From a virus: a DNA stretch of 59,154 nt. Shown in pieces: positions 1-59,154 of the stretch. Location: the IMG/VR virus record IMGVR_UViG_3300047469_000385, positions 1 through 59,154 of that record; one strand, given 5' to 3'. The notes beneath the pieces are model-generated. The model made no database searches and was not told the DNA's origin. It saw only the letters and a program-made list of their open reading frames with translations. Each line of letters begins with the position of its first letter. Positions within the stretch are counted from its first letter, which is position 1. Made by a program: the position numbers and the translations under genes.

Positions 1-939
1 TTATTTCGACGCTTCCACAACACCGCTCTGACGGTGCTTGAGGTTCTTTTCCGATTTGTACTGCAGGGCTACGGATGGCACGGTCGTGCCCTTGCCGGTT
101 TCGACCCAGTTACGAATACGGCTCGCATCAGCAAAGTGTGTGTACTTGCCGAAGGCGTCCAGGATGACCAGGGCAACCGGGCGATTACCCATGCTGGTGA
201 CCAGCACCAGGCAATGACCAGCCTCGTTGGTGAAGCCGGTTTTCGTCAGCTGGATGTCCCAGTTTGGCTTACCAACCAAGTGGTCGGTGTTGCGGAAGCC
301 CAGGCTGTAGTTGGGCTTGCGGAACGAGACGGTTTTTTCCTTGGTGGTACTCAGCTCAGTCAATATCGGGTACTTGTGCGCAGCGACCAGCAATTTGCTC
401 AGGTCGCGTGCCGTCGATACGTTACGAGGAGAAAGGCCGGTCGGTTCGACGTAGTGGGTGCTGGTCATGCCCAGCGCCTTGGCCTTGGCGTTCATGGCGG
501 CAATGAATGCGACATAACCGCCCGGATAGTGATGCGCCAGGCTGGCGGCAGCACGGTTTTCCGAGGACATCAGGGCAATCAGCAGCATTTCCCTGCGCGG
601 CATTTCGCTGTTGAGTTTGACCCGGGAAAACACACCTTTCATTTCCGGCGTGTCACTGATGTTGATGGAGATGTACTCGTCCATGTTCTGCCTGGCTTCT
701 ACCACGACCAGCGCCGTCATCAGTTTGCTGACCGAGGCGATTGGCACAACCACGTCCGGGTTGCTGGCATAAATGACTTTGTTGGTCTGCAGATCCATCA
801 GCAAGGCGCTGCCGGAAGCGATCTTCAACTGTGACGTGTCGCGTGGTGCAGCGGTGGTGTCCGCGGCGTTGGCTGTTGGCGTGATGAACGTCCCTGTAAA
901 TGCAAAAAATAGGCTCAGGATGGAAAGACGGATTTTCAC
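1..939 (-). CDS. pbpG: D-alanyl-D-alanine endopeptidase (PBP7)
   Basis: A 312-residue periplasmic low-molecular-weight penicillin-binding protein that cuts D-Ala-meso-DAP cross-links in peptidoglycan. The S11 peptidase motifs are all visible: SxxK at S69-K72, SxN at S126-N128 and KTG at 233-235. Residues 1-25 form a Sec signal peptide ending ANA. The start is GTG at 939, which places the signal peptide correctly. The stop codon is the first three bases of the window. This is a normal chromosomal gene and marks the host flank left of the element; its upstream region (940-1007) runs directly into the proposed attachment site. Confidence 0.95.
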
Positions 940-1007
940 GCTGGCAGACTCATAAGGGTGTGGATAAGCCGTTATGTAACGGGCTGTTTCTTAAAAACCG
1001 ACGCATT

Positions 1008-1018
1008 TTAGGAGTATG
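1008..1018. repeat. Candidate attL core, 11-bp direct repeat
   Basis: TTAGGAGTATG occurs here, 52 bp beyond the integrase stop codon, and again at 58420-58430 close to folD. A following GCT is shared if one base is skipped. The position outside the integrase gene, with the partner copy at the other end of the foreign DNA, fits an attachment core. The match is short and no empty site is available to confirm it. Confidence 0.4.
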
Positions 1019-1070
1019 TGCTAGGAAAGCCATAGGCGCCTGTAAACAAAGGCTAAAAGTGAAGATTTAT

Positions 1071-2264
1071 TTATCTCTGTACCAATTTTGTACCAATCTG
1101 GCTTTCCAACTTCCCGACTTCAGACCAGTCGGTGGTGGAGCTCAGCCAGCGAGCGTATGTCGACAGTAACACTTGGACGCTGTGGCCCAGTTGTCCGGCG
1201 ATGAACGCCGGGTTCATGCCTGCCATGAGGCACATCGTAGCGTACGTGTGGCGGCAGTTATATTGGCTGCGTGGCTTTATTTTCAGAGCCTCCAAAGCCT
1301 TGGCGAAGTGACCGCCCGGCGTGGTTGCACCGAGGATGTATTCCGAACTTCCCGATGGCGGAAATACATAGGGCGACGACTGGCGTTTACGCCGGCGCTG
1401 AGTCAACCGCGCGTCGGCAATTTTCTTCGCTTCTGCCAAAGCATGCAGTGCCCGGCTGTTGAGCATCACCGTCCGGGCGTACTTGGTCTTTGTCCTTTCC
1501 TCGACCTTCCCATCCACGACGATCCGGCAGACGTGCGCCACGCGCTTCTCCTGATCGATCTCATCCCAGCGAAGAGCCCTGAGCTCTCCCGTCCGCATCC
1601 CGCAATAGAAAGCAAACTCGAAGTACGCCGCATAGATCTGCGCCGCCCGCGTGGTGAAGTTGGCGTACATCCACTCGATGATGGCGTCAGCTTCAGCGAC
1701 CGTGAACGGATCGATCTGTTTCTTGGTTCGTCCAGGCAGTTGAATGGCGGTGGCCGGGTTTCGCTCAATCACCTCATCCCGCACGGCAGCCTTAAATAGG
1801 GCGCTGACCCGCGAGATCGCCGTCCGCTTGATGGTCGGGCTATCCCATTGCGTTTGCCCGATCACCCTTCTCAGCAGCATCGGCGTGATGGCGGTCATAG
1901 GTACTGTTGCCAGGTCCGGCATCCAGTACATATTGATCGTGCCTTTGTAGTTGCGCCGCGTGCCCGGAACAATCTCCAGGCTGTTGATCCATGTCTGGGC
2001 GTATTGAGCGAACGTCAGGCCGTTGGCCAGCGCTGAATAGCTGGAGTTCGGGAAGAGTTCGGCGTACCGCTTCTCGTCCAGAACCCCATGCTTGGCCAGG
2101 CTGATTACGTTATCGCGTAAATCTGCGGCCGCCTTGATCCCCTTTGGCGTCTGGGGATGGGCGAGAGTTTCACAGCGTCTTTCGCCGTTCCACGTGAACC
2201 GGATCCGGATTGATTGACCTGCAAACTCAACTCCTGCGGGCATTCCCACTGGCTTTCTTGCCAT
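1071..2264 (-). CDS. int: Prophage tyrosine integrase
   Basis: A 397-residue site-specific recombinase expected to integrate and excise the prophage. Residues 1-75 resemble the DUF3596 arm-binding domain, 80-175 the core-binding domain, and 185-385 the catalytic domain. Catalytic residues visible are R224 (CGMRTGE), K261, R338, H361 (GQLGHS) and the nucleophile Y370. The usual HxxR box reads YNCR, so its first residue is Tyr, as I recall from related phage integrases. The C-terminus (IGTKLVQ) is encoded by the GTACCAAT repeat. It lies at the left end, downstream of the excisionase-like gene, as in other lambdoid prophages. Confidence 0.95.
   Translation of the reverse strand: MARKPVGMPAGVEFAGQSIRIRFTWNGERRCETLAHPQTPKGIKAAADLRDNVISLAKHGVLDEKRYAELFPNSSYSALANGLTFAQYAQTWINSLEIVPGTRRNYKGTINMYWMPDLATVPMTAITPMLLRRVIGQTQWDSPTIKRTAISRVSALFKAAVRDEVIERNPATAIQLPGRTKKQIDPFTVAEADAIIEWMYANFTTRAAQIYAAYFEFAFYCGMRTGELRALRWDEIDQEKRVAHVCRIVVDGKVEERTKTKYARTVMLNSRALHALAEAKKIADARLTQRRRKRQSSPYVFPPSGSSEYILGATTPGGHFAKALEALKIKPRSQYNCRHTYATMCLMAGMNPAFIAGQLGHSVQVLLSTYARWLSSTTDWSEVGKLESQIGTKLVQR
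1079..1097. repeat. Paired GTACCAAT repeat, left end
   Basis: Two GTACCAAT units separated by TTT lie across the last codons and stop region of the integrase gene. A near-identical pair, with one extra T, lies at 58297-58316 in the same orientation. Both pairs sit about 60-110 bp inside the proposed 11-bp cores. They could be arm-type integrase binding sites, or alternatively the attachment core itself. Confidence 0.45.
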
Positions 2265-2449
2265 GCCTCATATCTCCTAATGCTATAAAAAACCCGATTA
2301 TCAATCTTGTTCCAAACCCCTTCGGGGATGATTCCGCGCGCCCGCTTTCCTTCAAGTGCGCGCTTTGTTGTGCTCAGCAACATGGCCATTCGCTCTTCAG
2401 GCACTTTGTCGAACGCGTAAATTTCGGGGAGTTCTTCTTTCTCGGACAT
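2105..2449 (-). CDS. Excisionase-like small protein
   Basis: A 114-residue basic protein directly upstream of, and overlapping by about 160 bp, the integrase gene. The start ATG at 2449 follows a GGAGA ribosome site; an earlier ATG at 2461 is less well placed. A central stretch (RGIIPEGVWNKIDNRVFYS) looks like the DNA-recognition part of phage excisionases, which bend attachment-site DNA and direct integrase toward excision. The Gln/Ser/Arg-rich C-terminus reads out of frame through the integrase start region. Assignment rests on position, size and this motif. Confidence 0.6.
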   Translation of the reverse strand: MSEKEELPEIYAFDKVPEERMAMLLSTTKRALEGKRARGIIPEGVWNKIDNRVFYSIRRYEAWQESQWECPQELSLQVNQSGSGSRGTAKDAVKLSPIPRRQRGSRRPQIYAIT

Positions 2450-2493
2450 AGCTGTCTCCATGCCGCGCGTGGCGGCAGAAGGTGGGGAGGGGT

Positions 2494-3240
2494 TTAAAGC
2501 AATGCGCCTTGGGTTGGCGCGATTTCGGGGATGTTGTAGGTCCAGCGCGGTGATGAATTGTGCGACTCAATTCGGCTGCGCATCACCGCTGCCCGAGCCT
2601 CTTTAGTAGGCGGCGAGTAGGTCCCTCGCCAAGCTTGGTCTATTCCAATGTTGCGGCCGATGTTCGTGCTGTCGGCGCTGGAGAGTGGCAGGTGGCTGAA
2701 AATCGCGGGGTCCAGCATTCGCAAGCCGTGAAGCTTGCACATTGGGCGGCCGTCATCGTCGCAAACCACCCGCATGGCCTTTCCCATCTGCACCCACCAA
2801 GCAGCGCTTCCTGGCTGCGAGTAGTCACCCGAGCTGCCGATGCACACTCTTGGCCATCCGCTCGCTAAGCGCTCAAGTCGCTCAAGGCTTTCGTGCATGT
2901 GCCACACCGGAGCGTCAAACCACCGAGGGAGTGGCCACTCTTCAAGTAATGCATCGTTCGCCTTCTCGTTACCGTCAATCACGTCGGGTATCACGGCGAA
3001 GTCGCACGCCGGAATCAACTTGGCGTCAGCTGCCCAGCAGTAGAACGGCTGCCAGTCGGTGACGGGTTTGCCTTGTTTCCAAGCCGAGAACGCCCCGTTG
3101 TCGATGGCGAACGACTGGCAAACTTGGGCTGCCAGTGCGAGTTGCCGGGGATCACTGAAACTTACAAAGGCGTGGCCGCCGCCAATCGCCGCGGCTGCCG
3201 CTGTCTCTGGTGTGATCGGCAAGCCGTGGTAATGGATCAT
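2494..3240 (-). CDS. Putative TGT/DpdA-superfamily protein
   Basis: A 248-residue soluble protein in the leftward early operon. Its layout, with DNGAFSAW near residue 47, PDVIDGN near 85, KLHGLRML near 165 and LPLSSADSTN near 185, recalls the barrel of queuine/archaeosine tRNA-guanine transglycosylases. It is closest in feel to the phage DpdA group, which exchanges guanine in DNA for a 7-deazaguanine. No preQ0 pathway gene is in the window, so substrate would come from the host. The similarity is from memory of motif order and is not proof of activity. The start overlaps the upstream stop (ATGA at 3237-3240). Confidence 0.4.
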   Translation of the reverse strand: MIHYHGLPITPETAAAAAIGGGHAFVSFSDPRQLALAAQVCQSFAIDNGAFSAWKQGKPVTDWQPFYCWAADAKLIPACDFAVIPDVIDGNEKANDALLEEWPLPRWFDAPVWHMHESLERLERLASGWPRVCIGSSGDYSQPGSAAWWVQMGKAMRVVCDDDGRPMCKLHGLRMLDPAIFSHLPLSSADSTNIGRNIGIDQAWRGTYSPPTKEARAAVMRSRIESHNSSPRWTYNIPEIAPTQGALL

Positions 3241-3479
3241 CCGCTAAGCCTCACTGTTTCAATTTCGACACCCTGGTGCGTGGCGATGATGGTTTGATCT
3301 CCGCCGATTTCCTCAGCCAACTGATCGGCTATCTGTTCGTGCCAGCCCTGCTTGATGATCGTCGCGGCCTTGATGTGTTCGACACGGATCATCGTCGGCG
3401 ACCTAACTTCCAGCCGATAGATGATCAATTCGCCGTCGGACGGGCAGACGGCTGCGAACGTATGTCGATAGATGTTCAT
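3237..3479 (-). CDS. Hypothetical phage protein
   Basis: An 80-residue protein of unknown function. Residues 1-45 suggest a small beta-rich fold and the rest is acidic (QLAEEIGGDQT). It overlaps both neighbours by 4 bp (ATGA), so it is probably translated by coupling within the early operon. No domain is recognised. Confidence 0.7.
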   Translation of the reverse strand: MNIYRHTFAAVCPSDGELIIYRLEVRSPTMIRVEHIKAATIIKQGWHEQIADQLAEEIGGDQTIIATHQGVEIETVRLSG

Positions 3480-3538
3480 CGCCTTGGCCCCGAGTAGATG
3501 AGCCAGGCCATGTAGGCGAGGGCGGCAATAGGGATCAT
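3476..3538 (-). CDS. Tiny hydrophobic coupled ORF
   Basis: A 20-residue hydrophobic peptide (MIPIAALAYMAWLIYSGPRR) that could span the membrane once and has a basic end. Its ATG overlaps the stop of the upstream gene and its TGA overlaps the ATG of the downstream gene, both as ATGA. That double coupling is the main reason to believe it is translated; it could also be only a translational bridge. Confidence 0.45.
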   Translation of the reverse strand: MIPIAALAYMAWLIYSGPRR

Positions 3539-3867
3539 GGCGTCACCTTCCGGCCCCAAACGCAGACAGGGCCTTGCTCTGCATCGTGAATGGAGAGGAT
3601 GAACCAGCCCGGTTCGGCGGAATGCTGGATCACCCACGCTGAGCAATCGACCTGGCCGTCATTCATGTAGGTGTCGAACACGTCGGCATCGACATCGCTT
3701 TCCATGTGCGTGATCTTCGTTTCCACCTGGTGGCGCGCGCACCAGTCGTTGAACTGTGCCTCAGTGATTTCATCGTCGAATTCGGAGAGGTAATTCGGAT
3801 GAGACCACCAGCCATCAGCGTCACGCTGTACCGGCAACGGTTGAATCAAGACAGTTTCTTCAGGCAT
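3535..3867 (-). CDS. Hypothetical acidic phage protein
   Basis: A 110-residue acidic protein (start ATG 3867, MPEETVL) of unknown function. It is rich in Trp, Asp and Glu, with DDEITEAQFNDW around residue 33 and an acidic run ESDVDADVFDTY near 55. It may be a DNA-mimic or small inhibitor, as many phage early proteins are, but nothing proves that. It belongs to the leftward early operon. Confidence 0.65.
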   Translation of the reverse strand: MPEETVLIQPLPVQRDADGWWSHPNYLSEFDDEITEAQFNDWCARHQVETKITHMESDVDADVFDTYMNDGQVDCSAWVIQHSAEPGWFILSIHDAEQGPVCVWGRKVTP

Positions 3868-3943
3868 GACTGTTCCTTGGCCGCTATAGCGGCTGACTTT
3901 GAAGGGGGAGGGAGTTACAGAGGGGTGGAGTACGGATGTACTC

Positions 3944-4246
3944 CTATGCTGCTGGCGCTGACTTTTGTTCATGCTCCAGCTCAGATGCGATCGAAGCAAT
4001 CTCGGCGAACAGCTTCTGCTGCTTCAGGTTTCGCTCTTCGTAGATGGCTTTCAGGTTGCGATTCAAAGCCGCTAGGGCCGAAGCGCGCGAGCTGTGAACC
4101 TGGCTTTCGTGGAGCATGTACGTCCGGCCTGGGCCTTGGTAGCACTTCGGTCCCGACTGGCGGCCCAGGCGCGCCCGTGCATGCAGCTCGATTCCCTCAA
4201 CTCGCCGCATCCGGACGTTGATCATCCAGAGTTCGGCGCCGCTCAC
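3944..4246 (-). CDS. Hypothetical phage protein, helical C-terminus
   Basis: A 100-residue protein starting with GTG at 4246, which overlaps the previous stop as GTGA. Residues 1-55 are basic; residues 55-95 are a charged helix (LNRNLKAIYEERNLKQQKLF) likely to form a coiled coil. Function unknown. The coupled start is preferred over upstream in-frame candidates because they would overlap the neighbouring gene more deeply. Confidence 0.6.
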   Translation of the reverse strand: MSGAELWMINVRMRRVEGIELHARARLGRQSGPKCYQGPGRTYMLHESQVHSSRASALAALNRNLKAIYEERNLKQQKLFAEIASIASELEHEQKSAPAA

Positions 4247-4809
4247 GGCTTCACCATTTCGTCGGGATCGAATCCGAATCGGCGGCAGATTGCGTTCGCC
4301 ACTCCGGACCCACAACCGAAAGCGTGCTTCATTGCTACCCAGCGTTGAGTGCCGCGCCGGTGGGTTCCGGACGCAGCTCGAACGGCTCGACCGATCAACT
4401 CATGCTCGCTGAACTCACAACCTGACAGGGTGATCTTGCGGCTTTCGATAAGCTGGGATTCAAGCTCGTCAATTCGCTGATCCGCTGCGTTCAGGCGCAG
4501 CTGCAGGGCGTCCCGTTCATCCCGGTAGCGCTGACCTTCCTTGTGCTTGCCGTGGGCAGAGTTGGCATTGATATCCACGAAGCGCATCTGGCGCTCCACC
4601 TCTTGGAGCAGCGCCTCATGTTCGGCGACGGGTAAAATCACCACAGCCAAAACCTCTTCGCCATGAAATTCTAGTCGGTCGGTCGCGGCAGGAATGGTTG
4701 CGAACACGGCTAATTGAACGCCGTCGGTTGCCGCAACTTCCAGTTGATCGGGAGTGTCGCCATACCCTTCACCAACAACTGCAAACGCTTTCAAGGTCTT
4801 GGCGCTCAT
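4243..4809 (-). CDS. Hypothetical coiled-coil phage protein
   Basis: A 188-residue protein with a compact N-terminal part (1-65), a long amphipathic helix (about 65-130, EVERQMRF through AADQRIDELESQ) and a basic C-terminal part with FGCGSGVANAICRRFG near 163. The tail could bind nucleic acid, but no family is recognised. The start overlaps the stop of the upstream DUF4406 gene (ATGA, 4806-4809). Confidence 0.65.
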   Translation of the reverse strand: MSAKTLKAFAVVGEGYGDTPDQLEVAATDGVQLAVFATIPAATDRLEFHGEEVLAVVILPVAEHEALLQEVERQMRFVDINANSAHGKHKEGQRYRDERDALQLRLNAADQRIDELESQLIESRKITLSGCEFSEHELIGRAVRAASGTHRRGTQRWVAMKHAFGCGSGVANAICRRFGFDPDEMVKP

Positions 4810-5120
4810 CCTGCAATCTCCATCGATACCAAATCATGGGCATTCACAACCGTCATGCCGAGGCGTTCAGCAATCAGCACTTCGAGGCGGGCGCCCTTTG
4901 AATGCTCCCAGCCCGGGAGCGTGGCCACCGTGTCGCAATCCATCAGGGCGGCGATGTCGCGGCGCATACAGTCGTTCCAGGAACCGCCGTCAGGATTGAG
5001 CTCAGCAGGGTTGGTGACGGTGTGACCGTTGGCGCGCAGATTGGCGGTCATTGCGGCGAAGGCGGGGAAGTTGAGGCCGGGCAGGCCGGTCATTGGCCCG
5101 CTGAGGTAGATGCGCTTCAT
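4806..5120 (-). CDS. DUF4406 domain protein
   Basis: A 104-residue protein with the family's opening IYLSGPMTG and the later DCDTVATLPGWEHSKGA segment. DUF4406 resembles nucleoside 2-deoxyribosyltransferases, with a small nucleotide-binding alpha/beta fold, and is common in phage early regions. Its reaction is not established; a role in nucleotide salvage or base exchange is inferred from the fold. It overlaps both neighbours by 4 bp. Confidence 0.85.
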   Translation of the reverse strand: MKRIYLSGPMTGLPGLNFPAFAAMTANLRANGHTVTNPAELNPDGGSWNDCMRRDIAALMDCDTVATLPGWEHSKGARLEVLIAERLGMTVVNAHDLVSMEIAG

Positions 5121-5395
5121 GCGGCCTCCGTGTCATGCCCTGGGCAACCATTGCCGGCGAAATCGAAACCTTCGCAGGGCGGCCCGAACGGCAGAACCTC
5201 TTTGCCCTGGGCCAGCGCTTCAAGCAGATGATCCTTCGCCTCGTCGGCGGTGCAATCACGGCCACCCTCAAGGCGAAACATGCCTTTGAGCTGGCGCTTG
5301 CTGAAATCCCGCAGCGCGCCGCGCACGCTCAGATGAATGTGGAAGGTACAACCGTTCGGGCCGAATGGATCTTCCGGTTTTTTTTCTGTAGGCAT
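5117..5395 (-). CDS. Hypothetical phage protein
   Basis: A 92-residue protein with HIHLSVRGALRDFSKRQLKG near residue 18 and a C-terminal Gly/Cys-containing tail (CEGFDFAGNGCPGHD). Related proteins appear in Pseudomonas prophages next to DUF4406 genes, from memory. It is the first leftward gene after the opposing cassette, so it depends on transcription passing through that cassette or on a local promoter that I do not see. Confidence 0.65.
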   Translation of the reverse strand: MPTEKKPEDPFGPNGCTFHIHLSVRGALRDFSKRQLKGMFRLEGGRDCTADEAKDHLLEALAQGKEVLPFGPPCEGFDFAGNGCPGHDTEAA

Positions 5396-5451
5396 GGGGC
5401 GTCCTATGCCGGGCCATGCCCGGGCGGTGGGGGGAGTAACTACGAAAGTGG

Positions 5452-5460
5452 TGGTATGAT
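5452..5460 (+). promoter_or_regulatory. Extended -10 promoter of the membrane cassette
   Basis: TGGTATGAT, an extended -10 hexamer with its TG motif, ends 25 bp before the ATG at 5486. No good -35 is visible, which extended -10 promoters tolerate. It would give the plus-strand cassette transcription independent of phage early control. Confidence 0.45.
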
Positions 5461-5485
5461 CCCGTGACGGTGTGGGAGCTGAGCA

Positions 5486-6016
5486 ATGGGATACAAAATA
5501 GCGTTTTACTGCGCGGCTGGCCTTTTTGTCGTTTTACTTGCGATATTGTGGTCGATAGGGATTTGGGCGAATGATAGTTTTTGGAGCGAAGCTAATAAGT
5601 ACGGTATTGTTTTTACTATAATCGGAACGTTGTTTGCATTTGGAACATTTTGTTATGTCGGAATGTTCGCTGATCGTCTTAAAAAAAAGCACAGGATTCC
5701 TGAGACTCATGATGATTTAGTCTTGCTTCTCAGAGATGTTAGGGAAGGGCTTAAGGATTGGAGTGGACGGCAAAATGACGTTATCGACCTACTCCATCAA
5801 ATTCGCGGACATCTTGAAAATGTTAGTCAAAAACTAGATGGTGTTGAAAAAAAATCTGCTGATCGTTTGGCTTCGTCTATCTCCAGGTCAAGCGTTTGGT
5901 ATGTCTTCAGACGGGATATTACTGAATATGAAGGATGGAAAATTCAGCGCCAGCTTCATAATTTTGTAACTTTGTTAAGAGCCAAACACCAAGATAATGA
6001 GGTGGAAAGGGTATGA
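5486..6016 (+). CDS. Two-span membrane protein with coiled coil
   Basis: A 176-residue protein of unknown function. Two membrane helices lie at about 5-28 and 39-62, followed by a basic KKKHR anchor and a long charged cytoplasmic part with heptad-like helices around 75-135 (LLRDVREGLKDW, LLHQIRGHLENV). GGAG precedes the ATG. The gene is AT-rich compared with its neighbours and faces against the leftward operon. The next gene starts inside its stop (ATGA). Such small membrane proteins in prophage early regions often act in exclusion or defence, but that is inference only. Confidence 0.8.
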   Translation: MGYKIAFYCAAGLFVVLLAILWSIGIWANDSFWSEANKYGIVFTIIGTLFAFGTFCYVGMFADRLKKKHRIPETHDDLVLLLRDVREGLKDWSGRQNDVIDLLHQIRGHLENVSQKLDGVEKKSADRLASSISRSSVWYVFRRDITEYEGWKIQRQLHNFVTLLRAKHQDNEVERV

Positions 6017-6372
6017 GTGATCCAAGAATAGTAAATATGATTGTTAGGCTAATCGAAGAAACTGTCACGGGTCGCGTTTCTTGGAAGATAGGCGATGCTC
6101 CGCGAGCCATGACCCTCGGCACTAATGATATCTACTCCCTGTTTGTGGAAACAGAATTTCGCGGTACCAGGTTTTGTATGTATGAGGTTCGCTCTAAACA
6201 CTATAGGGATGAAGATGATTTTTATTGGGTTGATTACGTGAACTTTGCAGTTCTAGATGATCGGGATCGAGTGCTTTGGACTGTGAAAGAGATCCCGGAA
6301 GTGTATGAGCTTTTCGCCGATGTTAAACGGAAGGTGGCGGGAGTCGACAAGCTTTTAGACTATTTCAGGTAG
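6013..6372 (+). CDS. Soluble partner of the membrane cassette
   Basis: A 119-residue acidic cytosolic protein, translationally coupled to the two-span membrane protein (start ATG 6013 overlaps its TGA). It has many aromatic residues (DDFYWVDYVNFAVLDD around 73) and no recognised domain or membrane segment. Coupling suggests a fixed ratio and perhaps a complex with its partner. Function unknown. It shares the low GC content of the cassette. Confidence 0.75.
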   Translation: MSDPRIVNMIVRLIEETVTGRVSWKIGDAPRAMTLGTNDIYSLFVETEFRGTRFCMYEVRSKHYRDEDDFYWVDYVNFAVLDDRDRVLWTVKEIPEVYELFADVKRKVAGVDKLLDYFR

Positions 6373-6496
6373 GCTTTTCATATTTCGCTATCTGGAGTTA
6401 TTTTTAGTCTCTACGATTCCTCGCCTGCTGGCGTGATTCGTTGAAGTGGGGGATTTGTGTTCGGCCCGGCATGGAGCCGGATTATGGAGAGCGGTA

Positions 6497-6994
6497 ATGA
6501 AAGAAAAGTTGGGGCTTTCCGGACGGTGCGGCTTTGCGCTGCTAGGGGTAGCGGTTGTTGCTCTGCCAATCGCTTACCTTTTTAAGGCAATCAATTTTGG
6601 GGCGTTCAGTGCGGTTGCAATGTTATGGCTGCTGGTATCGGTGGTCTTGATCTTCGGCGAAAGCATTACCGAGATCACGCTCTGGAAGGCGTCGATTAAA
6701 CGTGATGCAACAGCAACGCGGGTTGCGCGTGAAGAGGTTGAAGCTATTCGCGATCAGTTACGGAAAATATCCGCCGCATCGGTTGAAAACACATACATCA
6801 TTTCGGGGGAGCTATTGCTATTGTCGCATAGACTGTTTGGCGACGAACACGTGACAGCTATGAAAACAAGCCCCGGTACGCTCAGACTTTTCAAAAACAT
6901 GAATGATGTTTGGAAATTCGCTGAGCCCGACGAAACTAAAGCAGAGCAACTGCGTAAGCAATTCAGGAGAGAACTCGGGATGCTTGATCAGTAA
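6497..6994 (+). CDS. Second two-span membrane protein
   Basis: A 165-residue protein. Two membrane helices lie at about 11-30 and 35-54, followed by a helical cytoplasmic region (VAREEVEAIRDQLRKI near 77) and a charged C-terminus. The start ATG at 6497 has GGAG seven bases upstream; an earlier in-frame start at 6446 lacks a ribosome site. The layout matches the first cassette protein, two spans then a helical domain, but the sequences do not obviously align. It is separated from gene two by 124 bp and may be transcribed with it. Function unknown. Confidence 0.75.
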   Translation: MKEKLGLSGRCGFALLGVAVVALPIAYLFKAINFGAFSAVAMLWLLVSVVLIFGESITEITLWKASIKRDATATRVAREEVEAIRDQLRKISAASVENTYIISGELLLLSHRLFGDEHVTAMKTSPGTLRLFKNMNDVWKFAEPDETKAEQLRKQFRRELGMLDQ

Positions 6995-7045
6995 TCTGAT
7001 CTCTGAAATCCTGCTGAGCCTCCAGCAGGATCTGCCTTGCAGTGC

Positions 7046-7861
7046 TTACTTCGGATCGAACGAGCCGAGGGAGAGTGACGCGTTGGTTCCGATCTTCTCC
7101 TGCAGCACCGTCTTGAATTCCTGTGCGATGTCCTCGCGCTGAACTTCTTCCCCAACCCAGCGCAGCTTCAGCGCCGGCACTGCTCCACTAGTGATTACCG
7201 AAATTCGCAGATTGATCTGCTGTTCGGTCAAACCCTCGAACGGGATCACACTGAACAGCAGGGCGGCTGGCAGCGTTTCTTTGCTGCGAGCTTCGATCTG
7301 GTCCATTGCGCTGCGGCTGGCGCTGGTATCGCCGACGGTTGTTTCGGATTCGCTGGTCGCTTTGACGGTGATCGTGCGAACGGCCGCGATGGCCTTGGCC
7401 ACCGGGATGGCAGTGCCGGCGTCGTCAACGGGCGTCAGGTACTGGTGCCAGTCTTCAATCCAGTCGCTCAAATCCTTCTGAGTCATGCCCCGCCCGGCGA
7501 TTGCCTGTGCGGCGGTGTAGCCAGCGGTTGCTTTCAGTTTAAGGACGGCGCGGTCGTCCGCATGCCCTGGCACAGCAGTAGTGCCCAGATTGAACAGCAG
7601 CACGCAGCTCATTTCATCTTGATTGATGAAGCCTCGAGCACCGGCATCGGCGCGGTCCACCACGTAGGTGCTGAAGTCAGCGAGTGAATGGGTGGCGTAA
7701 GTGCCACGGAATCGGCTGCGACCGTTTTGAAACTTCTCCAGGTCGATGACTTTTGCACTTTCCGGAAGCACCACGGTAGGAATCAAGGTGTCCAGCGTCT
7801 TGCCAGTGGCTTCCAGCGCGGTGTCGGTGATGAGTTGAATTGCTTCTTTCGTGAGGGACAT
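7046..7861 (-). CDS. DUF2303 (YfdQ-like) protein
   Basis: A 271-residue cytosolic protein recognised as the YfdQ/DUF2303 family, common in the recombination/early region of lambdoid phages and of unknown biochemistry. Family features visible are the FRGTYATHSLADFSTYV stretch near residue 51, the central DWIEDWHQYL and the C-terminal VGEEVQREDIAQEFK. It normally sits beside a partner of about 115 residues, as here. It is convergent with the plus-strand cassette, with 51 bp between stops. Confidence 0.85.
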   Translation of the reverse strand: MSLTKEAIQLITDTALEATGKTLDTLIPTVVLPESAKVIDLEKFQNGRSRFRGTYATHSLADFSTYVVDRADAGARGFINQDEMSCVLLFNLGTTAVPGHADDRAVLKLKATAGYTAAQAIAGRGMTQKDLSDWIEDWHQYLTPVDDAGTAIPVAKAIAAVRTITVKATSESETTVGDTSASRSAMDQIEARSKETLPAALLFSVIPFEGLTEQQINLRISVITSGAVPALKLRWVGEEVQREDIAQEFKTVLQEKIGTNASLSLGSFDPK

Positions 7862-7896
7862 ATTTCAGGTCTCTATTGGGGAAGGGCTGTGGGGGA

Positions 7897-8244
7897 TCAG
7901 GTGCGGCGCGGGATTGGCGCCTCATCCCGGGTGAACATTTGGTCGTGCTTCTCGGCGAACAGCGAGATCTTGCCGCCGCTGCCGACGTGCATCGGCGTGT
8001 CGAGACTGGTGTTCTCGCTGCGGGTACCGCGCTTCGTCGGCACCTTGTAGTCGAGCTTGTGCTTGATCTTCACCTGACTGGATTCGCCGATCTGGCTGAA
8101 GTCCAAGGTGATCACCAGCTTGCCGACCTTGCCGTGGTCGACTACCCCGGCGGCTACTTCGGAAAGGGCATGTCCGATTTGGCTGGCGAACGCGCCGCCG
8201 TTTAGCTCTTCGAGGAACTCGGCGGTATCGGTTGGGGTTGGCAT
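7897..8244 (-). CDS. DUF2303-associated phage protein
   Basis: A 115-residue protein upstream of the DUF2303 gene in the same operon. It is mostly beta-rich with KVGKLVITLDFSQIGESSQVKI near residue 39, and ends in a basic tail. In related phages the two genes travel together, so a joint function is likely, but it is unknown. GGAGA lies upstream of the ATG at 8244. Confidence 0.7.
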   Translation of the reverse strand: MPTPTDTAEFLEELNGGAFASQIGHALSEVAAGVVDHGKVGKLVITLDFSQIGESSQVKIKHKLDYKVPTKRGTRSENTSLDTPMHVGSGGKISLFAEKHDQMFTRDEAPIPRRT

Positions 8245-8339
8245 GGATGTTTCTCCGGGATGGCCAACAGGCCGCTAGGGGGAAGGTTGAATTGCGATTG
8301 GCGAAGGCGCTGGCGCACCTGGTTGTTGATGCGTTTCAT
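8202..8339 (-). CDS. Small coupled basic ORF
   Basis: A 45-residue reading frame starting at ATG 8339, which overlaps the upstream stop as ATGA. The N-terminal half is basic (MKRINNQVRQRLRQ) and could contact nucleic acid; the C-terminal half is Pro/Ser rich and overlaps the next gene by 43 bp. The coupled start supports translation, but the overlap leaves doubt. Confidence 0.4.
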   Translation of the reverse strand: MKRINNQVRQRLRQSQFNLPPSGLLAIPEKHPCQPQPIPPSSSKS

Positions 8340-8797
8340 GCTGCTTTCTGCTGGCTCCAGATTCCCGCGGCGTCAAACACCCGGGCGGCCTGTTCTTCAG
8401 TCAGTGAGACTTCGGCGGGGATGGCGATCCAGCCCGAGGCCACCCGATGATTCGGATTGCTCTCGGCGACCAGGTCCTTGTAGGTTTCCTCGATCACGTC
8501 TTCGAGGTGCACAGCCAGATAGTTGCCTTGGGGCGCAACCTCGACTGACTTGGTGTAGCGATGCCCGCGCTGATCGCGACACTGGACGCTGACATAGATC
8601 GTCCAGCGGTGGGCAACGTCGCAGACCGCGTCGGCGATGCGCTGGCCCGGCGGGATGCTCTTGCAGTTCTTCCAGTTGATCATGCCTTGGCGACCGCTTG
8701 GGTCGATGTTTACTACCGCGACGTGGTTGGTGCTGAGCAGAGCCCGGCAGGACCGCTCTATCCGGGCTTGCATGTTGTTAGGTTTGCGCTTACTCAT
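8336..8797 (-). CDS. Hypothetical phage protein
   Basis: A 153-residue protein, basic at the N-terminus (MSKRKPNN), with a central domain containing HVAVVNIDPSGRQGMINWKN near 25 and an acidic helix EDVIEETYKDLVAES near 98. Function unknown. It overlaps both neighbours by 4 bp, so it is an integral part of the early operon. Confidence 0.7.
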   Translation of the reverse strand: MSKRKPNNMQARIERSCRALLSTNHVAVVNIDPSGRQGMINWKNCKSIPPGQRIADAVCDVAHRWTIYVSVQCRDQRGHRYTKSVEVAPQGNYLAVHLEDVIEETYKDLVAESNPNHRVASGWIAIPAEVSLTEEQAARVFDAAGIWSQQKAA

Positions 8798-9027
8798 AGA
8801 GACTCCGTGATACGCCTCAGTGCGATCCGCTCTGCGTGGGATGGGGAAGGGCGGCGGCGCTTCAAGATGGTGCCGGGATCGATCTTGTCCGAGCGGGGCG
8901 GACGTTGCTCTGGCTTGAAGTCGGCAGCCGGTTCAGCCTTGCCGCCAGCGCCAAAGAACTGATCAATTTTTCGGTTTATGTCGTCGATCATCGCGTCTCG
9001 CGGGTTACGCATTGGTACGCCGATCAC
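8794..9027 (-). CDS. Hypothetical phage protein
   Basis: A 77-residue basic protein with a Lys/Arg/Pro-rich middle (PEQRPPRSDKIDPG, ILKRRRPSPS). The start is taken as GTG 9027 because it overlaps the upstream stop (GTGA); ATG 9012 is the alternative. Possibly nucleic-acid binding, judging only from charge. Confidence 0.6.
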   Translation of the reverse strand: MIGVPMRNPRDAMIDDINRKIDQFFGAGGKAEPAADFKPEQRPPRSDKIDPGTILKRRRPSPSHAERIALRRITESL

Positions 9028-9299
9028 TGCGCACCTGCCTTCAGGTGGGAGGCCTGATTCTCAAACTGGATCGCCATATCCAGCGCCGCTTGGTAGGTCC
9101 AGCGAAAGGCCTTGGTTTTGTTGGTGACCAGGTCGACGACGTGATAGGCCTTGCCTACCGTCTTCACCTGAAAGCGCACTTTCTTCTCAGGCATCGCCAA
9201 ACCGACGAGACGGGCGAACTCTCCACGGGCTGCATGGGTGCGAATCATCAAGGCGCCGAGGACATCCCGGCGCTGTTGCATCAGTTGGTGCATTTGCAT
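9024..9299 (-). CDS. Hypothetical phage protein
   Basis: A 91-residue protein starting MQMHQLMQQ at 9299 behind GAGGGA. It contains EKKVRFQVKTVGKAYHVVDL near residue 39, followed by an Ala-rich helix. Function unknown. It is the first gene after a 134-bp gap in the otherwise tightly packed operon (9300-9433). Confidence 0.65.
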   Translation of the reverse strand: MQMHQLMQQRRDVLGALMIRTHAARGEFARLVGLAMPEKKVRFQVKTVGKAYHVVDLVTNKTKAFRWTYQAALDMAIQFENQASHLKAGAQ

Positions 9300-9433
9300 G
9301 GTTGATCCCTCGGTTTGGGTTGAACCGTCAGGTAATCCTTGGCGGTTAACGGAAAGAAATTTCCAGTTAGGTGCAATTTGTTTCCGAGTTGGTTGCATCC
9401 CACTGCCCACTCAGAGAATGGGCAGAAGTGATG

Positions 9434-9583
9434 CTATCGAGCGAAGCGAAACCACATCACCATGCCCAGAGCGAGACCAGAGATGACTCCGGCCAGGTAT
9501 GCGATGGAGATGATGTGAAGAAAGCTCGCTCCCACAAGCAGGGAAAGGCCCAGCAGGATTGCAGTGAGCAAGCGGCTGATCAC
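9434..9583 (-). CDS. Small two-span membrane protein
   Basis: A 49-residue, very hydrophobic protein starting with GTG 9583, which overlaps the stop of the TAXI-like gene (GTGA). Two membrane helices are likely (about 4-22 and 25-45) with a basic tail FRFAR. Its coupling to a secreted binding protein is notable: it could be a membrane partner of that protein, although it is far too small to be a TRAP permease. Confidence 0.6.
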   Translation of the reverse strand: MISRLLTAILLGLSLLVGASFLHIISIAYLAGVISGLALGMVMWFRFAR

Positions 9584-10467
9584 CGCACCACCTTCACGAC
9601 GCTGTTGATGCCCTTGTCGACGGCGCGCCGAACTTTCTTGGCCTCATCCGGCGACAGGCTTGCCAGGTAGTCGTTGTTGAACACGATCTGGGCGCGCAGA
9701 CAGTAGGTCTTCGGGTCCTTGAAACTGTTCGAAGTGTCGAGGCCGCTACGTGCTTCCTTGGGAACCGCGCAGTGGCGATAGAGCGGGTTGTTGTTGGCGT
9801 CTTTTGAGTCTTCGAACGAGCTGTCGTTGACCTCGCCGATCAGGATTTGCTTGCCGAAGTCTTCAGTGATGTCGCTGGTGATCGCACCGGCTCGGCCGAT
9901 GTACAGCATGCCGGCGATCTCGATTCGAACTCCGGCCTTGCTCACGTAGCCCTGGCTAACTGCCTCGGCCGCGCTGTACCAGCTGTCGAACTCGACGATG
10001 CGCGCACCCTCGTAGTCCTTGTCGGTCTTGATCCAGTTGCGCACCGTCACCAGCGCACCCGATCCGGACACCGCGGCGAAGGCGTACTTCTTCGCGACGC
10101 TGTCGTCCTCCATCTTGCCGAAGTCATCGACACCGGCCTTGCTGTGCAGCCAGTAAACGACCTCTTCGTGAGCATCGGTCACCTTGATGTCCGCCGGCAT
10201 CGGCAGGCTGATCACCGAATCGTTTTGAATGACCGCGATGTCGCAGGCGCCGTCCTTCAGTTTCTCGGCGTTCTCGACGCTACCGCCGGTGTTGATCACC
10301 TTGAGGTCGCTGCCGGTCTGCTTGGTGACTGCGCTCCCGATTGCGGATCCGAGTTTCTCGTAGAAGCCACCTTCACCGCCCGTGCAGAAGCGGAGGGTGG
10401 GTGGTGCTGCGCTGGCCATGGCTGAAACACTCAGCAGCACGGCCAGCAATAACGCTTTCGATTTCAT
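9580..10467 (-). CDS. Periplasmic TAXI-type solute-binding protein
   Basis: A 295-residue secreted protein. Residues 1-22 form a Sec signal peptide (ending MASA). The mature part opens with TLRFCTGGEGGFYEKLGSAI and continues with INTGGSVENAEKLKDGACDIA, the pattern of TAXI-family TRAP substrate-binding proteins, which use it to hold the ligand. Four Cys residues could form disulfides in the periplasm. No TRAP membrane subunits are present, so it may bind a ligand or surface factor for the lysogen, or work with the 49-residue membrane protein encoded just after. The start at 10467 gives the proper signal peptide. Confidence 0.75.
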   Translation of the reverse strand: MKSKALLLAVLLSVSAMASAAPPTLRFCTGGEGGFYEKLGSAIGSAVTKQTGSDLKVINTGGSVENAEKLKDGACDIAVIQNDSVISLPMPADIKVTDAHEEVVYWLHSKAGVDDFGKMEDDSVAKKYAFAAVSGSGALVTVRNWIKTDKDYEGARIVEFDSWYSAAEAVSQGYVSKAGVRIEIAGMLYIGRAGAITSDITEDFGKQILIGEVNDSSFEDSKDANNNPLYRHCAVPKEARSGLDTSNSFKDPKTYCLRAQIVFNNDYLASLSPDEAKKVRRAVDKGINSVVKVVR

Positions 10468-10490
10468 GGGCGTTCCTCTGGGTTGGGGGA

Positions 10491-10530
10491 TTTCCCAATG
10501 CAGCCTGGTGCCAAGCTGCATCAGTGAAAT
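10491..10530 (-). promoter_or_regulatory. 5'-UTR hairpin, copy 1
   Basis: On the minus strand, TTTCACTG then a 7-bp stem ATGCAGC/GCTGCAT then TGGGAAA; the outer TTTC and GAAA can also pair across an internal loop. It sits between the stop at 10530 and the start of the TAXI-like gene at 10467. The same element with a changed but still paired stem base lies at 10862-10899. This points to a functional RNA structure. Confidence 0.6.
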
Positions 10531-10841
10531 CAGATGACTGCCGTAAGTGTTTTGGAGCCATCTGCATGCGTGGTGGTGATGTGCATTGCAGAGGCGTTTT
10601 GTGATCGGTGCCCTTGTCGGATGATCTGAGCGGACCTGTTGAAGCGCTCGTTTTTGTTATCGTCTCCATCAGGTAGGTGGGTCGTGCAGGTCAGGCTGGT
10701 ACAGTCTTCGCCGTTCGGGCCTTCGCCGTCATGAGCAATGTCGAAGCTGGCGATCATCGCGATGCCGTGTTCTCGAGTAATTGCGATGATCTGTTGCATG
10801 AGCGGGCTGATCTGGCTGTCGTAAATCTCTTCTTTGTTCAT
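10530..10841 (-). CDS. Hypothetical phage early protein
   Basis: A 103-residue protein and the first gene of the leftward operon after PL. It starts at ATG 10841 (MNKEEIYD). The middle (IAMIASFDIAHDGEGPNGEDC) suggests a small alpha/beta fold; function unknown. Similar small proteins occur at this position in other Pseudomonas prophages, from memory. A conserved hairpin lies about 20 bases upstream of the start. Confidence 0.7.
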   Translation of the reverse strand: MNKEEIYDSQISPLMQQIIAITREHGIAMIASFDIAHDGEGPNGEDCTSLTCTTHLPDGDDNKNERFNRSAQIIRQGHRSQNASAMHITTTHADGSKTLTAVI

Positions 10842-10861
10842 TCGGTGGTTGCTCCGGTTGT

Positions 10862-10899
10862 TTTCCCAATGCACCCGTCACCAGGTGCATCAGTGAAAA
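10862..10899 (-). promoter_or_regulatory. 5'-UTR hairpin, copy 2
   Basis: Second copy of the hairpin at 10491-10530. The flanks TTTCACTG and TGGGAAA are conserved, while the stem is ATGCACC/GGTGCAT, so the C-G pair replaces a G-C pair by a compensatory change. It lies in the PL leader, 20 bases before the first early gene. Confidence 0.6.
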
Positions 10900-11133
10900 T
10901 TCCGTCCAATTACCGCCGGAGGGGCGGAGCGCATTGCTTGCCGGGTCATTCACACGGTTAAGGCGTTTCACCATCGATCAGCCGTACAGGTTGTTCCTGT
11001 CGTTGGCAGGCTTTCGGGCCTGTCTGCTCGCCGGTCGCCGGTAGAGGCAATGCGGTCTGTTGTTTGTTGCGCTGACTGTTAAAGAGCTGCGCGGCTTTCG
11101 CTGCTGGGCCGGTGACGCGTTGGCTTGAGGTGA
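10900..11133 (-). other. Untranslated PL leader
   Basis: About 230 bp of leader between the PL promoter and the hairpin copy at 10862. No convincing gene is present. GCAGCTCTTTAACAGT on the minus strand around 11085 has a weak likeness to an antitermination boxA (CGCTCTTTA), so a nut-like site is possible but not shown. Confidence 0.35.
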
Positions 11134-11162
11134 ATTTAAGCAAGCTGAAATTATTGAGTCAA
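11134..11162 (-). promoter_or_regulatory. PL early leftward promoter
   Basis: On the minus strand TTGACT (11162-11157), a 17-bp spacer and TTAAAT (11139-11134), close to the sigma-70 consensus. Operator copies cover both hexamers, as expected for repressor control. It drives the leftward early operon toward the integrase. Confidence 0.75.
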
Positions 11163-11194
11163 GCATTCTGAAGAAATAAATTCAGCATGCTGAA
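11136..11194. promoter_or_regulatory. OL operator cluster, three sites
   Basis: Three related 14-bp sites spaced 22-23 bp apart: TTAAGCAAGCTGAA (11136-11149), TCAAGCATTCTGAA (11159-11172) and the perfect palindrome TTCAGCATGCTGAA (11181-11194). The last is repeated exactly at 12369-12382 beside cro. The arrangement matches lambda-type OL. Confidence 0.8.
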
Positions 11195-11205
11195 TATGGT
11201 AGGCC

Positions 11206-11231
11206 TAAAAAAGCCCGCATTGCGCGGGCTT
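11206..11231 (-). terminator. Terminator after the cI-distal gene
   Basis: AAGCCCGC / GCGGGCTT type stem at 11211-11231 with a T-run on the minus strand. It ends leftward transcription from the repressor region before PL. Confidence 0.75.
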
Positions 11232-11234
11232 CTT

Positions 11235-11486
11235 TCAGAGTTCGACGTAACTCTTCCATCCGATATGTACGCAATCCTGATCCAAGCGCTCAACCGTAAT
11301 CCCATAAGTTTCATCTAGCTCATGGAGCACTCGCTCCCAGGCTTCGGGCGCCTCATCTTCTCGCCTGGTAACTCTTACCGCCTGATGCTTCTGCACCTTG
11401 GGATCTGAAACCATTTTCTGAATTCGACGGCCCACGTGCTCGTAGGAATTGGGTACGAAGGTAATGTTGGTTGCGCTCTGGTTCAT
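11235..11486 (-). CDS. Small protein between cI and PL
   Basis: An 83-residue protein, start ATG 11486 (MNQSATN). It is charged, with RRIQKMVSDPKVQKHQAVRV near 20 and an acidic middle. It has terminators both upstream (11593-11613) and downstream (11211-11231), so it probably has its own promoter and is expressed in the lysogen, the position of rexAB in lambda. Function unknown; lysogenic conversion or exclusion is an inference from position. Confidence 0.65.
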   Translation of the reverse strand: MNQSATNITFVPNSYEHVGRRIQKMVSDPKVQKHQAVRVTRREDEAPEAWERVLHELDETYGITVERLDQDCVHIGWKSYVEL

Positions 11487-11587
11487 GAAGTCTTCCTTGG
11501 AGTAACTGTATGGATAAACAGTATTTGATTCATAGGAAAACGGCAATACGGAGAGAGTACATTTGTACTCTTTTAGGGGGGCAGGCG

Positions 11588-11613
11588 AAAAAAAGCCCGC
11601 ACTGGGCGGGCTT
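11588..11613 (-). terminator. Terminator after the repressor gene
   Basis: Stem AAGCCCGC/GCGGGCTT (11593-11613) with a seven-T run on the minus strand, 33 bp after the repressor stop. It would end the repressor transcript. Confidence 0.75.
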
Positions 11614-11645
11614 GTGTTGTTCCGTAGCTTAGTGTTTATGGGCCT

Positions 11646-12302
11646 TTACAGCTTTCCGGTCATACGCACTGCAACGCCGATGATTTTGCAGCTCTCATCT
11701 AGCTCAACCATCTTGTAAGCAGGGTTCAACGGCTTCAAATATCTCACTCCACCGTCGTCAACAAGCTTCTTGAAGGTGGCTTCATTGCTGGCCGGTAGCT
11801 TGGCGATCACCAGCTTCCCAGGCTTAACGTCGGCCTCAGTGTCGACCAGTATCAGCATGCCTTCGGGCACGCTGGTTCCGGTTGGTGCCGTCATTGAGTC
11901 GCCTTTTACCTCAAGCCAAAACGCCGGTCCTTTGGAGTCATAGTCAGAAAGCTCATAGCGATCCGAAAAACCGTCCGGGTAGGGTTGGACTGCCTCTTCC
12001 CATGAGCCAGCCGAAACCCAACTGATCACTGGGTACCGGAACATAGCGCTGGGCTGGGTTACCAGTGCCACATTGGATTCTTCACTTGGGTCTCTTTCAG
12101 GACCCTCGCCAATCGCCAGCCATTCAGCTCTAAAGCCGGTAGCTTTCGCAAGGGCGTAAAGATTTTCGGGCCTCAAGCTTTTGCTCTCGCCGGAAATCCA
12201 CTGAGTCACGGCCGAGTTTGCGACTCCGCAAGCGGTGGCAATTTCGCCCTTCTTTTTGCCGCTGGCCGCGATGGCTTTGGCGATACGTTCGTGTCTATCC
12301 AT
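11646..12302 (-). CDS. cI: CI-type repressor with S24 autoprotease
   Basis: A 218-residue prophage repressor. Residues 1-65 form an HTH_3/XRE DNA-binding domain (helices around GEIATACGVANSAVTQW). Residues 90-215 are a LexA/CI-type S24 peptidase with cleavage site A98-G99, nucleophile S136 (GDSM) and general-base K178 (TFKKL). It should hold OL and OR in the lysogen and cleave itself with RecA filaments, so the prophage is expected to be SOS-inducible. It is divergent from the Cro-like gene across the OR region. Confidence 0.92.
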   Translation of the reverse strand: MDRHERIAKAIAASGKKKGEIATACGVANSAVTQWISGESKSLRPENLYALAKATGFRAEWLAIGEGPERDPSEESNVALVTQPSAMFRYPVISWVSAGSWEEAVQPYPDGFSDRYELSDYDSKGPAFWLEVKGDSMTAPTGTSVPEGMLILVDTEADVKPGKLVIAKLPASNEATFKKLVDDGGVRYLKPLNPAYKMVELDESCKIIGVAVRMTGKL

Positions 12303-12326
12303 GGGCCAATATTAAGTTAACTGAAT

Positions 12327-12382
12327 TTAAGCATGAAGCTTGCTGAAGGATTCCTTGACCTTTTTAACTTCAGCATGCTGAA
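12327..12382. promoter_or_regulatory. OR operator region
   Basis: Contains the perfect palindrome TTCAGCATGCTGAA (12369-12382), identical to the OL copy, and a degenerate site TGAAGCTTGCTGAA (12334-12347) that overlaps a further half site TTAAGCAT at 12327. It lies between the divergent repressor and Cro-like genes. Confidence 0.75.
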
Positions 12383-12384
12383 AT
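12355..12384 (+). promoter_or_regulatory. PR early rightward promoter
   Basis: TTGACC (12355-12360), an 18-bp spacer and TGAAAT (12379-12384). The perfect operator palindrome sits over the spacer and -10, so repressor binding would block it. The -10 is a poor match, so the exact element is uncertain. Confidence 0.5.
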
Positions 12385-12411
12385 TAAGGCATGCTCCAAC
12401 GAGGAAGCGAA

Positions 12412-12588
12412 ATGAAGACCCAACAAGTCGCCGAGTTTTTCGGCAACAAAAAGAAATTGGCTGAAGCCCTGGGTATCAAGCCAAGCGCTGTGACCATGTG
12501 GGGCGACACCATCCCTGTCTCCAGGCAGTACCAGATCGAAGTCCTGTCGAAGGGCAAGTTCAAGGCTACTCCTACGCTTGCCGCGTAA
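12412..12588 (+). CDS. cro: Cro-like regulator
   Basis: A 58-residue DNA-binding protein, start ATG 12412 behind GAGGAAG. The helix-turn-helix runs through QQVAEFFGNKKKLAEALGI and PSAVTMWGDTIP, the pattern of lambda/P22-type Cro proteins. Divergent from the repressor; expected to bind the same operators and favour lytic growth. Confidence 0.85.
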   Translation: MKTQQVAEFFGNKKKLAEALGIKPSAVTMWGDTIPVSRQYQIEVLSKGKFKATPTLAA

Positions 12589-12659
12589 CCGCTCGGCACA
12601 GAAACATTCTGGTACGCGTCATGGCATGCAGCCACTGAAACAAAACAGAGGTTTTACGA

Positions 12660-13082
12660 ATGGACGAATTTCTGCGGGCTTGCCAAAGCGCGGTCCTCGA
12701 CAACGAAGCGAAGGTGCTGGCCAGCCAGATGGGCGTTCCCCATGTGAGCCTGCTGCAACGTGCCAACCCCGATAACGATGCCCATCACCTGACCATCGAG
12801 CACCTGTTCGGGATCTTGCTGCACACCGGCGACATGCGTCCGCTCACCGCCTTGGCTGATCAGTTCGGTTTCCATCTGGTGAAAAAAGAAGCCCCGGCCC
12901 CGGAGGCACTCACGGCTTCGATGATGCATGTCGGCAAGGAAATCGCTGACCTGACCATCGCGGTGCATTCGGCTCTCCACGACGGTCACGTCAACCAGAT
13001 CGAGAAGCAGGCAATTAGCAAAGAAATCGGGCATGTCCGCCACGAATTGGACGTGATGGAGCAGTCGGTGAAGGTCGCCTGA
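12660..13082 (+). CDS. CII-family regulator
   Basis: A 140-residue protein of the phage CII-type regulatory family found in Pseudomonas prophages. Residues 1-80 carry a helical DNA-binding region (AKVLASQMGVPHVSLLQRANPD is split around the HTH) and the rest is an amphipathic helical tail. It is the second gene of the rightward operon and would steer the lysogeny decision. A terminator follows at once. Confidence 0.75.
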   Translation: MDEFLRACQSAVLDNEAKVLASQMGVPHVSLLQRANPDNDAHHLTIEHLFGILLHTGDMRPLTALADQFGFHLVKKEAPAPEALTASMMHVGKEIADLTIAVHSALHDGHVNQIEKQAISKEIGHVRHELDVMEQSVKVA

Positions 13083-13098
13083 ATCGAAGACATAAAAA

Positions 13099-13123
13099 AG
13101 CCGACGTACGAGGTCGGCTTTTT
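13099..13123 (+). terminator. Terminator after the CII gene
   Basis: AAGCCGAC/GTCGGCTT stem followed by TTTTC. It lies where lambda has tR1, upstream of the replication genes, and so may be an antitermination control point. Confidence 0.75.
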
Positions 13124-13153
13124 CAACAGCGGTAAAACAATGTGGACCTGATT

Positions 13154-13375
13154 ATGCACAACCAGATCACCTCCGACAATCCCTGCCATGTCGCGACACA
13201 TTTTCGCGATCCGCATTTCGTGTCGCACGCACTGAGCTTTCACCAGTCGGCAGCTTTGTACGCAGCGAACATGGTGCGCCTCCAGTACGCCAAGGAATCC
13301 AAAGCCAAGTTCCGCCGCGAATGCCTGGATCATTTGAAGGCATCACTCGTCCATGAAAATGGGGCGTCGGTATGA
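13154..13375 (+). CDS. Hypothetical early protein
   Basis: A 73-residue protein (ATG 13154; GTG 13142 is a possible earlier start) with His-rich N-terminal half and a basic helix (RLQYAKESKAKFRRECLDHL). Function unknown. It overlaps the replication initiator gene by 4 bp (ATGA), so it belongs to the replication operon. Confidence 0.6.
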   Translation: MHNQITSDNPCHVATHFRDPHFVSHALSFHQSAALYAANMVRLQYAKESKAKFRRECLDHLKASLVHENGASV

Positions 13376-14169
13376 GCAACATTTTCCAACTCAATGCAAA
13401 AAGCCCCGGGGGGTTTACCCGGATGGACAACGACCTATACGAGGCCCTGATTCGGGCCGATTTGTCAGGGCGTGAGCTTCGTGTTGCCCTGGCCATTCAC
13501 CGGCAGACCGCCGGCTTCAATATCGACAGTGCCCGCATTGCTGCTTCCTACATCGCTGAGATGGCGAATATCCACCGTGAAGACGTTTCGCGCATTATCG
13601 GTGAGCTTCTGCGACAACGTGTGATTTATCGCGACGGAGGGAGTAAGGCGCCTATCGGTATTTCTCCTGTTCGCGAGTGGCGAATCGATGCAAAAAATAC
13701 CCGCAAAAGCACCACAAAAAAAGAGCCACAGTGTGGCGCTTTCACCACGTCCTCAGTGGCGTTTCCACCACACAATAAAGACATAAATACAAATACTACC
13801 TCTGACGAGGTAGTCGTCGACGCCGAGCGTCAACCGGAAGCGTCGGCGGAAAAAATCTCCAGAGCGAAAGCCGACTCATGCCCCCACCGAGCCATTGTCG
13901 ACCTGTACCACGAAATCCTTTCCGAGTTGCCAGCCGTAACTCTGATCAACAAAACCCGCCAGCAGAACCTGCAGGGCCGGTGGCGTGAGCACGAAGCCCA
14001 TCGCGACCTGGCGTTCTGGCGCGAGTACTTCGAGTCGGTGAAGGCGTCGAACTTCCTGATGGGCAAGGTTGAGGGCCGTTTCGGCACTAAGCCGTTTCGC
14101 GCGTCGTTCGACTGGCTGATCGCCCCTCGAAACTTCGTGAAGGTCGTCGAGGGGAATTATCATGCGTGA
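13372..14169 (+). CDS. Replication initiator, O-type
   Basis: A 265-residue protein. Residues 10-105 form a winged-helix domain of the phage replication protein O N-terminal family (SPGGFTRMDNDLYEALI through RREDVSRIIGELLRQR-type helices). A variable Ser/Lys linker follows, then a C-terminal helical region (175-265) expected to contact the helicase. Lambda O-like initiators bind an origin inside their own gene, so the low-complexity stretch around 13690-13810 is the place to look for iterons. It overlaps the helicase gene by 8 bp. Confidence 0.85.
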   Translation: MSNIFQLNAKSPGGFTRMDNDLYEALIRADLSGRELRVALAIHRQTAGFNIDSARIAASYIAEMANIHREDVSRIIGELLRQRVIYRDGGSKAPIGISPVREWRIDAKNTRKSTTKKEPQCGAFTTSSVAFPPHNKDINTNTTSDEVVVDAERQPEASAEKISRAKADSCPHRAIVDLYHEILSELPAVTLINKTRQQNLQGRWREHEAHRDLAFWREYFESVKASNFLMGKVEGRFGTKPFRASFDWLIAPRNFVKVVEGNYHA

Positions 14170-15541
14170 CCCCTACAACATCGAGGCGGAACACGGCCTG
14201 TTGGGCGCGATGATGCAGCGCCCGGAACTGATCGACTCCCTCAGCGACGACCTGTCCGCCGAATCGTTCTACTTCCCGGAGAACGCCGAGGTGTACCGGG
14301 GGATCATGGCGGTCCGCTCGGCCGGCAAGTCCGTCGACTTCCTCACGGTGGGTGACCACCTTGGCACCTTGCTGGATGGCACCCCGGCCTTTGCCTACTG
14401 CGCTGAAATCGTAAACGGTACTCCCAGCGTCGCCAACGCCAAGACCTACGCGGGAATCGTGCGTGAGCGGGCAATCGAACGAGCCCTGTTCGACCTCGGC
14501 GGCCAAGCGATGGATATCGCGCACAGCGATCAGGACGTGCAGACGAAAATCGCCGCCGTCCAGGCTGCTGCCATGGCCATTGACTGCGGTTCCGGTGATG
14601 ACGACATCGTCAAAGTGGGTGATGTGCTGGTCGACCAGCTGGAGGTTTGGCAAGAGCGCCACGATCGTCATGCCCGTGGCGAAACACTGATCGGTCTATC
14701 GACCGGCCTGCGCGACCTGGACGAGAAGATCGGCGGCCTGCAACCCGACCATCTGTACATCGTTGCCGGGCGTCCCGGCATGGGCAAGACCACGCTGGCG
14801 ATGGGTTTTGTTGTCGACGCGGCCGTGCGCCAAAGCAAGTCATCCCTCGTCATCAGTCTGGAAATGAACAAGGGGCAGCTGCTGGATCGGGCCGTGGCTT
14901 CGGAGGGTCGTATTCCGCTCACGTTGGTGAAGAACGGAACGGCGTGCCAGAGCCACGGCACCGAGCTCGCCGCGGCGGCCGGTGTGCTGCGTCGCGCCCC
15001 GTTGTACATCGCCGACCGGGCGGGCTCGTCGATTGGGCGCATTCGTTCATTGGCTCGCCGCCACAAGCTGCGTTATGGCCTCGACCTGCTGATGATCGAC
15101 TACCTGCAGCTGCTGGAAGGCGAGGGCGGCAACCGGACCGAAGAGGTCAGCAGTATCAGTCGCGGTTGCAAGCTACTCGCCAAGGAGTTGGGCATCCCCG
15201 TCGTTCTGCTGAGCCAGCTATCCCGCAAATGCGAAGAACGCCCCAACAAGCGGCCAATCCCCTCGGATCTGAGGGAGTCCGGCGCCATCGAGCAGGACGC
15301 CGACGTGATCTTGTTCGTGTACCGCGACGAGGTCTATCACGAAAACACCGAAGCCAAGGGCATTGCCGAAATCATCATCGGCAAGGGCCGCGATATCGAA
15401 ATGGGCACGGTCCGGACAGCGTTTCTCGGGCAGTACAACCGCTTTGAAAACCTTGCTGCCGGGTGGAAGCCAGAGCCTGTCGAGCAGTCGGAAAAGGTAA
15501 CCAGCCTGGCCAGTCGATATTCCAAAAAGGAAAGATTCTGA
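14162..15541 (+). CDS. dnaB: DnaB-like replicative helicase
   Basis: A 459-residue hexameric 5'-3' helicase. The N-terminal DnaB domain covers residues 1-110 (NIEAEHGLLGAMM), and the RecA-like C-terminal domain 180-440 has Walker A GRPGMGKTT (203-211) and Walker B DLLMIDYLQLL near 311. The final segment has the usual SQLSR and LRESGAIEQDADVI motifs. It follows the initiator, so the phage brings its own helicase in place of a lambda P loader. Confidence 0.93.
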   Translation: MRDPYNIEAEHGLLGAMMQRPELIDSLSDDLSAESFYFPENAEVYRGIMAVRSAGKSVDFLTVGDHLGTLLDGTPAFAYCAEIVNGTPSVANAKTYAGIVRERAIERALFDLGGQAMDIAHSDQDVQTKIAAVQAAAMAIDCGSGDDDIVKVGDVLVDQLEVWQERHDRHARGETLIGLSTGLRDLDEKIGGLQPDHLYIVAGRPGMGKTTLAMGFVVDAAVRQSKSSLVISLEMNKGQLLDRAVASEGRIPLTLVKNGTACQSHGTELAAAAGVLRRAPLYIADRAGSSIGRIRSLARRHKLRYGLDLLMIDYLQLLEGEGGNRTEEVSSISRGCKLLAKELGIPVVLLSQLSRKCEERPNKRPIPSDLRESGAIEQDADVILFVYRDEVYHENTEAKGIAEIIIGKGRDIEMGTVRTAFLGQYNRFENLAAGWKPEPVEQSEKVTSLASRYSKKERF

Positions 15542-16044
15542 TGAATGAATCACGACAAACCCAAATCCTCTCAGGCCAGTCCTCAATTGCCCAAAAAGTC
15601 TTTGGTTTTGTACCGATGCAAGCGAGTTGGAGCGCTCACGATATCCACGGGGCGGTCATTGCAGCCAATGCAGCTGGTGCGTCGGCTTACGCCATCCGCC
15701 GCGCACTTGGCGAGCTGAAGGATGCCGGACTCATTCGGGAGCCGGTAGGTGGAAAGTTTCAGCGAGATACAGCTGCCCCCAAACTCAAGAAGGAGCAAGT
15801 CATGACCCCAGCAGCGAAGCCGACCGTTGTTTCGATCAAGAAACCGGAGGGCGCACTGGATGTTTTGGCCGCTCTGTCCGGTGAAGTAGTGGGCCTGTCG
15901 GCCGAGTTCAGCAAACGCATGCAGGCGCTGGCTGTGCGCATCGAAGAGGTGGCACTTTCCGTCGCGGCGGAGCAGGAAAGCAATGCAGAAACGCTCGGCA
16001 AGGTTAAACAGCTGCAATCGCTGCTGAAGGGGTTTGCGGAATGA
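15541..16044 (+). CDS. Hypothetical winged-helix phage protein
   Basis: A 167-residue protein, start ATG 15541 overlapping the helicase stop (ATGA). Residues 15-65 look like a small winged-helix (SAHDIHGAVIAANAAGASAYAIRRAL fits helix-turn-helix spacing), followed by a linker and a C-terminal coiled coil. Possibly a DNA-binding replication accessory; not recognised as a named family. Confidence 0.65.
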   Translation: MNESRQTQILSGQSSIAQKVFGFVPMQASWSAHDIHGAVIAANAAGASAYAIRRALGELKDAGLIREPVGGKFQRDTAAPKLKKEQVMTPAAKPTVVSIKKPEGALDVLAALSGEVVGLSAEFSKRMQALAVRIEEVALSVAAEQESNAETLGKVKQLQSLLKGFAE

Positions 16045-16265
16045 CAGAGGCTGCCGTGGTTGATCGCCTGCTGGCTGTTCCTGATCCGAAAAACTACCGG
16101 TTCGCTGTGTTCTGCTGCTCCTACAAGTGGGAACTGGGTAGCACTCCTGATCACGCATTAGCGCTGTTCGTTGATCAGGCGATGGCCGTGCGTTATGGCG
16201 CGTCGATGTGGCCGAGCACCTTTGAAGTTGTCGACCTTCAGGCTTGCGCAGGTACCCCACAATGA
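16041..16265 (+). CDS. Hypothetical phage protein
   Basis: A 74-residue protein with FAVFCCSYKWELG near 22. It overlaps both neighbours by 4 bp. Function unknown. Confidence 0.65.
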   Translation: MTEAAVVDRLLAVPDPKNYRFAVFCCSYKWELGSTPDHALALFVDQAMAVRYGASMWPSTFEVVDLQACAGTPQ

Positions 16266-17557
16266 ACTCCTTGATCAAAACCCTGACCGTGAAGCTGTCA
16301 GACACTGAAATTCAGCGCAACGCCAAGCTTGAGCATGTGCGCGATTTGCGTGATGCCAGCCACCCCGCGTTGCACTTCCGGTTTGCGAAAAATCGCGCGC
16401 GCGGGTCTTGGTACCTGCTGAACAAACGCAAGTGGCACCGCATCGGCGCCTTTCCAGACCTTTCTACCAAGCAGGTTGTGGCGGCCTTACCAGCCGTGCG
16501 CCTGCGAGTGGCGGCCGATGGCGCTGCCAGCGTTTCCGGCTGGGTGACCGTCGGCGAACTGCTGGATTGGTTTGGCGATCGCATGGCTCGCTCACGTGCT
16601 CTCTCTGCCAAGCGTCGTTCAGCCGGCAAGTCGGCCATCAGTTGCCAACTCAAGCCGCGCCTGGATGATCTGCTGATTCGCGATGTGAATGCGCAGACCC
16701 TCGACAAGCTGCTGATGTGGCCGGCTCAAGAAGAGTTGTCGCTATCGTATGTCCAGCAGTTGTACCGCCTGCTTGCGGTGGCCTTCCGGCAGGCCCGCAA
16801 GCTGGACCTGATCCCGGCCAACCCGATGGCCGAACTCAAGTTCATCCACTTCACTACGGCCCGCATCCTGCCCAAGCCCGCCCGACTGCGCGATGTCCAG
16901 CTGCCCGAGCTGGTGGCGCAGCTGACCGAGCGTTTCGAGAGCGCACCTGGTGACGCCATGCTGGCCCTGATGATGCTCTGCCACGGCACCCGTATCGGCG
17001 AAACCCGCCAGTCTCGTTGGGCCGACATCGCGCTGCCTGAGCGTGAGTGGTTCCTGCCGGCCGAACACACCAAGAGTAAAACCGAGCTGCGGGTGCCACT
17101 GACCGACCAAGTCTGCGCGTTGCTGCGCCGCTACCGTGAGCGACAGACCGCCCAAGGGTACGAGGGTCCGTTTCTGTTCCCGTCCCGCAGAGGGAGGGCG
17201 CTGAGTGATAACCAAGCCAGTGCAGTGTTCACCCGACTGGGGCAGGGCGCTTGGACCAGTCACGATCTGCGCAAGGTGGCCCGCACCGCATGGACCGATC
17301 TTGGCGTCGACGGCCATATCGGCGAGATGTTGTTGAACCATTCCCTCGGCAAGATCGCTTCGACCTACATCAACACCCAGGCCAAAGAACAGCGTCGACT
17401 GGCTCTGGTGAAATGGCACAACTGGTTAGATGAACGCGGCTTCAAGGTCATCCACGAGCAGACAGGCGTTAGATATGAAGATTCGCAAAACCTCGTAGAC
17501 GCCTTGAATAGCGTGGCCTGCGAGTCCATTCCGCAATTTGTTAAGGGCGAGGTTTAA
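16262..17557 (+). CDS. Second tyrosine recombinase
   Basis: A 431-residue integrase-family protein inside the replication operon. The arm-type N-terminus resembles the DUF4102-like layout, and the catalytic domain has R244 (HGTRIGE), H334-x-x-R337 (HDLR), H360 (LNHS) and Y369 (STYIN), so it looks active. Its position, translationally coupled to early genes and far from the ends, is unlike an ordinary phage integrase. It could resolve replication multimers, act in inversion, or be a captured element. From memory, similar recombinases occur at this place in other Pseudomonas phages. Confidence 0.9.
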   Translation: MNSLIKTLTVKLSDTEIQRNAKLEHVRDLRDASHPALHFRFAKNRARGSWYLLNKRKWHRIGAFPDLSTKQVVAALPAVRLRVAADGAASVSGWVTVGELLDWFGDRMARSRALSAKRRSAGKSAISCQLKPRLDDLLIRDVNAQTLDKLLMWPAQEELSLSYVQQLYRLLAVAFRQARKLDLIPANPMAELKFIHFTTARILPKPARLRDVQLPELVAQLTERFESAPGDAMLALMMLCHGTRIGETRQSRWADIALPEREWFLPAEHTKSKTELRVPLTDQVCALLRRYRERQTAQGYEGPFLFPSRRGRALSDNQASAVFTRLGQGAWTSHDLRKVARTAWTDLGVDGHIGEMLLNHSLGKIASTYINTQAKEQRRLALVKWHNWLDERGFKVIHEQTGVRYEDSQNLVDALNSVACESIPQFVKGEV

Positions 17558-17559
17558 AA

Positions 17560-17790
17560 ATGCATATTTCAGAGCATGGCGCCTTCGCCCTTTCCATGGC
17601 GACCGCCTTGAACAAGGTCGAAAGCCCAGCATTCGATCGGGCCAAGGTGTTCATGGTTTGCATGCTTCAGTTCGACGGGTTCCGTCGTTTGTACGTCGTG
17701 ATGCAAGGCGGCTTCAGCTTCGATATTGATAGCCACCAAGTGCCGTTCAGTCTCGATGCCGCCGCCGACTGGCTTGTAGGTGCCGTATGA
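17560..17790 (+). CDS. Hypothetical phage protein
   Basis: A 76-residue protein with AKVFMVCMLQFDGFRRLYVV near 28, mostly hydrophobic beta strands. It overlaps the next gene by 4 bp. Function unknown. Confidence 0.6.
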   Translation: MHISEHGAFALSMATALNKVESPAFDRAKVFMVCMLQFDGFRRLYVVMQGGFSFDIDSHQVPFSLDAAADWLVGAV

Positions 17791-18101
17791 AGAAATCACA
17801 CGGCCCAGCCTTCCGCCGGGAGTTGAAGTTCATCGTCGAGTGCAACGCCTGCCGCGGCACTGGCATTTACACCGGTGTCTTCCATCAAATGACCTGCGAC
17901 AACTGCCACGCCTCGGGCTGGGTCTGCGGGAGGACTTTGAAAACCTTGCCGCTTATCGATGTGGTGCAGGTGCTCAACGCACGGTTGCGAGATGCACTGG
18001 GGGAGATCGCCAAAGCCAACCGCGCTATCGGTGGTGCCCACGAACAATACGAACAGAACAACCGCCGCGGTGCCGGCGGATCGAATTACACAGGGGATTG
18101 A
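17787..18101 (+). CDS. Zinc-finger phage protein
   Basis: A 104-residue protein with two CxxC pairs (CNACRGTG near 19, CDNCHASGW near 37), a DnaJ-type zinc-binding pattern. The C-terminal half is a helix followed by a Gly/Asn-rich tail. Probably nucleic-acid or protein binding; its partner is unknown. It ends 3 bp before the next gene. Confidence 0.75.
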   Translation: MKKSHGPAFRRELKFIVECNACRGTGIYTGVFHQMTCDNCHASGWVCGRTLKTLPLIDVVQVLNARLRDALGEIAKANRAIGGAHEQYEQNNRRGAGGSNYTGD

Positions 18102-18104
18102 GCG

Positions 18105-18791
18105 ATGGGCATCTATAAAGACGTGATGGGCACCCTGGTACGCGTACTGGCCGCCGACAACATCGACAACAGCACCAAGCAGTCATGGCAGAAGCTGATC
18201 GATGCTGACCTTCGCCAAGGCGGTACTGGCAGCTCCATCTCCGTGCGGGACAAGTTCGATTATGACTGCTGCTTGCACGCGCTGTTGCACAAGCACCTTG
18301 CCCCTGCGCAGTGGGATGTCTTAGTCGCCAAGTACTCGACGCACAAAGGAAATAAAGTCGCTTCGATTGGTCGCCTCATCAGTCGAATTCAATCTCCTGC
18401 GCCGCAGTTGTTCATCTATAAGGCGGTCACGGCCTGGGCGATTCCCAAGTTAAAGGGCGTTCAAGTTGCACCGCGCGGCGGTCATGAAGTGGTGTCCCGG
18501 GGTCTTCGGGAAGATCTGGAGCACGCCGCAGTCGGAAAAATGATCGCTTCTGGCTGGAAGACCGAAGTCAAAGTCGAGCGCGGCCAGTATGTGAAAAGAT
18601 CCACCGACATGATTGTGCTGCCCGCCGAGTTCTACGACATGAACACCTGGGATGTTGAAGGAAAGCCAGAGTCGACTCGCCGACGCTGGAAGACCGGGAT
18701 TGCTCGTTGCCTCGAGCGCCTTGAAGAACAAGCGGTGGTGCACGCGACAGAGATATTCGATCTGGAAGAAATCTTCATTGATGCCGCTTGA
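18105..18791 (+). CDS. Putative late regulator (Q-like position)
   Basis: A 228-residue protein, the last gene of the rightward early operon. The middle (LLHKHLAPAQWDVLVAKYST, then SIGRLISRI) recalls phage antitermination/Q-type proteins, and the C-terminus has RRRWKTGIARCLERLEE. Position before terminators and the lysis genes fits a late-gene activator. The similarity is weak and from memory. Confidence 0.45.
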   Translation: MGIYKDVMGTLVRVLAADNIDNSTKQSWQKLIDADLRQGGTGSSISVRDKFDYDCCLHALLHKHLAPAQWDVLVAKYSTHKGNKVASIGRLISRIQSPAPQLFIYKAVTAWAIPKLKGVQVAPRGGHEVVSRGLREDLEHAAVGKMIASGWKTEVKVERGQYVKRSTDMIVLPAEFYDMNTWDVEGKPESTRRRWKTGIARCLERLEEQAVVHATEIFDLEEIFIDAA

Positions 18792-18861
18792 CTGTAGTGG
18801 CGCTTTGATCGTAAATTAACCCCATCATGTCGATCTTGCGCGTTATGAGAGGCGACGAATT

Positions 18862-18888
18862 AAGCCCAGCCACCCGCTGGGCTTTTTG
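18862..18888 (+). terminator. Terminator before the tRNA-like gene
   Basis: AAGCCCAGC/GCTGGGCTT stem followed by TTTT, ten bases before the tRNA-like sequence. It ends the rightward early operon. Confidence 0.75.
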
Positions 18889-18897
18889 CTTTCTATC

Positions 18898-18994
18898 ACC
18901 TTGGTAGCTCAGTTGGTTAGAGTGCTCGGCCTGCTGTCTTTACAGCGGTACACGTGCTGAGAGGTCGCCGGTTCGAATCCGGAGCAAGGTGCCA
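18898..18994 (+). tRNA. tRNA-like gene with expanded anticodon loop
   Basis: A 97-base sequence with the main parts of a class I tRNA: acceptor ACCTTGG/GCAAGGT (one mismatch), D-arm GCTC...GAGT, T-arm GCCGG-TTCGAAT-CCGGA, a five-base AGGTC variable loop and encoded CCA. The anticodon stem CTCGG/CTGAG closes a loop of 27 bases instead of 7; it contains a 7-bp hairpin (CTGCTGT/ACAGCGG with loop CTTT). No normal seven-base anticodon loop can be drawn, so the amino acid cannot be assigned. It is flanked by terminators on both sides. It may be a decayed tRNA or a deliberate tRNA mimic. Confidence 0.55.
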
Positions 18995-19000
18995 AATTCA

Positions 19001-19028
19001 AAGCCCCGCCATCGTGCGGGGCTTTTTC
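19001..19028 (+). terminator. Terminator after the tRNA-like gene
   Basis: AAGCCCCGC/GCGGGGCTT stem followed by TTTTC, seven bases after the CCA end. Between here and hicB (19029-19121) nothing else is recognised. Confidence 0.75.
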
Positions 19029-19121
19029 GTTTTCGGCTCCACCACACCCATCGCTCCGAGCTGGGAGTGCCGTTGGAGCTGATTCAATTCGCTGGCGAAA
19101 GATCGGAAAGCCCCCTCCTGT

Positions 19122-19547
19122 TTATGCTGCTTCGACAGACACCGAAAGGCGTTTACCGAGCACAGCCAATGCGCTCTCGAGTTGTTCCATCTTCGAGGTA
19201 TGCAGGAAGTCGACCAGGCGATCGCCTTGAGTTTGGCTAACGCCCAGCGATCGACACAAATCAGCCTTGCGCATGCCTCTGCTCATCATCTCGTTCCAAA
19301 GCGCGATCTTGGCCACGACTACTGCCGGCAAGTGAACGACGTGCTCACCGTTCTGCGGCTCAGACGCTGCCGGAATAGCACGGCGCTGATCGACATAGAT
19401 GGACAGGGTGGTCTCAATTGCGTCCAGGGCTTCGCTGATCGCGTGAGCCCTGTCATCACCGAAACTGTTCAGCTCCGGCAGATCTCGGCAGAACACTGCC
19501 AAGCCTTGGGAATCGTCTTCCTCAAAGCGGATTGCGTAGTCGTACAT
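19122..19547 (-). CDS. hicB: HicB antitoxin
   Basis: A 141-residue antitoxin. Residues 1-60 are the RNase H-like HicB fold (YAIRFEEDD, VFCRDLPELNSFGD). The C-terminal part has a helix-turn-helix (MRKADLCRSLGVSQTQGDRLVD) for autoregulation. AAGGAG precedes ATG 19547. It follows hicA by 52 bp in the same direction, the usual order. Confidence 0.88.
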   Translation of the reverse strand: MYDYAIRFEEDDSQGLAVFCRDLPELNSFGDDRAHAISEALDAIETTLSIYVDQRRAIPAASEPQNGEHVVHLPAVVVAKIALWNEMMSRGMRKADLCRSLGVSQTQGDRLVDFLHTSKMEQLESALAVLGKRLSVSVEAA

Positions 19548-19599
19548 GGTCACTCCTTGGAGGTGATCGTTCAGCTTTCAGATGTTGTGAAGGGGGCTC

Positions 19600-19779
19600 T
19601 CAGAGCCCCAGTTGTTTAATGATCGCCTTGCGGGTCGGTTCTGGCATTTCCTTGCTGCCGTGATCCGCGAAGGTGGTCTTGTTGCCGTTTGGGGCGGTGA
19701 CTTTGAAGTGGCTTCCTTTGCCTGCTTCGAAGGTCACCCCTTGGGCCTTCAACCATCGTCTGAACTCGCTGAACTTCAT
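19600..19779 (-). CDS. hicA: HicA toxin
   Basis: A 59-residue mRNA interferase with the double-stranded RNA-binding-like fold; the catalytic His lies in GKGSHFKV near residue 22. Start ATG 19779. With hicB it forms a type II toxin-antitoxin pair placed between the early and late phage operons and read against both, so it could stabilise the prophage or act in abortive infection. Confidence 0.88.
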   Translation of the reverse strand: MKFSEFRRWLKAQGVTFEAGKGSHFKVTAPNGNKTTFADHGSKEMPEPTRKAIIKQLGL

Positions 19780-19807
19780 CACCTCGCCTCGTTGTTTGGA
19801 TGAGCCC

Positions 19808-19844
19808 ATTCTACAACATTTATGTATTAATACAACACATATGT
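19808..19844 (-). promoter_or_regulatory. hicAB promoter and operator
   Basis: On the minus strand TTGTAT (19835-19830), 16 bp, TAGAAT (19813-19808). The perfect palindrome TGTATTAATACA (19823-19834) overlaps the -35, and ACATATGT lies at 19837-19844, consistent with HicB autoregulation. Confidence 0.65.
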
Positions 19845-19868
19845 AGTATTTGAGTTAGATCTCCTCAA

Positions 19869-19894
19869 GGCCTCAGCATTTGCTGGGGCTTTTT
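19869..19894 (+). terminator. Terminator-like hairpin before lysis genes
   Basis: CCTCAGCA/TGCTGGGG stem (19871-19888) followed by six T. It precedes the holin gene and would need read-through for late expression. Confidence 0.6.
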
Positions 19895-19925
19895 TGTTCA
19901 CGCTCCCCGAGGGGAGGACTCCCGG

Positions 19926-20252
19926 ATGTCCAAAATGCCCGAGAAAAATCCCGACTTCTGGGCGCAGGTGTGGCTAATCCTCAGCACTCCGCTCTGGCAG
20001 GGCGCGATCATGGCTTTCACGATCACGCTGCTGCGTGTGTTGTATGAAGCCAAAGAGCCCAACAAGTGGCGGATCATCTTCGAAGCGCTGATCTGCGGTG
20101 CTTTAAGCCTGTCAGCCAGTAGCGTTATCGAATGGATGGCTTGGCCGCCGAGCCTGTCGGTTGCCGCAGGAGGCACGATCGGATTCATCGGCGTGACCGC
20201 GATCAGAGACTTGATCATCAAGTTTCTCGGTCGGAAGGCGGACTCAGCATGA
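19926..20252 (+). CDS. Holin, lambda-type
   Basis: A 108-residue membrane protein of the lambda-type holin group. Two to three membrane helices lie at about 12-35, 50-68 and 75-95, with a charged loop EAKEPNKWRR-like between and a basic C-terminus. It forms inner-membrane holes that trigger lysis timing. It overlaps the Rz gene by 4 bp. No endolysin follows; the lysin is at 41819. Confidence 0.8.
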   Translation: MSKMPEKNPDFWAQVWLILSTPLWQGAIMAFTITLLRVLYEAKEPNKWRIIFEALICGALSLSASSVIEWMAWPPSLSVAAGGTIGFIGVTAIRDLIIKFLGRKADSA

Positions 20253-20635
20253 AGGCGATCGCAGCAGCAATCATCATCGCTCTTGTCGGCTTATTGCTCG
20301 TCGGTATTCAGCAGCTCCGGGTTGAGGATTTACGCGAAGAGAAGCGCATCGAGACGCAGGCCAAGGACGAAGCCCTTAAGGCCAACACCGAGAGCCAAGC
20401 CACCATCACTACGTTACGGGCTGAAGCTCAGCGCAATGCTGCCTACAGCGCCGACTTGGCGCTGCGCATCAAGGCCAGCGAACAGAAGGCCGACAAGGCG
20501 AGGAAGGATTTTGAAAAACTCAAACGCAACAGCAAGCCTGTTCGTGATTGGGCTGCTCAGCCTTTGCCTGACGGCCTGCGCAGTAAAGCCGCCAGTGGTA
20601 ACAAAGACCCAAGCGGTAAGGATCGAGGCCCCTGA
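20249..20635 (+). CDS. Rz-type inner-membrane spanin
   Basis: A 128-residue i-spanin: an N-terminal anchor (residues 3-20) and a long periplasmic coiled coil (25-95, rich in Glu, Lys, Ala). Start ATG 20249. With the embedded Rz1 it joins inner and outer membranes and fuses them at lysis. Confidence 0.85.
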   Translation: MKAIAAAIIIALVGLLLVGIQQLRVEDLREEKRIETQAKDEALKANTESQATITTLRAEAQRNAAYSADLALRIKASEQKADKARKDFEKLKRNSKPVRDWAAQPLPDGLRSKAASGNKDPSGKDRGP

Positions 20636-20783
20636 GCTAATCCCTTGCGAGCGAGTCGATCAGGACGAAGCTGACCTGCGTCTCAATGGCGACGTGTGGG
20701 AGTTGAAGGACAAGGCGATCAAGCTGCTGGATACCTGTGCGGACCAAGTCGACGCGCAGATCAAGCGGAGTCAGAGCAAGTAA
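20511..20783 (+). CDS. Rz1-type outer-membrane spanin lipoprotein
   Basis: A 90-residue lipoprotein read in the +1 frame from within the Rz gene and running past its end. The proposed start is TTG 20511, three bases after AGGAAGG. The signal peptide ends in the lipobox LTAC near residue 24. Embedded or overlapping Rz1 genes are typical for phage spanins. Longer upstream reading lacks a signal sequence at the right place. Confidence 0.8.
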   Translation: MKNSNATASLFVIGLLSLCLTACAVKPPVVTKTQAVRIEAPELIPCERVDQDEADLRLNGDVWELKDKAIKLLDTCADQVDAQIKRSQSK

Positions 20784-20810
20784 GCCCACCAACCGTGATC
20801 GGAGTTGCGT

Positions 20811-21134
20811 ATGTCTCGACTGAGAACCCTTCCGGCCCGTATGCAACAACCTGAAGGTAGGCCATTCGCTGCGCCAGTTGCAGCGGAGGGAGCAGATGGT
20901 TGGGGCTCGGGTCGTGGAGGTCGACCTTGGCGCCGTAAACGCGCCGCAATCCTCTTGCGCGATGAGTACACATGCCAAGCCTGTGGCGTCATCACGCTGC
21001 AGCTTGAGGCGGATCACATCGTCAACCGTGCCCGTGGTGGTTCGGATGATGAGGACAACCTCCAGGCTCTCTGCGTCCCCTGCCACAAGGACAAGACCGC
21101 CGCCGAGTCAGCCGAAGGCGCGGGGCGAGCGTGA
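20811..21134 (+). CDS. HNH endonuclease
   Basis: A 107-residue HNH nuclease: CQACG near 50, EADHIVNRARGG near 64 and a CVPCH zinc pair near 85. Start ATG 20811, six bases after GGAG. HNH proteins beside terminase genes are part of packaging in HK97-type cos phages (established by work on HK97-like systems), so it probably helps terminase cut cos. Confidence 0.9.
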   Translation: MSRLRTLPARMQQPEGRPFAAPVAAEGADGWGSGRGGRPWRRKRAAILLRDEYTCQACGVITLQLEADHIVNRARGGSDDEDNLQALCVPCHKDKTAAESAEGAGRA

Positions 21135-21235
21135 TGTTCAGCGATCTCGTCGGTCAAATGAGAATCGGTATCGACTGGCGTATGTGGCACGCCAGTACCC
21201 CGGGGCGGGTCGAAACCTTGGAAGGTTTTGCATAG
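21134..21235 (+). CDS. Possible 33-residue ORF
   Basis: A short frame whose ATG overlaps the HNH stop (TGATG). No domain is seen. Coupling is the only support; the stretch may simply be the cos-proximal spacer. Confidence 0.25.
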   Translation: MFSDLVGQMRIGIDWRMWHASTPGRVETLEGFA

Positions 21236-21290
21236 GACACCGCCCCCGACCGCACGGACAGATTTTTTCCCCCACACAGGTTTTTTGTTA
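21236..21290 (+). other. Candidate cos region
   Basis: A GC-rich, gene-free stretch (with CACCGCCCCCGACCGC near 21239) between the HNH and small terminase genes, then a run of T and C. HK97-type 3'-overhang cos sites lie here in related phages. The exact cut cannot be placed by eye. Confidence 0.35.
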
Positions 21291-21785
21291 ATGGCGTTAA
21301 CAACCAAGCAGCGTGCTTTCGTCGACGCTGTGAGGGGAGGTGCGTCCAACAAAGACGCAGCCATCGCCGCAGGATATGCAGCGTCCAGCGCTTCGGTGGC
21401 CGGTTCACGATTGGCAAAACACCCTAACGTACTCGCTGCAATGGCGTTCTCGCCGATTAACAAAAATGTTAAAGCCGGCGCCAAGCCTGAACGTGAAAAG
21501 CCTCCGCCCGGAAATTTCCCCGAGAGCGATGACGAGTCCTCTTTCGACTTTTCCAAAGCGATGACGTTTACCGATCCGAAAGCATTTCTGATCGCGACCA
21601 TGAACGATTACGACGCGGACGCGAAGCTTCGGGTCGATGCCGCAAAAGCGCTAATGCCGTTCATTCATCCGCGTAAAGGAGAAGGCGGCAAAAAGGAAGA
21701 AAAGGAAAGCGCAGCGAAGACAGCCGCTAAAGGTAAATTCGGCGCGGCGCCCCCACCCCCTACTCATTTGCGATCGGTGAAATAA
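21291..21785 (+). CDS. Terminase small subunit
   Basis: A 164-residue protein that recognises phage DNA for packaging. Residues 1-55 carry the HTH of the terminase_2 family (LTTKQRAFVDAVRGG, NKDAAIAAGYAASSAS). An acidic then Lys/Ala-rich C-terminus follows. Start ATG 21291; it abuts the large subunit. Confidence 0.88.
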   Translation: MALTTKQRAFVDAVRGGASNKDAAIAAGYAASSASVAGSRLAKHPNVLAAMAFSPINKNVKAGAKPEREKPPPGNFPESDDESSFDFSKAMTFTDPKAFLIATMNDYDADAKLRVDAAKALMPFIHPRKGEGGKKEEKESAAKTAAKGKFGAAPPPPTHLRSVK

Positions 21786-23474
21786 GTGAACGAACCCACC
21801 TGGGACACAGCGTGCCCAGACTGGGAATCAAGAATCATCAACCGACAATCGTTGGTGCCGTTTCCGCCACTGTTTCCCGACGAAGCAGCTGCGTGCATGC
21901 AGGTGTTGAACGACCTGCGGATCGTCGACGCACCTGGTAGCCCGCTGATTGGAGAATCCTGTGCTCCGTGGATCAATGACCTAGCCGGCGCCATTTTCGG
22001 CGCGTACAACTCCAACACCGGTGAACGGCTGATCCAGGAGTTCTTTCTCCTCATCAGCAAGAAGAACGCCAAGAGCACCATTGCCGCTGCGATCATGCTC
22101 ACCGTACTGATCCGAAACTGGCGCCAGTCGGCCGAGTTCATCATCCTGGCGCCGACGATCGAGGTTGCGAACAACGCATATGCACCCGCGCGTGACATGG
22201 TCAAACACGATGAAGAGCTATCGGCCCTGCTGCATGTGCAAGACCACGTCCGGACGATCACGCATCGCGAGTCCGGCGCCACGTTGAAAGTGGTCGCTGC
22301 TGACCAGAACACCGTCGGCGGGAAAAAAGCCGCTGTTGTATTGGTCGACGAGCTTCACCTGTTCGGCAAGAACCCGCATGCGGCCAACATGCTGCGCGAA
22401 GCAACTGGCGGTCTCGCCTCTCGTCCCGAAGGTTTCGTCATCTACCTCACGACGCAGTCTGACCAGCCTCCTGCGGGAGTGTTTCGCGAAAAGCTCCAGT
22501 ACGCCCGGGGTGTTCGCGATGGCACAATTATCGATCCGAACTTTCTGCCGGTGATCTACGAGTTTCCCCAGAAAATCCTCGATGCGGATGATCACCGCAA
22601 GGCAGAGAATTTCTACATTACCAACCCGAACATAGGTTACTCGGTTAGTGAGAAATTCCTGATTCGAGAGATGAAAAAAGCGGAGGAGGCCGGTGAGGCT
22701 GAGGTGCTTGGATTCATGTCCAAGCATCTGAATGTCGAGATAGGTTTGGCGTTGCGCTCAGACCGCTGGGCTGGCGCCGATTATTGGATTGCGGCAGCAG
22801 AAAAGAAGCTCACTCTTAATGATTTGATCACCAGGTGCGACGTCATCGATATCGGAATCGATGGTGGTGGTCTTGACGACTTGCTTGGCTTCGCCGCCGT
22901 AGGGCGGGACAAACGCACCCGAGACTGGTTGGTGTGGACTCATGCCTGGGCGCATCCCTCCGTGCTCGAGCGAAGAAAGGCAGAAGCCCCACGCTTCCAT
23001 GATTTTGAAAAAGACGGAGACCTGACTCTTTCGAAACGGATCGGCGATGACGTCCTTGAGGTTGCCGATTTAGTTGAGCAGGTTGAGGAGTCGGGCCTTC
23101 TGGATAAGGTCGGTGTTGACCCGGTCGGTATCGGCGCGATTTACGACGCGATGATTGAACGTGAAATTCCACCGGAAAAAATCGTCGCCATTAGTCAGGG
23201 CTGGAAGCTCGGCGGTGCGATCAAGACTGCGGAGCGCAAGTTGGCCGAGGGCGGAATGAAACACGGCGGGCAACCCATGATGGCCTGGTGCGTCAGCAAC
23301 GCGAAGGTCGAGCCGCGTGCGAACTCCATCCTGATTACCAAGCAGGCCAGCGGCTCGGCCAAGATCGATCCCCTGATGGCCCTATTCAACGCGGTGACCT
23401 TGATTTCTCTCAACCCGGAAGGCCGGGGAAATGATGATTTCATGGCTGCCATTCGGAATCCGATCATCGTATGA
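21786..23474 (+). CDS. Terminase large subunit
   Basis: A 562-residue packaging motor and nuclease of the terminase_1 (HK97-like) family. The ATPase part (to about 300) has an atypical Walker A SKKNAKST near 95 and Walker B-like VVLVDELHLF near 187. The RuvC-like nuclease follows (VIDIGIDGGGLDDL near 354). GTG start 21786 directly follows the small-subunit stop. Confidence 0.93.
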   Translation: MNEPTWDTACPDWESRIINRQSLVPFPPLFPDEAAACMQVLNDLRIVDAPGSPLIGESCAPWINDLAGAIFGAYNSNTGERLIQEFFLLISKKNAKSTIAAAIMLTVLIRNWRQSAEFIILAPTIEVANNAYAPARDMVKHDEELSALLHVQDHVRTITHRESGATLKVVAADQNTVGGKKAAVVLVDELHLFGKNPHAANMLREATGGLASRPEGFVIYLTTQSDQPPAGVFREKLQYARGVRDGTIIDPNFLPVIYEFPQKILDADDHRKAENFYITNPNIGYSVSEKFLIREMKKAEEAGEAEVLGFMSKHLNVEIGLALRSDRWAGADYWIAAAEKKLTLNDLITRCDVIDIGIDGGGLDDLLGFAAVGRDKRTRDWLVWTHAWAHPSVLERRKAEAPRFHDFEKDGDLTLSKRIGDDVLEVADLVEQVEESGLLDKVGVDPVGIGAIYDAMIEREIPPEKIVAISQGWKLGGAIKTAERKLAEGGMKHGGQPMMAWCVSNAKVEPRANSILITKQASGSAKIDPLMALFNAVTLISLNPEGRGNDDFMAAIRNPIIV

Positions 23475-23632
23475 ACCCAATGCTCATTTTTATTTTCGCG
23501 TCCCTGACCGGGTTCGGTTTGGCGGTAGCTGGCGTGTATGTCCTGCTCGGCTTGGGCTGGGCATTATTGGCGGCGGCTGCCTCGCTGCTTTTCATCTCTG
23601 GTTTTTTGCGCAAGGGGCTGACAAGTGACTAG
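23471..23632 (+). CDS. Small two-span membrane protein
   Basis: A 53-residue hydrophobic protein. Its ATG (23471) overlaps the large-terminase stop (ATGA) and its end overlaps the portal start by 8 bp. Two membrane spans (about 4-25 and 27-46). A small ORF at this place is seen in other siphophages; function unknown, possibly a late membrane factor. Confidence 0.65.
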   Translation: MNPMLIFIFASLTGFGLAVAGVYVLLGLGWALLAAAASLLFISGFLRKGLTSD

Positions 23633-24926
23633 ATCCTTATCGGTCGTAATCGGTCGCGCTGCCAGAAAGCCCAGTGCTTCCCTGGGGGAATGGTTTGGGA
23701 AATCCATCAAGCTGAGCGACGGCGGATTCTGGGGACAGTTCCTTGGCGGCCAGTCCAGTTCAGGGAAGACGGTAAACGTCGACAACGCAATGCAGCTTTC
23801 GGCGGTGTGGGCATGCGTCAGGATTATTTCGACGTCGGTCGCGGGGCTTCCGCTTGGCGTATATCGCCGCGAAGCCGACGGTGGACGCAAGGACGCCCGT
23901 GATTTTGGTTTGTACGACGTGATTCATAACAGCCCCAATGAGGACATGACCGCATTCCAGTTTTGGCAGGCGATGGTGGCCGCGATGCTGCTGCGCGGAA
24001 ACGCCTTTGCAGAGATCCTGCGCATCGGTCCCCGCATTGTTGCCTTGGATTTTCTCCTGCCCTCACGGGTTGACTTGGATGTCGATGACAACGGGCGTAT
24101 TACGTATTGGTATCGACCTCGGAAAGGCGCTCGCCGGCAGATAGATCGGGAGAACATGCTCCATATCCCCGCCTTCAGTCTAGATGGCCGGGTGGGTCTA
24201 TCAGCGATCCGTTACGGCGCTGACGTCTTTGGTGCTGCAATGTCCGCGGATGATGCTGCCAATGGCACATTCAAGAACGGTCTGTTGCCAGCGGTTGCCT
24301 TTAAGGTTGACCGAATCCTGAAGCCAGAACAGCGCGAAGAATTCCGCGACTATGTAAAGCAGATATCGGGAGCACTGAACGCAGGCCGCTCACCGGTACT
24401 GGAGCAGGGGATTACCCCTGAGTCGATCGGGATCAACCCGGTGGATGCTCAGCTGCTGGAATCGAGAGGCTATAGCATTGAAGAGGTGTGCCGCTGGTTC
24501 GGTGTGCCGCCTTGGATGGTCGGCAAGACAGACGCCGGTAGCAACTGGGGGACGGGGCTTGAGCAGCAGATGATTGCGTTTCTCACGTTCAGCATCAGCT
24601 CAATTACTAATCAAATTCAACAATGTGTGAACAAGCGACTGCTGACACCAGTGGAGCGTCAATCCTACTACGCCGAATTTTCTCTGGAGGCTTTCCTCAA
24701 GGCAGATAGCGCGGGCCGTTCAGCCTGGTACAGCCAGATGACCCAGAACGGGATCATGACCCGCGATGAATGCCGGGTTAAAGAGAATTTGCCACGCCAT
24801 GGTGGGAATGCCGCGGTGCTCACCGTGCAAACCAACTTGGCCCCGATAGATCAGTTGGGCAAGTCAACAGATAGCCAGGCCGCCCAGGCCGCATTAAAAA
24901 ACTGGCTTGGCCAGAACCAGGAGTGA
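23625..24926 (+). CDS. Portal protein, HK97 family
   Basis: A 433-residue portal that forms the 12-mer channel at the capsid vertex. Family features: ACVRIISTSVAGLPLGVYRR near 65 and the later EVCRWFGVPPWMVG near 288. GTG start 23625. Followed by the protease and capsid genes in standard HK97 order. Confidence 0.93.
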   Translation: MTRSLSVVIGRAARKPSASLGEWFGKSIKLSDGGFWGQFLGGQSSSGKTVNVDNAMQLSAVWACVRIISTSVAGLPLGVYRREADGGRKDARDFGLYDVIHNSPNEDMTAFQFWQAMVAAMLLRGNAFAEILRIGPRIVALDFLLPSRVDLDVDDNGRITYWYRPRKGARRQIDRENMLHIPAFSLDGRVGLSAIRYGADVFGAAMSADDAANGTFKNGLLPAVAFKVDRILKPEQREEFRDYVKQISGALNAGRSPVLEQGITPESIGINPVDAQLLESRGYSIEEVCRWFGVPPWMVGKTDAGSNWGTGLEQQMIAFLTFSISSITNQIQQCVNKRLLTPVERQSYYAEFSLEAFLKADSAGRSAWYSQMTQNGIMTRDECRVKENLPRHGGNAAVLTVQTNLAPIDQLGKSTDSQAAQAALKNWLGQNQE

Positions 24927-24928
24927 CC

Positions 24929-25792
24929 ATGCAGCTGAACATCAAGGCCGGCAGCTTTCGCTGTGAGCTGAGCCCTCGTGCGCTCGATATGTGGAACCCC
25001 GATCTTCGCGCTGCGCTGGAGTCTGGGACAGACACCATCACCATGTACGGCATTATTGGCGAGGACTGGTATGGAGAGGGCGTGACGCTCAAGCGAGTAG
25101 ATGCCGCGCTTCGAGCGATTGGTGATAAGCCTGTCACGGTATACATCAACTCCCCTGGCGGCGATATGTTCGAAGGTATCGCTATCTACAACCGGCTGCT
25201 GGAGCATTCGCAAGAGATCACTATAAAGGTGCTCGGACTGGCTGCCTCTGCTGCGTCCGTGATCGCGATGGCGGGGGCCAGGCGGGAAGTGGCCAAGACG
25301 GCCTTCTTGATGATTCATAATTGCTGGACTTACTTCGCCGGCAACCGGCATGCGATTCGCGAACTGGCCGACACCATGGAAGAGTTCGACCGAGCGATGA
25401 TCAGCCTGTATGCCGACACTAGTGGGCAGGACGAAAAGACCGTTGAGAAGATGCTCGACGCCGAGACTTACATGAACGGCGCGAACGCAGTGGAGAAGGG
25501 TTTTGCAACAGGGCTTATCTCCGCTGCCGAAGTGACGGAGGCGCCCGACGAAGAGCAGGCTCAAGCACATGCGACTCGCAAGCTGGACGCGGCCTTGGCC
25601 AAGTCTGGCATGCCCCGCAGCGAACGTCGCAAGCTGATTTCAGAAATCAAGACCGGCACGCCTAGCGCTGTCGTCGGTGACACGCTTCGCGCTGTCGTAC
25701 CGGGCATGCCTAGCGCTGCCCTTGATCTATCCGCGTTTGAAGAAACCGCAAACCAGGCGTCAGCACTCCGGAGTCTCATTCCCGGCGGCTAA
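24929..25792 (+). CDS. ClpP-type prohead maturation protease
   Basis: A 287-residue protein of the ClpP/S14 group used by HK97-like phages to process the capsid scaffold domain. INSPGGD near 74 forms the oxyanion loop, S107 (GLAASAAS) is the nucleophile and H130 (MIHNC) the base. The C-terminal 70 residues are a helical extension, perhaps for capsid binding. ATG 24929 follows AGGAG. Confidence 0.9.
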   Translation: MQLNIKAGSFRCELSPRALDMWNPDLRAALESGTDTITMYGIIGEDWYGEGVTLKRVDAALRAIGDKPVTVYINSPGGDMFEGIAIYNRLLEHSQEITIKVLGLAASAASVIAMAGARREVAKTAFLMIHNCWTYFAGNRHAIRELADTMEEFDRAMISLYADTSGQDEKTVEKMLDAETYMNGANAVEKGFATGLISAAEVTEAPDEEQAQAHATRKLDAALAKSGMPRSERRKLISEIKTGTPSAVVGDTLRAVVPGMPSAALDLSAFEETANQASALRSLIPGG

Positions 25793-25818
25793 ACGACTGA
25801 AACTGAAACCGACTATCA

Positions 25819-25842
25819 ACCGCCCGTGTGGCGGTTTTTTCA
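25819..25842 (+). terminator. Hairpin before the capsid gene
   Basis: ACCGCC/GGCGGT stem followed by TTTTT, 26 bp before the capsid start. It may lower read-through or process the mRNA. Confidence 0.6.
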
Positions 25843-25861
25843 TTTCTGAAAGGACAAAACC

Positions 25862-27055
25862 ATGCCTGTAGATCTTTCCGCTATTGAAGCTTCTCAGAAG
25901 CAAACCCAGGCCGACCTAAAAGCCGTCGGCGACCAGATCAAAACTTATGCCGAACGCACCGAGAAGGAAATCAAAGCCTCCGGTGAAATGCAGGCTGAAA
26001 CCCGTGGCAAGGTGGATGAACTGCTGATGAAGCAGGGCGAGCTGCAGGCCCGCATGCAGGAAGCGGAGCAGAAGCTGGTCAATGCTGGAAAGGAACATGA
26101 ACCCGGCGTGCAGCAATCCGCTGGTGACCTGGTTGCGACCAAGATGGCCGAGGAAGGCGTGACCAGTTCGTTCCGCGGTTCCCGCCGCGTTGAAGTGCCT
26201 CGCGCCGCCATCACTTCTGTGCCGACTTCGGGCGGGGCGCTGGTCCAGCCTGAGCGCGTGGGTGTGATTCTCGCGCCGCAGCGTCGCCTTACCATCCGCG
26301 ACTTGGTTGCCCCAGGCACGACTGGCAGCAGCTCGGTCGAATACGTTCGTGAAACAGGGTTTACCAACAATGCCGCGATCGTCGGCGAAGGTCAATCTAA
26401 GCCGTACAGCGAACTAACATTTGCGCTTGAAAACGCAAACGTGCGCACCATCGCGCACCTGTTCAAAGGAAGCCGTCAAATCCTCGATGATGCCGCTGCA
26501 CTGCAAAGCTATATCGACGCGCGCGCTCGCTATGGCTTGCTGCTGGCAGAGGAAGCTCAGCTGCTCTATGGCAACGGTACCGGCAACAACCTGAAGGGCA
26601 TCATTCCTCAGGCTCAAGCCTATGCGGCTCCCGCTGGCATCGTGGTCGAGGCCGAACAACGTATCGACCGTATTCGCCTGGCGCTGCTGCAAGCCATGCT
26701 GGCCGAGTTTCCATCCACCGGCATTGTTCTCAATCCAATCGACTGGGCTGCCATCGAATTGCTCAAGGATGGCGAAGGTCGCTACATCATCGGCAAGCCG
26801 CAGGACGGCACCACGCCGCGCCTGTGGAACCTGCCTGTAGTCGAGACCCAGGCCATCGTTCAGGACCAGTTCCTGGTTGGCGCCTTCAGCCTGGCCGCGC
26901 AGATCTACGATCGCATGGGGATCGAGGTACTGATTTCCACTGAGAACGCCGACGACTTCGAGAAAAACATGGTTTCGATCCGCGCCGAAGAGCGCCTAGC
27001 TTTCGCGGTATATCGTCCGGAAGCGTTCGTCACCGGCCCACTGACCGAAGCCTGA
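25862..27055 (+). CDS. Major capsid protein, HK97 fold
   Basis: A 397-residue major head protein. Residues 1-105 are the charged coiled-coil scaffold (delta) domain removed by the protease; the capsid domain follows with TSGGALVQPERVG near 120 and the later RMGIEVLISTENADDF near 350. It has the length usual for HK97-type phages. Confidence 0.93.
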   Translation: MPVDLSAIEASQKQTQADLKAVGDQIKTYAERTEKEIKASGEMQAETRGKVDELLMKQGELQARMQEAEQKLVNAGKEHEPGVQQSAGDLVATKMAEEGVTSSFRGSRRVEVPRAAITSVPTSGGALVQPERVGVILAPQRRLTIRDLVAPGTTGSSSVEYVRETGFTNNAAIVGEGQSKPYSELTFALENANVRTIAHLFKGSRQILDDAAALQSYIDARARYGLLLAEEAQLLYGNGTGNNLKGIIPQAQAYAAPAGIVVEAEQRIDRIRLALLQAMLAEFPSTGIVLNPIDWAAIELLKDGEGRYIIGKPQDGTTPRLWNLPVVETQAIVQDQFLVGAFSLAAQIYDRMGIEVLISTENADDFEKNMVSIRAEERLAFAVYRPEAFVTGPLTEA

Positions 27056-27070
27056 CCCCTATGAGACAGA

Positions 27071-27086
27071 GCGCCGCCTGCGGGCG
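27071..27086 (+). other. GC hairpin downstream of the capsid gene
   Basis: GCCGCC TGCG GGCGGC stem-loop 15 bp after the capsid stop, without a T-run. It may stabilise the highly expressed capsid mRNA. Confidence 0.4.
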
Positions 27087-27112
27087 GCCTCGCTGATTTT
27101 GGAGATATCGAT

Positions 27113-27448
27113 ATGGCGCGTACCACTTCAAGCTCGCTTGCGGAAAATGCCAATACCACTGATACGTCTGTGACCGCGTCTCCCGCTGACGTAAAGGCTG
27201 CTGACGATGTTCGGCAGATTTTTCCCGGCGACTCTGCTGCGATGGATGCCGCCGCGGCCGATGCGCATGCCGTCAGCGCGGCAAGCGTACAAGAATCGGA
27301 CAACGCGATCATGATTTACCCGCTGCGCAGCTATCTGGACGGCAAAGAAATTCGCCGCCGGGGCGGTGCCGGTTATCTTTCGCCGAAGCATGACGCGACT
27401 TCACTGATCGCTGCAGGCCTCGCGACCGACACCGATCCAAAGGCCTGA
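27113..27448 (+). CDS. Head-associated hypothetical protein
   Basis: A 111-residue protein between capsid and connector genes. The first 60 residues are Ala/Thr/Ser/Asp-rich and probably disordered; the end (YPLRSYLDGKEIRRRGGAGYLS) looks folded. Possibly a head decoration or minor head protein, on position alone. Confidence 0.65.
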   Translation: MARTTSSSLAENANTTDTSVTASPADVKAADDVRQIFPGDSAAMDAAAADAHAVSAASVQESDNAIMIYPLRSYLDGKEIRRRGGAGYLSPKHDATSLIAAGLATDTDPKA

Positions 27449-27449
27449 T

Positions 27450-27791
27450 ATGAACGTCATCCCCATCGATGAGGCAATGCACCATCTGCGAGCTGAAGAC
27501 GATGATCGGCAGCATGTCGAATTGTTATTGGCTGCCGCCGAAGACAGCGCCGTGCAGTTTCTAAATCGGCGCTTTTATGTTGACGAGGACTCATTGGCGT
27601 CGGCAGTGGTAGACGGCTCTGCAGGTTCCAAACCCATTCTGATCAACCCCTCGATTCGCGCCGCTTGTTTGTTGATTGTCGGCAATCTTTACGCTAATCG
27701 AGAAGATGTCGTCGTCGGTACGATTTCGTCCGAACTTCCGATGGGATCTCGATCTCTGTTAACGCCATATCGAGTTGGCTGGGGGGTGTAG
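27450..27791 (+). CDS. Head-tail connector (gp6-like)
   Basis: A 113-residue connector of the HK97 gp6/SPP1 gp15 class: helical, with DEAMHHLRAEDDDRQHVELLLAAAEDSA at the start (split over two helices) and the C-terminal YRVGWGV. It forms the ring below the portal. It overlaps the next gene by one base. Confidence 0.85.
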   Translation: MNVIPIDEAMHHLRAEDDDRQHVELLLAAAEDSAVQFLNRRFYVDEDSLASAVVDGSAGSKPILINPSIRAACLLIVGNLYANREDVVVGTISSELPMGSRSLLTPYRVGWGV

Positions 27792-28123
27792 TGAGAGCCG
27801 GATCCTTGCGTCACCGTTGCACGATGTACAAACCAATACGCGTTAAGAATAGTTCTGGTGGCTTCGATGTCACCTGGTCTGAGGTCGGAAAACTTTGGGC
27901 GGAAATCACTCTGCCTACCGGCCGTATCGCGCCTGTAGCTGAGCAACTAAAAGCGCTGGTTTCGGCCGAGATTCGCATACGACCTCGCGTTGATGCTATG
28001 GCCGGAAATCGATTGGTTCATATTGCGAGCGGCATCACTACTACCTATTTGATTGAGGCCGCTCTCATCGACAATGAGCGCGCCATGCTCCGGCTTCTGT
28101 GTTCAAACGTTCCCAACCCATAG
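27791..28123 (+). CDS. Head-tail adaptor (head closure) protein
   Basis: A 110-residue beta-rich protein of the phage head-tail joining family (RAGSLRHRCTMYKPI start, GGFDVTWSEVGKLWAEI near 25). GTG start 27791 right after the connector stop. It closes the head before tail attachment. Confidence 0.85.
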   Translation: MRAGSLRHRCTMYKPIRVKNSSGGFDVTWSEVGKLWAEITLPTGRIAPVAEQLKALVSAEIRIRPRVDAMAGNRLVHIASGITTTYLIEAALIDNERAMLRLLCSNVPNP

Positions 28124-28132
28124 AGGTGTGAC

Positions 28133-28303
28133 ATGAAAGTAATTGCTCTGGGCAATCTGTCCGGTGCCGTTGGCGAAAAAGCCAAAGGTGAAGACTTCAC
28201 CGTTGACGCGAAGATCGGCGCTGACCTCATCAGCCGAGGCCTGGTGCGCGCAGCTGACGAGCCGCAGCCTCCCGTCAAAAAGGCCGATCCGGTCAAGGAG
28301 TGA
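28133..28303 (+). CDS. Small structural-region protein
   Basis: A 56-residue protein (MKVIALGNLSGAVGEKAKGE) with a basic Pro/Lys tail, ATG 28133 after GAGGTG, ending 3 bp before the next start. Function unknown; small proteins of this type occur between adaptor and gp10-like genes. Confidence 0.65.
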   Translation: MKVIALGNLSGAVGEKAKGEDFTVDAKIGADLISRGLVRAADEPQPPVKKADPVKE

Positions 28304-28306
28304 TCC

Positions 28307-28885
28307 ATGGCTGCCCGCCGCTCGCGCATGTCTGGCGACTTCAAGCTGCGTCGCACGCTGCGCAACATCCACTCAACGATGGATAACGAATTGGTACCGG
28401 TGATGCAGGAGTCTGCTGACAAGATCCTGTCGACCATGCGCCAATTGATTCCTAAGGACACCGGAGCTGCGGCGTCCGCTCTCAAGACCTTCGTGTCGAA
28501 AAGCGGCTTGGATGCGCAGATCGGCATCCGTGGCAAGAAGGATATGCAGCGTTTCTTCTATCTGCGGTTTCTCGAGTACGGTACCAAAGGTTATAGCGGG
28601 GCGATCTATCGACGTGCCGATGCCAATGCCGTAGGGGGCGAGCACACGAACAACCGGGATAAGTCACAGCTCAAGGGTCGCCGAAATGCCCTTCAGCAAC
28701 GACCTACGAAGAACAAGAGCAATGGCACGACCTTCTACGGCAACTATCCCGACATCCCAGCCCGTCCAGCCCATCCATGGCTTCGCCCTGCGATGGCGGT
28801 GAATCGCGAGTTTGTGCTGGCCAATATCCGGGCGGCGGTAGCCAGAACATTGCGCAAAGCGAGCGAGGGCGCCACCGATGGCTGA
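28307..28885 (+). CDS. Tail completion protein, HK97 gp10-like
   Basis: A 192-residue protein of the HK97 gp10 family: LKTFVSKSGLDAQIGIRG near 63 and FLEYGTKGYSG near 86, with PARPAHPWLRPAM near 147, all typical. It helps join head and tail. It overlaps the tail terminator gene by 8 bp. Confidence 0.87.
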   Translation: MAARRSRMSGDFKLRRTLRNIHSTMDNELVPVMQESADKILSTMRQLIPKDTGAAASALKTFVSKSGLDAQIGIRGKKDMQRFFYLRFLEYGTKGYSGAIYRRADANAVGGEHTNNRDKSQLKGRRNALQQRPTKNKSNGTTFYGNYPDIPARPAHPWLRPAMAVNREFVLANIRAAVARTLRKASEGATDG

Positions 28886-29264
28886 TCCATCTGTTGCATT
28901 GCAGGAGGCGTTGTTTGCACGTCTGGAGGCCGAAGTATCCTGCCCCGTGTACGACGGCGCGCCGCTGGACACGCCGATGCCGTACATCTCGTTCGATCGT
29001 GAGATCTCGGCGAACACTAGCCCTATTGCTGGGCGAAAGCGCGAACAGCGCCTGATTTACCTTTCGGTCTGGTCTGATGCCCACGGCCAAGCCGAAGTGA
29101 AGCGGATCAATGGCGAGATCGTTGCTGCTTTGGATGAGCGGCGGCTGTCGCTGGCAGTGGGCAGGGCCGTATCTGTCCGAGTTGAGCAAGCCGATGCCCA
29201 GCGCGATGCTGACGGCGTCACCTATCAGGGATCGATTACGGTCCGCGTTATCACCACCCACTAA
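28878..29264 (+). CDS. Tail terminator (DUF3168)
   Basis: A 128-residue DUF3168/gpU-like protein: ALQEALFARLEAEVSCPVYDGAP at the start and YISFDREI near 35. It caps the growing tail tube and fixes its length together with the tape measure. Confidence 0.85.
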   Translation: MADPSVALQEALFARLEAEVSCPVYDGAPLDTPMPYISFDREISANTSPIAGRKREQRLIYLSVWSDAHGQAEVKRINGEIVAALDERRLSLAVGRAVSVRVEQADAQRDADGVTYQGSITVRVITTH

Positions 29265-29319
29265 ATCTCAACACCGGCCGCCCCGCGGCTTTATCCAATG
29301 TGCCTTTGGAGGAACCCCC

Positions 29320-29820
29320 ATGGCCGATGACAACCTCAACACAGCCGCCGGCTGCCGATTCTCGCTCGGTACGAAGTCCGGCGCCGATACCGAAGCGGCA
29401 TTTAAGGCTGACACCTATGTCGAAGTGGGTGAAATCGAAGACCTGGGCGAATTCGGCGATACGTTCAGTTCGGTGACGTTCTCTTCCCTTAGCGATGGCC
29501 GCGTCCGTAAGTTCAAGGGACTGGCAGACGCTGGTGACCTGACCTTGACTGTGGGCTTGGACAACGGCGACGCCGGTCAAGCTGCGGTCAAGGTTGCACA
29601 CAAGGACCGCAGTACAGGCGATTACAACATCAAAATCACCCTGAACGATGGCGACCCTGATGCAACGCCGTTGATTACCCCGACCACGTTCTACATGCGC
29701 GGCAAGGTGATGAACAACACCGTTGCTGCGGGCGCTGCCGATAACGTGGTCCGCCGCAACATCACCATTGGCATCAACTCGGAGATTCTCGAAATTCTAC
29801 CGGCCGCAGTCGCGCCTTAA
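29320..29820 (+). CDS. Major tail tube protein
   Basis: A 166-residue tail tube protein. ATG 29320 follows GGAGG. Beta-rich, with EVGEIEDLGEFGDTFS near 35 and a single Ig-free tail-tube domain; size and place match siphovirus tube proteins. It polymerises around the tape measure. Confidence 0.85.
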   Translation: MADDNLNTAAGCRFSLGTKSGADTEAAFKADTYVEVGEIEDLGEFGDTFSSVTFSSLSDGRVRKFKGLADAGDLTLTVGLDNGDAGQAAVKVAHKDRSTGDYNIKITLNDGDPDATPLITPTTFYMRGKVMNNTVAAGAADNVVRRNITIGINSEILEILPAAVAP

Positions 29821-29860
29821 TCTGGCAGGGCTCCGGCCCTGTCTCTCAAGGAATTGAAGC

Positions 29861-30190
29861 ATGAGCAAAACTCTGTTTGGCACCATCACTATTACCCTCG
29901 ACGGTGAGGATTATGAACTGGTGCCCACACTGGCGGCCGTGCGTGCAATCGAAGCCCGTTTCGGTGGTTTGCGGGGCGCATCGCAGACCATCAACGCACT
30001 GAGCGTTGAGGGCTGTTCCGCCATCGTTGTTGCTGGTGCCGGGCTTAAAGGCAAGGACGCGGATGCGGTTCCTGAAAAAGTTTGGCAGGCAGGTGTCCTT
30101 GGTGTGTCCGCACAACTAAACGCCTACCTGGTGGCACTTTACAATCCGAAGGGGCCAAAGTCGGGAAAGCTGACGGCAGTGGAGGAGTAA
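29861..30190 (+). CDS. Tail assembly chaperone, gpG-type
   Basis: A 109-residue chaperone (LFGTITITLDGEDYELVPTL start) that coats the tape measure during tail assembly. Near its end is the slippery heptamer GGGAAAG in the frame needed for a -1 shift, giving the longer GT-type product. Not part of the mature virion in lambda. Confidence 0.85.
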   Translation: MSKTLFGTITITLDGEDYELVPTLAAVRAIEARFGGLRGASQTINALSVEGCSAIVVAGAGLKGKDADAVPEKVWQAGVLGVSAQLNAYLVALYNPKGPKSGKLTAVEE

Positions 30191-30438
30191 ATGCTGTCGA
30201 GGACGGCAGCTACGTAGATCGGCTCTACTCGATCGCCACGGGCTGGTTGGGGTGGCCGCCCGACCTAGCCTGGCGCACGCCGCTACCGGAACTGTTCATG
30301 GCCATTGACGCCCGAATCGAATGGACCCAAATGACCAATCCCTTCGGCAGTAAATCTGGCGTACAGAAGGAAAAGCCTAAGCCGTCGACTGTAGCGGCCA
30401 AGCTGCGACAGGCGCTCGCGGGGAGGCAGTCAGCGTAG
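29861..30438 (+). CDS. Tail chaperone GT-type fusion by -1 frameshift
   Basis: A predicted 192-residue product. Ribosomes slip at G GGA AAG (30163-30169), the same heptamer as lambda G-T, and continue in the -1 frame (from ADGSGG) to 30438 through TGWLGWPPDLAWRTPL. A hairpin GCTGTC/GGCAGC (30193-30210) lies downstream. The downstream frame has no well-placed start of its own, which supports fusion. The ratio of short to long form sets tail assembly in lambda. Confidence 0.8.
30163..30169 (+). promoter_or_regulatory. Slippery heptamer GGGAAAG
   Basis: Read as G GGA AAG in the zero frame, the classic X XXY YYZ arrangement, identical to the lambda G-T site. Confidence 0.85.
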
Positions 30439-30480
30439 CGTTTTGATAGTCTTCACCGCTTAAAGGCGAGGGATCGACGA

Positions 30481-30816
30481 ATGCAAAAGCTGATAGTGAT
30501 GCTTACGGTTTTTTTGTTGTTGGCAGCGTGCGGCCAGTCAGAGGCGGATAAGGCAAGGCATAAGGCCGAAATGACTGAAATACGATATCAGCGTGTGGCT
30601 AGGGAGTTTGTATCCGGAGTTTTGAAAGATCCAGACAGCGCTGAGTTTCGTAATCAGCGAGGATTTTGCGGTGAGGTGAACTCGAAGAATTCCTTTGGGG
30701 GATATGTCGGTTTCAGGAGGTTCATCGCAGCGACCAAAGAGATGGTCGTTTTCGAGAAGGATGGTCGCTTAAGCTTGAGCGACTTTGAGCAAGCCTGGTC
30801 CAAGCTCTGTCATTAG
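30481..30816 (+). CDS. Lipoprotein moron in the tail operon
   Basis: A 111-residue secreted lipoprotein: signal peptide with lipobox LAAC near residue 17, then a charged helix and a folded part with KDPDSAEFRNQ near 56 and two further Cys. It sits between tail chaperones and tape measure, where structural phages have no need for a lipoprotein, is more AT-rich, and is followed by its own terminator. Superinfection exclusion by masking a receptor is a reasonable but untested guess. Confidence 0.8.
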   Translation: MQKLIVMLTVFLLLAACGQSEADKARHKAEMTEIRYQRVAREFVSGVLKDPDSAEFRNQRGFCGEVNSKNSFGGYVGFRRFIAATKEMVVFEKDGRLSLSDFEQAWSKLCH

Positions 30817-30830
30817 TTTTTTCAACTGTA

Positions 30831-30853
30831 TCGCCCGCTTCGGCGGGTTTTTT
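30831..30853 (+). terminator. Terminator after the lipoprotein gene
   Basis: CCCGC TTCG GCGGG stem with seven T. It separates the lipoprotein gene from the tape measure gene in the middle of the late operon. Confidence 0.8.
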
Positions 30854-30870
30854 TATGCCTGGAGAAAAGC

Positions 30871-33800
30871 ATGGCCGATACCGACGTACAGGGGATGCTG
30901 GTCCGCATCGAGGCAACCACTGCACAACTCCGACAGGAAATGGCGCGTGCAGATGCCAGCGTCGCGCAGGCGTCGGGGAAAATCGACAAGAGCCTGGGGC
31001 GTGTCGACGAAGCCTTTGACCGCGCTGGGGAAAGCGCGCTGGGCGCTGCCGGCTTGATCAAGACCGCCCTTGCGGGAGCAATTGGCGCGGCTTCCATCAG
31101 CAAGATCATTGAGACTGCTGACTCCTACGGGCAGATGTCCGATCGTATTGGCATGGCCACCGGCAGTGTCGGCGAATACGACCTGGTGCAGCAGCGCTTG
31201 CTGGACACTGCGAAGCGAACCTATCGCCCGTTGAGTGAGGCCCAAGAACTTTATATTCGGACCTCGGACAGTCTGAAATCGATGGGCTACAACACCAGCC
31301 AGGCGCTGGATGTGATGGACAGTTTTAGCTTTTTGCTGGTTACAAACTCTGCCTCTGCTGATAAGGCGAGTTCGGCGATCGATGCTTATTCGAAGGCGCT
31401 TCAAACTGGGAAGGTAGAGGCGGACGGATGGCAATCCATTCTCGCGGCGATGCCGACTGTGGTGGATACCATCGCCCGATCCACCGGCAAAACCGCTGAG
31501 GAAATCCGCAGTCTTGGGGCTCAGGGCAAGCTAAGCCTTGACGTGCTGACTGAAGGCTTGCAAGCCTCGGCCCAGGCCAACGGCGTTCTTGCGGATAGCA
31601 TGAGCGTCGCCGTTCGAGATGCTTTGCAGAACCTATCAAACGCGTTCGGCGTTTACGTCGGCCGTCTGAACGAAACCACTGATTTCACTGGAGTGCTGGC
31701 CAAAGGTATTGGTGCTCTCGGTGACAATTTTGAAACCCTTGCAGACGTTGCAATTGTCACAGCCGTAGCCGCCCTCGCGCGCTACGGGGCCAGTGCAGCA
31801 AGCTCTGCTGCAAAGTCTGCTTATTCCGCTTACACGGACGTGGTGGCTCGCAAGGCACAGGCAACAGCTGTATTGCTGGCTGCTCAGGCTGAGCAGCAAA
31901 AAGCGCAGACCACTGTCTTCCTTGCGCAGAAAGAGGCCGTGGCCGCGCGTGGCACGGCGATGCAGACGCAGATGTCGTTGCAGCTTGCGGAAGCTCGCAT
32001 GGTTGAAGCCAGGGCCACGAATACTGTGGCTGCCGCTCAGGCTGGGGTCAGCCGCGCCGGTGTTGGTTTACTCGGGATGTTGGGCGGTCCTGTCGGAGTC
32101 GCGGCTCTGGCCATTGGGGCCGCCACTGCTTTCCTCACTCTGCGAGATAACACCAGCGTTCTTGAGGAGAAGCTAGGGGACCTGAATGATCCGCTCGACA
32201 AGTTGGCCGAGCGATTCAATAAACTTAATCGCGCCACTCAGTCGGTCACTTTGCGCGAGTTGCGCGCCTCGATCTCGGACACAGAAAGCGATCTTGCCGG
32301 CGCTGCAGCCTCAATTGCATTTGAGTTCCAGGCAAGCCTGACGAATGCTGGACTGGCAGGCGCGTCAGGGTTTATGGCGGGCATTGTCCCGCTGCCGGCG
32401 GAGTTTCAGTCGGCGATGGATATCGTCAACAAAGCCGTAGCCGATTCTTCAAACGGGCAAGCGGTAGATTGGAAGACGGTAGCGGACCAGATCAGGCTGA
32501 TTCCCGGTGTTACGGAGGAGATGGCTCAGTCGATTGAGACTGGGCAAATTAGAGTTTCGGACCTGACTGTAATCCTCGATAAGCAGCGGCAGACGCTGGC
32601 AGAACTGACCGGCGAGACTGATGCAAATACCGCTGCTCGCGGAAAAAACAACGCTGCGATAGCTGCCGCCGATCAGGTTGGCCAGAAGTACCTTGAACAG
32701 CTGCAAAAGCAACTCGGCGCAGCTCAGGACAAAACGGCCCTCGAAGCTGCGAACAGATTCATTGCCGAAAACACCGACCTCACCGAAGGGATGATCGTCG
32801 CCATTCGCTCGGCCGCAGCTGCCAAGGATTCGCAAAAGGCTTCCGACGATGCTGCCGCCAAGGCTACAAAAAAGCATACCAGCGAAGCAGAGTCGGCCGC
32901 CAAGCAGCAGCTCAAATCGTTCGATTCCACCGAAGAGGGTTACAAGCGCCAGATCGAACTGATCAACACCACCGGCGACAAGCAGAAGGACGCGACTGAG
33001 GTTCAAAAGCTGTCGTTCGAACTCCAAGAGGGGAAGCTCGGCAAGTTGAGTGAGGCCCAGAAGAGGCGCTTGATGGGCATGGCCGCAGAACTGGACGCGC
33101 TGAATAAGATCAAGAAGGCCAACGAAGACGACTTGAAGTTGACCGCGTTCAAGAATGCGCAGGCCACCGGCACGCAAACCACTCAGGACGGATTCGACCA
33201 GGAACTGGCCGGTATCGGCATGGGGGACAAGGCCCGAGATCGCATGAGGGCAGACCTTGCCCTTCGGCAAAAATACGCCGTTGACCTGGCGAGTCTCAAC
33301 GAGCAACGCAACACCGGTCAGATCAGTCCTGAACTTTATGCCAGCGAGACAACCGTTCTGCAGGACGAGTTGGCAAAACGCCTGGCTGCTCAGCAAAACT
33401 ACTACGCCCAGATCGATGAGTACCAATCGAACTGGATCAATGGTGTGCACGAAGCCTGGGCAAATTATGCCGATGCAGCACAGAACTCTTTTCAGATTAC
33501 CGCTGACTTCACATCGGGTGCTCTGGGCAGTGCGAGGAGCGAGCTGGGCACATTCTTTTCGGACGTTGTCACCGGCGCAGAAGATGCTGGAGATGCTTTT
33601 GGGAACATGATTGGCAACTTCGCGAGTTCGATGATCAATGCGCTGGCTGACATGGCGGCCCAATGGTTGATCTATCAAGGCGTGCAGATGCTGGTGGGCA
33701 AGACTACCCAAGTCAGTGCGGCAGGGATGATGGGGGCAAACGCTCAGGCGACTTCACTACAGGCCGGTCTGGCTGCATTTGCGTCGACTGCCGCAATACC

Positions 33801-34302
33801 GCTCGTTGGTCCTGTCCTCGCCCCAGCGGCCATGGCGACGGCACTTTCCATTACCGGCCCCCTTGCAGCTGCCGTGGGTATCACTGCCATGTCGGGCGCT
33901 GGGTTCATGGAGGGTGGCTATACCGGCAATGGGCGCCGCGATGAGATTGCCGGACCTGTACACCGTGGAGAGTACGTCTTCGACGCAGAGGCGACGGCGC
34001 GAATTGGTGTAGGGACTTTGGAAGCGATGAGCAACGGCAAGACCGCGATGCTTGGTCGTGAGGGCGCGAAGGTCGGTAGTTCTGGATCGGTAGCTGGCCA
34101 AAGCGAAACTGCCGATGGCCAGCCTGTCGCTCGACCCATGACCATCAACCTGATTGAAGACGCAAGCCGTGCCGGCAAGGTCAGTCGCCGACAGCTCGAT
34201 CGGCAGGACGTTATCGATATCTGGATCTCAGACATCCAGTCCGAGGGTGATGTGCACCAGGCGGGCCAGCAAAAATATGGCTGGCAATCCCAAGGAATCT
34301 GA
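30871..34302 (+). CDS. Tail tape measure protein
   Basis: A 1143-residue tape measure protein. The N-terminal tape-measure domain (about 60-260, DSYGQMSDRIGMATGSVGEYD and AMPTVVDTIARSTGKTAEEI) is followed by Ala-rich coiled coil, a hydrophobic segment near 395-430 and more hydrophobic segments at 930-1010. The C-terminus has GGYTGNGRRDEIAGPVHRGEYV. Its length implies a long non-contractile tail. Confidence 0.92.
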   Translation: MADTDVQGMLVRIEATTAQLRQEMARADASVAQASGKIDKSLGRVDEAFDRAGESALGAAGLIKTALAGAIGAASISKIIETADSYGQMSDRIGMATGSVGEYDLVQQRLLDTAKRTYRPLSEAQELYIRTSDSLKSMGYNTSQALDVMDSFSFLLVTNSASADKASSAIDAYSKALQTGKVEADGWQSILAAMPTVVDTIARSTGKTAEEIRSLGAQGKLSLDVLTEGLQASAQANGVLADSMSVAVRDALQNLSNAFGVYVGRLNETTDFTGVLAKGIGALGDNFETLADVAIVTAVAALARYGASAASSAAKSAYSAYTDVVARKAQATAVLLAAQAEQQKAQTTVFLAQKEAVAARGTAMQTQMSLQLAEARMVEARATNTVAAAQAGVSRAGVGLLGMLGGPVGVAALAIGAATAFLTLRDNTSVLEEKLGDLNDPLDKLAERFNKLNRATQSVTLRELRASISDTESDLAGAAASIAFEFQASLTNAGLAGASGFMAGIVPLPAEFQSAMDIVNKAVADSSNGQAVDWKTVADQIRLIPGVTEEMAQSIETGQIRVSDLTVILDKQRQTLAELTGETDANTAARGKNNAAIAAADQVGQKYLEQLQKQLGAAQDKTALEAANRFIAENTDLTEGMIVAIRSAAAAKDSQKASDDAAAKATKKHTSEAESAAKQQLKSFDSTEEGYKRQIELINTTGDKQKDATEVQKLSFELQEGKLGKLSEAQKRRLMGMAAELDALNKIKKANEDDLKLTAFKNAQATGTQTTQDGFDQELAGIGMGDKARDRMRADLALRQKYAVDLASLNEQRNTGQISPELYASETTVLQDELAKRLAAQQNYYAQIDEYQSNWINGVHEAWANYADAAQNSFQITADFTSGALGSARSELGTFFSDVVTGAEDAGDAFGNMIGNFASSMINALADMAAQWLIYQGVQMLVGKTTQVSAAGMMGANAQATSLQAGLAAFASTAAIPLVGPVLAPAAMATALSITGPLAAAVGITAMSGAGFMEGGYTGNGRRDEIAGPVHRGEYVFDAEATARIGVGTLEAMSNGKTAMLGREGAKVGSSGSVAGQSETADGQPVARPMTINLIEDASRAGKVSRRQLDRQDVIDIWISDIQSEGDVHQAGQQKYGWQSQGI

Positions 34303-34317
34303 TTTTGGAACAACCCT

Positions 34318-34800
34318 ATGAGCAACCCCATAAACATCTGCTACGCCTCGGGTGGGCCGCTGCCGATCAATACCATCGAGGCGACCTGTTCCGTTTGGCC
34401 GTCCCCGATCCTGGTCTGCGACGGTTTTGAGGATCGCATCTGCGGAACTGAGGATTCGCGGACGCTCGTCTTTACCGCCATGGGGCTGGAGCAGGCGCTG
34501 CCAAACCAGGACAACAGTGGCTTCCAGAACTTGGTTCTCGCCTTGGACAACACGTCCGGAGACGTTCAACTCAAGATCGAGCAGGCCAAAGCTGCGAACG
34601 CCAAGGTTACCTTGATTTTTCGGCGTTACTTGGAAGGCAGCCTGACTTATCCGGCCGAGCGCTATCGCATGTCGCTGCTGAACCGGCAGTACGAATCCGT
34701 CACGGCTACCTTGACTTGCGGCCTGTTCGACCTGCTCGGCACTGCGTATCCGCGCGAGCAACTTACCCCGAGCGTTGCCCCCGGGCTGCTCTACATATGA
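34318..34800 (+). CDS. Minor tail protein, DUF1833
   Basis: A 160-residue DUF1833 family tail-tip protein (FQNLVLALDNTSGDVQLKI near 74; ESVTATLTCGLFDLLG near 129). Part of the lambda M/L-like tail tip complex. It overlaps the next gene by 4 bp. Confidence 0.82.
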   Translation: MSNPINICYASGGPLPINTIEATCSVWPSPILVCDGFEDRICGTEDSRTLVFTAMGLEQALPNQDNSGFQNLVLALDNTSGDVQLKIEQAKAANAKVTLIFRRYLEGSLTYPAERYRMSLLNRQYESVTATLTCGLFDLLGTAYPREQLTPSVAPGLLYI

Positions 34801-35180
34801 GCCCGATCAGCAACTACCTGTCTGCTCCCTACAAGGATGGCGCGCGCGGACCGTTGGCCTTCGACTGCTATGGGCTCGTCATTGCCGTGAGGCATGAAGT
34901 CTTCGGCCTGCCTTTATTGCCATCACTGGGTGGCGTGGGGCGGACCAAGCTGCGCGAAAACACCCTGGCATACCGGGAGCTAAAGACCGGCATGCAAGAG
35001 TGCGAGCCAGAGCTTGGCGCCATTGCGGCCGCTTTCGTCGGTGATCTGTTGGAGCACGTAGGCGTGGTCGTGCACCTGGACGGCCAACTGAAGGTACTCG
35101 ACACCAACCCAGGCGGCCCCCGCATTCGCCCAGTGCGTGACTTTGAGTCGTGCTATCAACGAGTGGTGTATTACCGATGA
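34797..35180 (+). CDS. NlpC/P60-type tail-tip peptidase
   Basis: A 127-residue cysteine peptidase-like protein, the lambda K counterpart. The nucleophile is in FDCYGL (C near 24) and the base His in EHVGVVVH near 81. ATG 34797 overlaps the previous stop. It may cut peptidoglycan during DNA entry. Confidence 0.8.
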   Translation: MSPISNYLSAPYKDGARGPLAFDCYGLVIAVRHEVFGLPLLPSLGGVGRTKLRENTLAYRELKTGMQECEPELGAIAAAFVGDLLEHVGVVVHLDGQLKVLDTNPGGPRIRPVRDFESCYQRVVYYR

Positions 35181-38100
35181 TCGAATTTTTCCCGAACAAG
35201 CTGGCCAACACGTCACCGCTGGCCACCTTCACCACGCGCGAGCGGATGACGATCGAGGCGTGGGTTCAGCAGCAGACGTCGGCTTACCAGCGTGCACCGG
35301 TGCAGCCGATCAGCGTGGCGATCAACGACGAGCTGATTTGCCCGACGCTATGGCACAAGGTCAAATTCAAGCCGTCCGATCGCGTCCAGATTTGGCGCGA
35401 GCCGAAGGGCACCGACCCGTTCACCATCACCGCCTTGCTGTTCAAGGGCGTGAAGGCTGTCGGCAAAATGCTGATGCCAAAAATGCCGGGCATGCCATCG
35501 ACTGGAAACACCACGCAGGGCGACCCGATTGACGAGGCGAGCGCCAAGGGCAACAAGGTCAAGCTGGGTGATCCTGTGCGTAACCTGGCTGGCCGGCAAA
35601 AACTGTTCCCGGCCTATCTGGCTGGGCCGCGCACCTGGTTTGCTGGGCCTCGCGAGCAGTGGACCGAAATGCTGTTGTATGTGTCGGCCGGCGACGTGCA
35701 GGTCTCGACCAGTGATATCAAGATCGGCGAAACGCCGATCATCTCGCTCGGGTCTGACGCCATCTGCAACATCTACCCGCCGGGCGCGTGGGTGGCTGGC
35801 AACACTGCCTCCATGCTCTGGTACAACGTGGACGAGGTCGGAGCCAGCTCCAGTGGTTCGGCCGGTCTTGAAATGACCGTATCCACTGCATTGAGCCAGA
35901 CCGCGACGGCCTCGGCCTACCAGTTCAACGGCACCAACATCGGCATACCAGCTGGCGCCGGTGCCTACCCGGCTGACTGGGAAAGCGGCCTGATCATTCA
36001 CGTGCAGTCACCCTACGAGTACACCGTCGTCGATGGCGGCGCTGGGCGTGACATCGTGCGTGGCCCGCTGACCATGCTGAACCCATTTTCGGGAATGTTG
36101 ATCGAAGTCCGAGGGGCAAACGCTGGTTTCTACGTGGTCAACTCGTTCACCCCGTATGCGCCGGCTGTTCCGCCAACGGCGGGCACGCCATCGACGGTTC
36201 TGGGCTCCAGTATTCCGGCTCGCTACGACTACAACGTCACGCCGCTGTCCTTTACCGTGTCGCTCGGAGCGACCCCGTACTCGGTCGCCCTTAGTACAGC
36301 CACGACCGACCTTGCCGGCTTGGTCGCGGCAATCAACACCGCTAAAGGTAGCGCCCCGTTCATTGCCAGCGCTTCGGCGGGCAAGGTTCTGCTGACCCAG
36401 ACTGGTACCAACAACGGTTTTGCCCTGGTTTCGTCGGGCGGTTCCGACGTGCTCGGCTCCAGTCCGGTCAATACGATCGGCACCGCGGCGTCGGCTGGAA
36501 CGCCTGAACAGCCAGCGGAAATGACCCTGAACTACGACGGCGGGCAACCGGTAGTCGGCCTGGCGCTCGGCTCAGGCTTGGCCACCATCGCCCCGCGCGG
36601 CCTGCGCTACCGCATCACCGCCTTCAGCTCGACGCTGATGACCGTCGAACGCTTGACCTCGGTCGGCGCGGTCGACTCGGGCTGGCCGGGGTTCGTCCTG
36701 ACTGAAACCGTCAACGGCTTGATCACCCTGGATCCGTCGAACCTGGATGGAGGCTATCGCGGCCCGTTCAGCTGCGCGCCGAAGGGCGAACTGATCACAG
36801 CGTTGGAGTGGACCGTGTTCCATGCCAATGGACTGTGCGGCATCGGCCGAGAAGGTCAGATATACGAGGTTCGCTCGTTCCATACCTTTGAATATCGAGA
36901 CGCTGATATCGCTGGCCCATGGACCGTAATCGAAAAGGAGCACGTTGGGGGAAGTCGCGATGCCCAAGGATTCACCTATCGGATAGACCTCCCTTATCCG
37001 ATGGGCAATCCAGAGGCACGGATCAAGAAGCGCTTCGTCAGCCAGCCCGGGCGGATCGACTCGGAAAAGCAGGACGACATCAGCTGGTATGGCTTTCGCA
37101 GCCTTCGGCAGATCCGCCCGACCAGTTACCGGGGCATGACAGTGATGGCGCTTCAGATCCGTGGCGGCGATCGCCTGTCGTCTCAGTCGGAGAGCCAGGC
37201 CAATCTGATAGGCACCCGGATGCTGCCGGTCTATACCGGTGGCGGCTGGACTGCACCGCAACCCACCCGAGGTATCGTCCCTTGGTGCCTGAACGTGCTG
37301 AAGTCACTCGGTTACACCGACGCCGATATCGATCTTCCGGAGTGGGATCGCTTGCACACGGTCTTTGAGGCCGCCGGCCAGTATTACGACGAGGTCATCG
37401 ACGACACCAGTACCGCCAAGGACCGAATCAATGACGCGCTAGCGTGCGGCTATGCCGAACTGACCATCAAAAACGGTTTGGTCAGCCTGGTGCGTGACGA
37501 GCCCCGCGCGGCATTCGATATCACCTACGGGCCGAAGACGCAGACCTACTCACCGCAGAACATGACCAAGCCCCTAACGATCGACGGTCCCCTGCCATCG
37601 ATCAACGACTTCGACGGGGTCGACGTTGAGTATTACTCGAACCGGACGTGGGCATGGGAGACGGTGCCGTGTCGCTGGCCGGGTGACGCTGGACTCAAGG
37701 TCGAGAAAATCAAACTGCCCGGGGTCGGTGATCGCAACCGTGCGTACCAGTTCGGTATGCGTCGCCGCGGGCATCAGCTGTTTCGGCAGGACACCTACAC
37801 ATGGGAAACCGAGTTGGCCGGCATGAACTCGGGATACCTGAGTTTCTGTGCCGTCGCCAGCGACACCCCAGGCCTCTGCCAAAGCGCTCTATTGCTCAGC
37901 GTGCAGGCGGTTGCCGGTGGCTTCTTGCTGGAGTCATCCGAGCCGATCGACTGGTCGGCGCCCGAAGCGTACAGGGTCGGCATCAGCCGGCTCGATGGCT
38001 CGCTTTCTGGACCCTATCCAGTGATCGCGATCGACGAGAACCATCTGCAGATCACTGATCTCGACTTTACCCCCGACACCAGCATGACCCTTGAGCTGCC

Positions 38101-38245
38101 CCAGCTGCTGATCGGGCCGGCGAGTAAGTGGGCTTATCCAATCCTGACTACGAGCTCATCTCCATCCAACGGCAACGTGGCACTGAAGGGTATGCCCTAC
38201 GACGCCCGCGTTTACACCTATGACGGCAGCGCGGCACCCGCTTGA
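35177..38245 (+). CDS. Tail tip hub / host-specificity protein, J-like
   Basis: A 1022-residue central tail fibre/hub protein. The N-terminal region resembles the lambda I-J join (IEFFPNKLANTSPL), then the TipJ phage-tail domain (about 500-800, GIGREGQIYEVRSFHTFEYRD split). It holds the tail tip and contributes to receptor recognition. ATG 35177 overlaps the previous stop. Confidence 0.85.
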   Translation: MIEFFPNKLANTSPLATFTTRERMTIEAWVQQQTSAYQRAPVQPISVAINDELICPTLWHKVKFKPSDRVQIWREPKGTDPFTITALLFKGVKAVGKMLMPKMPGMPSTGNTTQGDPIDEASAKGNKVKLGDPVRNLAGRQKLFPAYLAGPRTWFAGPREQWTEMLLYVSAGDVQVSTSDIKIGETPIISLGSDAICNIYPPGAWVAGNTASMLWYNVDEVGASSSGSAGLEMTVSTALSQTATASAYQFNGTNIGIPAGAGAYPADWESGLIIHVQSPYEYTVVDGGAGRDIVRGPLTMLNPFSGMLIEVRGANAGFYVVNSFTPYAPAVPPTAGTPSTVLGSSIPARYDYNVTPLSFTVSLGATPYSVALSTATTDLAGLVAAINTAKGSAPFIASASAGKVLLTQTGTNNGFALVSSGGSDVLGSSPVNTIGTAASAGTPEQPAEMTLNYDGGQPVVGLALGSGLATIAPRGLRYRITAFSSTLMTVERLTSVGAVDSGWPGFVLTETVNGLITLDPSNLDGGYRGPFSCAPKGELITALEWTVFHANGLCGIGREGQIYEVRSFHTFEYRDADIAGPWTVIEKEHVGGSRDAQGFTYRIDLPYPMGNPEARIKKRFVSQPGRIDSEKQDDISWYGFRSLRQIRPTSYRGMTVMALQIRGGDRLSSQSESQANLIGTRMLPVYTGGGWTAPQPTRGIVPWCLNVLKSLGYTDADIDLPEWDRLHTVFEAAGQYYDEVIDDTSTAKDRINDALACGYAELTIKNGLVSLVRDEPRAAFDITYGPKTQTYSPQNMTKPLTIDGPLPSINDFDGVDVEYYSNRTWAWETVPCRWPGDAGLKVEKIKLPGVGDRNRAYQFGMRRRGHQLFRQDTYTWETELAGMNSGYLSFCAVASDTPGLCQSALLLSVQAVAGGFLLESSEPIDWSAPEAYRVGISRLDGSLSGPYPVIAIDENHLQITDLDFTPDTSMTLELPQLLIGPASKWAYPILTTSSSPSNGNVALKGMPYDARVYTYDGSAAPA

Positions 38246-38274
38246 TGGGCCTCTGACAAAAGGACGACGAGCTT

Positions 38275-38751
38275 ATGCTCACATACCCTGACAACTTGCC
38301 GCTGCCCTTGCGTGAAGGTTACGGCTTCAGGCCGGTCAGCCCGATTGCCCGATCACAATTTGTGAGCGGAAGGTCGATTCAGCGCATCAGGTTCCGAAGC
38401 TTTCCCACTGCGGTCACCCTGTCCTGGATTCTGGATTCGGAGGAGGCCCGGCTATTCCAAGGCTGGTTCAAATGGGGGGTCAACTACATCGACTGGTTCC
38501 GGTGTCCGATCAAGAGCCCCATGGGGCTTACACCAACGAAAGTTCGCTTCACCGACATCTATAGCGGGCCGGAACTGGTCGGCTTCGATCACTGGCGTTT
38601 TTCGGTACCGGCTGAGTTGTTCGAAATTCCAATTGTTGATGAGAACGAATTTCTCAGTTTGCTCGCCGACTTGGACCTCACGGTCATGAACGCCGAGCTG
38701 CGAGCCCAGCTTGAGGCCTGGTACACGAAGAACTGGCCAGGCGCTGCGTAA
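38275..38751 (+). CDS. Tail-associated hypothetical protein
   Basis: A 158-residue protein after the J-like gene, with FPTAVTLSWILDSEEARLFQGW near 43 (split) and a Trp-rich core. Similar proteins follow J in other Pseudomonas siphophages. Function unknown; probably a tail-tip component. Confidence 0.7.
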   Translation: MLTYPDNLPLPLREGYGFRPVSPIARSQFVSGRSIQRIRFRSFPTAVTLSWILDSEEARLFQGWFKWGVNYIDWFRCPIKSPMGLTPTKVRFTDIYSGPELVGFDHWRFSVPAELFEIPIVDENEFLSLLADLDLTVMNAELRAQLEAWYTKNWPGAA

Positions 38752-38776
38752 CCCCACTTTACCCACCTACTTCTGA

Positions 38777-38797
38777 GCCCGCCCTGTGCGGGTTTTT
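38777..38797 (+). terminator. Terminator-like hairpin
   Basis: CCCGC/GCGGG stem (38778-38792) followed by five T, ahead of the SGNH tail gene. Confidence 0.6.
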
Positions 38798-38817
38798 GCA
38801 TTTATAGAGGGCGCGCA

Positions 38818-40791
38818 ATGAGCGGAGCTTCCGATCTTCAGTTGTTTGAGCAGCTTGTCTTGAGCGCCAACCAATTGTTTCTTTCCGATGGCGATTACGT
38901 CGTCATCAACGGTGTCACCAAGCCGACGCTCAAGAAAATCTACGCTGAGTTTTTGTCGAGCCTGCATGCGTATCCGACAATTGCGCAAGGTTTATTGGAG
39001 ACCAGTGGAACTGGCACGAGCAACCGCTTCTTCACTGTTCCAGGGACAGGCGCGGACTATGAAATTCGATACCGGAACGACGCCGGTACTGCTGTCGAGG
39101 TTGGGCGCTATTCGAGCGCGGAGCGTGTAGAGGGACTGAATAGCTACGTCGAATGGATCGCTGGCTCTCAGCCGATTATGGTCCCCCAGCTTTATGAAAG
39201 CCTTGACCCCGCCACGCCCCCAGCGATGCTGCTTGACCCTGGCGGCCGCATGCTTGCCGAATTTCCAGATAGTCGTATCCCCGTGATTGAGAACAGCATG
39301 GTCAAAAGTGATGTTTTCGAGACGCTGGACATGGCCACGGATGGTGAGGTTTGGCTGATGGACCCCAACAACAAGGTCCTTGCGCGCATGGCCCCAGCAT
39401 CGCTAAGCCTTATTGTTGCTGCCGTAACAGCGTCAACCTCAGAGCTGCAGGCTGAGGCGGTCAAGAGCGATTTCTACGAGTCGCTCGACCCAAGCGCTCA
39501 GATTATGTTCGTCGACGCCAATGGCTATATCCTCGGCAAGCTTGAGCCTGTTGGCCCGGTTGTGACGCCAATCCTCGCTGAGCTGGCCCTGTCGGCGGGC
39601 AGCCAAGCGTCGTTATCATCGAGACTGTCCCACGGCCTTACCCCTTACGGCGACGTGCTTGGCCCCTACGCCAATCGCTGGTCGGTTCGTGATGCGCGTA
39701 TGCGCTTTGAGCGAATTCTCGGCGGTGATTCCGTGCAGTGGGTGCTGGCCTTGCTGGGAGACAGCTACTCTAACGATCGCAGCTACTACTCTCAGACGCT
39801 GGCCAAGCGCCTACAGGCTGTCTACGGCTTGGCTGGTGCTGGCTGGGTCGGCTTCGGATGGTACAGCGCCCCGATATCCGGCACATGGACGGCAGGCTCA
39901 CAGCCAGTCGGTATTGCCGGTGGTGTTCGTACCGACCTGGTGCCTATCTGTCAGATCATCGGGACGTGGGTCTGCGCCTACAACTCGCCAGCTACCAACA
40001 TGCCAGCCCTATACAAGGTCACATCGACCGTTGCTGACGACTATCTGCGATTCAGCGTACCGCCTGCCGGTGGCGCATACACCAACACCGCACAGCTTTT
40101 TTACAGTGGTGACGGTACTGGTGTGATCGCAGTGAGCTGGGATGACGGCGTGACCTATGGTGCGAACATTGCTCTGGCTACGGTTGGCGCCGATAACATC
40201 GCACTCCCTGGTGTGCCGGCTGCCGGCTGTATCGCTCGCATCAAAGTTGTATCGGGTGCGGTGGGTGTCGGCGGTGTTGACTTGCGAAACAACGCGCCAG
40301 GTGTGCGTATCCACAAGCTCGGTAGTTCGGGCGCCCGTTCGGTCCAGTGGGTGGGTGTCGGCACGCCGTGGCGCACGCAGATGTTGGCGCTTAACAGCAG
40401 TTGCCACCAGATGATGATCGGACCCAATGACCAGACCGATTCAAACTCGCCTTCTACCGTGGCCAACAACGTACAGACCGTATTCAACAACCTGTCAGTG
40501 GTCATGCCTTACGCCGACCGTGTGGCTGCTATCCCTGCCGAGAACCAACGCACCACGACCACAGTGAAGATGACCGACTACGCCAAGGCCGTCAGAGAAT
40601 ATGCCGTGTCGAATGATATCGGCTTTGTTGATCTTCAATACGTGTTTGGCTCGCCAGCTAACTTCGCGTTTGACTATGCGGCGGCCAACGCGGCTCGACC
40701 TTGGTATGCGGCCGATCTACTCCACCCGGATGGTCCGACTGGGGGGCGGGTCATCGCGAGCGCGCTATTTAACTTCTACACCGAAATTTAA
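38818..40791 (+). CDS. Tail protein with SGNH hydrolase domain
   Basis: A 657-residue protein. Residues 1-75 look like a virion-attachment region and 100-250 carry three repeats of a YESLDP-type motif (YESLDPATPP, FETLDMATD, YESLDPSAQ). Residues 300-655 form an SGNH/GDSL esterase with block I GDSYS (S316), block III GPND (535-538) and block V D633-x-x-H636. All catalytic residues are present. It probably removes acetyl groups from host surface polysaccharide as part of receptor binding, as known for other phage tail esterases. Confidence 0.85.
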   Translation: MSGASDLQLFEQLVLSANQLFLSDGDYVVINGVTKPTLKKIYAEFLSSLHAYPTIAQGLLETSGTGTSNRFFTVPGTGADYEIRYRNDAGTAVEVGRYSSAERVEGLNSYVEWIAGSQPIMVPQLYESLDPATPPAMLLDPGGRMLAEFPDSRIPVIENSMVKSDVFETLDMATDGEVWLMDPNNKVLARMAPASLSLIVAAVTASTSELQAEAVKSDFYESLDPSAQIMFVDANGYILGKLEPVGPVVTPILAELALSAGSQASLSSRLSHGLTPYGDVLGPYANRWSVRDARMRFERILGGDSVQWVLALLGDSYSNDRSYYSQTLAKRLQAVYGLAGAGWVGFGWYSAPISGTWTAGSQPVGIAGGVRTDLVPICQIIGTWVCAYNSPATNMPALYKVTSTVADDYLRFSVPPAGGAYTNTAQLFYSGDGTGVIAVSWDDGVTYGANIALATVGADNIALPGVPAAGCIARIKVVSGAVGVGGVDLRNNAPGVRIHKLGSSGARSVQWVGVGTPWRTQMLALNSSCHQMMIGPNDQTDSNSPSTVANNVQTVFNNLSVVMPYADRVAAIPAENQRTTTTVKMTDYAKAVREYAVSNDIGFVDLQYVFGSPANFAFDYAAANAARPWYAADLLHPDGPTGGRVIASALFNFYTEI

Positions 40792-40805
40792 TTAGGAGTA
40801 ACCAC

Positions 40806-41759
40806 ATGACAGAGTTACAGGGTTCTTTCGTGCTCGCATCACCGATTGTCTCTACTGATCCAAGCCTGCCCCAAGCCGTTCGCGATCCGCTGATTACTGG
40901 TGCTGCGAATGCTGGCGTGCGCTTTATTGCGGACCTCGGCTTCGGGTTCTGCTACCCGGGCGGACCATACGCCACACGTCCAGCGCCATCCCCCCCCGGC
41001 AACGGCGCAATGGTTGCGGACGTGGCCGAACATAAAAACGGTAGCGTGGTCCTGACTGGCGGCGGCCAGATTATAAACTACGCCGGTGGGGGCTTTGACT
41101 ACTCGGCGATCACTTTGGCCGGCAACTATCTGTCCATCCCGCCCGAGGTTGCCGCTGATATCTACGCTGCCTTCGCCGGTAAATCGCAGCAGTTCATGGT
41201 TACGGCCTATTTAAAACTTCCGACCAAGGCAAACTGGAACACCGCAACAGCGCTGGCCCCAATCCTGGCATGGGGTGCCGCCAACGCCGCGGCAGGTGTG
41301 CCCGACTTGGTGACCATCGGCCAATCGTCGATTTCGTCCCGCATCGAGGCCATCCGCCAGACTGTCGGCAACACCTTGGTGACCACCAGCATCGTGGTGA
41401 ACGACAACGAGTACGGCCTTCTGGCCCAGCTCACGTTCTTCCGCAACGCTGGCGGTGTCGGCCTGAGTCTGCGAACCGCGCAGGGGCGGCGCACAACGAC
41501 CGGTGTCGTGGGCGCCGATAACAGCGAGAACTTCAGCGGCTGCACTGGGCGCTTCGGTGCTGGCAATACCTACTCGGTGCCTAGCGCGCCAGGCGCTACC
41601 AACTCGATCAAATGGCGAGGGTATCGTCTGTACGTCGAGAACTTGGCGCGAAGCGGGCGCGACCCAGTGGTCGTGGCCGATGCCGACTGGCTTCGCGTCC
41701 AGGCGCGGATCGCCGCCAGTGCTTTGGCCAACGGCGGTGTATCGCAAATCTTCAACTGA
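40806..41759 (+). CDS. Distal tail protein
   Basis: A 317-residue protein of the tail fibre region. Residues 1-90 are Gly/Pro-rich, and 80-310 resemble a beta-sandwich of the concanavalin-like type (NYAGGGFDYSAITLAGNYLSI split, RWRGYRLYVENLARSG-like ending). It could be a receptor-binding protein or baseplate spike. Function from position only. Confidence 0.7.
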   Translation: MTELQGSFVLASPIVSTDPSLPQAVRDPLITGAANAGVRFIADLGFGFCYPGGPYATRPAPSPPGNGAMVADVAEHKNGSVVLTGGGQIINYAGGGFDYSAITLAGNYLSIPPEVAADIYAAFAGKSQQFMVTAYLKLPTKANWNTATALAPILAWGAANAAAGVPDLVTIGQSSISSRIEAIRQTVGNTLVTTSIVVNDNEYGLLAQLTFFRNAGGVGLSLRTAQGRRTTTGVVGADNSENFSGCTGRFGAGNTYSVPSAPGATNSIKWRGYRLYVENLARSGRDPVVVADADWLRVQARIAASALANGGVSQIFN

Positions 41760-41775
41760 AATTGCACTCAGCATC

Positions 41776-41801
41776 AAGCCCGCCACTGTGCGGGCTTTTT
41801 T
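41776..41801 (+). terminator. Terminator before the lysin gene
   Basis: AAGCCCGC/GCGGGCTT stem followed by seven T. It marks the end of the tail operon; the lysin gene starts 18 bp later. Confidence 0.75.
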
Positions 41802-41818
41802 TCGACTGGAGGAAAGTG

Positions 41819-42244
41819 ATGACTGCAACAGAACGAGACCGCGACATCCTCGCACGCACGCTGTGGGGTGAAGCCCGTGGCGAAAGCCTAGCCGGTCAGA
41901 TCGCCGTGGCCTGGACGATTCGCAATCGCGTGAACGACGGCAAGGACAGGTCGTGGTGGGGTGAGGGCTATGCTGGCGTGTGCCAGAAGCCGTACCAGTT
42001 CAGCTGCTGGAACAGGAACGACCCGAACTATGTGTACCTGAGTGGTGCGAAGCCCATCCCGTTTCGCGAGTTCGCCCAGGCGCAGATCGCTGCTGACCAG
42101 GTGATCGCCGGAAAGATTCCAGATCCTACCGGCGGAGCCACGCACTACTACGCGACCGCCATGAAAAATGCGCCGGCCTGGGCGGTGAAGGCTAAGCAGA
42201 CCCTGAAACTCGGCGGTCATGTTTTCTTTAACGATGTTCCATGA
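41819..42244 (+). CDS. SleB-type cell wall hydrolase (endolysin)
   Basis: A 141-residue hydrolase_2/SleB family protein: LARTLWGEARGES with the catalytic Glu near 18, and WAVKAKQTLKLGGHVFF at the end. It is probably the endolysin, cutting peptidoglycan after the holin opens the membrane. It has no signal peptide, so it needs the holin. It is 21 kb from holin and spanins. Confidence 0.87.
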   Translation: MTATERDRDILARTLWGEARGESLAGQIAVAWTIRNRVNDGKDRSWWGEGYAGVCQKPYQFSCWNRNDPNYVYLSGAKPIPFREFAQAQIAADQVIAGKIPDPTGGATHYYATAMKNAPAWAVKAKQTLKLGGHVFFNDVP

Positions 42245-42295
42245 GGCGAGCATGCAGCTATCCTTCCACCCATTCTCTGAATGAAGGATGGGGAA

Positions 42296-42526
42296 ATGGA
42301 CGGTATATCGCTTAGCCCAAGGATTGAGCGCGAAGCCGATAAACTTCTTGCTCAGATCGCACGGGCTGATTCGATGATAATTGCGGTGAAGGCCGGGGCA
42401 CGGGCAGAGGGATTCGTCCTAGGCCTGGAAACGGCCGGAACGCTGAACGAATCAACCATTGATAAACTCTATGTCATCTTCGATGTCGCCACTGAAGATC
42501 GGCTGAAGTCGCTGGTGCCTACTTAG
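42296..42526 (+). CDS. Small phage protein, related to 44349
   Basis: A 76-residue protein (ATG 42296, after AAGGA) with RAEGFVLGLETAGTLN and IDKLYVIFD. It is similar along its length to the product of 44349-44612 (RAEGFALGIETLRALN, VEGLYLVFD). Function unknown. The end overlaps the opposing SRAP gene stop. Confidence 0.65.
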   Translation: MDGISLSPRIEREADKLLAQIARADSMIIAVKAGARAEGFVLGLETAGTLNESTIDKLYVIFDVATEDRLKSLVPT

Positions 42527-43218
42527 AACAAGCCGTCCTGCTCCATTGGCTTGATCAAATCAGGCCCCTGATTGCGCACATTGCCAATGGCTCGGTTTAC
42601 CTTGAACCACTCGAACGCCTCGGTCGGCTCACCCTGGAGCAGCACAATCTGCTCAGCACGCTCTTTTGGTGTGGCCTGGTCCAGCCACTCGCGGGCCAGT
42701 TCGGGCGAGAGCGTCACTGGCCGACGATCGTGGATGTCCACCATCCCGCCAGCGCTGTCGGCGGTGATGATCACAAAGCCGTCATGCTCACCCGGTTCAT
42801 GCTCTCCGATGGGGTATTGACCGATAGCGGCACAGAGGATTGGCGTCCGGTCGCGGTGGCGTATCAGATAGGGCTGTTTCTTCGGTCCGCCTTCAAAAAC
42901 CCATTCAAACCAGTTATCGATCGCGATGATTGCCCGATGTGGCCAGATCGCTTTGAAGAAAGGTCCGTGTGCAACCTTCTCGACTCGGGCATTGATCGGT
43001 GCGGCGCGGTCTTTGGCCCAGTGCGGGCGCCATCCCCAGCGAACCATGTCAGCGCGTATATATTCACCATCCCGGTGAAAGAGGGCGAGCTGATTAGTCG
43101 GCGCGGCGTTGTATCGCTCGAACGGCTGGTCGCCGGCGTAGTTGAGCAGGGCATTAGGGATGCTGAGTGCCGCAACAAAATCGTGAATGCCTCGGTATTG
43201 GGAAAGGCGTCCGCACAT
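42523..43218 (-). CDS. SRAP-domain DNA-protein crosslink sensor
   Basis: A 231-residue YedK/HMCES family protein that bonds covalently to abasic sites in single-stranded DNA. The start MCGR puts catalytic Cys2 at the N-terminus, so 43218 is chosen over upstream in-frame starts. Also visible are the NARVEKV motif with Asn near 72, Glu near 105 and the CLEH-like HDRRPVTL His near 160. It lies downstream of a probable LexA-controlled gene, in line with its known SOS association. Confidence 0.9.
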   Translation of the reverse strand: MCGRLSQYRGIHDFVAALSIPNALLNYAGDQPFERYNAAPTNQLALFHRDGEYIRADMVRWGWRPHWAKDRAAPINARVEKVAHGPFFKAIWPHRAIIAIDNWFEWVFEGGPKKQPYLIRHRDRTPILCAAIGQYPIGEHEPGEHDGFVIITADSAGGMVDIHDRRPVTLSPELAREWLDQATPKERAEQIVLLQGEPTEAFEWFKVNRAIGNVRNQGPDLIKPMEQDGLF

Positions 43219-43241
43219 GACTGCATCCTCCGGCTGTTTCT

Positions 43242-43970
43242 TCAGGATAGACCCGTGGCAGCCGGCTTCATTACAAACCCTTGGCCAGTGCAGGTCGGGC
43301 AATCTTCACGCCGGTCAAAGCGATCAAGGCAGGTAGGGCAGGTGCAGAACTTGGCCAGGTCGATAAGCGGGCGCAGTCTTTCGAAAGCGCGCAGATCGCG
43401 GCACTCCTGAGCCACTTGGGCGCCGTCCACCAGAGCGCGATAGAGGTCCGGATCCTCAATCGGCTCGAACGAGATACCTTCAATCGTCCGGCCGGTTTCG
43501 ACGAGTTCGTACCGCTGCCCATCCGGCAGAGTCAAGGTCAGCCCGATGATTCTCGCCACAGCACCGGACGGTGTGAACACCAGGTTCGCTCCTGAGGAAT
43601 CGCGGTAAATCTTCCCGTCGTAGGAGGCTCGCTTGCCTTCAGCCAGCGTGCTCGCGGCATAAAAAATAGACAGCCCAATTTTGCCATAGAGCTCGCCGCT
43701 TCCGCTCCGCAAAACATCGTATGCGGAAGCACCGCAGTAGCGCGCAGGCGCGGTCTGCAATTCTTCCACGGCGTGCCAGTAAGCGGCATTCGCCATCTCG
43801 TTCATGTCGAACCGCTGGAGCTCGTCGATCAACCCCTCGGTGAAAAGGGTGGCGCTCATTGAATGAAGGGTTTGGCGGTGGGCCTCAGGGTTTTGCAGTC
43901 GAAAGTCGTGGTCGTCGAGTGTCGAGCGCCACTGCTGAAGTCTCAGCGCTTTAGCCAGGTCGAAATTCAT
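43242..43970 (-). CDS. Hypothetical protein with C-terminal zinc finger
   Basis: A 242-residue protein, first in the SRAP operon. The main part (1-200) is of unknown fold; residues 208-235 carry CTCPTCLDRF and CPTCTGQG, a four-Cys zinc site. ATG 43970 (MNFDLAK) lies 24 bp from a LexA box. It may act in DNA damage with the SRAP protein, on position only. Confidence 0.7.
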   Translation of the reverse strand: MNFDLAKALRLQQWRSTLDDHDFRLQNPEAHRQTLHSMSATLFTEGLIDELQRFDMNEMANAAYWHAVEELQTAPARYCGASAYDVLRSGSGELYGKIGLSIFYAASTLAEGKRASYDGKIYRDSSGANLVFTPSGAVARIIGLTLTLPDGQRYELVETGRTIEGISFEPIEDPDLYRALVDGAQVAQECRDLRAFERLRPLIDLAKFCTCPTCLDRFDRREDCPTCTGQGFVMKPAATGLS

Positions 43971-43994
43971 TGGAGCGGGTTCACTGTACAAATA

Positions 43995-44010
43995 CTGGTT
44001 GCATGTACAG
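43995..44010 (-). promoter_or_regulatory. Probable LexA (SOS) box
   Basis: CTG-N10-CAG (CTGGTTGCATGTACAG) with an extra CTGTAC half-site at 43984-43989. It lies 24 bp upstream of the first gene of the SRAP operon and would overlap its promoter. Confidence 0.6.
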
Positions 44011-44165
44011 TAATTGAGGTGTGGCTATCTGGCGAGGGTAAGGCGACGAGCAGTCGATTGCTGCACCTCGATAAAGGAATGTGAACTTGAGGGGGATTTA
44101 GATTCCGATTCATAAATCTGTAGCTATTGTGAAACCAGAAACCCAGTCCCCGGCGAGTCAACTCA

Positions 44166-44261
44166 ATGCGCAGTGAGCCGATCATCCTTGCTTTGGCAAT
44201 TGTCCTCCTAATTTTTGCCGTAGGGACAGCTTTCACTATCGTCAGCGTGTTCATCGATTGA
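44166..44261 (+). CDS. Possible 31-residue membrane peptide
   Basis: A short hydrophobic frame (MRSEPIILALAIVLLIFAVG) with one membrane span and an Asp end. No clear ribosome site, so doubtful, although the composition is not random. Confidence 0.3.
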   Translation: MRSEPIILALAIVLLIFAVGTAFTIVSVFID

Positions 44262-44348
44262 ACGGAGGTTTTCGCTTGCGAGCCAACAGTTTCGTGCGCT
44301 AGTAACTACTGACTGCATTAAGGCGATCCAAGTCATGCCCGCTGCCAA

Positions 44349-44612
44349 TCATGCGCCCAGTTCCGCCATGCGCGCTTGGAAGGCCCGATCAAACACCAGG
44401 TACAGGCCTTCAACCTCGCCCGGGTTCAACGCGCGCAGGGTTTCGATGCCCAGGGCAAAGCCCTCGGCACGGTCCGCTGCACGTAGTGCGTCCTGTCGCG
44501 TGGCCGCGCTGCTGATCGCGCGGAGCAACTTATTGGCCTGGATGCGGATCGCCGTCGGCAGGCCCAGCGGGGCCAAGGGGTCGTTGCTGGGCGCGCATGC
44601 GCTCATACCCAT
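44349..44612 (-). CDS. Small phage protein, related to 42296
   Basis: An 87-residue homolog of the 42296-42526 product: RAEGFALGIETLRAL and LYLVFDRAFQARM align directly. It overlaps the upstream gene by 10 bp. Function unknown. Confidence 0.65.
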   Translation of the reverse strand: MGMSACAPSNDPLAPLGLPTAIRIQANKLLRAISSAATRQDALRAADRAEGFALGIETLRALNPGEVEGLYLVFDRAFQARMAELGA

Positions 44613-44929
44613 TTCCAGCCGTTCAAGTTGGCCGGCTGATTCAGGGCCAGTTCATGCTCCTGCACGTCGAACTCCAACCAGCCTCCTAAGGGGTCGTTGC
44701 GCCCGTCACTGATCGGGCCGTGCAGCAGTCGCCCATCAGGCAGTACCACGCGCAGCACGTTGGCGTCCTTGGGGCCTAGCAGGTAGCGCCCGTACTCGAT
44801 CCGGGCGCGGTGCGGACCAGCATTGCTCAACACGATCGGCAATTCCAGGGTGGTCAGTTCGTTGGGCGCCTGGCCCGCGTACAACGCCATGACGGTCACG
44901 GTGGCCGGGCCTTCGTAGGCGTAGTGCAT
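44603..44929 (-). CDS. Hypothetical phage-region protein
   Basis: A 108-residue beta-rich protein (ATG 44929, AAAGGA upstream): TVTVMALYAGQAPNELTTLELP near 9 and VLRVVLPDGRLLHGP near 63. Function unknown; likely cotranscribed with the downstream small gene. Confidence 0.6.
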   Translation of the reverse strand: MHYAYEGPATVTVMALYAGQAPNELTTLELPIVLSNAGPHRARIEYGRYLLGPKDANVLRVVLPDGRLLHGPISDGRNDPLGGWLEFDVQEHELALNQPANLNGWKWV

Positions 44930-45060
44930 AGCAGGAGGTCCTTTTCGGCGAAGGGAAAAGCGGTGCGTCAAACTAGAGGGTGGGAGCTCGTAGAGCAGGC
45001 TTGGGGGTCATGGTTTCCGAGGTCCTTTTTCACATAACACCGTTACTCGAAACGCCGTCT

Positions 45061-45294
45061 TTAGTGTTGCGCCCAGGCATACACGCGCTGGTTGATTTCA
45101 CTCAGGCCGCCGTCACGGGTGATCCACTCCTCGCCGGTCCGCCGGCACTGCGCTTTCAGCTCTTCGACACTGATGCCGTGAATGGCGGCGACGGCTGGGG
45201 CGAGTTTCTCCAGCGTCTCCCCGCCGTCGCGCAGGGTGACGAACATCAGGTGATGCTTGGGCCAAGTGGCGAAAGGGTTGAGCGGTGGGATCAT
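45061..45294 (-). CDS. Hypothetical phage-region protein
   Basis: A 77-residue protein. ATG 45294 is ten bases from AAGGAG; ATG 45303 is too close to it. It has HHLMFVTLRDGGETLEKLAP near 13 and INQRVYAWAQ at the end. Found near prophage ends in Pseudomonas, from memory. Function unknown. Confidence 0.6.
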   Translation of the reverse strand: MIPPLNPFATWPKHHLMFVTLRDGGETLEKLAPAVAAIHGISVEELKAQCRRTGEEWITRDGGLSEINQRVYAWAQH

Positions 45295-45537
45295 CGTGAT
45301 CATGCTCCTTGGATGGTGATTACCCAGTGTAGGCGCCACCAGCGGCGTAGGTTAGCGTGGGCAAGTGCCATTTCTTGATCGGTATTTCGCTCCAATGCAC
45401 AGCATTCTTTATGCCACAGTTAAACGCTATGCATCGAAGCGGTGCAGCCTGATGTGCAGCCAATACGCCGCTATTGGCGGATGAAGAAAGCGAGTAATGC
45501 AACCCAATGTTGGGGCTTTTTCCATGAGGTTGGGGAT

Positions 45538-45726
45538 TCAATAGTGAGCTTTTAATCTAACTTTTATCAGCGTATTCCTGGGTGCGCTGTATTGCATATA
45601 AGCGAAGCTCTTTGTCCTTCGTGGGTGAAGTAAGCCTAGCCAGCACTCATGAAATAAATAATAGCAATAGAAAATCATTGCTAGTAACGTAAAGCTAATG
45701 GCGAAATCAGTAAGTCGTGGTTTCAT
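45538..45726 (-). CDS. Possible small membrane protein
   Basis: A 62-residue frame with one membrane helix (FAISFTLLAMIFYCYYLF) and a basic C-terminus, in an AT-rich stretch. GTGGA lies upstream of ATG 45726. Doubtful but plausible. Confidence 0.35.
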   Translation of the reverse strand: MKPRLTDFAISFTLLAMIFYCYYLFHECWLGLLHPRRTKSFAYMQYSAPRNTLIKVRLKAHY

Positions 45727-45906
45727 TTGATAAAATTCCACAGAAACATTTTGTTACAAATATTGCATCAATCAATTGGCACGCACTAAGGGGCATTGAT
45801 CTATACCCATTTCAACCGGTCGCCAGTTCGATTCGTCCTCGCGAAAATTGAGTCTGTCTTCCAAGCTAATGGTGTTTTTTGTATCTCCAGTGCATGAGGC
45901 TGCAAC

Positions 45907-46593
45907 ATGACCCAATTTAGGAAGTTCTATGACCAAATAAAGAAGAAAGGATTTCGACGTACAGTTAAAACTCTCTGGGAGCGTTACGTATTTTTCCACT
46001 GGGAGTTGCTTTGGATGGAGCGTGATTTGATCACGCCGGTATCACCTCACAAATTAAGACCTTATACCTCAGTTAGTTTAGTGACCATAGATACAGATAA
46101 TGCGATTGCGTTCTCTAAGCATTTTGGTGATCGCGTGGACACCATGCGCGAACTGGTATCGGAAGGCCATACGGGACATATGTATCTAGATGACAAAGGC
46201 GACGCCATTGCCTTCATATGGGCAAGCGAACGCGACTACCATGACCGCCATTACTATGGCTGCCGGTTTCCGGTCAAAGCGGGAGAATTTTTTGAGTTTG
46301 GCGGAGAAATGACACGTCCTTATTTTGGGACAAGTCTTTCAGTCGATGCCCAAATTGCATTATGGAAAACCATGCAAGCCAAGGGATTGAACAAGGTGGT
46401 GGATGTCTGTGAGACGCACAATATTCCGGCGCTCAAATTGCACATTCGCATGGGCTATCATGAGCAGGGCCGGATTACGCATGTATACGGATTGTTTGGG
46501 CGATGGCGGTTATTCCGAGAAACTCACTATAGCGGCTCACGCCTGGATACGTTTCGAAATCCAGTGAAATCTGCTCTCCCGGTTCCTGTGTGA
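45907..46593 (+). CDS. GNAT-type acetyltransferase, surface polysaccharide type
   Basis: A 228-residue protein. The C-terminal half (110-215) has the GNAT fold with FEFGGEMTRPYFGTSLSV, KVVDVCETHNIPALKLHIRMGY (split) near 178. The basic N-terminus with YDQIKKKGFRRTVKTLWERY resembles proteins in exopolysaccharide/LPS clusters. AT-rich compared with the phage genes. It could acetylate an O-antigen precursor. Confidence 0.7.
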   Translation: MTQFRKFYDQIKKKGFRRTVKTLWERYVFFHWELLWMERDLITPVSPHKLRPYTSVSLVTIDTDNAIAFSKHFGDRVDTMRELVSEGHTGHMYLDDKGDAIAFIWASERDYHDRHYYGCRFPVKAGEFFEFGGEMTRPYFGTSLSVDAQIALWKTMQAKGLNKVVDVCETHNIPALKLHIRMGYHEQGRITHVYGLFGRWRLFRETHYSGSRLDTFRNPVKSALPVPV

Positions 46594-46748
46594 CACACAA
46601 GTTTTGTTTACTTACTGATGCTAGACTCGCTTATTTCGCTCATGCCGGAGAGGGGGCGATAACGAGGGCGAAGTTGATTAGTCGTTGTCTGCGCATGACG
46701 GTTACAACCATTGGGTCCGGTGTATAAGGCCTGTCGAGGTCGGCAAAA

Positions 46749-46961
46749 ATGGCAAGCACAGTAGACGTAAAAGATAAATCTAACCAACTCTTACGCGACC
46801 TCGATACGGCCTCCACTGAGGTGGTGAGATTGGTCTCCGTTCACGATACATTAGGTGAACGGTACTGCTTTGCGATTATAAGACAGGAAATCGCCTTCGC
46901 CGCCTGGATTTCCTTTATCGATGATTCACAGAGAGCATTGCCATTTAGCCACGTCCTCTAG
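46749..46961 (+). CDS. Hypothetical protein
   Basis: A 70-residue protein, mostly helical (SNQLLRDLDTASTEVVRLV) with a short hydrophobic middle. Function unknown. It starts right after a GGTCGG site in a poor ribosome context. Confidence 0.4.
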   Translation: MASTVDVKDKSNQLLRDLDTASTEVVRLVSVHDTLGERYCFAIIRQEIAFAAWISFIDDSQRALPFSHVL

Positions 46962-47197
46962 ATGGATCTCGAGGAATCGAAGCGGTCTTTGCTCCTTGTA
47001 TGCAACGCTTATAACCTAAAGTGATTCCTCCATCCTGGCGATGCGAAACACGCAGAAGAGCAAGTGAAAGTTGAAGAGTGAATGCAATAGACCGGTTTAT
47101 TAGTTACATTTTTTTCGAGTGAATCAGCTTGCATTTCGTAGCAGGCACATAAAAGCCTCTCGGGGTATCTACTACAATTAACCCAAGGGAGTCATTC

Positions 47198-47437
47198 ATG
47201 GCATGCTTTATTTGCGGTGAGCCTGCGGTTAGAGTCGAAACTGGTCATAAGTACGAGGAAAGAGTTTGTCCGAAGTGTGGGCACTATCGAATTACGGGAA
47301 AGGCGCTTGTTCTGATGAAGGCACACGGTTGGCGCTTCGACGTATACCTGACTCGGAGATGGATAGCAGCACATCCGGGATCTGGACCCACACCAACAAT
47401 CGATTCCCATCAGGCAGGTCGCCTGATTGACGTTTAA
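47198..47437 (+). CDS. Zinc-ribbon small protein
   Basis: A 79-residue protein with CFICGEPA at the N-terminus and CPKCGHYRI near 26, a zinc ribbon. The rest is basic with LTRRWIAAH. It ends inside the stop of the opposing MFS gene. Function unknown. Confidence 0.6.
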   Translation: MACFICGEPAVRVETGHKYEERVCPKCGHYRITGKALVLMKAHGWRFDVYLTRRWIAAHPGSGPTPTIDSHQAGRLIDV

Positions 47438-48681
47438 GGTGTACCTCTCGCTTGGATCACCCACAATCCCAGCAAAGTCAGAACAGCAAAGCTCCCTCCC
47501 ACCAAAAAGGTGGCTTGGTAGCCTACCGTATCCCACAGCGCCCCAGCGATCACACTGGCCAGCAGCAAGGCCAACCCAGTCAACAGATTGAACATGCCAA
47601 ATGCCGTCCCGCGCAGTTCAGCCGGCGCGCAGTCAGCGATCAAGGCTGCGAATATTCCTTGGGTAAACCCCATGTGCAGCCCCCATAGAACGACGCCGAC
47701 AGCCAGGCCACCGATGCCCGGCGCAAACGCCAGAGTCAGGTCGGCAGCGACCAGCAAAATCAGACCTGCGCCGAGTACCGCCACGCGGCTAACACGATCA
47801 GACAAAGCCCCGGCAGGATAGGCCGACAGTGAGTAGGCGACCCCCATTAGGACAAGTACCGCTGGCGCCCACATTGGCGCCAGCCCGACGGCCTGGCCGC
47901 GCAGAATCAGAAAGGCTTCGCTAAAGCGCGCCAGGGTGAACACCGCCGCGACACCCACCACCCACCAGTAGCCAGCACCCAGTCGGGCCAGTTCCCGCCG
48001 GCTTAAAGGTGCACGCACCCGGTGCGTCCCTTCCAATTGTTTGGGTTCATGAACGAACACCAGCAGCACCGCGACGGCAAGGAATGCCGGGATGACGGCC
48101 ACCCAGAACACAGTCTGGAAGTGGTTCGCAGTCAGCCACATCAATCCGATTGCCAGCAACGGCCCCAGGAATGCACCAACGGTATCCAGCGTCTGACGCA
48201 GGCCGAAAGCCGCCCCCCGTATCGCAGGCGGTGTGATGTCCGCCACTAACGCATCGCGCGGGGCGCCCCGAATACCTTTGCCAATGCGGTCGATAAAGCG
48301 AGCCCCGGTCAGCCAGTCCAGCGAGCCGGCCAAAGGAAAGATCGGTTTGGACAGCGCCCCCAGCCCATACCCAAGCGCCGCGAGCAGTTTGCGCTTGCCC
48401 AATCGATCACTGAGTGCCCCGGAAAATACCTTGGTGATTGAGGCCGTAGCCTCGGCTATGCCTTCGATGAGACCCACCGCCAGAACGGAGGTACCCAGTA
48501 CTGTCACCATGTAGAGTGGTAACAGTGCATGAATCATCTCTGAGGAGATATCCATCAGCATCGAAACGAAGCCCAACGCCCAGATGCCACCAGGCATGGT
48601 GCGCCAGACGTTGACGGTTGATGCCTTCTCGATGGGCGCAGTAGTCGAAGTGCCACCTGACTTGTCAGAGGTTTTCATCAT
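47434..48681 (-). CDS. MFS transporter
   Basis: A 415-residue major facilitator with 12 predicted spans. The A-motif-like GALSDRLGKRKLL lies near 75 and again GALSDRVSRVAVLG near 290; RIGKGIRGAPRDAL near 123 is typical of a drug-efflux subgroup. Start at 48681 (MMKTSDKS) fits a GAGG site. Substrate unknown. It is a normal bacterial gene in the accessory region. Confidence 0.85.
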   Translation of the reverse strand: MMKTSDKSGGTSTTAPIEKASTVNVWRTMPGGIWALGFVSMLMDISSEMIHALLPLYMVTVLGTSVLAVGLIEGIAEATASITKVFSGALSDRLGKRKLLAALGYGLGALSKPIFPLAGSLDWLTGARFIDRIGKGIRGAPRDALVADITPPAIRGAAFGLRQTLDTVGAFLGPLLAIGLMWLTANHFQTVFWVAVIPAFLAVAVLLVFVHEPKQLEGTHRVRAPLSRRELARLGAGYWWVVGVAAVFTLARFSEAFLILRGQAVGLAPMWAPAVLVLMGVAYSLSAYPAGALSDRVSRVAVLGAGLILLVAADLTLAFAPGIGGLAVGVVLWGLHMGFTQGIFAALIADCAPAELRGTAFGMFNLLTGLALLLASVIAGALWDTVGYQATFLVGGSFAVLTLLGLWVIQARGTP

Positions 48682-48780
48682 GAGCCTCGGAGATGGTTGC
48701 GTATCTGCGGAAATAGAGGGACGTAAGACCACCCACGTTTGGGCTGGAGTTGTCTCTCAGCCGAGGATATGTGGTCTCCG

Positions 48781-48990
48781 TCACTCCGGCGTCATGAGAA
48801 CTGCAAGCGTAAGCTTGATGAACTCTTCGTTCTTATCGATGGTGTCCAGGGCGCCGCGTACGTTGTCGGCAACGTCGGCAGAGCCGCGCGCTTCAACCCA
48901 GTTGGAAAGCTCCAGGATGGCGGCCTCAAGGGCGAGCTGGTTTTCGTTGATCTTGAAGAGCAGGGAGGGGAGTAGGTCTGAATGTGGCAT
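48781..48990 (-). CDS. Small hypothetical protein
   Basis: A 69-residue helical protein (ATG 48990) with ALEAAILELSNWVEARG and IDKNEEFIKLTLAVL. Similar small proteins occur in Pseudomonas phages and islands. Function unknown. Confidence 0.55.
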   Translation of the reverse strand: MPHSDLLPSLLFKINENQLALEAAILELSNWVEARGSADVADNVRGALDTIDKNEEFIKLTLAVLMTPE

Positions 48991-49097
48991 TGAAAATCCT
49001 CGGTTTTGAGGACAGCGTAGCATCGCGTTACATGAAGGATGTTTAACGGTCGGCAGGACGCCGGAGGAGGGGGAATACTGTAGGAATATACAACGCT

Positions 49098-49109
49098 AAG
49101 TTATTGATT
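49098..49109. repeat. 12-bp direct repeat, left copy
   Basis: AAGTTATTGATT occurs here and at 50024-50035, bracketing the tRNA-Val, integrase and Rz scars (about 930 bp). It may mark the limits of the older element. Confidence 0.4.
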
Positions 49110-49172
49110 CATATAGGGAGATGTAGTGGTTTTTGATCTTGCTGAAAAAGCAGCTTTTTCCTTATGAATCAA
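49104..49172. repeat. Nested inverted repeat by the tRNA-Val scar
   Basis: TTGATTCATA (49104-49113) and TATGAATCAA (49163-49172) are perfect inverted copies. The inner AAAAAGC-A-GCTTTTT (49145-49159) is a second palindrome. It sits 22 bp before the tRNA-Val fragment and may be the edge of an old insertion. Confidence 0.5.
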
Positions 49173-49194
49173 ATGCTTGGGTTCGTTTCGGGGT

Positions 49195-49243
49195 CACCTT
49201 GACATGGTGGGGGTCGTTGGTTCGAGTCCGGTCGCGCCTACCA
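49195..49243 (+). pseudogene. 3' fragment of tRNA-Val(GAC)
   Basis: CACCTTGACATGGTG is the anticodon stem-loop with anticodon GAC, followed by variable loop, T-arm (GTTGG-TTCGAGT-CCGGT) and CGCGCCTACCA. The 5' acceptor strand (expected AGGCGCG) and D-arm are absent. This is the part normally carried by integrative elements as attP/attL in tRNA-Val, so it is a scar. Confidence 0.85.
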
Positions 49244-49272
49244 AACAAAATCCGCTCTGCTGGGCGGTCTGG

Positions 49273-49302
49273 AAGGGCTCACCGAAAGGTGGGCCCTTTT
49301 TT
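49273..49302 (+). terminator. Terminator after the tRNA fragment
   Basis: AAGGGCTCACC GAAA GGTGGGCCCTT stem followed by T-run. It was probably the tRNA terminator brought along with the attachment site. Confidence 0.75.
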
Positions 49303-49563
49303 GTTGGGTGTCGTTTGGAAAAACGCTGGAAATGATCTGGAAAAACGAACCGCCATCAAAAGCGTCAAATCAGCTTTCACCTTCCTGTAAACAACCGCGT
49401 CATCGCCGTGGCCCGCCTTGTACTGCTCGGTCATCCTCACGTCCCCTGCATGTATTCCTGTGCGAAACCTTGCTGCTCTCGTACAGCCAGGCGTCGAGTG
49501 CACGGATCTCGCGAAGGGTGTGGGGCTGAGCTGCGGGTAACTCTTCGTAAGCCTTCGAATCAT
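49279..49563 (-). pseudogene. Integrase C-terminal remnant
   Basis: The frame ends with RMTEQYKAGHGDD and VKADLTL, the C-terminus of a phage integrase including the conserved Tyr (EQY). The N-terminal 300 residues are missing and the upstream 40 codons do not read as integrase. It faces the tRNA-Val fragment tail to tail, as integrase and target tRNA do in integrated elements. Confidence 0.7.
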
Positions 49564-49681
49564 CTCGCGCTTGAGCGAAGGACTGGGTCAGGTGGTCCGG
49601 GGTAACTGCGTTCCAGCGTAGCTCGCGTCGAGATGTATACGCTTGCGCGCCTTGGTGAGTGTGGCAAGCGTTATATGGTAG

Positions 49682-49972
49682 TCAGCCTGGAGTGAGCGCG
49701 ATACACGGGACGCTGTAGCGAAGGTCGCTAACGAAGCCGCCGAGCGCGACAGAGAGCAAGCACGTCAACAATCCATCAACAAGGCAATCCAGAATGGCCT
49801 ACAGACCATCGAGCAAGTTACTACCGATGCTCCCACTGCTCGGGCTTATGCTGACGGCCTGCGCGGGGCAGTCGACAACCTTGCCACTCGACTAGTAGCA
49901 AATCCTGCACTGCCGTCGCAAGCAAGGCAGCTGCCCCACACCGGCGCAGTGTTTGCCGACGTGCTCAAACGG
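49682..49972 (+). pseudogene. Rz/DUF2514-like spanin fragment
   Basis: Open frame without a start codon, reading WSERDTRDAVAKVANEAA, then a coiled coil ending GAVFADVLKR, as in phage lysis proteins of the DUF2514 group. A stop precedes it and after 49972 the frame diverges into unrelated sequence. A remnant of the older prophage. Confidence 0.65.
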
Positions 49973-50505
49973 TGTAAAAAGGCAGGCACCGTTTTGAATT
50001 CTGCGTTGCTACGTAAACTCTGCAAGTTATTGATTAATAATAAGAACTATGATTTGCGTAGGAACGCGGTTTTCGTTCTGGTTCTGACCGTAAAACTTAC
50101 TCCAAAATGTTTCTCACCGCCTGGGTCGAAGCGGACCACGTAGAACGTCTGCTTTTGGCCGATTTCTGCCTGTCGCTACCGGCTGAAAACGACCCATAGC
50201 TGCCGGTCGCGACAGGCACAAATAGGTCATGAGCGAACCCGCCACCTATCGCGCGCGCTCCATTTTTTCGGACTCAAGAAAGTAACATTTCCTAAAGCAT
50301 CGTAAGAGTTCGAGGTCGAGCTTAAGTGCTTTAATTTGCACCTCTGCAAGGCTGAAATGTGCGGGGTCGTCTGGGGCGTTATGGTTGATGGGCCGGTCTA
50401 CGTTTATGGCGTTGCGTTTTCAGCGTTACGTTTCAATCGTCCTTTTAAGGATTAGTATGGATGGTATAGGCACGTTTTCGCGGTTGTCATACAAGGCGCT
50501 CCTTC
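49973..50505. other. Intergenic region before the CheB/CheR kinase
   Basis: About 530 bp with no convincing gene. It holds the 12-bp direct repeat (50024-50035) and a dispersed repeat (50149-50218). The region 50220-50505 should carry the kinase promoter, but no strong -35/-10 pair stands out. Confidence 0.5.
50149..50218. repeat. Dispersed Pseudomonas intergenic repeat, copy 1
   Basis: GGCCGATTTCTGCCTGTCGC followed by the inverse arm GCCGGTCGCGACAGGC forms an imperfect hairpin. From memory it resembles a high-copy intergenic repeat of P. fluorescens/P. putida. A diverged copy lies at 54812-54879. Confidence 0.65.
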
Positions 50506-53500
50506 ATGAAGTCCGAAAACCGATCTCCTAATGTCCCACAGCGTAAAGATCTGACGCCCAGCACCTTTCCGTTCCCCATGGTAGGCATTGGCGCTTCCGC
50601 TGGCGGCCTGCAGGCAGTGAAGTCGTTTTTTGAGCACATGCCAAACGACAACGGCATGGCATTTGTGGTGGTTCTGCATCTGTCGCCGAATCATCAAAGC
50701 ATCGCGGATAAAATTATCCAGGAAGTCACGAAAATGCCGGTGCGGCAGGTGATGGAAGCGATGCCCATCGAGAAAAACACGGTCTATGTCATTTCTCCGG
50801 CTAACCGCCTGATGATGAACGATGGATATCTTTCGATTAAACCTTCTGACCATCACGTTGGCACCCGCACAGCGATCGATCTGTTTTTCCGAGACTTGGC
50901 CGATGTGCACAAAGAAAAAGCATTTTGTCTGGTTCTATCGGGTACCGGCTCTGATGGTGCGGTAGGACTGTCGCGAATCAAGGAACAAGGCGGCGTGACA
51001 TTTGCCCAGTCTCTGGATGATGCCGAGTTTGACAGCATGCCAAGGGCAGCGATTGAAACGCAGATGGTCGACCTTGTACTGCCGGTTGCGGAAATGCCGC
51101 AAAAACTGCTAGAAATTTGGCGAAATTCCCAAGCCATAACACTACCTGTTACCGACGATCCGGAATTAAAAAGCCTAGCGCCTGCTAATGATCGTGACGC
51201 GGCCATTGCCGATCAATTGCTTCAGGACATTCTGTTGCAGCTCAGAGCCGGCACCGGTCATGACTTTAAGCACTACAAGCGCGCCACGGTACTGCGCCGC
51301 ATTGAACGGCGCCTGCAAGTCACCGCGCAGCCCGATCTGGCCTCTTACTATCGATACCTTCAGGAGCATCCGGAAGAAACCAAAGCATTGTTGGGCGACA
51401 TGCTGATCGGGGTAACCAATTTTTTCCGTGACCGCGAAGCATTCGAAGCCCTTGAACGTGACATTATTCCAGACCTTCTAAAATCCCTTAGTGAAACCCG
51501 CCCTGCCCGGGAAGAAATTCGAGTCTGGTCTGCCGGCTGTTCCACGGGCGAAGAAGCTTATAGTTTGGCGATGTTGGTCACTGATCAAATTGCCCTAGAT
51601 GCCAGCTCCGCCAAGCTTCAGGTTTTTGCCTCCGATATCGATGATCGTGCAATCGCTGTTGGCCGCAATGCTGTATATCCCGAGGCCATTATCACCGATG
51701 TCCCACCTTCGCGGCTGCGTCAATATTTCACTCATGATCAACAGCATTACCGGGTGCGCAAAGACCTCCGCGAGAAGGTGTTGTTTGCCAAGCACAGTTT
51801 ATTGATAGACCCACCTTTCTCACAAATCGACCTGATCGTCTGTAGAAACCTGCTGATTTATCTGGATCGAGAAGTACAGCGCGACATTCTACAAATGTTT
51901 CATTTCGCGTTACGGCCGGGTGGCTACTTGTTTTTGGGCTCGTCAGAGTCAATTGACGCTTGCTTGGATCTTTTTACGCCCGTAGACAAACGCAATCGGA
52001 TCTTCCGCGTAAATAGTGCGTCAGCTAGCACTCGCCGCACGCCCACCATGCCGCGCGGCGGTTACGTTCGTACCACGACGTCAATGCGCCCTCCAGAAAT
52101 CAGAAGCTCAGAAAAAATCTCCTATGCGGACATCCACCGCGAAGCGCTGGCGAACGCTGCCCCTCCCAGCATTGTTGTGGATACTAACGCCAATATTTTG
52201 CACATGAGTGAAGGTGCCGGGCGCTTTCTCAGATACGTTGCAGGCGAGATGACGCGTAATTTGTTGACATTGGCGCATCCCGACTTGCGTTTGGAAATTC
52301 GCACCACGCTGTTCCAAGTTCATCAAGCCAAAGAGCCTGTGACTTCGCGCAAAGTCAGGATTATGCGCGATCAGAGAAGCTACCTGGTCGATCTGACTGC
52401 GCATTTGCACAAGGACAAAAAAACCGGAAACGAATATGTCCTGGTCATATTCGAAGAACGCGAAATCGATCCCAAGGCTTTGTTGCATGTCGCTGCCAGC
52501 CAGACTGATAGTCAGATGATGAACAGCCTTGAGCATGAGCTGCAACGCATGAAGCTGAATTTACAGGACACCATCGAGCAGTCGGAAATATCCAGCGAAG
52601 ATCTCAAGGCGTCCAACGAAGAGATGCAAGCAGTCAACGAAGAACTTCGCTCTGCAACGGAAGAACTGGAAACCAGCAAAGAGGAACTTCAGTCGATCAA
52701 TGAAGAGTTACTTACCGTCAATCACGAATTGAAGAACAAGGTCGATGAGACGGACAAGATCAATGATTATCTCACCAATCTAATTGCCTCGACCAACATT
52801 GCCACTGTATTTATCGACCGAAATATGCGGATCCGTTGGTTCACGCCAACGGCCACCGAAATATTCAACATGTTACCAGTAGATACTGGACGTTCCTTAT
52901 TGGATATCACTCATCGGCTTGAATATGAGGGCATGGCGACCGACGCGGTGACCGTCTTTGAATCGCTCAACATGATTGAGCGCGAGGTTCGAAGTAACGA
53001 CCAACGGTGGTACATCGCCCGCCTCCTGCCTTACCGCTCAAGCGAGGATCACATCGACGGCACCGTGCTGACCTTCATTGATATCACCCAGCGCAGAGCG
53101 GTTGAAGAGGCATTGCGCTTGGGGGAAGAGCGCATGCGCATGGTGGCTGAAAGCACGCATGATTTCGCCATCATTATTCTTGATGAGCAGGGCGTGATCA
53201 CTGACTGGAATACAGGCGCTGAACTGATGTTCGGTTATACAAAGCAAGAGGTTTTGGGAGGCAGCTACGACCTGATCTTCTTGCCCGACGATCGCGCGGC
53301 AGACGTACCCGAATCGGAATTACGAGCAGCCCGAGAGCAAGGACGTGGCGATGATGAACGCTGGCACCTGCGTAAAGATGGCAGCCAGTTTTATTGCAGC
53401 GGAGAAGTGACTCGGCTCCAGGGCGAATCGCTACAAGGTTATGTAAAGATTGCCCGCGATCTGACCGGCCATAAACGTAAGCAAGACGAACAAACTCAGA

Positions 53501-54651
53501 AACTGGCCGAGACGCAAAGCAAAAGTCATCTCAAGGACGAGTTCTTTGCCGTGATGTCCCATGAACTCAAGCACCCGCTCAATCTCATTCAACTCAATGC
53601 CGAATTGTTGCGCCGACTACCTGTCACCAGAACCGCAGGGGCGGCGATAAGAGCCGTCAATACCATCTGCGATGCAGTCTCCAGTCAAGCGCGAATCATC
53701 GACGATTTACTCGATGTGGCCCGCATCCGCACCGGTAAATTGAAGTTGAGAAAGCAGGCGGTGGACTTGGCAAGGGTACTGCAGGATATTCACACCGTGG
53801 TGGTCAATGGTCAGCACACTTGCGAAGTGACACTGCAGTTGCCTTCTCCTGCTGAGCCCCCGCTGGTGGTGGACGCCGACAGCGTGCGGCTAGAGCAGAT
53901 CATCTGGAATCTGGTGAACAATGCGTTGAAGTTCACACCGGAAGGTGGATGTGTTGAGCTGATCGCTAGCCGTATTGACGACATGGCTAAACTGCAAGTT
54001 ATCGACAGTGGTGTGGGACTCGACCAGGACAATTTGCATAAGGTATTTGATCTGTTTAGCCAAGCAGAAAATCAGCATGCCACCCACCAGCGTGAAGGAC
54101 TCGGCATTGGTCTCTCGCTAGTGCGGCAGCTGGTGGAAGCGCACGGTGGTTCGGTGAGTGTTTATTCCGATGGTATTGGTCATGGCTGCAGCTTCACGAT
54201 TCGGCTACCGCTTTGTCATCCGCTTCAGCAAGCCAACCCGCAACAACCTAGCTCTGACACATCGGGACGCTTGATAGGACACAAAGTGCTCCTAGTGGAC
54301 GACTCCAAGGACGTCATGGAAGTGCTGCAGATGTTGATTGAAATGGAAGATGCCCATGTGCAAGCGTTCAGCGATCCAATGCAGGCGTTGGCGGCTGCTA
54401 AAGAGGGCAACTATGACGTGATCATTTCCGACATTGGTATGCCTGAGATGGATGGCTATGCGTTTATTCGGGCCATTCGAAAGATTGACCACTTGAAACA
54501 CACACCAGCTATCGCGCTCAGTGGCTATGCCAGCAGCGAAGATCAAAAAAAGTCTAAGCAAGCTGGATTTAATTTTCACATCGGCAAACCGATTGCCCAC
54601 GAGGATTTTATTGACATAATCGAAGAAGCTTGTAGTGCGCGTTCATGTTAA
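50506..54651 (+). CDS. CheB-CheR-PAS hybrid histidine kinase-receiver
   Basis: A 1381-residue multidomain signalling protein. CheB methylesterase domain about 20-200 (S31 in GIGASAGG; GTGSDGAVG near 150); CheR methyltransferase 220-490 (VWSAGCSTGEEAYSL near 345, ASDIDDRAI); linker PAS 540-650; a long coiled coil 665-755; PAS 760-870; PAS 875-990; HisKA with H1019 (SHELKHPL); HATPase with NNALKF and DSGVGLD; C-terminal receiver 1260-1380 with D1309 (SDIGMPEMDG). Such CheB-CheR kinases are not tied to a chemoreceptor array and are often linked to light or stress signalling. Confidence 0.93.
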   Translation: MKSENRSPNVPQRKDLTPSTFPFPMVGIGASAGGLQAVKSFFEHMPNDNGMAFVVVLHLSPNHQSIADKIIQEVTKMPVRQVMEAMPIEKNTVYVISPANRLMMNDGYLSIKPSDHHVGTRTAIDLFFRDLADVHKEKAFCLVLSGTGSDGAVGLSRIKEQGGVTFAQSLDDAEFDSMPRAAIETQMVDLVLPVAEMPQKLLEIWRNSQAITLPVTDDPELKSLAPANDRDAAIADQLLQDILLQLRAGTGHDFKHYKRATVLRRIERRLQVTAQPDLASYYRYLQEHPEETKALLGDMLIGVTNFFRDREAFEALERDIIPDLLKSLSETRPAREEIRVWSAGCSTGEEAYSLAMLVTDQIALDASSAKLQVFASDIDDRAIAVGRNAVYPEAIITDVPPSRLRQYFTHDQQHYRVRKDLREKVLFAKHSLLIDPPFSQIDLIVCRNLLIYLDREVQRDILQMFHFALRPGGYLFLGSSESIDACLDLFTPVDKRNRIFRVNSASASTRRTPTMPRGGYVRTTTSMRPPEIRSSEKISYADIHREALANAAPPSIVVDTNANILHMSEGAGRFLRYVAGEMTRNLLTLAHPDLRLEIRTTLFQVHQAKEPVTSRKVRIMRDQRSYLVDLTAHLHKDKKTGNEYVLVIFEEREIDPKALLHVAASQTDSQMMNSLEHELQRMKLNLQDTIEQSEISSEDLKASNEEMQAVNEELRSATEELETSKEELQSINEELLTVNHELKNKVDETDKINDYLTNLIASTNIATVFIDRNMRIRWFTPTATEIFNMLPVDTGRSLLDITHRLEYEGMATDAVTVFESLNMIEREVRSNDQRWYIARLLPYRSSEDHIDGTVLTFIDITQRRAVEEALRLGEERMRMVAESTHDFAIIILDEQGVITDWNTGAELMFGYTKQEVLGGSYDLIFLPDDRAADVPESELRAAREQGRGDDERWHLRKDGSQFYCSGEVTRLQGESLQGYVKIARDLTGHKRKQDEQTQKLAETQSKSHLKDEFFAVMSHELKHPLNLIQLNAELLRRLPVTRTAGAAIRAVNTICDAVSSQARIIDDLLDVARIRTGKLKLRKQAVDLARVLQDIHTVVVNGQHTCEVTLQLPSPAEPPLVVDADSVRLEQIIWNLVNNALKFTPEGGCVELIASRIDDMAKLQVIDSGVGLDQDNLHKVFDLFSQAENQHATHQREGLGIGLSLVRQLVEAHGGSVSVYSDGIGHGCSFTIRLPLCHPLQQANPQQPSSDTSGRLIGHKVLLVDDSKDVMEVLQMLIEMEDAHVQAFSDPMQALAAAKEGNYDVIISDIGMPEMDGYAFIRAIRKIDHLKHTPAIALSGYASSEDQKKSKQAGFNFHIGKPIAHEDFIDIIEEACSARSC

Positions 54652-55014
54652 GCGGACGCGTGATGTACATCTCGGCAAAAACGAAATGGCTTTTACTATT
54701 AACCCAAGACTGTTTGCCGTTGGAGAGGTATCGTACAACCCAAGGCACCTTTCGGGTGTAAACGAGCGTTTATCAACATCTGTTTATGGCCGATAGTGCA
54801 CGGACGTGAACGGCGGCTATTGGCCGACTCCTGCCTGTCGCCACCGTCAGCTATGGCTCGAAGGCGGTCGCTGAGCAGCAGTGGGGATTTTGTGACGAAA
54901 GGCCGTGTTTAGGATGGAGCAGGGCCCTTTAACTGCAGTCGATATTTTTAAGAGGCCGCCCGGTCTTCCCAAAATATTGAGCACCATGCTGCATTTCGCC
55001 TGTCGGAGGCGATC
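54652..55014. other. Intergenic region after the kinase gene
   Basis: About 360 bp without a gene; holds the second dispersed repeat (54812-54879) and, near its end, CGGAGG before the ATG at 55015. No other element is recognised. Confidence 0.5.
54812..54879. repeat. Dispersed Pseudomonas intergenic repeat, copy 2
   Basis: TTGGCCGACTCCTGCCTGTCGC and following GCGGTCGCTGAGCAG match the consensus form of the copy at 50149-50218 but lack its hairpin arm. The two copies bracket the kinase gene. Confidence 0.55.
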
Positions 55015-55437
55015 ATGAATACCATCCAAATCGCACGATCAAAAACCTTGCCACGTCAGGCTCCTCTGGTAAACGACAGTACACCGGACGATGCGTGGGC
55101 AGATTGGCTTTATAGCGCTGTTGAAGAACTTCTGCGTGGCGACAACGTGTCTTTCCAACGTCGCATGCACAAGCCACAAGGCATATCTGCTGAAGATTTT
55201 GCGTTGGCTGTAGATGAGTACGTGAATAACCGTCTTGCTGACAATGAGGTTCATACTCCTGCGCTTGGCTGGTTATTGATCACAACAGCAATTGGGCACA
55301 GCGATAAGACCGCGGTGGCTGAGCTGCTCGGCGATAGCGACCACCCGCTGGGCAAGCTTGGCGAAATCGCGGAGTCGCTGCTTCTCCCCCTTGTCGATGA
55401 TGCTTTGACAGCTAAAGCTGGGGATGAAGAGCTATGA
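55015..55437 (+). CDS. Hypothetical helical protein
   Basis: A 140-residue acidic protein, mostly helical (DDAWADWLYSAVEELLRGDN near 25). CGGAGG lies six bases before the ATG. Function unknown. A terminator follows at 55573. Confidence 0.65.
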   Translation: MNTIQIARSKTLPRQAPLVNDSTPDDAWADWLYSAVEELLRGDNVSFQRRMHKPQGISAEDFALAVDEYVNNRLADNEVHTPALGWLLITTAIGHSDKTAVAELLGDSDHPLGKLGEIAESLLLPLVDDALTAKAGDEEL

Positions 55438-55572
55438 GAGCGTTCCAGCATGATCATCTGATTCGGAGCTGGCCGATAGAAGGTCTAAAAATAATCTGAA
55501 CGCTGTCTTGAAACCTATGATCCTAAAGATGGGCCGCCAGACTTGGCATGCCTCTACGGTTGTCCTCCTGTT

Positions 55573-55599
55573 GCCCGCACGTTCGTGCGGGCTTTTTTT
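55573..55599 (+). terminator. Terminator
   Basis: GCCCGCAC GTTC GTGCGGGC stem and seven T. It ends the rightward transcript before the convergent small gene at 55636. Confidence 0.8.
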
Positions 55600-55635
55600 G
55601 CTTTGCGCCCTTAGAAACTATCGATGGTTCAGATA

Positions 55636-55860
55636 CTAGGTGCCTTTGCCTATTCCCTCTATGGATTGGGCATAAAAAGCTGTTGCCTTTTCGATCAGTG
55701 TTTTTCGGTCCTCAGCACTGATAATCCCCTGATCTTCAAAATGATCAGCGAGATGCAGCAACGCCTCATATTGCTCTTCTGCGTCCATCCGAATTTCAGG
55801 TTGATTGAAGAGCCTGTCCCACTCCTGAAACGCTTGGCTTTTTCGATCGTCATTCATCAC
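55636..55860 (-). CDS. Hypothetical small protein
   Basis: A 74-residue acidic helical protein (MNDDRKSQAFQEWDRLF). Function unknown; convergent with the preceding gene. Confidence 0.55.
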   Translation of the reverse strand: MMNDDRKSQAFQEWDRLFNQPEIRMDAEEQYEALLHLADHFEDQGIISAEDRKTLIEKATAFYAQSIEGIGKGT

Positions 55861-56002
55861 GAAGCCCGATTGAGGTGTGTGCTTCGGTAGATATTTGCGT
55901 TTCGCGCAAGTTCGAAAGAAAGGACACTCGGCAGTTGCTGCATCGTAGCGCTCGTGAACGAATGCAATCAGCTATAAAAAAACCGAAGCCATGCCTTAAT
56001 AA

Positions 56003-56935
56003 ATGACCTTTCCACCACTCTGTGAATCCACCGCTTATGGGGTAGCGGCAAGGCTCAGAGCAAATCCGCCGGTCCGTATCACTCATGGGGAGCGGGTGAT
56101 TGATCCTTCGACTGGGCTCACCAAGCGTCAGTTGGCTGAGTATTACACACGAGTGGCCGATCGCATGTTGCCGTTGTTGCGCGATCGACCTGTTTCGCTC
56201 AATCGGGCGCCCGAAGGTATTGAGAGCGAACAATTCTTTCAGCGCAATGCGACCGGCTTGGCCATCCCTGAGATTGAGACGATTCATCGTCCTTCGGGAA
56301 AACCGGCCATGCTTATCAACACGCCCATCGCATTGCTTTCCGTCCAGATGAATGCAGTCGAGATTCACGCTTGGAATGCCACTACATTTGATTTGTCGCG
56401 TCCGGATCGATTTATTCTCGACCTAGACCCCGACCCGGCGCTGCCCTGGGCACGAATGATCGAGGCGACGAATTTAGTCAGTGTTGTACTGCAGGAGCTT
56501 GGATTAATCTCCTTTCTGAAAACCAGCGGCGGCAAAGGCATTCATATTGTGGTGCCGCTGACGCCAAAAGATGATTGGACAACGGTTAAAAGCTTTAGCC
56601 TGGGCATCGTCAAGCACATAGCTAAATTGATTCCAGAACGATTTAGTTCTGTAAGCGGGCCCAAAAACCGCATTGGCCGCATCTTCATCGATTATCTGCG
56701 CAACGGCCCTGGGGCAACGACCGTCGCCGCCTACTCGGTACGTTCTCGTCCTGGACTTGCCGTATCAATTCCCATCTGGCCCGAGGAACTTTCGTCGCTG
56801 CAAAGCGCCCATATGTGGACAATCCAGAATGTTTTCAACCGTCTGGATTCGCTTGATGATGACCCTTGGGCGGCATTGCCGCACACCGCCCAAACCATCA
56901 CCACGCAAATGCGTAAACAACTCGGCATCCGGTAG
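56003..56935 (+). CDS. Stand-alone LigD-type polymerase domain
   Basis: A 310-residue protein homologous to the primase-polymerase (PolDom) part of LigD used in bacterial end joining. The catalytic Asps are D140, D142 (LDLDPDP) and D230 (FIDYLRNG); KTSGGKGIH (173-181) binds the nucleotide. The ligase and 3'-phosphoesterase domains found in a full LigD are absent: two stop codons (TAATAA) lie just before the start. It may be a true single-domain PrimPol or the 3' part of a broken ligD. No ku is in the window. Confidence 0.88.
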   Translation: MTFPPLCESTAYGVAARLRANPPVRITHGERVIDPSTGLTKRQLAEYYTRVADRMLPLLRDRPVSLNRAPEGIESEQFFQRNATGLAIPEIETIHRPSGKPAMLINTPIALLSVQMNAVEIHAWNATTFDLSRPDRFILDLDPDPALPWARMIEATNLVSVVLQELGLISFLKTSGGKGIHIVVPLTPKDDWTTVKSFSLGIVKHIAKLIPERFSSVSGPKNRIGRIFIDYLRNGPGATTVAAYSVRSRPGLAVSIPIWPEELSSLQSAHMWTIQNVFNRLDSLDDDPWAALPHTAQTITTQMRKQLGIR

Positions 56936-56945
56936 GAGGCTCACC

Positions 56946-57170
56946 ATGGATAACTATCACGTCGTTCCCACCACTGAAGGCTGGAAACTTCACGCAGTAG
57001 GTTCGGCAGAGGTCTTGCTTGGGGCGCCGACGAAAGCGCGGTTGCTCGAACTGCTGCCGGATTTTATGTACGGCCGCACCGGCAGCGTGAAAATTCACAA
57101 TGTAACCGGCGAGATCGATGAAGAGCGTACCTATCCTCGCAGTGAAGATCCGCGCCGTAGCAAGGGATAA
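56946..57170 (+). CDS. DUF2188 protein
   Basis: A 74-residue DUF2188 protein (YHVVPTTEGWKLHAVGS, GSVKIHNVTGEIDEERTY), start 10 bp after the polymerase-domain stop. DUF2188 proteins are stress-associated small proteins of unknown role, often near non-homologous end joining genes in Pseudomonas, from memory. Same operon as the polymerase domain. Confidence 0.75.
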   Translation: MDNYHVVPTTEGWKLHAVGSAEVLLGAPTKARLLELLPDFMYGRTGSVKIHNVTGEIDEERTYPRSEDPRRSKG

Positions 57171-57372
57171 CGCAATATAAAATCAGTCGTTTTCCGGTTT
57201 TGCGACTTCAGCGAGTAGCTATAGGTCAAAAGTGAACCCAGAGGGGACGCGCATAATATTGAGCTTGGGCCCAAGTGCAGAGCGCCGAGAGTCAAGGGTG
57301 CCAAAAGGTACCCACCCCCTCAGTGACCGCCCCTGCTACGCTAAATATATTCATATCTACGGAGCGCAGAAC

Positions 57373-57558
57373 ATGCAGATGCATGAAGCGGCAGAAGTGG
57401 TTCAAGTCGATGGCGAAACGGATGCCAATAAAAAGTTGGCCGAGGGTTGGAAGTTGCTTACCGTGCTGCCCGGCTTGCCGCTCGGCTCCAATAACAGGAC
57501 GTCGGTCATCTACGTCTTGGGCAAGCGCAAAACAGTCAGTGAGTCGAGCATCAATTAG
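57373..57558 (+). CDS. Hypothetical small protein
   Basis: A 61-residue protein (ATG 57373 with GGAG eight bases upstream), with WKLLTVLPGLPLGSNNRTSVIYVLGK. Function unknown. An upstream in-frame start (57232) lacks a good ribosome site. Confidence 0.55.
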   Translation: MQMHEAAEVVQVDGETDANKKLAEGWKLLTVLPGLPLGSNNRTSVIYVLGKRKTVSESSIN

Positions 57559-57639
57559 CCGTATCAACAAACGTAAGGAACCCCGCCCGTCCTGATGCGC
57601 TAAGTTTGCTAGCATCACACCCTTACAAGGACGCAAGCA

Positions 57640-57873
57640 ATGACCGAGCAATATGACCCGAAAGGCCGCTATGACGTGATCGATCCCGAGGGCATCAAGC
57701 TTGGCGAGCTGCGCCAGGGCCGCTATTTCGAGGGCACCTGGGAAGTAGGCATGGTCGAAGGCGACGTGTTCCATTGCAACGGCGAGCCAGCCGGCAAACT
57801 AGAAGGACTGACATTGACGCGTATCGATCCGCCGGGCGAGCTGATCCAGTGCCAATTAGTGCGACACGAGTAG
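57640..57873 (+). CDS. Hypothetical small protein
   Basis: A 77-residue protein with short beta repeats (PEGIKLGELRQGRYFEG, HCNGEPAGKLEG). AAGGACG lies upstream. Function unknown; similar short proteins occur in Pseudomonas. Confidence 0.6.
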   Translation: MTEQYDPKGRYDVIDPEGIKLGELRQGRYFEGTWEVGMVEGDVFHCNGEPAGKLEGLTLTRIDPPGELIQCQLVRHE

Positions 57874-57977
57874 TGCCGCTGCATTACTAGTAACGGCGCT
57901 TTTGTCAAACAGGCCCCTACAGCGAAGCCCGGTGCGGGGGCATTTTTCTGTGGCAGAGGCCACCACCATGGTGGGGG

Positions 57978-58244
57978 TCAAGAGAGCACCCAAGGATCCA
58001 GGCGGTAGCCAAGTTTGGATATCTCAGCGCGATAGTATTCGATTTCAAATTTCAGGCGGGTTTCATCTGATAGCTCGCGCCACAGTAGATCTGCCTGAGT
58101 GATCAGCGCCTCGTCGGCGTTGTTGAAGATCCTGAACCGTATGCGGTTGCCATAATCCCAATCTTCGGCCACGCATCGTAGCGGGGCGAAAGCAGACCCA
58201 ATGATTTGAGCGATCTCTTTCGCTGTCATGGGGATCTTCGACAT
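57978..58244 (-). CDS. Hypothetical protein near right end
   Basis: An 88-residue protein (MSKIPMTAKEIAQIIG; LITQADLLWRELSDETRLKFE). It lies just inside the GTACCAAT repeat at the right end and is reminiscent of prophage-end genes. Function unknown. Confidence 0.55.
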   Translation of the reverse strand: MSKIPMTAKEIAQIIGSAFAPLRCVAEDWDYGNRIRFRIFNNADEALITQADLLWRELSDETRLKFEIEYYRAEISKLGYRLDPWVLS

Positions 58245-58296
58245 TTTTTTTCGACTCTGCGGGAGGATGACTGTGGCCGACAGGCGACCATATCTC

Positions 58297-58316
58297 GTAC
58301 CAATTTTTGTACCAAT
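58297..58316. repeat. Paired GTACCAAT repeat, right end
   Basis: The near copy of the 1079-1097 repeat (one extra T in the spacer). Read on the minus strand it would encode IGTKIGT, like the integrase C-terminus, so it might also be an integrase-gene scar. Confidence 0.45.
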
Positions 58317-58355
58317 GAATGGGTTTCAGTGGTGTTTCGTGTGTGGCGCAGGGTA

Positions 58356-58385
58356 GGCGAACCCCAATAAACATTGGGGTTCGCC
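58356..58385. repeat. Perfect 12-bp inverted repeat
   Basis: GGCGAACCCCAA TAAACA TTGGGGTTCGCC. No T-run follows, so it is not a simple terminator. It lies 35 bp inside the proposed attR. Confidence 0.7.
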
Positions 58386-58419
58386 ACTCAGAGCAACCCA
58401 GCGAAACCCATTTTTAATA

Positions 58420-58430
58420 TTAGGAGTATG
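58420..58430. repeat. Candidate attR core
   Basis: TTAGGAGTATG, the match to 1008-1018. It is followed by host-like DNA (58431-58590) leading to folD, where apart from the folD terminator nothing is recognised. Confidence 0.4.
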
Positions 58431-58532
58431 GCTGAAGAACTGTCGATGGTTGTTCAACGTTCAGGTGAAACTCCTTGAAAACCCCTTAAAAACAGTGGGT
58501 TTCCGGCGAGCGGTAGTACTTTTTATTCAGGC

Positions 58533-58563
58533 AAAAAGAACCCCGCCATTGGCGGGGTTCTTT
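58533..58563 (-). terminator. folD terminator
   Basis: GAACCCCGCC/GGCGGGGTTC stem with a T-run on the minus strand, 28 bp after the folD stop. Confidence 0.8.
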
Positions 58564-58590
58564 GGTTCATCGCTCAGGCTCAAGCGTGAA

Positions 58591-59154
58591 CTAGCTGTGC
58601 AGTGTTTCCGCCGCGTACAGCGTGTTTTCCAGCAGGCAGGCGCGGGTCATCGGGCCAACGCCGCCCGGGACTGGCGTGATCCAGCCAGCGCGGGGCAGGG
58701 CGGTTTCGTAGATCACATCACCGACCAGTTTGCCGTCTTCCTGACGGTTGATGCCGACGTCGATCACGATCGCGCCTTCCTTGATCCACTCACCCTTGAC
58801 CAACCCCGGCTTGCCGGCGGCAACGACCACCAGGTCGGCACGGCCGACGTGGCCCGCCAGATCCTTGGTGAAACGGTGGGTGACGGTCACGGTGCAGCCG
58901 GCCAGCAGCAATTCCATCGCCATCGGACGGCCAACAATGTTGGAAGCCCCGACAATCACGGCGTCCATCCCGTAAAGATCGACACCGGTGCTTTCCAGCA
59001 GGGCCATGATGCCTTTAGGGGTGCACGGGCGCAGCAGCGGAATGCGCTGGGCCAGGCGGCCGACGTTATAAGGGTGGAAACCGTCGACGTCTTTGTCCGG
59101 ACGAATGCGCTCCAGCAATTTGGAGGCGTCCAGGTGTTCAGGTAAAGGAAGCTG
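58591..59154 (-). CDS. folD: Methylenetetrahydrofolate dehydrogenase/cyclohydrolase, partial
   Basis: The last 187 residues of FolD (usual length about 285); the 5' part lies beyond the window. FolD interconverts 5,10-methylene-THF and 10-formyl-THF. Visible motifs: the [19 protein letters not shown] Rossmann segment (split), [28 protein letters not shown] and the C-terminal [13 protein letters not shown] core chromosomal gene that marks the right host flank. Confidence 0.95.

Follow-up and report, generated by a model that had tools for sequence, protein, structure and literature searches.

Why does a prophage carry three AT-rich genes facing against its own early operon, and do these genes form one system? 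The window, that is, the whole 59,154-nucleotide stretch of IMG/VR record IMGVR_UViG_3300047469_000385, is a lambda-like Pseudomonas prophage by gene content and layout. ORFs surrounding the locus, from the integrase (1071-2264) through cI (11646-12302), are on the minus strand. Between 1071 and 11546, every native early ORF runs leftward, and the only rightward exception is the region 5486-6994, so the opposite orientation pointed out in the sequence-only reading is borne out. A putative leftward early promoter pL (11133-11198, minus strand; TTGACT, 18 nt, TAAATT) carries two operator-like repeats (11133-11153 and 11178-11198). Matching repeats lie at 12309-12329 and 12366-12386, between the gene for a CI-type repressor (11646-12302, minus strand) and a Cro-like ORF (12412-12588, plus strand), such that both promoters of the immunity region have operator-like repeats. 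The native genes that flank the locus are recognizable in related phages. On the left, the start of a minus-strand early gene (5117-5395; MPTEKKPEDPFG...) abuts the locus and homologues of its product (MPTENKP...) are left of the equivalent site in L007, L004, and L175. On the right, the minus-strand gene at 7046-7861 (MSLTKEAIQ...) is homologous in L004 and L131. Two other stretches of the prophage stand out. Positions 3855-3930, overlapping a native early gene (..FKVSRYSG..VMPEE) at its start, form a conserved block with about 85-92% DNA identity in phiAH14a, L004, L007, L008, and L175, and 45001-47000, on the right-hand side of the prophage, is a second AT-rich stretch (49% GC).

The three plus-strand ORFs are gene 1 (P0001, 5486-6016, 176 aa), gene 2 (P0002, 6013-6372, 119 aa), and gene 3 (P0003, 6497-6994, 165 aa). 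Their GC contents of 40.1%, 44.4%, and 49.0% are below those of the flanks (58.4% for 1071-5395 and 57.1% for 7046-12302), in agreement with the lower GC noticed earlier. All three have homologues that are 36-76% identical in protein sequence, and Ka is far lower than Ks (0.15 and 1.2, respectively, for P0003 and its homologue in L004; in the other comparisons, Ka is 0.17-0.37 and Ks is saturated). Judged by these substitution patterns, all three are real genes under purifying selection. They also show the mosaic presence and deviating composition expected of prophage morons, in that they are inserted between native genes, have 40-49% versus 57-58% GC, and occupy a site with many different occupants elsewhere, and in that a homology block of cassette size covers the gene 3 region.

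Comparison across loci indicates that the genes are two neighboring units rather than the single three-gene cassette proposed from the sequence. Cassette A (5486-6372) has genes 1 and 2, and cassette B (6419-6994) has gene 3 along with its own leader (6419-6496), which had been overlooked. Co-occurrence, which had been proposed as a check, holds for genes 1 and 2 (adjacent in five of five loci, window included) and fails for gene 3, which travels alone, is found at other sites, was never seen with the pair in other loci, and has a leader common to dozens of cargo families. The view that both units are self-promoted fits the layout, with an extended -10 motif preceding cassette A and a separate leader preceding cassette B.

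In cassette A, the putative promoter is the extended -10 motif TGGTATGAT (5452-5460, plus strand); the relative in genome G049 (L175) retains TGNTATGAT and has TGATATGAT at the equivalent place. Gene 1 is predicted to encode a membrane protein with helices at residues 3-27 and 35-69 followed by a long helical cytosolic tail, in a single-sequence model of low confidence (pLDDT 54). Two spans had been assigned to the membrane proteins of this locus, which is supported for those of the window, but three of the four gene 1 relatives have the second span alone. An R.P motif past the second span is invariant in the family. Gene 2, for a soluble protein, overlaps gene 1 by 4 nt and is coupled to it in translation, as had been suggested; its relatives (27-53% identity) each adjoin a gene 1 relative. 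The pair is present in four further Pseudomonas genomes at 21-64% identity (gene 1/gene 2: G049, 64/53%; G139, about 37/42%; G197, 36/42%; and the more diverged G397, 21/27%). A related prophage in G049 has it at the site that it occupies in the window; in G139, it is at a different site of such an operon and behind another cassette; and in G197, its chromosomal surroundings include genes for an ATPase of the AAA_15/AbiEii type and for a D12 DNA methylase. Gene 3 is absent beside the pair in all four. The gene 2 family was not found among 393 Pseudomonadota genomes outside of Pseudomonas, nor in viral contigs.

The site of cassette A is a hotspot. The cassette starts directly after a boundary motif, TATGCC.GG.CATGCC.GG (5405-5423, plus strand), which is present in 53 distinct loci, many with differing plus-strand genes behind it. 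Alternative occupants include putAbiC-like genes, genes predicted to encode two-span (2TM) proteins, and in L007, a gene that matches SLATT_5 (5e-35). The location had been called typical of exclusion and anti-phage genes, and these occupants support that description. Another frequent occupant encodes a zinc-ribbon-like protein of ~77 aa (C..CG...CP.CG.Y..SGTA...), which is behind the boundary in L054, L068, L103, L114, L193, and L195. Cassette A lacks the leader of cassette B, and the hotspot is all that it has in common with the cassettes that carry this leader.

Homologues of gene 3, among them those of L003-L010, L131-L133, and G156, were found in a few genomes and in eight viral contigs, none with genes 1 and 2, and overall gene 3 is without the pair in about a dozen other loci. 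Its AlphaFold model (pLDDT 79) has a helix at residues 7-28 and a continuous helix at 34-114, the latter predicted to be the second span plus a cytosolic stalk. The first ~85 residues are constant in the family, with two spans and an invariant WKASIKRD, and the C-terminal part is variable and of at least two types. Homologues in L008 (5001-5471), L009 (2030-2524), and L010 (5001-5468) share the membrane and stalk part and differ in their C-terminal parts, which suggests domain swapping within the gene. Homology to L003 extends from position 6418 to 6995 of the window, from leader to stop codon, and the block in L003 is at a different site of the operon, beside a cytosine methylase gene. In the case of L004, homology starts at 6460, within the leader, upstream of which L004 has a gene for a different membrane protein. 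From these alignments, the whole cassette is the unit of exchange. A 9-bp hairpin 3' of the cassette (7008-7031, plus strand) is not a classic intrinsic terminator because it has no T-run.

The leader of cassette B consists, on the plus strand, of a boundary CCTCGCC (6419-6425), a 29-nt promoter core (6426-6454), a hairpin, CCGGC-ATGGA-GCCGG (6466-6480), and a Shine-Dalgarno sequence, GGAGAG (6486-6491). It has a -35-like TGGCGT (6429-6434) and, after a 17-nt spacer, a -10-like GATTTG (6452-6457) that is altered at the first base relative to the consensus TATTTG. With the core (two mismatches), CCTCGCC, hairpin, and a same-strand ORF directly downstream, cassette B belongs with the shared-leader cassettes (nhmmer E = 1.5e-17 at 6416-6475). 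The exact core is in at least 120 viral-contig stretches of IMG/VR, and with up to three mismatches it is in 79 of 399 Pseudomonas species genomes (0 for a reversed control pattern). Bases of CCTCGCC are 87-96% conserved among leader copies, though they were not used in selecting the copies. An opposite-strand ORF starts within 90 nt upstream in 122 of 166 copies, and 18 of 20 sampled chromosomal copies are less than 10 kb from homologues of proteins of the window prophage. Leader cassettes also occur in tandem, and related copies of the leader are carried by D14H and by H66-group phages of Pseudomonas aeruginosa. In phage H66 itself, an unannotated ORF (MPDFRIVEIVFDDTKVYY...; L164 4030-4460) is behind a clear leader, a gap in the annotation of the record.

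Genes carried behind the leader are diverse. Among 167 distinct copies, 146 have a same-strand ORF just downstream, and these form 86 protein clusters, of which a few small singletons may be spurious ORFs and 31 have a hydrophobic span by a crude test. The commonest cargo (17-19 copies; leader variant CACACTGGCAGGAGGCCGACATG) is a 62-aa protein (MRLQSDVDALAAIEEDAKAMLKR...), found in L007 (4234-4464), L010 (4692-4922), L123 (5508-5693), and others, with no Pfam or PHROG match. We scanned 84 representatives, about 80 of them leader-headed and the others site-mates. Matches included SLATT_5 (the L007 gene at the cassette A site), putAbiC/AbiP (two), a TIR effector, PD-T7-4, candidate PDC models, DUF4145, and DUF5677, and roughly 76 of the 84 had no match to a defence model. 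The putAbiC/AbiP and TIR-like matches are among the cargo headed by the leader. About nine copies look empty, in that the next native gene's stop codon comes directly after the leader; examples are in L002 (5942-6005) and L166 (4001-4062), which are from phiAH14a and UFJF_PfDIW6, respectively, and in L145 and L135. Such copies are possibly empty landing sites. L051, L059, L098, and L104 were removed from this group because the 62-aa cargo is present and shadowed by a longer antisense ORF. Two copies have unusual surroundings. In L159 (G103 C36), an apparent insertion-sequence end directly follows the core, as if the promoter had been interrupted, and in phage Cruim01 (L167 6172-7562), a retron-type reverse transcriptase and an RT-15 RNA are near a partial leader-like copy.

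Patterns of conservation in the leader resemble those of a promoter. Of 65 hairpin leaders without the core, 32 have 23 nt between the start of TGGC and the start of TAT, and every other distance occurs at most twice. The arrangement TGGC-19 nt-TAT is present in 74 of 113 distinct upstream regions, versus a shuffled mean of 0.2, and persists in six spacer lineages that have diverged from one another. Two conserved boxes held 17 nt apart, with the sequence between them free to vary, are as expected of a -35/-10 promoter, and we infer that the leader is active as one. Because the boxes, TGGCNN and TATNNN, fit sigma-70 poorly, transcription may require an activator or a different sigma factor, and the window copy, with GATTTG in place of TATTTG, may be weak. 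A classical sigma-70 scan had no match at the start of either cassette. Other explanations of the leader were rejected. A sigma-54 promoter is inconsistent with the sequence, in which the GG-N10-GC pattern is missing. As for an RNA element, the leader has no Rfam match, and its hairpin is conserved in sequence, covaries weakly, and folds no better than shuffles. The core contains GCTGGCGT, one base off the Pseudomonas syringae Chi site, GCTGGCGC (PMC5959072). We do not claim Chi as the cause of conservation because the conserved stretch spans 36 nt and the 7-mer itself is common.

Profile searches with Pfam, PHROG, PADLOC, and NCBIfam placed none of the three proteins in a family, which upholds the impression from sequence that none was recognizable. 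Matches to PADLOC models and to the SieB Pfam family were absent up to an E-value of 10, and neither a PDB sequence search nor Foldseek found a relative of the cassette proteins. Coiled-coil matches of gene 1 were compositional and were rejected as kinship.

SieB of phages lambda and P22 is a small membrane exclusion protein of the left early region, expressed by the prophage. The cassettes resemble it in location and in encoding small membrane proteins, but these are different proteins with no Pfam match. SieB also has an antisense RNA, sas (PMC7067206). SLATT effectors (PF18160 and the reverse transcriptase-associated SLATT) similarly combine two spans with a helical cytosolic part, yet no SLATT profile matches gene 1 or gene 3; that these models work is evident from the SLATT_5 match of the L007 gene. 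The putAbiC/AbiP models (PF16872 and AbiP) match other cassette cargo and not the window proteins. RexAB of lambda and RexABpp of Pseudomonas putida are two-gene prophage exclusion modules of a soluble and a membrane protein, a composition like that of pair A (PMC12894663). RexABpp, however, is encoded within the repressor operon, and RexB and RexA are a four-span protein and a DNA-binding protein, respectively (PMC12894663). Gene 1 has at most two spans, and pair A has no family match, RexAB included.

Other precedents bear on layout. Tab of Pseudomonas phage JBD26 is a single minus-strand moron with its own promoter and provides constitutive prophage defence (PMC10884400). Like the cassettes, it is small and opposite in strand to its neighbors, and they too have putative promoters of their own, but it is in the late region, between terminase genes, encodes an unrelated protein, and has no shared leader described. 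Antisense morons with their own promoter also have precedent (PMC7067206). P2/P4 hotspots are fixed prophage sites with interchangeable anti-phage cargo (PMC9122126). The sites described here also have interchangeable cargo, with a probable anti-phage role; unlike P2/P4, there are several sites per early operon, the cargo is antisense, and a common promoter and leader are carried with it. In the Tha/Ith system of Staphylococcus aureus phages, a noncontiguous operon switches prophage immunity through antisense transcription (PMC11087260). Opposing transcription would likewise switch the cassettes between lysogeny and induction, though in Tha/Ith it is the defence gene that belongs to the cI operon, with an antisense gene as its inhibitor.

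We suggest, with a probability of about 0.6, that the locus consists of two adjacent self-promoted moron cassettes set against a CI-repressed pL operon, most likely functioning in exclusion or anti-phage defence in the lysogen. In a lysogen, CI would hold pL off, and because pL is silent, the cassettes could be read from their own promoters. Upon induction, pL transcription would cross them antisense and should lower their expression, which should spare the phage's own growth. We infer this shut-off from the layout, with precedents in other phages (PMC10884400; PMC7067206; PMC11087260). Pair A would most likely be a two-component exclusion or abortive-infection module of a membrane effector and a soluble sensor or regulator. 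Cassette B would most likely encode a membrane-anchored superinfection-exclusion or defence effector, with recognition by its variable C-terminal part. It is one member of a large set of interchangeable cassettes in which boundary, predicted promoter, and leader are common and cargo is unrelated. A broader and more tentative possibility is that Pseudomonas phages have a cassette-capture system in which the leader is a landing pad for exchanged antisense cargo, and that pair A is a new defence system in the hotspot. The leader would be empty or filled and could be stacked in tandem, and it would recruit unrelated genes, among which anti-phage effectors are enriched.

Several alternatives merit consideration. 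The genes could serve lysogenic conversion with no anti-phage role, for instance in envelope or stress physiology, with the leader providing low-level expression in the lysogen. In its favor, most of the cargo lacks a match to defence models, and part of it is small and secreted-like or Zn-ribbon-like. Against it, defence effectors turn up repeatedly among these cassettes and at the cassette A site, and a chromosomal copy of pair A neighbors AAA ATPase and methylase genes. We consider this reading unlikely, though the most plausible of these alternatives. Pair A could instead stabilize the prophage as a toxin-antitoxin module, with gene 1 a membrane-active toxin and gene 2 a cytosolic antitoxin. 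Two small coupled genes for a membrane and a soluble protein, paired in all five loci, would suit such a module; the lack of a match to any toxin-antitoxin family and of a recognized DNA-binding domain in gene 2 make it improbable.

Still less probable is that all three genes make up a single operon and a single system. Genes 2 and 3 are on the same strand, 124 nt apart, and since no intrinsic terminator is between them, read-through is possible; the altered -10 of cassette B could even make gene 3 depend on it. Against this, no gene 3 homologue in the other loci seen is accompanied by genes 1 and 2, and all four relatives of pair A are without gene 3. Least credible is that gene 1 or gene 3 encodes a holin or other lysis-related membrane protein. 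Beyond the two spans, this idea draws on a Phage_holin_3_6 score for gene 1 (E = 0.21) that at 12.1 bits is far under the 28.4 cut-off, and we rejected the match. Location in the early region and on the opposite strand, long cytosolic tails, and the lack of a recognized lysis-gene neighbor also speak against it.

Self-promoted morons and prophage defence hotspots are already known (PMC9122126 for hotspots). In the open-access literature, we found no description of the shared leader or of either protein family; a cassette with a common promoter and boundary that serves dozens of cargoes, as well as the protein families of cassettes A and B, thus appear undescribed in the literature searched. 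The cassettes add two families of membrane proteins, and in one of them the soluble partner is constant. If the reading of self-promoted exclusion cassettes holds, dozens of uncharacterized Pseudomonas phage genes that are expressed in lysogens can be recognized by a single short DNA signature. Genes so marked include homologues of known defence effectors, and the leader could be used to list candidate anti-phage genes missed by profile searches. The counter-oriented layout within the left operon further predicts that induction of pL silences the phage's own exclusion genes.
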